Below, one piece after another: positions 1 through 34,535 of a DNA stretch of 34,535 nt. The position numbers and the translations under genes were made by a program. The notes under the pieces are model-generated. The model searched no databases, was not told where the DNA came from, and saw only the letters and a list, made by a program, of their open reading frames with translations. Origin of the DNA: an uncultured Granulosicoccaceae bacterium. Its GTDB lineage: Bacteria > Pseudomonadota > Gammaproteobacteria > Granulosicoccales > Granulosicoccaceae. The stretch lies in the NCBI GenBank assembly GCA_937928685.1, contig CALGJU010000044.1:1-34535 (forward strand), read 5' to 3'. Every line of letters begins with the position of its first letter. The first letter of the stretch is position 1.

Positions 1-160
1 AGTCTGTCCGAGAACTAGGGTCGTAGCGAGGTTGTGAGATTTTGAGTCAGATATTTCGATCGTTAGAGGCGAATAGTTATTCTTCTTTAACGAAAAGGAT
101 CGTAATAGCTGACCAAAAGATCGCGACCGCAGTAGATCCTAGTTCTCGGACAGCCTCCTA
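1..160. repeat. Palindromic MITE-like element, copy 1 (left end cut by window)
   Basis: This is a non-coding element that is a long imperfect inverted repeat. The outer arms (4-16 and 141-153) pair perfectly, and inner arms near 40-50 and 109-118 pair again around an AT-rich centre. A second copy at 12621-12780 aligns without gaps over 160 positions with 13 differences. The right end reads CTCCTA and runs into the next element. No ORF of note lies inside. I infer a non-autonomous mobile element or a structured repeat; the parent transposon is not in the window. Confidence 0.8.
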
Positions 161-324
161 GGAGTCTGCGCGGCAGAACCTCCACTACTGCGAACGCGCC
201 CTGCCGGTGCGTTTTTATCGATCATTTTCGTTGCATATGAATAACTATGCGCCGTAAATGATCGTAAAAACGCCCTCGCCATGGCACGTTCTCGCTACGT
301 GGACTTCTACCGCGCAGACTCCTA
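159..324. repeat. Second palindromic MITE-like element
   Basis: The terminal inverted repeats at 159-178 and 305-324 match at 19 of 20 positions. Inside, GCGTTTTTATCGATCATTT near 212-230 is answered by a near-complementary run around 258-277, so the whole element folds into one hairpin. It begins at the TA where the preceding element ends, and both share the terminus TAGGAGTCTG. It lies just upstream of the dehydrogenase gene and leaves only about 78 bases for that gene's promoter. The family is not identified. Confidence 0.75.
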
Positions 325-402
325 ACAATCCACTGCCAGGTACTGGTAATTTGCTTATAAAAAACCGCCCACTACGCGTGTCAGTGACACGGAGGACTAC
401 TC

Positions 403-1473
403 ATGAGATACACAGCAGACAGCCTGACAACGCTGGCTCAATCGATTCTAACGGGATTCGGCTGTGATCGAGATGAAGCAGACATTGTTGCTGATCATTT
501 AATTAGAGCCAACCTTGCAGGCCATGACTCACATGGCATCGGCATGTTGCCGGTATACGGCATGCAGGTTAAGGATGGCAACCTGATCCCGAACCAAACG
601 CCAGTCTTTCTACCCGATTGCGGTGCGGTAAGTGTGGTTGATGCTAAATGTGGATTCGGTCACCGCATGGCGCTGCTCGCGCTCGATCATGCCATTGAGA
701 CCTGCCGTAAACACAGAGTAGCGGTTCTGGGGTTGCGCAATAGCGGCCACGTATCGCGCACCGGGCACTACTCAGAGTACTGCGCTCAGCAAGGGTTGAT
801 TTCCATTCACTTTGTTAATGTATGGGGTCACGCGCCACTTGTTGCAGCCCATGGAAGCAGCCAGGCCGGCTTTTCCACCAACCCTATCAGCATCGGTATT
901 CCAGTCGACGGCAAGGCCAAACCAATGCTGGATCTAGCCACCAGTACTGTGGCGTTTGGAAAGGTGAGAGTAGCCCACAACCGCGGTGAAAAAATACCCA
1001 TTGGCTGGGTTATTGACGATGCCGGACAACCGACCGACGACCCCACCCCTATCTGGGAAAACAGAACCGGTGCGCTCACCCCGTTTGGCCAACACAAAGG
1101 CTCCGGCCTGGCTATATTCGTCGAATTATTGGCAGGTGCAGTTGCAGGCAAAGAAACAGTCGCCACGGGCAATCACATACCTAACGGCGTGTACAACAAT
1201 ATGTTTTCCATACTGATCGACCCGCTTGCTTTTGACTCGCAAGAGCAGATCGAAGAACGCGTATTAGAGTTCTACCAATCAATAAAATCCAGCCGCCCCG
1301 CAGGCGGTGTCAAGGAAGTGCTGATGCCCGGTGAACCAGAGTTACAACATAAGGCAGAGCGCGAGGCGAAAGGTATAGAAGTAGATTCAGAGACCGTAGA
1401 ACAACTGATTTCAATAGGTAACCACTTTGATCTTAACGAATCATTGCTGAGAAGCCAGTTAGAACCGGTATAA
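403..1473 (+). CDS. Ldh2/malate dehydrogenase-family NAD(P)-dependent oxidoreductase
   Basis: This 356-residue protein has the length and layout of the Ldh2 family (malate/L-lactate/ureidoglycolate-type dehydrogenases), which reduce 2-oxo acids or cyclic imino acids with NAD(P)H and are unrelated to classical Rossmann-fold LDH. Visible landmarks are GHDSHGIGMLP near residues 40-50 with the family's active-site histidine, NSGHVSRTGHYSE in the middle, and GQHKGSGLA in the C-terminal third. The ATG at 403 is supported by GGAGG at 391-395, seven bases upstream. The substrate cannot be told from sequence. The gene stands alone between the palindromic elements and a long gap. It is probably cytoplasmic and dimeric, as is usual for the family. 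Confidence 0.9.
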   Translation: MRYTADSLTTLAQSILTGFGCDRDEADIVADHLIRANLAGHDSHGIGMLPVYGMQVKDGNLIPNQTPVFLPDCGAVSVVDAKCGFGHRMALLALDHAIETCRKHRVAVLGLRNSGHVSRTGHYSEYCAQQGLISIHFVNVWGHAPLVAAHGSSQAGFSTNPISIGIPVDGKAKPMLDLATSTVAFGKVRVAHNRGEKIPIGWVIDDAGQPTDDPTPIWENRTGALTPFGQHKGSGLAIFVELLAGAVAGKETVATGNHIPNGVYNNMFSILIDPLAFDSQEQIEERVLEFYQSIKSSRPAGGVKEVLMPGEPELQHKAEREAKGIEVDSETVEQLISIGNHFDLNESLLRSQLEPV

Positions 1474-1897
1474 CTGAATCACACTTATTAACTTTGTTGT
1501 CCGGAAACAAAATAAAACAATCTATTTATCATCGGCTTACTTGCGTCAGGCGAACATTGCCTGTGGGACAGGCGCGGGCCTTGCTATTTCAGCTCGGTAA
1601 GCAAGCATGTAGTCCACTACTTTTTGTAGGATAATAGTCCTATGAGTGTCGCTGTCGCACGTTACGCCACAACGATTCAGTTTCAATTAAATAGTACATC
1701 TGAGATTATTCATCGTTTGGCCACCACAACACTTACAACTCGCTTTTTCAACGCATCGTACAGAGCTTGAATATGTCCAGCCTACTATTGGCTTGCCGTT
1801 CTCTGGATGGCCGAATTCCGGTCAGCCGTTCGAGCGATCGCCCTCTCATCAGCGCTACAGCTGTCATGCCTCAGCCTGACCAAACTGGTGTCAGCGC
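1474..1897. other. 424-base intergenic region with small hairpins
   Basis: No convincing gene is seen. GCCTGT-GGG-ACAGGC at 1559-1573 forms a hairpin, nested between GCTTAC (about 1534) and GTAAGC (about 1597), so 1530-1605 could be a structured 3' end of the dehydrogenase transcript. There are two short ORFs. One, from 1641, has no ribosome binding site. The other (1773-1901, 42 codons) overlaps the next start as ATGA, but its product resembles nothing I know. Confidence 0.5.
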
Positions 1898-2839
1898 ATG
1901 ACCACAATGCTAGTGGCATCGAGTGGCGGGCACTTTACACAGCTGGCGGAATTGTGGCCACGGATTGAATCTGTCAGCCAGGATTGCGTGTGGGTCACCT
2001 TTGATTCGCCGCAAACCCGTTCAATGTTGAAAGATCAGCAAGTAGAATACGTGCCGTATATTAAGCCACGCGGCCTCGCCTCAGTGCTGCGCAACGTCCC
2101 GCAAGCATTCAAGCTGATAAGAAAGTACAACGTAGACGCCGTCATCAGCACCGGTTCGGCGATCGCTTTAGCCTATCTGCCTTATAGCGCGATACGTGGA
2201 ATACCTACCCACTATATTGAATCAGCAACGCGGGTTGAAGGACCGTCCGTTACCGGTAAAGCCTTAAGCCGTGTACCGGGAATCAAGTTTTACAATCAAC
2301 ATGAAGCCTGGTCTAACGATCAATGGAAATTTCTCGGCTCAGTGTTTGATGGCTTTGATGCGGTGCCGCTGGCGCAAAAACCACAAAAAATCAGGCGAGC
2401 AGTGGTGTCAGTCGGCACCATGGAAGACTACAGCTTCCGGGATTTTTTCGTGCGTTTGGCCGACTACCTGTCAGAGGCAGACTCAGTCCTTTGGCAAACG
2501 GGTTCTACCGACGTGTCTGATTTAATTATTGACGGCAAAGAAGTTGTACCGGCACATGAGCTGGAGCAGGCAATGCGCGAAGCCGATGTAGTTATTGCTC
2601 ATGCAGGAACAGGCACAGCGCTCACGTCTCTTCGAATGGGCAAACGCCCCATCCTAGTGCCACGCGACAGCTCACACGGTCAGCACATTGATGATCACCA
2701 ATTTCAAACCGCCGCACTACTCGACAAAATGGGCCTGGCTTTAAGCCGTAAGGTGGAAGATCTGACCAAAGCAGATCTACTTGAAGCCGCGGGATTCGAA
2801 GTGATTCGCTCAAACACCCCGAGAATGCTTCACCTGTAG
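1898..2839 (+). CDS. Fused Alg14/Alg13-type (PssD-PssE-like) glycosyltransferase
   Basis: This 313-residue protein joins two halves that are often separate. The N-terminal half begins with the SSGGH motif (residues 8-12) of Alg14/PssD/EpsF membrane-recruiting subunits. The C-terminal half (from about 165) resembles Alg13/PssE and the C-terminal domain of family-28 glycosyltransferases, with VVIAHAGTGTAL and the donor-binding-like GKRPILVPR. Such enzymes transfer a sugar from a UDP-sugar to a lipid-linked acceptor at the inner face of the membrane in polysaccharide assembly. No other capsule gene is adjacent. The start could be 1898 or 1907; neither has a strong ribosome binding site, and the 1898 ATG overlaps the stop of a 42-codon ORF. 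Confidence 0.82.
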   Translation: MTTMLVASSGGHFTQLAELWPRIESVSQDCVWVTFDSPQTRSMLKDQQVEYVPYIKPRGLASVLRNVPQAFKLIRKYNVDAVISTGSAIALAYLPYSAIRGIPTHYIESATRVEGPSVTGKALSRVPGIKFYNQHEAWSNDQWKFLGSVFDGFDAVPLAQKPQKIRRAVVSVGTMEDYSFRDFFVRLADYLSEADSVLWQTGSTDVSDLIIDGKEVVPAHELEQAMREADVVIAHAGTGTALTSLRMGKRPILVPRDSSHGQHIDDHQFQTAALLDKMGLALSRKVEDLTKADLLEAAGFEVIRSNTPRMLHL

Positions 2840-2946
2840 CTGCATCCCGGTTCGCCGTCATCAAGCACGCGCTCCGGCCAACCGTTTAATGCGCTCATCG
2901 GCGCATGAATTGCAGTAACAAGCGCTCTCTACATGCCAGGCTGACC

Positions 2947-4365
2947 ATGAGTATCCGCTCTCATCACCATCAATTAAGGCCGCTATTTCTTCGCGCCAAA
3001 TTGGCCCGTGCATCATTTTGCGCCATGTTCCTGGGAGTAGCGATGACTGTTGCCACACCGACTTTAAGCGCTGTAAAAACCAAACCGTATTCAGAGTTCG
3101 TCAAAGCTTTAAACATTATCGAGCAAACACAACTCACCATATTCACAGAATCCCCACCACCGGCCAAAGACGAAATCATTGAAAGGTTTAATGCCCGGGT
3201 AAAAAAAGCACAAGCTGAGCTCGATAGCGAGGATGCAAACTACAGCAAAGATCTGGATAAAAAACGTATTGCGATTATGCGTGAGCTACTTTTCGACACA
3301 GTCGATCAATACAACGATCAATACGCCAACTATATCTATCCGGAAGCTCTTAAAAGATACAACGCCAGACGCAACGGCAAATTCGTTGGAGTCGGCTTAA
3401 AGTTCAGAGCGGTCAACGACAGCTATCCACTCGCCATCGGGCCGCTAACCGGAGGCCCAATGGACGGCAAGGATATTTTGCCGGGTGATAAGCTAGTGAG
3501 TGTTGATAACAAACCACTGGCAAAGCTCAGTTCCAGTGACATTGTCAAAGCACTAAAGGGACCCGAAAACTCTATCGCAACAATAGAAGTACTGCGCGGC
3601 GAATCAACGCATACCATTGATGTAAACCGTTCGGCCGTGGAATTGCACTATGCAGACGCCGAGCTGCTGCAAAGTAACATCGGATACATCAAGGTCAGCC
3701 GCTTCGGCAGCAAGACACATATCCGTGTAGAAAACCTGCTGACTACATTGATAAATCAGGGTGCGACGAGTTTTATACTTGACCTACGCGATAATCCCGG
3801 TGGATCCACCCGTGCAGCACGCGCCATCGTATCCATGTTCAGTACAGAGAACGACATGTATTGTGAAAGGTATAAAACCGGTGCATTCAAACAACTACCG
3901 AGGCATGGCGATCATAAAACCGATCTGCCATTGGCTGTACTGATCAACGGTAACAGCATGTCCTCTTCTGAAATTGTTGCGGGCGCTATAAAAAGTTATG
4001 AACGCGGCTTCATCATAGGATCACCTTCATTCGGCAAAGGACTGGTGCAAAAAGTATTTAATTTAGCCCCGCCCCTTGGCGGTGCGGTGCGAACCACGAT
4101 CGCAGTCTTTGGAAGACCCGATCATAAACTCATTCACGGCGCGGGTATCGTACCGGACTTCTACGTCGAGACCGATAGCGATTTCATGTTCCGCCGAACC
4201 GGCTCACTGAATATTTCAGCCGCGGCACGGGCATTTCAAAGAACACTGCTTGAGGAAGATGTGAAAAAGGACCACCCCGATCAGGCCGAAGCGTTTATTG
4301 CTGCGAAAGACTTGCAATTGCAGACCGCGATCAACAAACTATTGCCTCTGATCAACACGCAATAA
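2947..4365 (+). CDS. S41-family (C-terminal processing) periplasmic peptidase with PDZ domain
   Basis: This is a serine protease of the CTP/tail-specific family. A basic N-terminus and hydrophobic stretch ending TPTLSA form a signal peptide, so it acts in the periplasm. A PDZ domain follows (about residues 145-225, with ILPGDKLVSVD), then the catalytic core with LDLRDNPGG, NSMSSSEI and FGKGLVQ. Numbered from this start, the probable nucleophile is Ser339 and the general base Lys364; their 25-residue spacing is that of Prc and plant CtpA. I chose ATG 2947, which has AGG at suitable spacing; an in-frame ATG at 2905 would add 14 residues. The substrate is unknown. DUF2288 follows 27 bases downstream. 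Confidence 0.9.
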   Translation: MSIRSHHHQLRPLFLRAKLARASFCAMFLGVAMTVATPTLSAVKTKPYSEFVKALNIIEQTQLTIFTESPPPAKDEIIERFNARVKKAQAELDSEDANYSKDLDKKRIAIMRELLFDTVDQYNDQYANYIYPEALKRYNARRNGKFVGVGLKFRAVNDSYPLAIGPLTGGPMDGKDILPGDKLVSVDNKPLAKLSSSDIVKALKGPENSIATIEVLRGESTHTIDVNRSAVELHYADAELLQSNIGYIKVSRFGSKTHIRVENLLTTLINQGATSFILDLRDNPGGSTRAARAIVSMFSTENDMYCERYKTGAFKQLPRHGDHKTDLPLAVLINGNSMSSSEIVAGAIKSYERGFIIGSPSFGKGLVQKVFNLAPPLGGAVRTTIAVFGRPDHKLIHGAGIVPDFYVETDSDFMFRRTGSLNISAAARAFQRTLLEEDVKKDHPDQAEAFIAAKDLQLQTAINKLLPLINTQ

Positions 4366-4392
4366 AAATCCATCCGGTGGATAGTAAAAACC

Positions 4393-4722
4393 ATGGACAT
4401 CGAAGATAAGCAATCGCCAGAGTCAATCGCTGAAGCGTTGAACGAACAAACCGGTATTCTAGGTTGGCAGGAACTGGTCAAACACTTCGCCCGCGGTGTG
4501 GTCGTTGCTGTCGAAGCTGACCTCGATCTGGTGAAAGTAGCGCATAGCATGTCTGTCGATAACACCGCTGAAATACAACAATGGCTCGCTACAGGCGCCG
4601 TAAGGCGAGCCAGTGATGATGATGCTCGTGAGTGGAATCGCGACAATCCGGAATTCTGGTGCATGGTCGTCGCGCCATGGGTTCTGGTGCAGAAAAAAGG
4701 TTCTGCAAAAGAGGTCCACTAA
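4393..4722 (+). CDS. DUF2288 family protein
   Basis: This small soluble acidic protein of 109 residues matches the pattern I know for DUF2288: an early GWQEL segment, VEADLDLVKVA, QQWLATGAV, and the C-terminal VVAPWVLVQKK. The family has no established biochemical function and is found mostly in Proteobacteria and cyanobacteria. It starts 27 bases after the S41 peptidase stop and is probably co-transcribed with it. GGTGGA lies upstream of ATG 4393. Confidence 0.8.
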   Translation: MDIEDKQSPESIAEALNEQTGILGWQELVKHFARGVVVAVEADLDLVKVAHSMSVDNTAEIQQWLATGAVRRASDDDAREWNRDNPEFWCMVVAPWVLVQKKGSAKEVH

Positions 4723-4820
4723 GTCACAGATGCTTTTGCTTAAAAGCACTAATACTTGCAATGCTATTAACTGGCCACCATTAGTTTTACACTAAAGTCC
4801 GGCTAAACAAGAGTCATATC

Positions 4821-5402
4821 ATGGGCGAGAAAATCCGCTGCAACTGGTGTGTAGGCAATGACCTCGACCGAACCTACCATGATGACGAATGGGGCGTGCC
4901 AGTCTACGACGATCAGAAACTATTTGAAATGCTTATACTCGAAGGCGCACAGGCCGGAGTCAGCTGGCATGTTGTGTTACAAAAGCGCACCCACTATAAC
5001 AAAGTATTTCTCAACTTTGACCCGCACAAGCTTGCACGGCTAAGTGATAAAAAGCTCGAAAAAGCACTTACCGATCCGGGATTAATTCGCAACAGACTAA
5101 AAATATACTCTGTCCGAAGCAACGCCATTGCATGTAAGGAAGTTCAAAAGGAATTCGGCTCTTTTGCAGAATACATCTGGAGTTTTGTCGATGGTAAACC
5201 CATACAGAACCAATGGAAAAAAAGCAGTCAAGTACCGGCAAAAACAGACATCAGCGCTAACATGAGCCGTGATTTAAAAAAGCGTGGCTTTAAGTTTATC
5301 GGAGAGACCATTTGCTACGCCTATATGCAAGGCATCGGCATGGTCAATGATCACACCGTCGATTGCTTTCGCCATAAAGAAATCAAGAAGATAAAAACGT
5401 AA
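4821..5402 (+). CDS. tag: DNA-3-methyladenine glycosylase I
   Basis: This 193-residue enzyme removes 3-methyladenine from alkylated DNA, the first step of base-excision repair. It is a full-length Tag protein of the helix-hairpin-helix superfamily. The zinc ligands of the family are all present: Cys7 and His20 near the N-terminus, His178 and Cys182 near the C-terminus. YHDDEWGVPVYDD and LEGAQAGVSW (with the base-pocket glutamate) are typical. It has its own 98-base upstream gap and may be separately transcribed. A hairpin follows at 5406-5423. Confidence 0.95.
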   Translation: MGEKIRCNWCVGNDLDRTYHDDEWGVPVYDDQKLFEMLILEGAQAGVSWHVVLQKRTHYNKVFLNFDPHKLARLSDKKLEKALTDPGLIRNRLKIYSVRSNAIACKEVQKEFGSFAEYIWSFVDGKPIQNQWKKSSQVPAKTDISANMSRDLKKRGFKFIGETICYAYMQGIGMVNDHTVDCFRHKEIKKIKT

Positions 5403-5405
5403 CTA

Positions 5406-5423
5406 TTCAGGGCACGCCCTGAA
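5406..5423. terminator. Hairpin between convergent tag and S9 peptidase genes
   Basis: TTCAGGG and CCCTGAA form a seven-base-pair stem round CACG, between two convergent genes. No T-run of five or more follows on either strand, so it is a weak or factor-assisted end at best. Confidence 0.4.
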
Positions 5424-5439
5424 AAGCTACAAAGAAAAG

Positions 5440-7368
5440 CTACAAAAATACCAATGGCTCTGCTTGCTTCCCTTCTTTTTGGGCGGCCTCAAAGTTAAAT
5501 ACCGAACCGTAGAACAACAGCTCTGCATCAAAGGCTCGCGTAATAGTTTCAGATTTTCTAAATCCATGCGCTTCGCCTTCAAAGGGGATATACGCAACAG
5601 GCACATTGTTAGCGAGCAGTTTTTCGATCATTGCCTCCGCCTGACTGGGCGGTACTACTTTGTCATCCAGACCCTGCAAAAACAACACGGGAGATTGAAT
5701 AGCGCTTGCATGATTTAACGGTGAGCGTTGTTCGTATAGTTCTTTTTCTTGCGGATAGGGACCGATCAAACTATCAAGATAACGTGATTCAAACTTGTGA
5801 GTATCGGTTGCTAAGGCGGTAAGATCTGTCACACCATACAAACTGGTGCCTGCTTTGAAAGAGTCTGTATGTGCCAATGCGGCCAATACGGTAAAACCAC
5901 CCGCACTGCCGCCACGTATGGCTACACGCTCTTTATCTACCAAGCCACGTTCGATGAGATACCGTACCCCAAAATCACAATCCTCGACATCGGCAACTCC
6001 CCATTGAAGTTTGAGTCCCTCGCGGTATTGTCGACCAAATCCTGTGCTGCCACGGTAATTCACGTCGAACACTGCTATACCACGATTGGTCCAGTATTGA
6101 ATTTTCAAACTCAAACTATCAGCCGTGGCTGATGTGGGTCCACCGTGAATCATCACCAATAGAGGCGGTAACTCATTTTCCATACCTTGATACTCTGCAT
6201 GGACAGGCGGGTAATAAAAACCGTGTGCGATCTGATCATCACCGGTTTTATAACTGATCGGTTCAGCGATCGAAAAATGTGCTCTGTCTATTGGGATGGT
6301 CGATGAAACACACACTAGAGTCTCGCTACCAAGATCACCGGTATAGACCGCAGGAAATTCAGTTGAAGATTGCGCGATCAGGCAGTACTTTCCGCCCTCC
6401 GTACGAATGGAATGGTAATGGCTGTGCTGTCGATCAAGGTCATTCAGACGACCGGAATTTAAATCAATCGTTGCAAGACTTTCAGCACCGGAGTGACTGT
6501 ACGAGGTGAGTAGCGTGTCCGCATCAAGAAATCCATATCGAGTCATTCCAAATTGCCATTGAGGCATGCCGAACTCGGCATCCAGAGAACAAACACACTC
6601 TGCCGCACCTCGAATCAATCGATAAATATTCCACCAATTGGATTTATCTGAAACAAAATATAACTCGCCGGTCGGGCTCCACTCCGGTTGAAAAACAGAC
6701 TCGTCGTTTCCACCGGCAACCACTTCGGCACCACCGAGCGTGTTGTCATTGTTAAAATCTGCATGCCATAGACTGGTCTGATCCCAGGGCATATCTGGAT
6801 GCATCCAGGACAACCAACAAAGCTGTTTACCGTCTGGCGAAAAAGAGGCGGATGAGTAAAAGTCCTGACCTTCGTGAAGGGTGGTCACCTCACCGCTAGC
6901 GGTATCCACTGCGACCAGCCGGTTAACCGGTTCATCTCCTTTGTCACCGTGTTCCTCACTAATGGCCAGTAGTGTGGAATTCTTCTTGTTATAGGCCAGA
7001 TCTGCAAAACGAAGCGTAGATGAACTGGTTATCCTGGAAGTTTCAAGCGCCTGATTTACGCAGTAGATCTGTTGGTCTGAGTGATTGACAAAGAACAACC
7101 CGACCGGTGTCGGCAGGTAACTCGCTCCACCATACTCGTGTACCCGGCTGCGACAACTATACTCCGCAGATAACAGCGCTTGCTTTTCACCTGCCTGATC
7201 CATTCTCACTATCACCGAGCGACCTTGCTCTTGCGGTCGTGATTCAACCCAGTAAACCTGCCCGTCGAAGAGCCTTGCCTCTGACAATCCAATAGTACCG
7301 GCCGTCATTAGCTCTGTGGTAATTTCGGAAGGCCACGAGCCATGCGACGCGTTTTTTTTATTCGCCAA
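5440..7368 (-). CDS. S9-family prolyl oligopeptidase/dipeptidyl aminopeptidase-like peptidase
   Basis: This 642-residue serine peptidase has an N-terminal beta-propeller (about residues 20-380, with repeated FSPDGKQLCWLSW-type blades) and a C-terminal alpha/beta-hydrolase domain. The catalytic triad is visible: Ser488 in RGGSAGG, an Asp near 568-569 in QGLDDKVVP, and His601 in EGEAHGFR. HGGPTS and NYRGSTGFGRQY are family signatures. No signal peptide is seen, so it is probably cytoplasmic and degrades short peptides. The start is TTG at 7366-7368 with GGTGA upstream. It begins 32 bases after the stop of the small acidic gene, so it may share a transcript with the EndoU pair. Confidence 0.9.
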   Translation of the reverse strand: MANKKNASHGSWPSEITTELMTAGTIGLSEARLFDGQVYWVESRPQEQGRSVIVRMDQAGEKQALLSAEYSCRSRVHEYGGASYLPTPVGLFFVNHSDQQIYCVNQALETSRITSSSTLRFADLAYNKKNSTLLAISEEHGDKGDEPVNRLVAVDTASGEVTTLHEGQDFYSSASFSPDGKQLCWLSWMHPDMPWDQTSLWHADFNNDNTLGGAEVVAGGNDESVFQPEWSPTGELYFVSDKSNWWNIYRLIRGAAECVCSLDAEFGMPQWQFGMTRYGFLDADTLLTSYSHSGAESLATIDLNSGRLNDLDRQHSHYHSIRTEGGKYCLIAQSSTEFPAVYTGDLGSETLVCVSSTIPIDRAHFSIAEPISYKTGDDQIAHGFYYPPVHAEYQGMENELPPLLVMIHGGPTSATADSLSLKIQYWTNRGIAVFDVNYRGSTGFGRQYREGLKLQWGVADVEDCDFGVRYLIERGLVDKERVAIRGGSAGGFTVLAALAHTDSFKAGTSLYGVTDLTALATDTHKFESRYLDSLIGPYPQEKELYEQRSPLNHASAIQSPVLFLQGLDDKVVPPSQAEAMIEKLLANNVPVAYIPFEGEAHGFRKSETITRAFDAELLFYGSVFNFEAAQKEGKQAEPLVFL

Positions 7369-7400
7369 TTAATTCACCGGTTGGTCGCTTGTGTACTGTA

Positions 7401-7721
7401 TCAACTCAGCGCTGCATCGCCACTGACAAAATCCAGCCACGCTCGCATTTGTTGCAGCATTTCGTCTCTTGGCAATCGCCTGTCTGGCGCTTCATCATCA
7501 AAGTTCGCCTCTATCGTCACCGTTTTGGTTGAAATACTCAGTGAGTGGGCGTTGCCGTTAAACTCAGAGCGAACCCCTTCATCTTCCAGCAGGGCGATAA
7601 GATCGGAGACAACCCGGGTCGAGCCCTGAAGATCAGTCTGAATAAAAGTAGCCAGTCTTTCATCCTGTCCACGAACACACGCATTGCCCTCATCATCACG
7701 ATAGAACTCGAGATCAGCCAT
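7401..7721 (-). CDS. Small acidic protein, YacL/UPF0231-like, candidate EndoU partner
   Basis: This 106-residue protein is strongly acidic (about 22 Asp/Glu against 10 Lys/Arg) with no signal peptide or membrane segment. The opening LEFYRDDEG, the middle HSLSISTKTVTIEAN and the closing WLDFV recall, distantly, E. coli YacL (UPF0231), a family of unknown function; I rate that link as weak. Its AGGA ribosome binding site overlaps the stop region of the upstream EndoU gene, only nine bases away, so translation is probably coupled. Size, acidity and placement are what one expects of an immunity protein for a basic nuclease. That role is inferred from context. Confidence 0.72.
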   Translation of the reverse strand: MADLEFYRDDEGNACVRGQDERLATFIQTDLQGSTRVVSDLIALLEDEGVRSEFNGNAHSLSISTKTVTIEANFDDEAPDRRLPRDEMLQQMRAWLDFVSGDAALS

Positions 7722-7730
7722 AGTTATTTC

Positions 7731-8315
7731 CTAGTAAACCGGGAAAGCAGTGTTGATACCACCACGATTTGTCGTGTATCCCTGAATGTTAAATCCGTGA
7801 CCGGAAGGGCCTTGCCAAGGCTGTTTCTTTTTATTTGAGCTGTTTCTATAGGCATTGAGTATTGCCTGTGTCACTTCATCTGCGGACATATTGTCAGGAA
7901 AAAAGCTTGAGAACTTTTCTTTCCACTGACCATTGTCACTAACAGCAATGATCGCTGTATAGACACCTTGCCGATTCGGTTTATCCCGTATCTTCACCAG
8001 CTTAGCCCCGGCCGGATCTACACCACCGGGTCTGGAATGAAACCCGACCGGTTTACCTTTTCGATTTATCTCGCCCTCAAATACATGGTGCAGATTTATT
8101 TCAGGAGATGTTTTCGACCACTTGCTTCCGGAGTGGTACGCCGCCGGTTTCTGACTGTTGTTATTAGTTGTGTTGCTGTTTCCGGTGGAGCTCACCGTAC
8201 TGTTTGAATCTCCCAGCCCGAGTTCGCTCAGATCAATCCCGAGCTTCTCAAGATTCACACCCAGCGCCATTAACACTGCGCCAATAATAGGGAGAAGTAG
8301 CTTTTTGTCTAGCAT
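7731..8315 (-). CDS. Membrane-anchored bacterial EndoU-domain nuclease (toxin-like)
   Basis: This 194-residue protein has one N-terminal hydrophobic segment (about 5-20), a Ser/Thr/Asn-rich linker (36-56) and a C-terminal domain (about 72-194) that I recognise as bacterial EndoU. Matching stretches are HHVFEGEINRKGKPVGFH, GVYTAIIAV, FSSFFPDNMSADEV and the terminal GGINTAFP. EndoU enzymes cleave RNA with two histidines and a lysine; His76 or His77, His93 and a lysine near 132-134 are candidates. In CDI and related toxins this domain is a C-terminal payload; here it stands alone behind a signal anchor. The adjacent small gene is the obvious immunity candidate. A dyad-flanked promoter lies upstream (8345-8370). 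Confidence 0.8.
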   Translation of the reverse strand: MLDKKLLLPIIGAVLMALGVNLEKLGIDLSELGLGDSNSTVSSTGNSNTTNNNSQKPAAYHSGSKWSKTSPEINLHHVFEGEINRKGKPVGFHSRPGGVDPAGAKLVKIRDKPNRQGVYTAIIAVSDNGQWKEKFSSFFPDNMSADEVTQAILNAYRNSSNKKKQPWQGPSGHGFNIQGYTTNRGGINTAFPVY

Positions 8316-8344
8316 GCAGCGTTAGGACCCTGAAGAGCTATTAG

Positions 8345-8370
8345 TTAACTCATTTATTATATTGAGTTAA
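8345..8370 (-). promoter_or_regulatory. Perfect dyad enclosing a TATAAT box upstream of the EndoU gene
   Basis: TTAACTCA (8345-8352) and TGAGTTAA (8363-8370) are perfect inverted repeats ten bases apart. On the minus strand the AT-rich spacer contains a consensus TATAAT (8361-8356), about 40 bases before the EndoU start codon. No good -35 hexamer is visible at 16-18 bases. This is what an operator of a dimeric repressor or an activator-dependent promoter looks like. It also lies 3' of the SH3-protein gene and could form a weak stem there. Confidence 0.5.
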
Positions 8371-8446
8371 GTCTGTGGGAAGCACCAAAGCGAGTGCGAA
8401 CGGGATTCAATTGCACGCATATTAAACACGTGCTACTTCCGGCTGT

Positions 8447-9160
8447 TTACTTTTGATGAGGTCCGACTAAACGCTCGTGTACCCACCCAATCTTTCCAGA
8501 GGTTCCATAAGCCCCTACATGGACCCACTTACCCTCGCGTTTGAATTCCATCAATTCCTGCCCTTGCGCCAGTTGCAACACGACAGGGTGGTCGATCGAC
8601 GGGCCGTCACGCATATTTACCTTGTCTTTCATCACCACAAGCATCTCACTGTCGAGCTGCCCGGTAGAAACTTCCAGCACCCCGTCCAGCTCAACGCTTT
8701 TATCAATTGCCGGTATCGCGACTTCTACTGCAGGAACGCCGGCAGTGGCGAGAATAGTTTCCGCCAGAGCGACCTGCTCGTTCCGGTCTGAAGACTTTTC
8801 CAGATCCAGACCGGATGACAGGTTGGCGTTTACTATAGTGGCAGACGGAACAACATCACTGGGTCCGTTGTCTACGACTGGATCTTCTGTCAACTTAGGA
8901 ATCACTGTTGACACTTCAGCCGTTGGCAACTGAGTGTTAACAGCGGCAACCGATTCTGTCGGCGCTACTGCTGCGATGTCATCACCCACAGCTACCACTG
9001 AGCTGGAAAGCGCAGCAGTATCTGACACTGCCGGCACCTCAATTTGTTCCAACGTTGCTTGCACTGGCTGATCTTCATTGGCTTGATTGAAAAGCCTGCC
9101 GCCAAACAGCCCAAGCGCAATCAAACCAACGCCCGCAACACTTAATATTATTCTCAGCAT
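8447..9160 (-). CDS. Membrane-anchored SH3-domain protein
   Basis: This 237-residue protein has an N-terminal hydrophobic segment (about residues 3-22) that anchors or exports it, a long low-complexity linker rich in Val, Ala, Ser, Thr and acidic residues (about 30-165), and a C-terminal bacterial SH3 domain (about 172-232) with VNMRDGPSIDHPVVLQL and GWVHERLV. SH3_3 domains of this kind usually bind cell-wall peptides or partner proteins in the periplasm. No enzyme domain is present. The linker would let the domain reach the peptidoglycan. It is divergent in sequence and its exact role is unknown. Confidence 0.8.
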   Translation of the reverse strand: MLRIILSVAGVGLIALGLFGGRLFNQANEDQPVQATLEQIEVPAVSDTAALSSSVVAVGDDIAAVAPTESVAAVNTQLPTAEVSTVIPKLTEDPVVDNGPSDVVPSATIVNANLSSGLDLEKSSDRNEQVALAETILATAGVPAVEVAIPAIDKSVELDGVLEVSTGQLDSEMLVVMKDKVNMRDGPSIDHPVVLQLAQGQELMEFKREGKWVHVGAYGTSGKIGWVHERLVGPHQK

Positions 9161-9248
9161 AATGCCTCTATATACTTTTTATCTAAGAAACGTGTGGCAA
9201 ACCCGCAACGCTACGCCTAACTGTAAACGACAGCGGGACCACGGGCTG

Positions 9249-9266
9249 AAAATACACCAAGGTGTA
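9249..9266 (-). terminator. Possible terminator of the ABC exporter gene
   Basis: TACACC and GGTGTA make a six-base-pair stem around AA at 9253-9266. On the minus strand it is followed by TTTT, 25 bases after the ABC exporter stop. The stem is short, so this is a weak call. Confidence 0.35.
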
Positions 9267-9290
9267 ATTAAGCGTGCCAGTTACCGGGCA

Positions 9291-11198
9291 CTACTGCTGG
9301 GCGAGAAAGCCGCCGGATTGCCGACTCCATAGCTCCGCATACAATCCGTCACTGGCTATCAACTCGGAATGACTTCCCATTTCAAGAATCCGCCCGGCAT
9401 CCATAACGATGAGTCGATCCATCGCAGCAATGGTCGATAAACGATGGGCAATTGCCATCACCGTTTTACCATTCATCAAGTCCTGCAGCTTCTCCTGAAT
9501 GGCCGCTTCCACTTCCGAATCGAGCGCCGATGTCGCCTCATCAAGTATTAAGATCGGTGCGTCTTTAAGAATCACTCGTGCGATCGCAATGCGCTGCCTT
9601 TGCCCGCCGGAAAGCTTTACACCACGCTCACCCACGTGGGCGTCGTAGCCCTGTCTGCCTTCGGAATCCACCAAACCGGGAATAAACCTATCCGCCTGCG
9701 CTAACCCGGCCGCGTGTAGTACTTGCTCTTCACTGGCATCGGGTCGACCATAACTAATGTTGTCACGAATTGATCGATGCAGAAGTGAAGTATCCTGCGA
9801 CACCATGGCAATTTGAGCGCGTAAACTCGCTTGGGTAACAGATGAAATATCCTGCCCATCAATCAGTATACGACCGCCATCAAGATCATAAAATCGCAGC
9901 AACAGGTTAACCAGAGTGGATTTCCCTGCACCGGATCGGCCCACCACACCAATCTTCTCACCTGGCGCTACTCTAAAAGTGAAATCCCGGATGACCCTGC
10001 CTTTGCTCGCGTCAGTGTCATCTGTCACGGTGTCAGATTCTAAAGTGGTGTCAGTGTCTGGCTCCGCATAGCGAAACTGCACTGCATCAAACTCCAGCGA
10101 TGCAGAGACAACTGATAACTCACCGGCATTATCAGCATCAGTTATCACATTATCAACCGCGATAGTTTCAATCCCATTTTGTACCGTGCCTATACTCTCA
10201 AACAGCGAAGAAATGGTTCGCAAAATCCAACCGGACATCTGGTTTAATCGAAGAATCAATCCATTGGCAATAGCAATTGCACCCACCGATATTGACCCTT
10301 GCTGCCAAAACAATATAGACAACCATGCAGTAGACAGAATCAACAAGGTATTCATCACCACCAAAGAAAACAGCATCCGTAAGATGGCTCGCAGTAACGT
10401 TCTAAGTGCATTGGTATGGCGTTCAAAGCCAACTGACACAAAGGACTCCTCACGCTCTGCGTGCGCAAACAATTTCACCGCTTGTATATTGGTGTAGCTG
10501 TCAACAATTCTTCCGGTTAACGCGGAGTTAGCTTCAGACACCGAACGCGACAACCCGGCCACCGGTGGCATCATCCTCACAATCACCACAAGGTATCCCA
10601 CGGTCCAGATAAGTACCGGAATCATCAACCGCCAGTCTATATCGAGAAACAACCAGACAATTCCCGCAAGGTATATAAACAGCAACCAGGCACCATCAAG
10701 CACATTCAATACGGTTTCACGAAACGAGTTGCCGGTCTGCATCACTTTCTGAGCAATACGACCTGCGAAGTCACTTTGAAAGTAATTCAAACTTTGACGC
10801 ACAACATAGCGATGATTCCGCCATCGCACGGTATTAGACAGACCCGGTGTCAAAGACAAAGTAATCAGGCAGCGGGTAATAAACATACTTGCAGGCCGCA
10901 CGAATGCAATGATGAATGTCATCATCAGCAAACTGATCCCGTGTACCTGATAAAAATTGTCCGGCTCAGTGCTTGTCATCCAATCGACTATCCGCCCGAG
11001 GTAGACGTATAAGAAGAGCTCCGAGATAGAGGCCACGCTGGTAAAAAAAACAGTCACGAGTAACAACCAACGCACCGGCCACAGGTAGTGCATGAAAAAA
11101 TCCCACGTCCCTTTCGGCGGTTGTTGTACCGGAACTTTCTCAAGTGGGTCTATCAGATTTTCAAAAAAAGAAAACAAATTAATCCTTAGTAGCAGCAC
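9291..11198 (-). CDS. ABC exporter, fused membrane and ATPase domains
   Basis: This 635-residue half-transporter has six membrane helices (about residues 35-330) and a C-terminal ATPase. The Walker A motif GRSGAGKST, the signature LSGGQRQ, Walker B ILILDEATSALD and the switch AHRLSTI are all intact, so it should hydrolyse ATP. It belongs to the MsbA/multidrug exporter type and works as a dimer in the inner membrane; its substrate is unknown. An acidic insertion rich in Asp and Thr sits just before the ATPase core. The start is uncertain: GTG 11198, or TTG at 11177, which has a better AAGGA. The MFS gene lies 27 bases upstream on the same strand, suggesting one operon. Confidence 0.88.
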   Translation of the reverse strand: MLLLRINLFSFFENLIDPLEKVPVQQPPKGTWDFFMHYLWPVRWLLLVTVFFTSVASISELFLYVYLGRIVDWMTSTEPDNFYQVHGISLLMMTFIIAFVRPASMFITRCLITLSLTPGLSNTVRWRNHRYVVRQSLNYFQSDFAGRIAQKVMQTGNSFRETVLNVLDGAWLLFIYLAGIVWLFLDIDWRLMIPVLIWTVGYLVVIVRMMPPVAGLSRSVSEANSALTGRIVDSYTNIQAVKLFAHAEREESFVSVGFERHTNALRTLLRAILRMLFSLVVMNTLLILSTAWLSILFWQQGSISVGAIAIANGLILRLNQMSGWILRTISSLFESIGTVQNGIETIAVDNVITDADNAGELSVVSASLEFDAVQFRYAEPDTDTTLESDTVTDDTDASKGRVIRDFTFRVAPGEKIGVVGRSGAGKSTLVNLLLRFYDLDGGRILIDGQDISSVTQASLRAQIAMVSQDTSLLHRSIRDNISYGRPDASEEQVLHAAGLAQADRFIPGLVDSEGRQGYDAHVGERGVKLSGGQRQRIAIARVILKDAPILILDEATSALDSEVEAAIQEKLQDLMNGKTVMAIAHRLSTIAAMDRLIVMDAGRILEMGSHSELIASDGLYAELWSRQSGGFLAQQ

Positions 11199-11225
11199 CT
11201 TACCTGCGGGGCTTTATTCACAGCG

Positions 11226-12452
11226 TTATCGCGCAGCCAATTCATCCTGCAAACGAGGCAACGGCTTTTCGTTTATAGGCCAGTGCACGATAGCCGCTAC
11301 CAGGCCGAAGAAAACCCCGGCCCACCACATGCCATTGTAAGAGCCACTTGAATCATAGATGCGCCCACCCATCCACACGCCGATAAAGCTACCAACTTGA
11401 TGACTAAGAAAGACCACACCGAACAACGTGGCAAGGTAACGCACACCAAATACCTGAGCGACAATACCGGTGGTCAATGGCACGGTAGAGAGCCACAACA
11501 AACCCATGAGCGCCGAAAACCCATAGATAACCATTTCAGTTTTTGGCAGCACCAGCATTGCGGTAATAACAATAGCCCGGGCAAGATAGATAAAACTCAA
11601 GCTCGATTTTTTACTGAACCTTTGCCCTGCCATGCCGGATAAAAATGACCCGGCAATATTAAACAAACCAATAATCGCCAGTGCCCACGCGCCCACATGC
11701 GCCGCCAGCCCCATATCTTTCACATAAGACGGAAAGTGCACGGTGATAAACGCCACATGAAAACCGCAAACGAAAAAACCTAGAGTCAGTAGCACAAAGC
11801 CTTTATGGCTTATTGCCTCTTGCAGTGCACCACGAAGTGATTGCGCATCGTCGGTACTACCGGCGGCACTGTTAGCGCCAGGCAACATCATCGCCAGCGG
11901 AATCAATACCATCACAATGGCGGCTTGCAGTAACAACGCATCCTGCCAACCGAACGCACTGATAAAACCCTGGCTGATGGGTGAAAACAACACCTGCCCG
12001 AACGAACCCGCTGCGGTCCCAAGACCAAGCACCATCGATCTTTTTTCCGGCCCAACCACACGAACCATCGCGGCCATGGCCAGAGAGAACGCCGTAAAGG
12101 CCACACCGGTCCCGGTAAGCAATCCGGCGGTCAGGTGCAGCGCACCGGACGTTTCAGCCACCGACATGCCATAAATTCCCAGGGCGTACACCAACGCCCC
12201 GAGTAGTATTACTTTTGAGGCACCAAAGCGATCCGCTATTGCACCCGCTATCGGCAGGCCTATCCCCCACATCAAATTTTGAACCGCGAGCGCGAAAGAA
12301 AAAGTTTCCCGGCTCCACCCGCGTGCTGATGTCATCGGATCCAGATACAAACCAAAGGTTGACCTTGCTCCAAATCCGACAATAGCGATAAGGCATCCGG
12401 CGATGATCACAACGGTCGGGGTTCGCCATGTTGAAACTGTAGGAGTAGTCAT
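11226..12452 (-). CDS. MFS transporter, OFA/monocarboxylate-like
   Basis: This inner-membrane carrier of about 408 residues has twelve predicted helices. Motif A appears as GAIADRFGASK (residues 70-80). GARSTFGLYLDP and GWSRETFSFALAVQN near the N-terminus resemble the oxalate:formate/monocarboxylate branch of the major facilitator family; the substrate is unknown. I chose ATG 12452, preceded by GAGAG. An in-frame ATG at 12554 would add a 34-residue cysteine-rich, non-hydrophobic extension that looks non-coding. It is probably the first gene of an operon with the ABC exporter. Confidence 0.85.
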   Translation of the reverse strand: MTTPTVSTWRTPTVVIIAGCLIAIVGFGARSTFGLYLDPMTSARGWSRETFSFALAVQNLMWGIGLPIAGAIADRFGASKVILLGALVYALGIYGMSVAETSGALHLTAGLLTGTGVAFTAFSLAMAAMVRVVGPEKRSMVLGLGTAAGSFGQVLFSPISQGFISAFGWQDALLLQAAIVMVLIPLAMMLPGANSAAGSTDDAQSLRGALQEAISHKGFVLLTLGFFVCGFHVAFITVHFPSYVKDMGLAAHVGAWALAIIGLFNIAGSFLSGMAGQRFSKKSSLSFIYLARAIVITAMLVLPKTEMVIYGFSALMGLLWLSTVPLTTGIVAQVFGVRYLATLFGVVFLSHQVGSFIGVWMGGRIYDSSGSYNGMWWAGVFFGLVAAIVHWPINEKPLPRLQDELAAR

Positions 12453-12616
12453 TGCGCTCTCGAGAATTTTTAGCTTTGATTTTGCTCCTGTACACACGCA
12501 ATGGCAATCGATAACACAGATCTGTGCAGCTTCATCAACAAACCTGTTTTTCACCGCAGGTGGCGAGCCTTCATACAGAAAGGCAATTCTGCCAACGCCG
12601 TGCTTTTGATAATTTA
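12453..12616. other. Upstream region of the MFS gene
   Basis: No gene is supported here. The open frame that continues the MFS gene upstream is cysteine-rich and unlike the family. The region separates the MFS gene from the palindromic element and should contain the MFS promoter; I see no clear consensus. Confidence 0.4.
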
Positions 12617-12780
12617 CAGGAGCTTGTCCGAGAACTAGGGTCGTAACGAGGTGGTGAGATTTTGAGCCAGATATTTCGATCGTTAGAGGCGAATAGTCAC
12701 TCTTCTTTAACGAAAAGGATCGTAATAGCTGGCCAAAATATCGCGACCGCAGCAGATCCTAGTTCTTGGACAAGCTCCTA
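12617..12780. repeat. Palindromic MITE-like element, copy 2
   Basis: This second, complete copy of the element at 1-160 is bounded by CAGGAG on the left and CTCCTA on the right. The terminal inverted repeats, AGGAGCTTGTCC against GGACAAGCTCCT, are perfect over the outer 12 bases; further in, a G-C pair of copy 1 has become G-T. No obvious target duplication is seen beyond the termini. It sits between the divergent MFS and DUF4864 genes, where it could alter both promoters. Confidence 0.82.
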
Positions 12781-12842
12781 GCAGCCTTTATCTACAGTCG
12801 ACTATCTGGTACAACAAAGCTCCCCCCTCTCTGGATGAGCCA

Positions 12843-13334
12843 ATGACAAGCCTGCTGTCAACCTGGTTTTACCGTTTTTCCGCGATTGCGAGCCAAGCCA
12901 TTGTCGCAACGGTGTTGTCACTTTGTTCTACCGTCAGTCTGGCGCAGAACCTCGACTTACAGCCCAACCCTTCATTAACACCGCAAGATGTGGTGAATTT
13001 CCAGTTAACGGCCTTGCAAGACGCCGATAACGGAATAGCTGCCACCTTTCGGTTTGCTTCTCCTGCAAACAAAAAAATTACCGGTCCATTATCCCGTTTC
13101 TCAGCGTTGTTCGATTCACCGCAATACGAACCCATGTTGAACCATCGTGGCACCGAGATTAAACTGCTCAACAACGACGGATTGACTGCTGAACTACTGG
13201 CGGGGGTTGTAGATCAATCAGGTGATCTACACTGGTACCGTTTCCGTTTGTCAAAACAAATCAGCGCACCGTTTCAACATTGCTGGATGACGGACGCGGT
13301 TATGGCAGTTCCACACTCCGGCCGCTCCGCTTAA
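12843..13334 (+). CDS. Secreted DUF4864-like protein
   Basis: This 163-residue protein has a signal peptide (hydrophobic core about 17-32, cleavage likely after SLA at 34). The mature part resembles DUF4864: LTPQDVVNFQLTALQ, FRFASPANK, RFSALFDSPQYEPMLNHRG, then a beta-rich end with WYRFRLSKQ and a single Cys in HCWMTDAV. The family is of unknown function and may have an NTF2-like fold. It starts right after palindromic copy 2 and is followed after 88 bases by argC. Confidence 0.72.
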   Translation: MTSLLSTWFYRFSAIASQAIVATVLSLCSTVSLAQNLDLQPNPSLTPQDVVNFQLTALQDADNGIAATFRFASPANKKITGPLSRFSALFDSPQYEPMLNHRGTEIKLLNNDGLTAELLAGVVDQSGDLHWYRFRLSKQISAPFQHCWMTDAVMAVPHSGRSA

Positions 13335-13422
13335 CCACCCGATTCACCTTGCCTCAAACCTTGTTACATTGCTCTTAGCCGAAAAATTACAACACTGTCC
13401 AACGATAACTACTATAAATATA

Positions 13423-14469
13423 ATGTCCGAAAAAAAAACTCGAATCGCAATTGTAGGGGCATCAGGCTACACAGGCTCAGACTTAATCAGGCTGGCACTG
13501 CGGCACCCGAATATAACCATCACCGCACTCACTGCCGCGACACATGCAGGTAAAGAAATTGATCAGGTATTCCCTCATTTGTCTGGTCTGGGCCTACCAG
13601 CGCTCGTCACCAATGACGATGTCGATTGGTCTACGGTAGACGTAGTTTTCTGCGGCCTGCCCCATGCCACCAGTCAGAAAGTCATCAAAGACCTGCCAGA
13701 GCATTTAAAAATCATTGATATGTCTGCAGACTTCCGGCTACGGGATAAAGACATCTACGAAGCCACTTACGGCAATCCGCACACAGCGACAGATCTGCAA
13801 AAGGATGCAGTGTACGGACTATCTGAACACTACCGCAATGAGATCGCCTCGGCACGGTTGGTAGCATGCCCCGGCTGCTACCCCACCGCGACTCTGCTGC
13901 TGCTGTTACCGCTGGTGAAGCACGGCCTTATAGATTCATCTGAGCTGATCATTGACGCCAAGTCAGGAGTCACCGGCGCTGGACGGGCACCAAAGCAAAA
14001 CACGCTGTTTAGCGAAGCAGGCGAGGGAATGGGGCCGTATGCAGTCGCACAACATCGCCATGCACCGGAAATTGAACAAGAGCTGTCTGTCGCTGCAGGC
14101 ACTGATATCACAGTAAATTTTACACCACACTTAATACCGATGAGTCGCGGGGAACTGGTAACGTGCTATGCCAGAGTACACGGTGACCACAACGCAGCAA
14201 GTTGCCGGGCGCTATTGCAATCCCACTATGAAAATGACGAATTTGTAGACATCTCACCCACTGGCGTCTATCCACAAACGCAATTTGTCCGGGGTTCAAA
14301 CCGTGTGATGGTCAATGCCTACGATGATCGATTACCGGGTCGAGTAATATTGATCGCAGCGTTAGACAACCTGGTTAAGGGATCTTCAGGCCAGGCACTA
14401 CAGAATTTCAATATTATGTCGGGCTACCGTGAAACTACCGGTCTTGAACAAATTGCACTGTTTCCGTAA
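13423..14469 (+). CDS. argC: N-acetyl-gamma-glutamyl-phosphate reductase
   Basis: ArgC catalyses the NADPH-dependent reduction of N-acetylglutamyl phosphate to the semialdehyde, the third step of arginine synthesis. The 348-residue protein is full length. GASGYTGSDL at the N-terminus binds the nucleotide; the active-site cysteine is Cys152 in PGCYPT; QHRHAPEIEQ supplies the catalytic histidine. ATG 13423 gives the normal family N-terminus; an in-frame TTG at 13369 would add 18 unlikely residues. No Shine-Dalgarno is visible: the ATG follows an A/T-rich run, so initiation may be weak or leaderless. No other arginine gene is nearby. Confidence 0.95.
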   Translation: MSEKKTRIAIVGASGYTGSDLIRLALRHPNITITALTAATHAGKEIDQVFPHLSGLGLPALVTNDDVDWSTVDVVFCGLPHATSQKVIKDLPEHLKIIDMSADFRLRDKDIYEATYGNPHTATDLQKDAVYGLSEHYRNEIASARLVACPGCYPTATLLLLLPLVKHGLIDSSELIIDAKSGVTGAGRAPKQNTLFSEAGEGMGPYAVAQHRHAPEIEQELSVAAGTDITVNFTPHLIPMSRGELVTCYARVHGDHNAASCRALLQSHYENDEFVDISPTGVYPQTQFVRGSNRVMVNAYDDRLPGRVILIAALDNLVKGSSGQALQNFNIMSGYRETTGLEQIALFP

Positions 14470-14664
14470 TGAGTTAGTTGTTAAGTAATCTACACGTATT
14501 ATTACAACCCCCACTAATACAGCGCCAATTTGCGTCACTTTACACCTAACTTACTTTTGTTCAATTTCTAGTAGTTTACTTGAGCAATTAGCAGGTACAT
14601 ACTCTGACGCTACTTCGCAGTAAAAAACTGATTATTCGCACTTTCAATTTCGGGGGGAACTACC

Positions 14665-17406
14665 ATGAAAGAACGAAAGAATAGCGGTGTGAGGTCTGGC
14701 GCTTATCTGGCCACGTCTGTCGTGACCATGTTTGGATTTTTAAGTGTTAATGTCGCTACGGCTCAGTCTGACGCTATCAATATAGACGTCGAGGCCTGTC
14801 AATCATTAAACGACAGTACAGCACTCGACACCGAATCCATCAAAACCCGCATCGCCTGTTATAGCAGAGATGTCGAACACCTGAATCAACTCGTCAATCA
14901 GCTGATGGATGAACGCGAGCAATTGATAACTCAGTCAGAAGACAATCTGGCTAAAGACGCCACCATTGACGGTTATAAAAAGGAACTCGAACAACGACAG
15001 AGCGCTATGCAGCGCCTTGAAGAACGCGCGGTAACACTCTCTCTACAAATTGATGAAATCACAGCCGACCGCAACCAGATGCGCGAGCAGCTGTATAACC
15101 TTATGTCTGAAGGCAAAGACCGCGCAATAGAGGTAGAAGCCAACGAAAGGTTATTTGAAAGCTTCTCACAGTCTTATGTCACCCTGAGCGCTGAAATAGA
15201 AGCTCTGCGCAATAAACTCAAAGAGTTTGAAGACCAAAACTCAGAGCTGTCTAATCAGCGGCTCGCGCAACTTGAACACACTGAAAAGCTCAGCAGCCAA
15301 ATAGCCACACTTGAACAAACCGTCTCTACGTTGAAGCAAGACAACGCACAGCTTGAAACTGATGTGGCTGCAGCAAACCAGCAATTGGCCAGCATGAAAA
15401 GCCAGATGCAGGACAACGCCGCGATCGCAGACGATAGAAACACACAAATAGCAGAACTTAAAAATTCTCTCGACAACTCAGAGCAAGACAGACTTAAATT
15501 ACAAGCAGACATTGATACCTTAAATCAAAATCATCTTGCCGCAATCGGCTCACTGAATGATCAATCAACAAAGCTCACCGATGAAATCTTAAGCCTGCAA
15601 ATTCGCGAGATGGAAATTCAAGGGCAATCAAAAGAGCAGATCGCTGAAATAACAGCGCTAAAAAACTCGCTTACCGAGTCAGAGAATAACAAGCTCAATT
15701 TACAAAAAGAGATAGACACCTTAATTCAAAACCATCTTGCTTCTATCAGCTCACTTAACGAGCAATCAACGAAATTATCTGACGAAATACTAAGCCTGCA
15801 AGCTAGTGAGAAGGAACTACAAGGGCAGGCAAAAGAACAAGTCAGCCGGATAGTGGAACTTCAAAACGCTCTGGCCTATTCCAAACAAAGCAGACTCAAA
15901 TTACAAACAGAGATAGAAAGTTTAAATCAAAACCACCTCGCCTCTGTCAATACACTTAACGATCAGTCAACAAAGTTATCTGACGAAATACTAAGCCTGC
16001 AACTTCGTGAACAGGAGCTTCAACAGCAGGCACAGACTGCAAGCGAAGAAATGCAGGCGGCAGTATCCACCCGTGACGCCGAAATCGCAGAGCTGAGCCA
16101 GGCTCGACAAAAGCTTAACGCCGAGCGTGAACAGCTCATCGCTCAAGTGGCCTCACTGGAAAAAACCTACCTCGAAAAAACCCAGGGTTACCAGGACCAG
16201 GCCAGCACACTGGAAGCTCGAATCACCGTACTGGTAGATGAAAAATCTGAACTGAGCGAGCAAGTTAACAACCAAACATCCGCAAACGAGGAACTGAAAG
16301 AGTACGCAAGACAAAGCAATGAAAAGAGCGCTGATCTCAATGTGCTTGCTAATACCTTACGTGGTCAATTAGATGATGCAAATGCGGCCACTTCAGAGTT
16401 GCAGGCCAGCCTGGAAAGCCTTGGCAAGCAATCAGATGAGCAAACGGCAGAATTCACTGAAAAACTCGCCACCTTAAATTCAACCATTGAAGAGAGTCAG
16501 CAAGAACGCGATGTACTCGCCAGCGAGCTTGAGACAGTCCTGCCGAAACTTCAAACCGCAGAGCTTGACCTGATCAGCTCGAATGAGAAAAACGAAGCAC
16601 TCACCAGTGATGTAAAAGCGCTTGAACTGCAACTTAACAAAGCCACAGAGCAACAAGCTACACTACGTGCCTCTTTAGAAGCCACTGAAACTAAAAGCAG
16701 GCTAACCAGTGAAAAGCTGGCATCGCTGAAAGGCAACTCAGAGACACTCAAAAGCCTTCTGAACATGAGCCGCGTGCACAGTAAAAACGCTGAAGCAACT
16801 TTGACTGAACTACGTACAGAGATGAATGCCTCAGAGAATCGATTGCGTGCAAAGCAAGATGAACTGCAAAATCTCCTGGCAGAGAAAAAGCGCATTGAAA
16901 ACAACTTCAAGGCGTTGGCAAGTCAATCACAATCGCAAGCTGACTCGATCCAGAAAGCATTGCTCGACGCAGGGCATGAAAACGTTAAGGTTGCCGTCAG
17001 TGAAGACAACGTCATTGGCGTGTTACTCGGGTCCGGTCAATTATTTAAAACCGGCAGCGCAAGGCTCAGCAGTGAAGGGAAAAAAGTACTTACTGATCTC
17101 GCCAACACCTTCTCAACGGTAGAAGACCGTCGAATTATGATCAGCGGCCACTCTGACAATGTTCCACTGGGTGCAAAGCTCGGTGCAATATTCAAAGACA
17201 ATTGGGGGCTGTCAATGGCGAGAGCACTGGCCACAGCCAACTTCTTTACCGAAGAGGCAGAAGTGGCAGCCGAGAGAATGACCGTCAGCGGGTTCGGCGC
17301 AACAAAGCCGGTGGCAAACAACGATACGGAAGAAGGCCGGCAACAAAACCGCAGAGTGGAGATACAACTCACACCACTTGATCAGCAGGTCGCGAGCGTT
17401 AAATAA
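14665..17406 (+). CDS. Long coiled-coil protein with C-terminal OmpA peptidoglycan-binding domain
   Basis: This 913-residue exported protein has a signal peptide (about 1-34, ending VATAQS) and about 700 residues of continuous Gln/Glu/Leu-rich coiled coil. An OmpA/MotB domain follows (about 790-905, with GSARLSSEGKK, ISGHSDNVPLG, and the FGATKPVANNDTEEGRQQNRR motif that contacts diaminopimelate). By family knowledge the end binds peptidoglycan; the rod could span the periplasm. The coil contains exact-length 67-residue repeats. A strong GGGGGG ribosome binding site precedes the ATG, and a terminator follows 10 bases after the stop. Similar architectures occur in envelope-tethering or MotB-like proteins, but there is no transmembrane stator helix here. 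Confidence 0.87.
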   Translation: MKERKNSGVRSGAYLATSVVTMFGFLSVNVATAQSDAINIDVEACQSLNDSTALDTESIKTRIACYSRDVEHLNQLVNQLMDEREQLITQSEDNLAKDATIDGYKKELEQRQSAMQRLEERAVTLSLQIDEITADRNQMREQLYNLMSEGKDRAIEVEANERLFESFSQSYVTLSAEIEALRNKLKEFEDQNSELSNQRLAQLEHTEKLSSQIATLEQTVSTLKQDNAQLETDVAAANQQLASMKSQMQDNAAIADDRNTQIAELKNSLDNSEQDRLKLQADIDTLNQNHLAAIGSLNDQSTKLTDEILSLQIREMEIQGQSKEQIAEITALKNSLTESENNKLNLQKEIDTLIQNHLASISSLNEQSTKLSDEILSLQASEKELQGQAKEQVSRIVELQNALAYSKQSRLKLQTEIESLNQNHLASVNTLNDQSTKLSDEILSLQLREQELQQQAQTASEEMQAAVSTRDAEIAELSQARQKLNAEREQLIAQVASLEKTYLEKTQGYQDQASTLEARITVLVDEKSELSEQVNNQTSANEELKEYARQSNEKSADLNVLANTLRGQLDDANAATSELQASLESLGKQSDEQTAEFTEKLATLNSTIEESQQERDVLASELETVLPKLQTAELDLISSNEKNEALTSDVKALELQLNKATEQQATLRASLEATETKSRLTSEKLASLKGNSETLKSLLNMSRVHSKNAEATLTELRTEMNASENRLRAKQDELQNLLAEKKRIENNFKALASQSQSQADSIQKALLDAGHENVKVAVSEDNVIGVLLGSGQLFKTGSARLSSEGKKVLTDLANTFSTVEDRRIMISGHSDNVPLGAKLGAIFKDNWGLSMARALATANFFTEEAEVAAERMTVSGFGATKPVANNDTEEGRQQNRRVEIQLTPLDQQVASVK
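15442..16035 (+). repeat. In-frame 201-base tandem repeats inside the coiled-coil gene
   Basis: Units begin at 15520, 15721 and 15922, exactly 201 bases (67 codons) apart, preceded by a partial unit from about 15442 and followed by a third that decays after about 16035. Each unit carries the signature QNHLA then QSTKL(S/T)DEILSLQ. The repeats are diverged at silent sites, so the expansion is not very recent. Confidence 0.85.
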
Positions 17407-17416
17407 GCCTCCAAAC

Positions 17417-17446
17417 AAAAAGAGCTGACTTGCGTCAGCTCTTTTT
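17417..17446. terminator. Strong bidirectional rho-independent terminator
   Basis: AAAAAGAGCTGAC, loop TTGC, GTCAGCTCTTTTT: a perfect 13-base-pair stem with A-run and T-run, just after the OmpA-protein stop and before the end of the convergent RCC1 gene. It should serve both genes. Confidence 0.92.
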
Positions 17447-17484
17447 ACCTCTGATTTTCACCCCTGAAAAGAACTCGCCGAATC

Positions 17485-17982
17485 TTAAGTTCGAACGGCC
17501 GAACGCTGCTTTATATCAGTGGTGTTGCCCCACATCACCACACTGCCATCACTTTTCAACGCCACGCTGTAGTACTCCCCGGCAGATACTTTTACCGCAT
17601 TCACAAGATCGGCCGGGACTGAGCACTGACCAAATCTATTCTGACCCCACGCAAACACGGTACCGTTGCTTCGAAGTGCCAGATTATGGTTACGACCCGA
17701 CGTTATCATGACGACATCACCCGGTGCGTCAGGCACTGTGGTTTGGCCAAAGCGATTGCAACCCCAGGCCAAAACACGTCCTTCGTGGGTTAACGCAAGG
17801 CTATGACACCGACCGGCACTGATGGCGGTAATACGGCTCAAGTTCACAGGCACGTCACTCTGACCATAGGCGTTGCAACCCCAGGCAAGTACACTTCCAT
17901 TTTGTTGTAACCCTAGGCAGTGGAACCCGCCCGGAGCTACAAAAATAACGTTATCAATTTTCTTGTCTGTGTCTGAGATCAT
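17485..17982 (-). CDS. Short RCC1-repeat (beta-propeller) protein
   Basis: About 165 residues contain four RCC1-type repeats of about 40 residues, each with a variant of AGRCHSLAL, then GRVLAWGCNRFGQ and TVP. In longer relatives seven such blades close a propeller; with four the protein would have to be partial, oligomeric or a remnant. There is no signal peptide. I use ATG 17982, just before the first repeat. The frame stays open to a TTG at 18117, adding 45 arginine-rich residues that match nothing I know; a stop lies one codon further upstream. The function is unknown. Confidence 0.6.
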   Translation of the reverse strand: MISDTDKKIDNVIFVAPGGFHCLGLQQNGSVLAWGCNAYGQSDVPVNLSRITAISAGRCHSLALTHEGRVLAWGCNRFGQTTVPDAPGDVVMITSGRNHNLALRSNGTVFAWGQNRFGQCSVPADLVNAVKVSAGEYYSVALKSDGSVVMWGNTTDIKQRSAVRT

Positions 17983-18341
17983 CAAATTGCCAGCATGCCG
18001 TGAACGTAAGCCGGGCCAACGGTTAACCGTTTCCCACAATCGTAAGACTGCCCAGCTTTTAGATGTTAACGGCAATCTGCGCGCCAACAACTCGTGGGTG
18101 CAAGGATGACAGACCAAAGCTCAATTTATAAGCAATCCAGCCATGGCATCGACATGGTTTACATTAATCCACAGTCGCGTTTTTTGAACAAACGCCTCAC
18201 GGCGTGCGAACCGAAACTCAAGTTCGAAAAGCACTGTTTATCCGCATAGGATATCAATTATTAGGCCTGCTAAACATGGACACCAATCCATCATAGGAAG
18301 CAAGTGTTATGGCCTAATCCAATAGTTTATTGAGCTGTCAA
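17983..18341. other. Gap between the RCC1 gene and the opp ATPase gene
   Basis: Apart from the possible N-terminal extension of the RCC1 gene, I see no gene here. ATTAGGCC near 18261 and GGCCTAAT near 18311 are inverted and about 40 bases apart; they may form the 3' end of the opp transcript, but no T-run follows. Confidence 0.35.
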
Positions 18342-20156
18342 CTATGTAACAGAAAAGTTGCTGGAGAGGATCGACTGAAGAGAATCATGCTCTGCTACAA
18401 AATGCCCCGGCGACAACTCCTCTAACTTTGGCACATATTCGTCATTGCCTTGCGCCAATTGGCTGGGTAGAAAACGCAAAGCCGCCTTACGATCCAGCGG
18501 CGAAGGCAGCTCACCGGGCAAACGCAATCTTTTGCGCCGCCTTTCGATCAACGGATCAGGAATAGGCACAGCCGAGATAAGCGCTTGGGTGTAGGGATGA
18601 ACGGGACGGCTGCAAATTGTTGCGCTATCTGCCAATTCAACAATCCGCCCAAGGTAAATCACCATGATCCGGTCCGAGATATCCCGCACAACCGACAGAT
18701 CATGTGAGATAAACAACATCGACATGCCGAATTCGGATTGAAGGTCTTTCAGCAATTCGATTATTTGCGCTTGAATTGACACATCCAATGCAGATACCGC
18801 CTCATCGCAGATGATGAGCTTGGGCCGGTTTATCATCGCGCGTGCAATGCCGACCCGCTGGTTCTGCCCGCCCGACAACTCATGCGGGTAGCGGTTGTAC
18901 ATCAATGGCTCAAGCCCGACACGTCGCATCATGTCCTGCACTTTCTCTCTCGCTTCACGACGGGTCAAATCCGGCCGGAAGGTGCGCAGCGGTTCGGCAA
19001 TAGAGTCTGAAATAGTCATCCGCGGATCAAGACTTGCCAAGGGATCCTGAAACACTATTTGCAAATCCTTACGAGCTTTGATTAGCGACGCACGATCCAA
19101 AGACGCGAGATCAGTGCCTAGCCAGCTAATTGATCCACCATGAAGCTCTGTTAGACGTAGCACAGCGCGCGCAAGCGTTGACTTGCCACAGCCGGACTCT
19201 CCAACAATACCTAAGGTTTCACCTTCATGTAGCTGAAAACTTATACCATCGACTGCACGAAGCGCGATGGTACGAGCAAATAATCCGCTTTGCGTTTTAA
19301 CCGGGAACTGCACCTTGACATCATGTGCCTTCAAGATCGGCTTTGCCGCGCCTGCTGCGGTGCGTTTTAATTTACTGTCCATTCTTGGCATCGCATCCAG
19401 CAGACGACGCGTGTATTCGTGGGCAGGATTGGCAAAAACACTTTCTACCGAACCATGTTCCACAAAAGCACCAAGGCGCATGACCTGCACTCGATCACAC
19501 ATACGCGCGACAACACCCATGTCATGGGTAATTAGTGCGACCGCTGTGCCGTGCTCCCGCTGCATCAGAGACACCAGCTCAAGCACCTCATCCTGCACAG
19601 TCACATCCAGTGCTGTTGTCGGTTCATCTGCGATGAGTAACTTAGGCTCACATAACATCGCCATCGCAATCATCACACGTTGCCGCATGCCACCAGACAG
19701 CTCATGTGGATATTGATCAAGCCGACTCGCCGCGTCCGGAATACGCACCAAAGACAATAAATCAAGACATTTTCTCAGCGCCGCACGTCTGGATTGCCCG
19801 CGATGAGTGACCAACACCTCAGCCATTTGTACACCGATCTTAAGGTGTGGGGTCAATGCAGTGAGCGGATCCTGAAAGATCATTCCAACATCATCGCCAC
19901 GAATTTTATTCAATTCAAGTGAAGTAGCATTCAGTATTTCTTTACCTTCCAGCTTAACCGAGCCCTGTGCAGATCCGTTGCCGACAAGCAAGCCCATTGC
20001 CGCCATAAACAACTGACTTTTACCTGAACCGGACTCACCGACTATGCCTATGCACTCGCCAGGTACAATATCGAAAGACACACCACGCACCGCATCAACT
20101 ACGCCTTCAGAAGTCTCAAAACTCACCTGCAAATCTTCAACGGAGAGCAGACTCAT
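18342..20156 (-). CDS. Fused double ATPase of the oligopeptide ABC importer (OppD-OppF type)
   Basis: This protein of 604 residues carries two complete ABC ATPases in one chain. Half 1 has Walker A GESGSGKS (40-47), signature LSGGMRQR and Walker [13 protein letters not shown]; half 2 has [17 protein letters not shown] and [12 protein letters not shown]. It powers peptide import through OppB/OppC. The ATG at 20156 begins one base after the oppC stop, so it is coupled; a longer frame back to 20294 lies inside oppC and is rejected. The C-terminal [16 protein letters not shown] then SPGHFVAEH corresponds to the OppD/DppD tail but lacks its usual cysteines. Fused forms such as GsiA and YejF are known. 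Confidence 0.92.
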
Positions 20157-20157
20157 A

Positions 20158-21030
20158 TCAACGATCCTTCGGATCAAGTGCGTCACGTAGACCGTCACCG
20201 ATAAAAAACATGGTGATAACAATCGCGATATAGAAAAATAGTGGAAAAGCCAGTTGCCAGAGTGTGCCGTAAGCCATGGTTCCCGCACCTTCACTGATCA
20301 ACGCGCCGAGTGACGTGTAAGGCTCTGAAATACCTAAGCCTAAAAATGAAATAAGACTTTCAGCAAATATCATTTCCGGCACCAGCAAAGAGGCGTAAAC
20401 AATCACGACCCCCATCAGGTTCGGCAGTATATGGCGGAAGATAATCATCACCTCAGACACACCACCTGCTCGTGCGGCCTCAATAAACTCACGGTTTTTC
20501 AAAGCAAGTGTCTGTGCACGAACAATGCGCGACATGGTCAGCCACGATACAGCACCCAACGCGATAAACAGCGTCACAAAGGAGCGACCGGCAACCACGA
20601 GTATAAGAATGACAACCAGCGTTAAAGGAATTGCCAGCAAGATATCGACAATGCGCATCAAGATGCTGTCTAGCCGACCACCAAAGTAGCCGGCAAGAAC
20701 ACCCCACAGCGTACCGACGATCATCGCCATCGCCGTTCCAATCAGGCCCACCATTAATGAAGTCCCGGTAGCCTGTATGGTTCTGGAATAGATATCCCGG
20801 CCTAGCGGGTCAGTACCAAAGTAGTGGCCGCTTTCAATTGAAGGCACACCCAAGACAGCAATATCACCAAGCGCTGCCCAATCAATCTCTTCATTATTCC
20901 ACTTAGCGAACTGAGGCCCGAGTAGTACAAACAGTATGATTAAGGCGAGTATCACCATACAAACAATGGCGGCCTTATTGCGAAAAAAACGATCACGTGC
21001 ATCACGCATCAACGAGCGTCCACGCACCAC
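20158..21030 (-). CDS. oppC: Oligopeptide ABC transporter permease OppC
   Basis: This inner-membrane subunit of the peptide channel closely parallels E. coli Opp[15 protein letters not shown], the EAA loop [34 protein letters not shown] and the ending [15 protein letters not shown]. The given start, GTG 21030, is only the first standard start codon in frame. The frame is open back to the oppB stop (21115-21117), and the upstream codons still encode an OppC-like N-terminus (SKKTEAL, compare SKKNSE in E. coli). The true start is probably further up and non-standard, or the gene has a one-base shift. The stop is one base before the ATPase start. Confidence 0.9.
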
Positions 21031-21114
21031 TGTGTAGTCTGTGATATCAGAAGCGAGTGCTTCAGTTTTTTTCGATCGGCCGAAGATAGAATTAGCCCCT
21101 AAAGCACATAGTGA

Positions 21115-22038
21115 TCAATACCTGATCTTCGGATCAAACCAGGCGTAGGCAAGATCAGTAATTAAGTTAACCACAACAGTCAACGTACCATAGAGAATCG
21201 TCACACCAAGTAAGACTGCGTAGTCTCGAGTCAACGCAGAATTCACATACGACTTACCGAGCCCCCCGGTTGAAAAATAGATATCAACAAACACTGAACC
21301 TGTTAATACATAGACAAACACTGGGCCTAAATAAGAGATTACAGGCAACAGCGTTGGCTTCATCGCATGGCGCCAGATAATCTTACGCTCTGGTAGCCCC
21401 TTGGCACGCGCTGTTCGAATGAAATTAGAGTTAAGCACTTCCAACATTGAAGAGCGCGTAATTCTTGATATTGACCCCATATAGGAAGTCGAAAGCGCAA
21501 TCACAGGCATCACCAGATATTGCCATTGCCCACCGTTCCAACCGCCGCCGGGCAACCAGCCGAGCCACAGTGTAAAAGTCAATATTAAAATAGGACCCAT
21601 TATAAAATTGGGTAAGGCTTGCGCCGCTATTCCCAGACTGACGGCAATATAGTCAATCCACGTGTTGTGACGGATCGCTGCCACCACACCAAGCGTCACG
21701 CCGACAATAGTGGCCACTAAAAATGACAGGAAGCCGTATGTCAGGGAGATCGGAAACCCTTGCGAGATAATGTCATTCACATCGCGGTCTTTAAACACGA
21801 ATGACGGACCAAAATCAAAGTGCAACACAATATTGGACAGATAGTCCCACAACTGCTTCCACAGTGGCTGGTCCAGACCATATCGCGCTTCAATATTCGC
21901 CAACACCTCTGGTGGTAGCGGACGCTCGGAGGTAAAGGGCCCACCGGGGGCGGCATGCATTAAAAAGAAACACGCCACCACAAGAATCAGGATAGTTGGA
22001 ATAGCGATTAATAATCGCCGGATGGTATAGCTCAGCAT
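21115..22038 (-). CDS. oppB: Oligopeptide ABC transporter permease OppB
   Basis: This 307-residue inner-membrane permease is the first membrane subunit of the Opp importer. It is full length and very similar in pattern to E. coli OppB: PPEVLANIEARYGLD, LPGGGWNGG, SNFIRTARAKGLPERKI (the EAA-type loop that contacts the ATPase) and the terminal DPKIRY. About six membrane helices are visible. It lies 50 bases after oppA, separated from it by a strong hairpin, and its stop is followed directly by the oppC leader in the same reading frame. Confidence 0.95.
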   Translation of the reverse strand: MLSYTIRRLLIAIPTILILVVACFFLMHAAPGGPFTSERPLPPEVLANIEARYGLDQPLWKQLWDYLSNIVLHFDFGPSFVFKDRDVNDIISQGFPISLTYGFLSFLVATIVGVTLGVVAAIRHNTWIDYIAVSLGIAAQALPNFIMGPILILTFTLWLGWLPGGGWNGGQWQYLVMPVIALSTSYMGSISRITRSSMLEVLNSNFIRTARAKGLPERKIIWRHAMKPTLLPVISYLGPVFVYVLTGSVFVDIYFSTGGLGKSYVNSALTRDYAVLLGVTILYGTLTVVVNLITDLAYAWFDPKIRY

Positions 22039-22058
22039 CGGTGTGCGCTAAATAGCGA

Positions 22059-22080
22059 CCGCCCCGCTGATGCGGGGCGG
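22059..22080 (-). promoter_or_regulatory. Intercistronic hairpin between oppA and oppB
   Basis: CCGCCCCGC and GCGGGGCGG form a perfect nine-base-pair GC stem with loop TGAT, between the oppA stop and the oppB start. No T-run follows, so it is more likely an mRNA-stabilising or processing element, or a partial attenuator, than a full terminator. Such hairpins raise binding-protein over permease levels in other importers. Confidence 0.7.
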
Positions 22081-22088
22081 CAGGCTAA

Positions 22089-23711
22089 CTACTGAGCGAC
22101 TTTATAAAGATTTTTTGAGTACCAGTTTTGTTCAACATTATTCACGGGCCAGTTGCCCACATCACTATCCATCATATATACACCGGCATAGTGATACACA
22201 GGAATCACTGGCATTTCAGCAGCAATAATCTCTTCCACCTGTGTATACAGCTCTGATGCATTGGCGCTCGCTTTTGCCTTTTCTAACAAACCATCTAACT
22301 CAGGGCTGTTGAACTTACCGTCGTTATAGCCCGACTCACTATCCAGCAGATCGAGAAAGGTAGAGGCCTCGTTATAATCACCACACCATGCACCACGGGC
22401 AAGCTGAAAATCCTGGTTGCCGCGAGTTTCCAGAAATACTTTCCACTCCATGTTGGCCAGGTTCACTTTAACACCAAGCTTCTGTTTCCACATTTGGCTC
22501 AACGCGACAGCCACTTTTTTGTGAGCCTCTGAGGTGTTGTACATCATGTCGAAGCTTAGTGGCTTATCAGCACCATAGCCAGCCTCTGCCAATAGTTCCC
22601 TGGCCATGGCGTCTCTGTCCGCCTGGCTCATTTTGGCCATGTCAGTATCCGGCGGAGTGAAACCTGCAACTGCCGCTGGAGTAAATGTGTAGGCCTCCGG
22701 CTGACCACCCGCCATCACATTTTCAGTAATAATTTTACGATCAACTGCCAATGCTAATGCTTTACGAACGCGTACGTCTTTAAATGCTTCAGGCCCTGAA
22801 TCGCTTAGGTTAAAGGTGTAGTAATAGTTACAAAGACGCGGAAAACTAATCGCGGTATCAGGGTGTTCCTTTTTAAGACGCGGGAACTGCCCGGCTGGCA
22901 CTTCGGTACGATCAAGTTCACCAGCCAGAAAACGGGTTAACGCGACATTTTCATCGTTTATTACCAAGGCTATCACCTTGTCAATTGTGGTGTTTTTGTT
23001 GTCCCAATACATCGGGTTACGCTCACGTACGGAGCGCTCATCCGGTAAATGCTCTGTCAGTATATAAGCACCGTTGGATACAATATTTTCGGGCTTGGTC
23101 CATTCGTTTCCGTACTTTTCTATAATTGATCCGGGCGCTGGAAATGTCGTGGAATGAGTTGTCATTTGCGGGAAATACGGCAAAGGTGCGGAAAGCGTGA
23201 CTTCAAAAGTCAGATCGTCCACCGCACGCACACCCAAGGCATCAGTTGGTTTCTCACCTTTGATCACAGCACCTGCGTTTTCGATCGACATCAACTCAAC
23301 AAACCATTGATACGGTGAAGCGAGTTCCGGATCTGCCGCACGCTGCCAGCCAAAAACAAAATCGTTAGCAGTCACCTGATCACCATTGGACCATTTGGCG
23401 TTATCACGTAGCGTAAAGGTGTAAACCGTGTTGTTTTCGTTGACTTCGTAACCAGTGGCGACACCAGGTACCAGATTACCGTCCGCGTCCTGATTCATCA
23501 GCCCTTCGAAAAGATCTCGAACCACTTCGGCCCCTGTAACATCTTCCACTACCTGGGGGTCTACGGAGCTGTGCTCATCCAATACCCGGTAGGTAAATGT
23601 CTGATCATCCGCAAGCGTCACACCTGCTGGAATATGGCCATCTGCTAACGTGGTACTGGCAAGCAGAGCATTGAACAACACAGAAAGAATTATTTTGTTT
23701 GATCGCTTCAT
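22089..23711 (-). CDS. oppA: Periplasmic oligopeptide-binding protein OppA
   Basis: This 540-residue SBP_bac_5 family protein captures peptides in the periplasm and delivers them to OppBC. A signal peptide (about 1-23, MKRSNKII to STTLADG) is followed by a typical chain: NPMYWDNKNTTIDKV, YYYTFNLSDSGPEAFKDVRVRKAL (in two parts around residue 320), and the C-terminal IIAAEMPVIPVYHY. ATG 23711 has GGGAG nine bases upstream and starts the signal peptide; an ATG at 23753 would add 14 residues in front and is rejected. It is the first gene of the opp operon. Confidence 0.95.
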   Translation of the reverse strand: MKRSNKIILSVLFNALLASTTLADGHIPAGVTLADDQTFTYRVLDEHSSVDPQVVEDVTGAEVVRDLFEGLMNQDADGNLVPGVATGYEVNENNTVYTFTLRDNAKWSNGDQVTANDFVFGWQRAADPELASPYQWFVELMSIENAGAVIKGEKPTDALGVRAVDDLTFEVTLSAPLPYFPQMTTHSTTFPAPGSIIEKYGNEWTKPENIVSNGAYILTEHLPDERSVRERNPMYWDNKNTTIDKVIALVINDENVALTRFLAGELDRTEVPAGQFPRLKKEHPDTAISFPRLCNYYYTFNLSDSGPEAFKDVRVRKALALAVDRKIITENVMAGGQPEAYTFTPAAVAGFTPPDTDMAKMSQADRDAMARELLAEAGYGADKPLSFDMMYNTSEAHKKVAVALSQMWKQKLGVKVNLANMEWKVFLETRGNQDFQLARGAWCGDYNEASTFLDLLDSESGYNDGKFNSPELDGLLEKAKASANASELYTQVEEIIAAEMPVIPVYHYAGVYMMDSDVGNWPVNNVEQNWYSKNLYKVAQ

Positions 23712-23745
23712 GATGTAAAACTCCCAATTCCTGATGAGTGACATG

Positions 23746-23765
23746 CTGTGCATAAATCAGCACAG
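23746..23765 (-). promoter_or_regulatory. Stem-loop or dyad in the oppA leader
   Basis: CTGTGC and GCACAG are inverted around eight bases, 35-54 bases upstream of the oppA ATG. It may be an operator or a 5' leader hairpin. No clear -10/-35 pair was found beside it. Confidence 0.3.
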
Positions 23766-23873
23766 ACGCTTCTGCGCAGCATATCGCGCTCAGCCGCTGG
23801 TGGACAAGCAGAGAATTATTGAAGTGCGGCAATTGAGACTATGTAAGACAACCAAGCCCCAACAAAAGGCGGA

Positions 23874-25553
23874 TCAAACAATATCAGATTCAATTTGCCT
23901 CACGAGCCAACCCCGGTAGTGCGCAATGCGTGCACCAAACGGTGTTTTTATCAGCACATCGAATACAAACCTGCCCTGCTCATCCACAGCTTCATGGGCA
24001 ATACTTTCCGGCAATAAGAATCGGGGCAGAGGCACAACACCGAATAGCTTTGCGCTTAACACCGGGAAGTGCAATTTATTGTCGCGCAGCGTCAGACCGA
24101 TACGCGCCGTCATTACACCGAAACGCTCCCACACATCACCATTGCCATCGACGGACAAATATGAATTGAAGGCGACACCGTTAAACTCCCTTTTCCAGGC
24201 TTCACCATTCTGATCTGCTGTGATGGTCACCCTGACTGAAACGTCTTCCCCCGCCTTAGGAAAGCGCACCAGCCACGCAACCAAACGACCGGACAATCCG
24301 CTCGGCCCCATTGATTGAGCCGTACCAGCATAGATTGTCTGCCCGGGAGTATTGTGCAGAGCCCTGACGGCCTTTGGAAGCAAAGAAAATTTCTTACCCA
24401 GTGCTGTTTTAAACAGCGGTTGCAGCGACGCTTCGTATATAACCGTTTGAGCCTCTATCTCGGTAAACCGTGATTCCAGATCCTCGAGCGTAATCTCACC
24501 AGGTGAAGGCCGTGCCCCCGGCGCTACAGATCCTTCGTAAAGCTTATCCAGCAAGACCGATACTGGCAGTGTGGGGATCTCAGGGCCTCGTCCGTCATCA
24601 GCCACTAAATCCCAGCTGCGTTGAATATACCCAGCTGACTCTGTTTTACCAATCACCGTCACCTGCATCCCGCCGATTTCAGAGCCAATAGATTCAAACC
24701 CGCTGGCCACCCAGCGCGCAAATGCAGCACACGGCGCAAGTGACGGGATAAACCTGGAACGCACCAACAAGCCAGCACACTGCAATAGACGATGAAATGT
24801 ATTAATTTCCAGCCCGGCACGCAAAGTCACTGTTTCTGCCGCGAAGCGCCGTGGAAATAGCTCAACATCCGGGGTTTGCACCAGGGACGCCAGTCGATTT
24901 TTCACAGGATTCTCCACTGGCAATTTTAAATCAACACTTCTGGTTTCACCCCATCCGTATACCCGTACTCGCTTACCATGACGCGTGATCTCAAACGGTT
25001 TGCCTATCTGACCCAGGATAGCCTTCATTACCGACAAGGTTCGACGCGCCCGATTCCCCGGAACAATGGCGGTTTCAATAGACACCACGCGTTGCATTGA
25101 TTCAGTGAGCACCTCTGCTACCGCACCCGAAATAGCGGGCGTAGAACTGGCACCTGCAATAGCCGTCAAACCATTAGCTTGCGCTAAATCATCAAGCGCT
25201 CCAATACCGACAACAAACGCGCTGGCGTCAGCAATATCAATATAGTGACTTCCCGCTTTCAGCACCTGCCTTGCAAATTGAAAAGGGTCAGCGCCGTAAT
25301 ATTGAAAGGGTCCTGCACAGTCAACAACCGCAAAGGGCTTATACGTGACGAGGGTCTGGCTGACCTTCTGTGTATCGTTTCGGTCCAGCACCGCGATATC
25401 ACATCCTATCTGCTCCCTAAGATGTCTAAGTGATGATAAGCCCCGCCCCGCTGCTACCAGTGAAAAACGCTTTTCACCAGCGATTCGCCGCGCTAACAAC
25501 TCACCAAACAGGCCGGTCGCCCCTAACACCAAAACACGCGGTTTATCAGTCAA
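23874..25553 (-). CDS. Saccharopine dehydrogenase-like NAD(P)-binding protein fused to DUF4166
   Basis: This 559-residue protein opens with a Rossmann fold (VLVLGATGLFGELLARRIA, residues 7-25; VVDCAGPFQYYG; HYIDIADA), typical of the saccharopine dehydrogenase/trans-acting enoyl reductase superfamily. The C-terminal 180 residues carry the DUF4166 pattern, with GLSGRLVAWLVRFP, WKREFNGVAFNSYL, GLTLRDNKLHFP and FDVLIKTPFGARIAHYRGWL. The two-domain arrangement is known in bacteria, but its substrate is not; a role in lipid or small-acid metabolism is a guess. It ends 163 bases before the oppA start on the same strand. Confidence 0.82.
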   Translation of the reverse strand: MTDKPRVLVLGATGLFGELLARRIAGEKRFSLVAAGRGLSSLRHLREQIGCDIAVLDRNDTQKVSQTLVTYKPFAVVDCAGPFQYYGADPFQFARQVLKAGSHYIDIADASAFVVGIGALDDLAQANGLTAIAGASSTPAISGAVAEVLTESMQRVVSIETAIVPGNRARRTLSVMKAILGQIGKPFEITRHGKRVRVYGWGETRSVDLKLPVENPVKNRLASLVQTPDVELFPRRFAAETVTLRAGLEINTFHRLLQCAGLLVRSRFIPSLAPCAAFARWVASGFESIGSEIGGMQVTVIGKTESAGYIQRSWDLVADDGRGPEIPTLPVSVLLDKLYEGSVAPGARPSPGEITLEDLESRFTEIEAQTVIYEASLQPLFKTALGKKFSLLPKAVRALHNTPGQTIYAGTAQSMGPSGLSGRLVAWLVRFPKAGEDVSVRVTITADQNGEAWKREFNGVAFNSYLSVDGNGDVWERFGVMTARIGLTLRDNKLHFPVLSAKLFGVVPLPRFLLPESIAHEAVDEQGRFVFDVLIKTPFGARIAHYRGWLVRQIESDIV

Positions 25554-26056
25554 TGCAGTGATCTTCTTTTACACAGAACTCTTTGCTGAACTCTGCACTA
25601 CGACAATAGCTAATGAAGCGACCTACTTTATCATCTTTAACATGACGGATAATTGGTAACACGACAAGATAGACAACCTGAAAAACAGGAACTGAAGCCG
25701 CCTCACTGTCCACACTTCATCTGTATATACAAGTTCGCTTTTTTATTCATACCATTTTACTTGTAATTCCTATCCCTACTTGCCTTGCTTACCTCACAGG
25801 AATCTGCTCAATGTATAGCACCGCAGGCATAAAAGAATAGTCAAGCAATACCTCATTCCATGCTTAACATTTATGTCACAAGAAGTTTTCAAGCACTACA
25901 ACACTGCAAGGCATCAGGAATAGCAGGCACTATATCAATCACTCATTGCAGATACCACTATGCGAGTCAATCGTTATACCACCATGGCATAACATTTGAT
26001 CACCCTTGAATCCGTAAAAATATAATCCGTAAAAATATTTCAAAGGTATTCATCGA
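25554..26056. other. 503-base divergent promoter region
   Basis: No gene is supported on either strand. It separates the DUF4166 gene (-) from the polysaccharide synthase (+) and is AT-rich. Just before the synthase start lies a perfect 15-base tandem duplication (26009-26038). AAAGG at about 26042 is a plausible ribosome binding site for GTG 26057. Confidence 0.5.
26009..26038. repeat. 15-base direct tandem repeat, two copies
   Basis: AATCCGTAAAAATAT occurs twice back to back, immediately upstream of the glycosyltransferase start. It could be a duplicated regulator site or slippage product in the 5' leader. Confidence 0.75.
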
Positions 26057-27742
26057 GTGTTTCCAGAGTACACCACTCTAAACCTGTTACTGATAGCCGG
26101 CTTATCATTGTTTCTTTCTGCTTTAAATCCGTTTCGGATGCGGTGGAGATTAATCGTTTTAATGCCACTAATAGTGATACAGCTACAGTACGTTTCATGG
26201 AGATACCATTCCACGATGGTATCTTTCGAGTGGCATACTTCCGTGCTGTGGCAATACCTGTATTTTTCCACCGAATTACTGGTTGTTGTCTATGTTGCAT
26301 GGCAGTGCGTGACTTTAATCTTTCACCTCGATAGAACTCAGTCACTCAACAAACAATGCATAGAAACACCGGAATCGCACAATACAGAGAGCCCCTCTGT
26401 AGATCTATTCATTCCAACCTACTCAGAGCCGGTATCCATACTCTCCGCCACCATTGCTGCCGCTAAAAGGGATTCGTATGCCAATTTAACGATCTGGATA
26501 TGTGACGACAGCGAGCGTGATTGGCTAAGTAGATTATGTGCGCATGAAGGCGTGCGCTATCTGAGGCGGCCCATCACGTCATGGCCGCGTAACAAAGCCG
26601 GCAATCTACATTGGGCGATACCACATGGGCAAGCTGAATATATTATTTGTCTGGATGCAGATTTTCAAGCCGAAGCTGAGATGACCACACTCCTGACCAG
26701 CCTGTTTACCGACAAATCAATTGGTCTGGTGCAGGCACCACAATACTTCAGGAACCTCGACCCGATACAAAGGAACCTGTTAGGCGGCAAAGCATGGACC
26801 GAAGAGCAACGCTTCTTCTTTGATATCGGCTTGCCGTCTAGAGATGCATGGAACAACGCACTGTGCGTAGGGAGTTGCTGGGCAACAAGAAGAACAATAA
26901 TTAACAAACTGGGTGGCTATCCGACAGATTCTATCGTAGAGGACGTCTACTACGGCTATTGCGTTAAAAGCCTGGGCTGGAATACTGCTTATCTCAATTG
27001 CAGGGTGGCAACAGGCCTCGCAGCACTGGACGCACCATCATATATACAACAGAGAACTCGTTGGTGCAGAGGCGCCATGGCACTTCTCAGCGCGCCATAC
27101 GGTCCCATCAGAGCAAAGGGCTTATCGTTAACTGACAGGTTGTTTTATCTGGATATCAGTTTCTATTGGCTGACACATCTACATCTTCTATTACTGCTGA
27201 TCGCGCCCATTCTATATGGGTTCTTTGGTTATACCGTGTTTCATTGCACGACCGAAGAACTGATGACTATCCTTATTCCGAAGAACATACTGTTCGCAGC
27301 AGTATTCTATTGGATAAGTCAGGGGCGCTGCATGCCCATCATCACTCAGATTCAGAAGACATTTTCAATTTTTTCAGTGACGGCAGCTATAGGTAGAGGC
27401 CTCGTCAACCCGGGGTATTCAGACTTTACCGTGACCGCAAAGGAGGCATCTACGAATGGCAGAACCATACACTGGAATATTGCACTGCCATTCATACTGA
27501 TCGGGTTGCTAACAGTACTTTCAATAGCTCACATGCAAACCCAGAGCTTCAATCAATTTGACTGGTCAGACTATACTGTCTTCAACACTTTATTAAGTGC
27601 TTATACTTTAATATCCGTATTTCTTTGCTGTCTGATTTGCGTAGACAACCCCCGGAAAAGCACAACAACGGATGGATACATCCCACAGCACGGAAGTCTA
27701 TTAAAAACCACACTGGCACTAACCAACAGAACATTCCTCTAA
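26057..27742 (+). CDS. BcsA/Alg8-like processive glycosyltransferase (GT2), no PilZ domain
   Basis: This 561-residue membrane enzyme has the full GT2 synthase signature set: DD at 150-151, DAD at 200-202, VED at 294-296 and QQRTRW at 331-336. Three hydrophobic segments precede the catalytic domain and four to five follow, as in cellulose and alginate synthases, which polymerise a nucleotide sugar and push the chain through the membrane. The membrane-gate segment FTVTAKE is present, but the chain ends without the C-terminal PilZ domain of BcsA. The start is GTG 26057. The next genes (HlyD-like, PilZ-like) suggest one exopolysaccharide unit. The polymer is unknown. Confidence 0.88.
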   Translation: MFPEYTTLNLLLIAGLSLFLSALNPFRMRWRLIVLMPLIVIQLQYVSWRYHSTMVSFEWHTSVLWQYLYFSTELLVVVYVAWQCVTLIFHLDRTQSLNKQCIETPESHNTESPSVDLFIPTYSEPVSILSATIAAAKRDSYANLTIWICDDSERDWLSRLCAHEGVRYLRRPITSWPRNKAGNLHWAIPHGQAEYIICLDADFQAEAEMTTLLTSLFTDKSIGLVQAPQYFRNLDPIQRNLLGGKAWTEEQRFFFDIGLPSRDAWNNALCVGSCWATRRTIINKLGGYPTDSIVEDVYYGYCVKSLGWNTAYLNCRVATGLAALDAPSYIQQRTRWCRGAMALLSAPYGPIRAKGLSLTDRLFYLDISFYWLTHLHLLLLLIAPILYGFFGYTVFHCTTEELMTILIPKNILFAAVFYWISQGRCMPIITQIQKTFSIFSVTAAIGRGLVNPGYSDFTVTAKEASTNGRTIHWNIALPFILIGLLTVLSIAHMQTQSFNQFDWSDYTVFNTLLSAYTLISVFLCCLICVDNPRKSTTTDGYIPQHGSLLKTTLALTNRTFL

Positions 27743-27762
27743 CTTATTATATCGGAGACAAC

Positions 27763-27810
27763 ATGGACTCACACATCAGTTACCGCTTAATACCTGTCAC
27801 ATACCGCTAG
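27763..27810 (+). CDS. Possible 15-residue peptide between synthase and adaptor genes
   Basis: ATG 27763 stands six bases after GGAGA, a better ribosome binding site than either neighbour has, and the frame stops at 27810 after MDSHISYRLIPVTYR. It could be a leader peptide, a small protein or chance. There is no homology evidence. Confidence 0.25.
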   Translation: MDSHISYRLIPVTYR

Positions 27811-27907
27811 CCACAACGTTTTTATTGTTAATACAACACTATAAAAGCCATGAACACGCCTCAGAAGTACGCAAGATAATAACACCATCTATAAGTAGAT
27901 CACTCTC

Positions 27908-29164
27908 ATGCTTTTATTCAAAAATAATTCGAAAAAACAGTTTTTAGACAGCCTTTATCGCGTGTCACGTGCCACTATCGGGGCTTTCATATTGCTTGTC
28001 ATTATCACGTCAATTCTAATCCCCCAGGTACTCGCAGTAAGCGGCAAGAGCATTGTAAACGCAAAGCTGGAATGGATAAGAACGCCAATCAACGGAAATG
28101 TAACTTACAACAATCTAAAGCCAGGTGATACTGTTATAAAAGGTGATGTACTGGGTAATATAGTCAATGAAAGAGCGGACGATAGCTTTCTGAACTCCCT
28201 CCGATTTGAGAAATCATCAATTGAATCCGAACTGCTGGCGCTAAATAACAAACTTCAGCAACTCCATCAAAAAAAAGCCGATCTGCAGATTAGTGTGTCA
28301 GATGCCTTGCTGCAGCTGAAAGAGCAAACTGGCATACGTATCAATACCATTGAAACAGAACTAACACTAACCGAGGGAAAAAAGGCCGAAACAGAATCCC
28401 TCATTAAACGCTATAAAAAGGTCAATAAAGGGTTCTCAACCGTGCAACCCTACTCAGTGGTCAGCCGGGAAATTATTGACGAACAACGTCTGCTGCTGAC
28501 TGAAATAAACGCCTACATCAGCAACCAGAAGGATGCTTTGAAAATACTGCACGCTGACTATGCTGCGGCTATCAGAGGATCGTTTGCCAGCAAGAATACT
28601 CCTCCTGAGCAGCAACAACTGAAGAGACTGGAGCAGGATTTTACTTCCGTTTTATCTGCGCAGGAAGCGTTGAATTTAAAGCTAGACAATCTTTCAAAAG
28701 ATATTGATGAGCGTGTTGAAAAATTAAATTTAAATCGAAAACATGAATTTACATCCAGGGTGACTGGCATCCTCTGGGATCTGGGATTTGCTGATGGTTC
28801 GTATGTAAACAATGGCGACTCACTGGTTGCCATTGCCGACACCGATACGTTAACTGTTGATTGTATTTTCCATCAGCGCTATCTGGACAACATTGATATC
28901 GGGGACTTTGCGACCGTCGATTTGCTGGGTTCCAATCAACAATTAAAAGGCAGAGTAAGTGAGGTAATGATCAGAGATGCAGTGAAAAACAGCAATCTGA
29001 GGGCGTTTTCCTCAACGAGCCCACAGACCAATGAATTCAAAGTTACTGTAACGCTGGACACGGCCCGGACATCAGCTCCCATAATCGGCCAACGGGCAAA
29101 AGTTGTTATCACCAAAAAGAAAACCAGCCTGGTTTCCAGTCTGCTGCTGTTTTTGAGCCACTAA
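27908..29164 (+). CDS. HlyD/Alg44-like periplasmic adaptor (membrane fusion) protein
   Basis: This 418-residue protein has one N-terminal membrane helix (about 22-43), a split lipoyl/barrel domain (about 50-90 and 275-310, with GNVTYNNLKPGDTVIKGD and GSYVNNGDSLVAIAD), and between them a long coiled-coil hairpin (about 95-265). This is the layout of membrane-fusion proteins that link an inner-membrane machine to an outer-membrane exit. Next to a GT2 synthase it resembles the HlyD part of Alg44, but without Alg44's cytoplasmic PilZ domain. It starts 165 bases after the synthase, probably in the same operon. Confidence 0.82.
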   Translation: MLLFKNNSKKQFLDSLYRVSRATIGAFILLVIITSILIPQVLAVSGKSIVNAKLEWIRTPINGNVTYNNLKPGDTVIKGDVLGNIVNERADDSFLNSLRFEKSSIESELLALNNKLQQLHQKKADLQISVSDALLQLKEQTGIRINTIETELTLTEGKKAETESLIKRYKKVNKGFSTVQPYSVVSREIIDEQRLLLTEINAYISNQKDALKILHADYAAAIRGSFASKNTPPEQQQLKRLEQDFTSVLSAQEALNLKLDNLSKDIDERVEKLNLNRKHEFTSRVTGILWDLGFADGSYVNNGDSLVAIADTDTLTVDCIFHQRYLDNIDIGDFATVDLLGSNQQLKGRVSEVMIRDAVKNSNLRAFSSTSPQTNEFKVTVTLDTARTSAPIIGQRAKVVITKKKTSLVSSLLLFLSH

Positions 29165-29439
29165 CTCTGCACATAGACTGCAGAGAACTATCGCGGGTAC
29201 AAAACGCTGGTACAAAACAAGACGCAGGACAGAACGTATTCCCTGTTTGATTAACGGTTACTTTTCTCCACAACCGGCTTAAATAAGAGACACAATTCTC
29301 ATTAAAAGTGGTGATTCATCGAAACCGCTAATAGAATGTCTGACAACGCCGCCAACTTGCTCGTAGGCTTTCTATGCCCGCGACGGCCGCAGTAGTACTG
29401 TGAATTACCCTGATCAGAACACTTAATGGATTAACCACC

Positions 29440-29880
29440 TTGACCACGAATACTATTAATAAGCGGGCAATCGGCGGAAACAGAGTGGCAGCTCAATTCT
29501 CTATGACACTGGAGAAAACTGACCCGTTTAGAGAAGCGTGGGACAAATTCAATGGCACGCTGGTATTCAACGCACGTGGAGGCTGCTTTTTCATTACTAA
29601 CGGAATCGGCCTCAGAGTAAAATCGCAATGCTTCAAATCAGGTGACACCAGCAAGGTGAAGGAATTGAAGTTGACTGATGGTGGTAACACGGTAGGCGTG
29701 CTAAAGGACTTTGAGATAAAACTTCTGGGTGAAAAACGCCGAGGGGCTGATAGCGGCCTCATCGTGAGGTTCATCAAACTGGCAGAACCACAACTCGACA
29801 CTCTGAATACACTGGTAGATACTTTGCGTCCGGTCAGCGGTGATTCCGAGCTGTTTCCTGATGATTGCGATGCGGCCTGA
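29440..29880 (+). CDS. Small PilZ-like protein (degenerate), third gene of the polysaccharide unit
   Basis: This 146-residue soluble protein fits the PilZ outline only loosely. There is an N-terminal basic stretch with Arg9 and Arg15, NARGG at 44-48 where PilZ has D/NxSxxG, and an ending VRFIKLAEPQLDTLNTLVDTL typical in shape of a PilZ C-terminal helix. The two c-di-GMP motifs are altered, so ligand binding is doubtful. Its position after PilZ-less synthase and adaptor genes strengthens the call, which remains an inference. The start is TTG 29440 without a clear ribosome binding site; an upstream ATG at 29426 stops after two codons. A GTG at codon 16 is an alternative. Confidence 0.55.
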   Translation: MTTNTINKRAIGGNRVAAQFSMTLEKTDPFREAWDKFNGTLVFNARGGCFFITNGIGLRVKSQCFKSGDTSKVKELKLTDGGNTVGVLKDFEIKLLGEKRRGADSGLIVRFIKLAEPQLDTLNTLVDTLRPVSGDSELFPDDCDAA

Positions 29881-29903
29881 GGCCTATCAATAGATAGCAC
29901 CTC
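29879..29903 (+). terminator. Possible terminator after the PilZ-like gene
   Basis: GAGG, then CTATC-AATA-GATAG, then CCTC make a bulged nine-base-pair stem overlapping the stop codon, followed by ATTCTCTGTCTT, which is only partly T-rich. Confidence 0.35.
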
Positions 29904-29995
29904 ATTCTCTGTCTTCACCACAATAGCTATCGAACAGCCACGTTAGCCACCCTTGTGTCATCTTGGCCCCGGCTGCCTGGTATCTACTTTGGCAC

Positions 29996-31636
29996 CTAAA
30001 GCTTTGTCACTTTATACAACAGCAAATCACCGGGCCTCAACGAATTCTCAAACCCCTGAATGCGCCCACCTGTAAGGCGCGATAGCCACCGTAGAGCCCG
30101 ATACGGGAATCCGCTGTTATTCCTTTTACGTGATGCAATAAGCTGCCATGCCTCTGGAGGTGCAAGTATCTCAGCCGGTATCTGATAGCCAACGGCGTCG
30201 GCGTATTTATTCGCAACAAACGGGTCATGAATCACAAAGCCACCGTCCACAGATACCTCAGCGGATAACTTATCATCCAATGCGATATCTGCAGATGAGA
30301 TCTGCGTGATAGTAGCACCGGGCAGAAAGTGTGTAAGATTGATCGCCGTGTAATATTCGGCTTGTATCAACGCATTTGAAACTTCATCACGGTTACCCAG
30401 CTCCGCCCGGATCATCTGCGCCGCCACCCGGCTGCCAGCGGCGTTCTCATACCGGTAGACCCAGGTCGGATTCACCAGCACCAGGCTCCCAAATAGAACC
30501 ACACACAGCCCACCCCATGCAACCAGTCGCACTCTGCCCCGGCGTTCAATCAAGTGGGCTATCGCGCTGGCCAGCAGCACCACACCAGGCAAGCACACAT
30601 TTAGCAAGTATCGAGGATTCTTGGTGGTAGGAACGTAGGCATCAAAACTCCAGGTACCAAACAATAGATACAACAGCAAAAGCCAAAACCATATAAGCAG
30701 CGGGCGGCTTGGCGCATATTTAATCGCCCCCAACGAAGCAATAGCAGCGAGCACAAAGGCGGCTCCGTGCAGGCCCATATCTGTTGGCTTAAAAAACAAG
30801 GCACTTATATATACCATTGGCGACTTTGCATCGAGAATGGGCGACCCCGTACCACCAAGCGCCGCCACCTCTGCAAAACCACGGGAAATCATCTTCAGAC
30901 GAAAAAACCATTCACCGTGCATCGAGTAATAGACAATATTCTCCGCCCCGATAACCACAACCACCCCGAGTGCGGCGATAAACCAACCGCGATGTGGCTT
31001 CCACCAAAAAAGGCCGAATGCGATAAACACCAGCCCGCACACACCGGCCTCAACGCGAAACAAGTACGCCACACCGAGGGACACCCCGACAGAGAAATAC
31101 TTCACAGTGCGCATTGATAGCAGTGATATCGACGCCGATCGCTGCATCGACCGCAAGCGATGCAAGCCCTCCAGTTCAATCCACCAAACTATGCCCAATC
31201 CACAAAAAAATGCGGTGAAGAGGGTCGGCAATAGTGATGTCGCTGAAATGATCGCTATCGGTAATGTCGCCATAAGCAACGCCGAAAGAAGCCCAACTAA
31301 TGGTGAAAACAGTTGCCCGGCCCGCCAGGCCAGCCAGATTGTCGCCATAGATACCACAAGCGGGAAGATTGCAGCCGAAACCTCACCGGGCCCTACCAGT
31401 CGATACATCGCAGCAGTAGGGAACAGTATCCCGACTCGGTAGCGAAACGGAAAGTTGCCATTAAAGACAAACTCTGTGGAAAAGGACCCGTCAAGAATCT
31501 CGGCAACATGCACAAGGTAACTGATGTCATCAAAACCACCAATTCCCACAAAGTACAAACAACGCAGAGATAGACCGAGCGCCATGATCGCCAAAAACAC
31601 AAACGACGTTCTGCGATTTGAATTCATCGGTACCAT
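29996..31636 (-). CDS. GT-C membrane glycosyltransferase, PMT/ArnT (family 39)-like
   Basis: This 546-residue integral membrane protein has about ten hydrophobic helices in the first 400 residues and a soluble C-terminal domain of about 130. The first outside loop carries FDDISY (35-40), the acidic pair that is the catalytic signature of GT-C enzymes, which use lipid-linked sugars on the outer side of the membrane to glycosylate lipids, proteins or polymers. KNPRYLLNVCLPG in the second half is the region that follows the last long loop in this family. The donor and acceptor are unknown. The start is ATG 31636 or 31627. It is convergent with the polysaccharide unit. Confidence 0.82.
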   Translation of the reverse strand: MVPMNSNRRTSFVFLAIMALGLSLRCLYFVGIGGFDDISYLVHVAEILDGSFSTEFVFNGNFPFRYRVGILFPTAAMYRLVGPGEVSAAIFPLVVSMATIWLAWRAGQLFSPLVGLLSALLMATLPIAIISATSLLPTLFTAFFCGLGIVWWIELEGLHRLRSMQRSASISLLSMRTVKYFSVGVSLGVAYLFRVEAGVCGLVFIAFGLFWWKPHRGWFIAALGVVVVIGAENIVYYSMHGEWFFRLKMISRGFAEVAALGGTGSPILDAKSPMVYISALFFKPTDMGLHGAAFVLAAIASLGAIKYAPSRPLLIWFWLLLLYLLFGTWSFDAYVPTTKNPRYLLNVCLPGVVLLASAIAHLIERRGRVRLVAWGGLCVVLFGSLVLVNPTWVYRYENAAGSRVAAQMIRAELGNRDEVSNALIQAEYYTAINLTHFLPGATITQISSADIALDDKLSAEVSVDGGFVIHDPFVANKYADAVGYQIPAEILAPPEAWQLIASRKRNNSGFPYRALRWLSRLTGGRIQGFENSLRPGDLLLYKVTKL

Positions 31637-31843
31637 GGATCAGTGCTGCCACTGCATAACAAAACTACAAATGGCACTGTGATTGTCACGCAGCAACATA
31701 GGGAATAATAAACAAGCCTTTGCTCAGAGACGAAAAGTACTTGATAGCCATATCTGCCCCTCAGCTATCACCATACGGTTGACATATCTTCTGGACAGCA
31801 TGCGAGGCAGACACACAATCACCTGAACGCATGACAATACAGT

Positions 31844-32083
31844 TCATTCTTCAGACATACCAATATGGGATGGGTCTGGTGTGTTTTTAATCGAGAACGG
31901 AACTTCCCTTTCATATAAATCAGTTGATTGATGATAGGCACTATATAACCACAGACAAGCAAGGGACGCTACAATGCACAATACGATAGGTATTGTCCGA
32001 CTGGTCGGAGAACCGCATCGCGGACACGTCACATCCTGTTGAGTAATCTTTGCCTTACAGGATGTGCAATACACGCTAGCCAT
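31844..32083 (-). CDS. Zinc-ribbon single-pass membrane protein
   Basis: This 79-residue protein begins with a four-cysteine zinc ribbon (YCTSCK and CPRCGSP, two CxxC pairs at residues 6-23), followed by one membrane helix (about 30-48) and a short charged tail. Such small zinc-ribbon membrane proteins are common and mostly uncharacterised. ATG 32083 has GGGGAG six bases upstream, so I prefer it to an in-frame ATG seven codons earlier. Confidence 0.78.
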   Translation of the reverse strand: MASVYCTSCKAKITQQDVTCPRCGSPTSRTIPIVLCIVASLACLWLYSAYHQSTDLYEREVPFSIKNTPDPSHIGMSEE

Positions 32084-32254
32084 CTGAACTCCCCAGGCAT
32101 CCAATTTAATTAGATATCAAATTTACTTAAGACCCAAGCGATGAACTCACACGACCGCCGCATCTGAAAGGCTTGCTGTGGTTGGGATCTGCAATGAGAT
32201 AACTGGTAAATGCAAAGAACCTACCAACCCTTGCAGCATATGCCTGTAGATAGC

Positions 32255-32523
32255 CTAGTGTACTGGAACAAATATATTGCCCATATGAGTCAATCAATCA
32301 AAGTGTCTAATTTTAATAGATAAATCGGGACAACAGTAAGTCATAGTGGCTGCAACGAATGTGGTGTGCACTTTGATTAATCGCCCCTGCGGGAGCTCGG
32401 CATTTGACTTGCCACAGCGTTGTAGCTCTTGAAAAGAGAATAACTATTGCCTGCGAGCTTCGCCTTGTTGCAAACCAAATGACGAACTCTCAAATGCACA
32501 CTCTATTTGGTCCAGTACACTAG
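32255..32523. mobile_element. 269-base element with 20-base terminal inverted repeats
   Basis: CTAGTGTACTGG at 32255 is mirrored by CCAGTACACTAG ending at 32523; the full arms match at 19 of 20 positions. The outer CTAG or TA may include the target duplication, as in IS5- or IS630-type insertions. There is no transposase ORF inside, so it is non-autonomous. Internally there are partial inverted repeats (AATCAAAGTG near 32292 against CACTTTGATT near 32370). It lies 74 bases before the permease start and may carry or block that operon's promoter. The family is not identified. Confidence 0.75.
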
Positions 32524-32596
32524 CCTCTCTGATCGATTGACTTCTATTAGCTTGCGACGCAGTATTATTTCCTGGATTTACACAAAAAAGCATCAA

Positions 32597-33472
32597 ATGC
32601 ACAACTCACGCGAAACAACCACCGCATGGCTTTATCTTACGCCCGCAATGCTTGTACTTCTCGTAGCCGGATTAATACCGATCGCCTTTGTCGGGTTCTA
32701 TTCACTACACGATACGTTTGGCGGCAACGTATTTGTCTGGGTGGGGAGTCAATGGTTTAGTGACGTTCTGGGATCCGTCGAATTCTACCGGGCAATAGCG
32801 CGTAGCCTGGGATTTTCAATACTGGTGCTGTCAGTGCAGATTCCACTGGGCATCATCATCGCGCTACGAATGCCCGGGTCGGGATGGCTAACGACATTTT
32901 ATATCGTGCTATTGGCAATACCAATGCTGACCCCGACTATTGTTGTTGGCTACCTTTGGAAAGCCATGATCCAACCGGAAACAGGCTTACTTTATCAGTC
33001 ACTTTCAGGCATTGGGCTGACACCCGATATGAATAGCCCACTCTGGACCTGGGCCGTATTGTTGCTAATGGATACATGGCACTGGACAGGGCTAGTCATA
33101 TTACTATGCTACGCACGACTCAGAACAATACCCGACGCCTACTATCAGGCTGCAGCGATAGATAGCGCCAGCCGCTGGTCCGTGTTTCGACATATTCAAC
33201 TTCCACGATTAAAGTTAGTCCTCGCTATCGCTTTGTTACTCAGGTTTATGGATAGCTTTACCCTCTACACGGAACCCTATGTAATCACTCGCGGCGGTCC
33301 GGGCGTCAGCACAACTTTTCTGTCCCATGAGCTGGTACAAACCGGCCTCATCCAGTTTGACCTGGGTAAAGCCGGAGCCATGGCCGTCATATACTTTGTG
33401 ATTGTGATGCTAGTGTCTGCTGTCTTCTACCGGTTGATGATGCCTGCCGGTGAAAACAAGGGAATCCTATGA
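32597..33472 (+). CDS. Sugar/polyol ABC transporter permease, MalF/GlpP-type
   Basis: This 291-residue inner-membrane permease has about six helices and the EAA loop DAYYQAAAIDSASRWSVFRH that contacts the ATPase. It resembles the first permease of CUT1 importers for sugars, glycerol or glycerol-3-phosphate; RGGPGVSTTFLSHELV is typical. I start it at ATG 32597; the open frame reaches back to 32507, but that part overlaps the terminal repeat of the mobile element. There is no strong ribosome binding site. Neither an ATPase nor a binding protein gene is next to it in the window. Confidence 0.88.
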   Translation: MHNSRETTTAWLYLTPAMLVLLVAGLIPIAFVGFYSLHDTFGGNVFVWVGSQWFSDVLGSVEFYRAIARSLGFSILVLSVQIPLGIIIALRMPGSGWLTTFYIVLLAIPMLTPTIVVGYLWKAMIQPETGLLYQSLSGIGLTPDMNSPLWTWAVLLLMDTWHWTGLVILLCYARLRTIPDAYYQAAAIDSASRWSVFRHIQLPRLKLVLAIALLLRFMDSFTLYTEPYVITRGGPGVSTTFLSHELVQTGLIQFDLGKAGAMAVIYFVIVMLVSAVFYRLMMPAGENKGIL

Positions 33473-34272
33473 CATCCCGCTTCTCTTTTACGCCCGCCAT
33501 TTTCGTTTTCCTTGTCATGATTCCCGTCTATTGGCTTATCGCCATCAGCCTTCAGAGTAAAGGTGGCAACACGGGATCACTGGTGCTATTTCCCTCTGAA
33601 CCAACTTTTTCCAATTACAGATTTATCCTGTCAGATCCCGACTGGTACCTTGGCTATATCAATGCACTAATCTACGTGACCATTAATATGATGATATCCA
33701 TGACCGTTGCTTTACCGGCGGCCTATGCTTTTTCACGCTATCGTTTTCCAGGGCGCAGGCTCCTGTTCTTCGGGCTTCTCATGCTGCGTATGATGGTACC
33801 TGCCATCTTATTGGTGCCGTTTGTACAGATCTTTTCGACACTCAACCTGATCGACACCCATCTTGCAGTTGCCATCGCACATTGTTTTTTCAGCGTTCCA
33901 CTAGCAATCTGGATACTGGAAGGCTTTATATCCGAGGTGCCGGTAGAAATAGATGAAAGCGCTGCTATAGATGGCTACAGCACTTTCGGATTTTTCCGCC
34001 ATTTATTGCTGCCGCAGATCGCAACCGGCATCGCGGTGGCGGCTTTCTTCTGCTTTATGTTTTCATGGGTTGAATTTCTGATTTCAAATGCACTCACAAC
34101 AATCAATGCAAAACCGTTTGGCGGCATCATGAGCCGCGCTGGCAGTGTGATGAGTGCTAACATCCCGCTGCTGGCCGCAGCAGGTGTGCTCGGTCTGGTT
34201 CCAGGGGTAATACTGGCTATTACGATTCGCCATCATCTTGCCAGAGGCTTTTCATTAGGTCGCGTCGCGTAG
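33469..34272 (+). CDS. Sugar/polyol ABC transporter permease, MalG/GlpQ-type
   Basis: This 267-residue second permease overlaps the first gene by four bases (ATGA), so the two are translated together and form a heterodimeric channel. The EAA loop is EIDESAAIDGYSTFGFFRHLLLP (in two parts around residue 165), and the ending HHLARGFSLGRV resembles glycerol-importer GlpQ proteins, which is suggestive but not decisive for substrate. AAGGGA lies five bases before the ATG. It is followed by non-coding DNA to the end of the window, with no binding protein or ATPase gene in view. Confidence 0.88.
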   Translation: MTSRFSFTPAIFVFLVMIPVYWLIAISLQSKGGNTGSLVLFPSEPTFSNYRFILSDPDWYLGYINALIYVTINMMISMTVALPAAYAFSRYRFPGRRLLFFGLLMLRMMVPAILLVPFVQIFSTLNLIDTHLAVAIAHCFFSVPLAIWILEGFISEVPVEIDESAAIDGYSTFGFFRHLLLPQIATGIAVAAFFCFMFSWVEFLISNALTTINAKPFGGIMSRAGSVMSANIPLLAAAGVLGLVPGVILAITIRHHLARGFSLGRVA

Positions 34273-34427
34273 ACAAAGTTGGTGTCCAGATAACGATAAG
34301 GCTATAGGTAATAAATCATCATTATGAGCGCAGGGCTCGTAATAGATAGACTTATACGTTTATTATTTTCTATCTCTGCAGCAGCGCATAGATTCTCTAG
34401 CCTGCATTATTCATGAGGATTCGGCAG

Positions 34428-34528
34428 CCAGAGGAAATCTCGCTAAACAGGTCAGCTGATCGCCTGAGAAGCGTGGCCCGCCACTAGCGATGCGGATCGG
34501 CTGAGATGTGACGCGAGATTTTCTCTGG
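34428..34528. repeat. 101-base nested palindromic element
   Basis: The outer arms CCAGAGGAAATCTCGC (34428-34443) and its complement (34513-34528) match at 15 of 16. The middle arms at 452-463 and 492-504 (prefix 34) pair with one bulge, and GTGGC/GCCAC closes the centre. It thus folds as a three-tier hairpin. It lies 155 bases after the permease stop; it may be a dispersed repeat or a 3' transcript structure. Only one copy is in this window. Confidence 0.6.
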
Positions 34529-34535
34529 TGTCGAA

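What the first reader, a model, noticed from the sequence alone, without database searches (positions are those of the whole stretch)
1..12780. Two copies of a 160-base hairpin element differ by compensating base-pair changes
Copies 1-160 and 12621-12780 align without gaps with 13 differences. Several fall in paired positions and keep the pairing. Counted from the start of each copy, 4:153 is C-G in one and T-A in the other; 47:112 is T-A against C-G; 3:154 is a mismatch in copy 1 but C-G in copy 2; 10:147 is C-G turned to G-T wobble. Two full double substitutions in so few changes suggest the fold itself (RNA or single-stranded DNA hairpin) is maintained, not just the termini.
Basis: seen in the sequence. 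Interest (0 to 1): 0.75.

Follow-up and report, generated by a model that had tools for sequence, protein, structure and literature searches.

The report
Widespread mobile hairpin repeat with conserved fold
A short (about 160-letter) piece of hopping DNA, found in many copies across many kinds of Proteobacteria, keeps one particular folded shape although its letters change, which suggests that the shape itself may help it to spread.

Summary
In detail: 1-160 and 12621-12780 differ at 13 positions, with two clean compensatory pairs. They belong to a large family: 41 places in this genome and matches in 84 of 369 genomes drawn from the class. A third, divergent member abuts copy 1 at 155-324, minus strand. 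Covariation is real. Of 25 significant column pairs in 77 diverse copies 19 lie in the structure, but those copies were picked with the structural model. In sets gathered by sequence alone few pairs are significant (3 and 1), all in the structure. The internal loop is nearly invariant while most stems drift. One strand seems favoured (G-U over A-C); without structural picking the excess is moderate (45 to 24) and not clearly above unpaired controls. Recent changes break pairs, older ones keep them (P 2e-5), so selection seems to act on spreading lineages. Ends are inverted repeats in CTAG-like sites; filled and empty sites exist; no autonomous partner or Rfam family was found. It works like a structured MITE (ERIC-like); I infer that the folded strand matters for propagation. 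Whether RNA or single-stranded DNA is open.

The parts
1..164 (+). Copy 1 of the hairpin element; 5' end cut off by the start of the contig; its right CTAG is shared with the neighbouring element
   Evidence: cmsearch R1 172.1 bits, E 9.8e-46; fold -79.3 kcal/mol, z -9.3
155..324 (-). Third, divergent member of the same family (63% identical to copy 1), opposite orientation, abutting copy 1 through a shared CTAG
   Evidence: cmsearch R1 126.6 bits, E 3.7e-33; fold of the minus strand -103.3 kcal/mol, z -15.4; five further places in the genome, two of them full length
12617..12784 (+). Copy 2 of the hairpin element, between a leftward MFS transporter gene and a rightward DUF4864-like ORF (divergent genes)
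   Evidence: cmsearch R1 170.9 bits, E 2.1e-45; fold -80.1 kcal/mol, z -9.9; neighbours by Pfam (DUF4864 below its cut-off)
12618..12642 (+). Left terminal inverted repeat / outer stem of copy 2; left flank is ACAG (degenerate CTAG)
   Evidence: the repeat finder I3, 92% complementary to 12755-12779; helix 1
12755..12779 (+). Right terminal inverted repeat / outer stem of copy 2; right flank CTAG at 12778-12781
12642..12650 (+). 5' side of the near-invariant internal loop (consensus CGTAGCGAG; here CGTAACGAG)
   Evidence: loop columns have mean top-base frequency 0.97 in 77 copies, against 0.60 and 0.69 in the adjoining stem parts
12748..12755 (+). 3' side of the same internal loop (consensus CGCAGTAG; here CGCAGCAG)
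   Evidence: mean top-base frequency 0.96
12686..12714 (+). Conserved apical domain (consensus GAGGCGAATAG...TATTTAACGAA)
   Evidence: apex columns mean top-base frequency 0.84 in 77 copies; absent from the 105-bp variants
22..30 (+). Copy 1, 5' side of the internal loop (CGTAGCGAG)
   Evidence: read from sequence; alignment
128..135 (+). Copy 1, 3' side of the internal loop (CGCAGTAG)
   Evidence: read from sequence; alignment
66..94 (+). Copy 1, apical domain
   Evidence: read from sequence; alignment

Best explanation
A family of non-autonomous mobile elements (structured MITEs) spread across Pseudomonadota. SHOWN by sequence: about 160-170 bp, too short for a transposase; terminal inverted repeats of consensus TAGGAGNCTGTCSGA; CTAG-like flanks; filled and empty versions of the same duplicated region; either orientation, mostly between genes; adjacent copies sharing one CTAG; covarying stems around near-invariant internal-loop and conserved apical motifs. 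INFERRED: an unidentified transposase acts in trans on the ends and inserts at CTAG-like sites with a 4-bp (or 2-bp TA) duplication, most likely a DDE enzyme. INFERRED: the folded single strand (a transcript, or DNA single-stranded at the replication fork) is needed at some step of propagation, so lineages that lose the fold stop leaving descendants while resident copies decay. The 105-bp variants suggest that outer stem and internal loop suffice for mobility in some genomes and that the apical domain is a separate module.
For: 41 distinct places in the own genome, my count of 63 listed matches less 22 opposite-strand duplicates. 84 of 369 genomes of the class draw and 43 of 398 of the phylum draw (at most 7 places scored per genome). 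Covariation. Loops more conserved than stems. Strand: in 30 consensus sequences from copies not chosen by the model, standing pairs hold 163 G-U against 31 A-C cells and single steps run 45 to 24 (P 0.015); the + strand folds better in 30 of 30; internal branches of 174 such copies 67 to 35 (P 0.002). Propagation-level selection: pairs kept or broken, internal 152/113, terminal 293/408, P 1.9e-5; same sign in 114 copies (P 9e-4) and the 77 (P 2.8e-4). Mobility: four filled/empty comparisons; base before TA is C in 89%, after TA is G in 81% of 260 elements, random beyond; identical non-CTAG flanks 8 against 3.2 expected, P 0.01; 105-bp variants. No orientation bias to genes, 42 against 49.
Against: The large G-U excess in the 77 copies (179 to 62) is inflated: they were mostly the best matches of a model that rewards G-U over A-C. 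Without that, all 174 copies give 259 to 203, no more than unpaired columns (134 to 120; P 0.43); internal branches alone P 0.10, consensus set P 0.08. With sequence-gathered sets only 3 and 1 pairs reach significance. No autonomous element with these ends was found. A classical DDE transposase has no known need for a folded strand (general knowledge). All four empty sites are duplicated regions within the same genome, not related strains, and in three the target is not exactly CTAG. No transcript evidence. The 105-bp variants show that the apex is not strictly needed. Terminal-branch noise could add to the internal/terminal contrast.
Confidence: 0.5

Rival explanations
1. An ordinary MITE: only the terminal repeats matter. 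The two arms stay complementary because replication template switching within imperfect palindromes copies one arm onto the other; no selection on the fold.
For: Whole-length palindrome; double changes are frequent (271 WC-to-WC events in 77 copies; 88 in 30 consensus sequences); without structural picking the G-U excess is not clearly above unpaired columns. Quasi-palindrome mutation by template switch is an established process (PMC3820800, listing and start of abstract only).
Against: Template switching should also erase the non-complementary loops, yet these are the most conserved part (0.96-0.97). It predicts equal G-U and A-C, against 45 to 24 and, in cells, 163 to 31.
Confidence: 0.2
2. 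A host-useful RNA element: in transcripts it acts as a processing or stability hairpin, as reported for ERIC and Correia/NEMIS, and selection acts at the host gene.
For: Tendency to strand-specific pairing; closeness to genes (median 31 bp to stop-facing ends, n 149, against 96 bp to start-facing ends, n 157); precedent in ERIC and NEMIS (PMC2229807 and PMC10969869, passages).
Against: No orientation bias relative to neighbouring genes (42 to 49; convergent 29, divergent 33). Pair-breaking changes predominate on terminal branches. Copy number ranges from no match in 3 genomes of the same genus to tens, with about 100 in N. halophila.
Confidence: 0.13
3. A REP/RAYT-like system: a Y1 (HUH) transposase recognises the folded single-stranded DNA and cleaves at CTAG; the right CTAG would belong to the element and no duplication would occur.
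For: Would explain selection on a single-stranded fold and the absence of an autonomous copy with the same ends. Y1_Tnp (PF01797) is found in 75 of 84 element-bearing and 165 of 285 other genomes of the class draw (P 2e-8).
Against: The association has no control family and may only reflect load of mobile DNA or assembly completeness. In 20 of 20 fetched Y1 loci of element-bearing genomes no element lies within about 2 kb (five loci are cut shorter by contig ends). In six of six loci examined the gene is bracketed by unrelated inverted repeats, whereas RAYT genes are flanked by their REPs (PMC2817692, abstract passage). Symmetric ends and equal non-CTAG flanks fit a duplication better.
Confidence: 0.12

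Closest known systems
ERIC/IRU (enterobacterial repetitive intergenic consensus, 127 bp)
   Same: Intergenic, multi-copy, TIR-bearing palindromic element with a long stem-loop transcript, TA at the termini and no autonomous partner named (PMC2229807, passages); reported RNA-level effect on mRNA stability
   Different: Here 160-170 bp, CTAG-centred target, other end sequence, other hosts. No blastn match in 5,426 E. coli genomes with the window copy or the G412 copy, though K-12 carries about 30 ERICs (PMC10969869, passage). Conserved internal-loop and apical motifs.
YPAL/RU-2 (about 168 bp) and Correia/NEMIS (107-155 bp)
   Same: Size, hairpin transcript; for YPAL evidence of mobility from filled and empty sites (PMC2229807, passages)
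   Different: YPAL lacks terminal TA and has duplications of 3-26 bp; Correia is listed for Neisseria (same passages). Sequences were not compared by me.
REP/REPIN with RAYT
   Same: Palindromic, abundant, mobilised in trans; fold of a single strand would matter
   Different: REPs are 20-40 bp, GTAG- or CGTC-tagged (PMC3733652, title and start of abstract in a listing); here full-length inverted repeats, and no element beside 20 of 20 Y1 genes
DUF772/DDE insertion sequences of the same genus and of Nitrosomonas (L325 in G006, L329 in G017, L327 in N. nitrosa); the labels IS5-like and IS1182-like are recalled
   Same: Ends TAGCAGGCTGTTGAAAAA, TAGAGTCTGCTGAA and TAGAGCCTACTCAGAA begin much like TAG(G/C)AGNCTGT; DUF772 plus DDE domains in L325 and L329
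   Different: Only about the first 9-11 bases are alike, with a one-base gap in two of them; the rest of the end and the interior differ, and 4 of 9 element-bearing genomes searched have no DUF772 match

Membership tests
MITE | Short (under about 500 bp), no transposase gene | tested here: met
   160-170 bp; 105-bp variants; no ORF of 100 aa or more overlaps the three elements
MITE | Terminal inverted repeats | tested here: met
   Within-copy arms of 22 and 25 nt, 91% and 92% complementary. The 260 ends were selected by the end pattern itself, so they only add the flanking C and G
MITE | Target-site duplication / mobility | tested here: inconclusive
   Four filled/empty comparisons outside nested arrays, each between duplicated regions of one genome, one exactly CTAG; identical non-CTAG flanks 8 against 3.2 expected, P 0.01; length of duplication (2 or 4 bp) not settled because CTAG is palindromic
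MITE | Related autonomous element sharing the ends | tested here: not met
   None in 20 of 20 fetched regions of N. halophila (a sample of the unpaired, exact-match ends listed), nor among PF13546, PF01609 and PF05598 loci (several cut by contig ends). Several accepted bacterial families also lack one (PMC2229807, passages), so this does not exclude membership
ERIC | 127-bp ERIC sequence in enterobacteria | tested here: not met
   No blastn match to 5,426 E. coli genomes with two queries; an ERIC itself was not scanned with the covariance model
REP/RAYT | 20-40 bp palindrome with GTAG or CGTC tag | tested here: not met
   160-170 bp, CTAG at both ends
REP/RAYT | Cognate Y1 transposase gene flanked by the repeat | tested here: not met
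   0 of 20 Y1 loci from element-bearing genomes hold an element within about 2 kb or up to the contig end
Any Rfam 15 family | Match at the gathering score | tested here: not met
   None in the window. In 13 element loci at E up to 1 the only matches over an element were to a microRNA precursor family, in L373, at 31 bits against a cut-off of 83
Structured RNA (covariation-supported) | Significant covariation above phylogeny | tested here: met
   77 copies, mostly model-picked: 25 of 13,695 column pairs at E under 0.05, 19 in the structure, 4 adjacent, 2 elsewhere. Sequence-gathered sets: 3 of 13,041 and 1 of 14,365, all in the structure. Own implementation, not R-scape
Structured RNA | Transcribed | not testable with these tools
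   No RNA-seq available; single-stranded DNA would give the same covariation

The most novel reading that the evidence does not exclude
A phylum-wide class of bacterial mobile elements whose substrate for mobilisation is a specific three-dimensional fold of a single strand (possibly their own RNA, a bacterial counterpart of SINEs), with a conserved internal loop as the recognition module and a separable apical module; the linear terminal repeats are only half of the signal.
Probability: 0.22. Interest if true: 0.85.

Novelty: new variant of a known kind. Interest (0 to 1): 0.6.

Why it matters
Palindromic repeats such as ERIC have long been suspected to act as RNA, and how they move was stated as open in 2007 (PMC2229807, passages). 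This family offers covariation evidence for a maintained fold in hosts of several orders (68 of 272 genera in the class draw) and a sign of where selection acts: on lineages that spread rather than on resident copies. That makes the question testable with a covariance model, strain comparisons and a transposition assay. It would also add a common RNA-like family that matched nothing in Rfam 15 at its cut-offs in the loci tested.

Tried and rejected
Autonomous partner: ends searched in N. halophila, N. nitrosa and a Nitrosomonas MAG and in five further genomes (both listings truncated). Transposase families PF13546 (7 genomes), PF01609 (5) and PF05598 (9), their loci checked for matching ends. 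All loci then held were scanned for paired ends 650-2600 bp apart around an open frame: L325, L329 and one pair of hairpin elements around a gene. Other IS ends seen (L309, L326, L327) do not match, L327 being somewhat alike.

Replication-strand bias: the listing first looked as if elements pointed one way per chromosome half. Strands from the covariance model are mixed; the pattern came from the truncated listing.

RAYT link: a strong co-occurrence of Y1_Tnp (75 of 84 against 165 of 285) was followed to the loci; none of 20 had an element, so it is kept only as a rival.

Strand test, weakened on checking: my first figure (179 to 62, P 2.4e-14) rests on copies mostly picked by the covariance model. 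Repeats without that picking give a smaller excess that is not clearly above unpaired columns. I lowered the main confidence (0.58 to 0.50) and the novel reading (0.25 to 0.22), and raised the template-switch rival (0.12 to 0.20) for this reason.

Host-gene orientation: no bias. Viral contigs: none with one exact pattern. Phages: none with the window copy. Plasmids: one full copy in Pseudomonas sp. MPC6 and one partial match in a Halomonas plasmid. Literature: six sequence words gave 13 papers; in the one opened, PMC5453526, the word lies in a primer, the other 12 were judged by title and start of abstract only. Topic searches (at most 10-15 hits listed each) showed no paper that I recognised as describing this family; ISfinder was not available.

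Rows dropped: one search kept 129 of 172 places as full length, 114 after removing duplicates. A1 used 46 of 60 representatives; the 14 left out are mostly indel-rich or decayed copies, which favours the structure, and the L297 row is cut short by my coordinates. One search kept 77 of 131 matches (one truncated row removed, the rest opposite-strand duplicates); the 58 loci in it were the best matches of their genomes. One search used 183 of 265 elements (enough flank): 23 lay inside ORFs, 7 lacked a neighbour on one side, 153 were counted. One search used 174 of the 175 copies (one outside the locus range set in the script). One search used 157 of 195 copies, dropping clusters of fewer than 3 unless they were a genome's only copies.
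Full report
WHAT WAS CHECKED. By simulation at least two compensatory doubles in 13 changes have a chance of 0.99%. Both copies fold far more stably than shuffles. The window has no Rfam match at gathering scores.

FAMILY. The own genome (a 4.2-Mb draft in 332 contigs, 77% complete) gives 63 matches; I count 41 distinct places, 30 of them long or full (40 of 59 candidates were scored, so this is a lower bound). Within the taxonomic family 12 of 48 genomes match. They lie in Granulosicoccaceae MAGs, Nitrosomonas (including the isolates N. halophila Nm1 and N. nitrosa Nm90), Chromatiales, Methylococcaceae/Methylobacter, one Hyphomicrobiales MAG and one unclassified gammaproteobacterial MAG. From 46 copies aligned by sequence alone I built a covariance model. 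It matches 84 of 369 genomes drawn from the class (68 of 272 genera) and 43 of 398 drawn from the phylum, 36 of these in one family outside the class. Both searches scored at most 7 candidates per genome with strict filters. Copy number is often high: 104 plus 93 terminal-repeat matches in N. halophila and 89 model matches in one closed genome (a few are the same place on the other strand). In the window the model finds copies 1 and 2 and a third member at 155-324 on the minus strand, 63% identical to copy 1. It abuts copy 1 and shares its CTAG, so the contig begins with two adjacent elements.

STRUCTURE. One long hairpin: an outer stem that is also the terminal inverted repeat, an asymmetric internal loop CGTAGCGAG / CGCAGTAG, an inner stem, and a small apical hairpin set in the motif GAGGCGAATAG...TATTTAACGAA. 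Among 77 diverse copies (lowest pairwise identity 46%, median 65%) the mean top-base frequency is 0.88 in the first 15 columns of the end, 0.60 in the rest of the outer stem, 0.69 on the 5' side of the inner stem, 0.96-0.97 in the loop and 0.84 in the apex. In 46 copies 42 of 65 pairs show double changes, and 263 cells are double-changed against 92.9 in shuffles and 42-67 in registers slid by 1-3. My phylogeny-aware test (Fitch reconstruction, substitutions re-placed along the tree, APC-corrected G statistic; R-scape-like but not R-scape) gives, in the 77 copies, 25 of 13,695 pairs at E below 0.05: 19 in the structure, 4 adjacent to a pair, 2 elsewhere.

ASCERTAINMENT. Most of those 77 copies were the best matches of their genomes to a model that rewards pairing, so I repeated the tests on sets gathered by BLAST, sequence pattern or ends only. 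In 30 consensus sequences 3 of 13,041 pairs are significant, and in 174 copies 1 of 14,365, all in the structure; 26 and 16 of the 70 best-scoring pairs are structure pairs against about 0.4 expected. Covariation is thus present without structural picking, but far fewer pairs are individually significant.

WHICH STRAND. In 114 copies from the genus and family the + strand folds at -81.2 kcal/mol on average and the - strand at -60.5; in the 30 consensus sequences -87.9 against -68.3, lower in 30 of 30. Single steps from Watson-Crick to G-U against A-C number 179 to 62 in the 77 copies (P 2.4e-14; unpaired columns 55 to 84), but model picking favours this. In the 30 consensus sequences they number 45 to 24 (P 0.015; against unpaired columns 15 to 18, Fisher P 0.08), hardly changed when pairs are chosen from the minus-strand fold (44 to 24); standing cells are 163 G-U and 31 A-C. 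In the 174 copies they are 67 to 35 on internal branches (P 0.002; against unpaired P 0.10) and 192 to 168 on terminal ones; overall 259 to 203 is no different from unpaired columns (P 0.43). My reading is that one strand's fold is favoured, with moderate support. G-T is also the milder mismatch in DNA, so this would not separate RNA from single-stranded DNA.

WHERE SELECTION ACTS. In the 174 copies internal branches keep 152 and break 113 pairs, terminal branches keep 293 and break 408 (Fisher P 1.9e-5). The 114 copies give 84/66 and 182/271 (P 9e-4), the 77 give 195/56 and 307/168 (P 2.8e-4). The simplest reading is that resident copies decay and lineages with an intact fold leave more descendants; noise on terminal branches may add to it. 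The loops argue against pure arm-to-arm copying, which should make them complementary.

MOBILITY. The 260 elements were selected by their end pattern (up to 3 mismatches). The base before TA, outside the pattern, is C in 89%, and the base after TA on the right is G in 81%; beyond that composition is flat. Of the 260, 121 have CTAG on both sides. Four filled/empty comparisons were found outside nested arrays: L172/L158 (empty CTTG), L077/L081 (CTAC), L096/L037 (TAAG) and L473/L443 (CTAG). Each compares duplicated regions within one genome at 75-91% flank identity, not related strains. Non-CTAG flanks are identical on both sides in 8 elements against 3.2 expected (P 0.01; reverse-complement control 7 against 4.7, P 0.18). 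This favours a target duplication but does not settle its length. Adjacent copies that I looked at share a single CTAG or its variant (for example L031, L045 and L135); L148 is an exception. Elements lie in either orientation: 42 co-directional with both neighbours, 49 opposite, 29 between convergent and 33 between divergent genes; 23 of 183 lie inside an ORF of 100 aa or more by a crude caller. Variants of about 105 bp (12 fetched in G405 and 2 in G172, chosen by length) lack the apical domain but keep the ends and internal loop; L469 has lost part of its 3' side. So the apex is not strictly needed for amplification there.

PARTNER. I found no autonomous element. All 20 regions fetched around unpaired exact ends in N. 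halophila hold hairpin elements there. Searches for three transposase families in 5-9 genomes gave insertion sequences with partly similar ends: TAGCAGGCTGTTGAAAAA (L325), TAGAGTCTGCTGAA (L329) and TAGAGCCTACTCAGAA (L327). They hint at a DDE enzyme of that kind. A Y1 (HUH) transposase is commoner in element-bearing genomes (75 of 84 against 165 of 285), but no element lies beside any of 20 such genes, and in six of six loci examined the gene is bracketed by unrelated inverted repeats. I could not run a control family.

CLOSEST KNOWN. It works like ERIC, YPAL and Correia/NEMIS: short, palindromic, thought to be mobilised in trans, and able to form a long stem-loop (PMC2229807 and PMC10969869, passages read). 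It is not ERIC by sequence (no match in 5,426 E. coli genomes with two queries), and not a REP (PMC2817692 passages; PMC3733652 title and start of abstract). What is unusual is the breadth, a covariation-supported fold around near-invariant loops, and the sign that selection acts through propagation. Whether it is in ISfinder or in subscription papers I could not check; my searches of the held library listed no description that I recognised.

VERDICT. I file it as a new variant of a known kind (structured MITE). The step from 'the pairing is maintained' to 'the fold is the substrate of mobilisation' is inference.

Noticed in passing
window 32248-32530: Another inverted-repeat element (42-nt arms, 81% complementary, ends CTAGTGTACTGGAACAAA). 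A like end sequence replaces the start of a truncated copy of the hairpin element in L019 and lies at the left of one in L087, so the two families form chimeras.
   Followed up: partly
L102:463-584 (also L242:605-726): A 121-bp element with the same terminal repeats but an unrelated interior, inside a tandem array of hairpin elements in G006.
   Followed up: no
window 15461-16032: Three direct repeats of 170 nt, spaced 201, inside the ORF 14665-17406 (73-76% like the reference copy).
   Followed up: no
L210:2737-3353: Three anti-hemB RNAs (RF02837; 64, 51 and 45 bits against a cut-off of 49.5, so the third is below it) spaced about 268 nt in N. halophila, outside the Burkholderia of the family's name.
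   Followed up: no
L373:1746-1900: Group II intron domain V-like sequence (34.6 bits, cut-off 40) between two hairpin elements in G515.
   Followed up: no
L475 (G048:C91:35309-35741): A 433-bp copy in N. halophila whose apical domain is split by another large palindrome.
   Followed up: no
L476 and L477 (G172): Tandem duplications of 238 and 298 bp that join a hairpin element with GTAGGAGCGGC-type palindromes.
   Followed up: no
flanks of the 114 copies: Left flanks drift to CCAG (21 of 114) and right flanks to CTGG (12 of 114), the two faces of CTAGG to CCAGG; very-short-patch repair would act this way (recalled, not tested).
   Followed up: no
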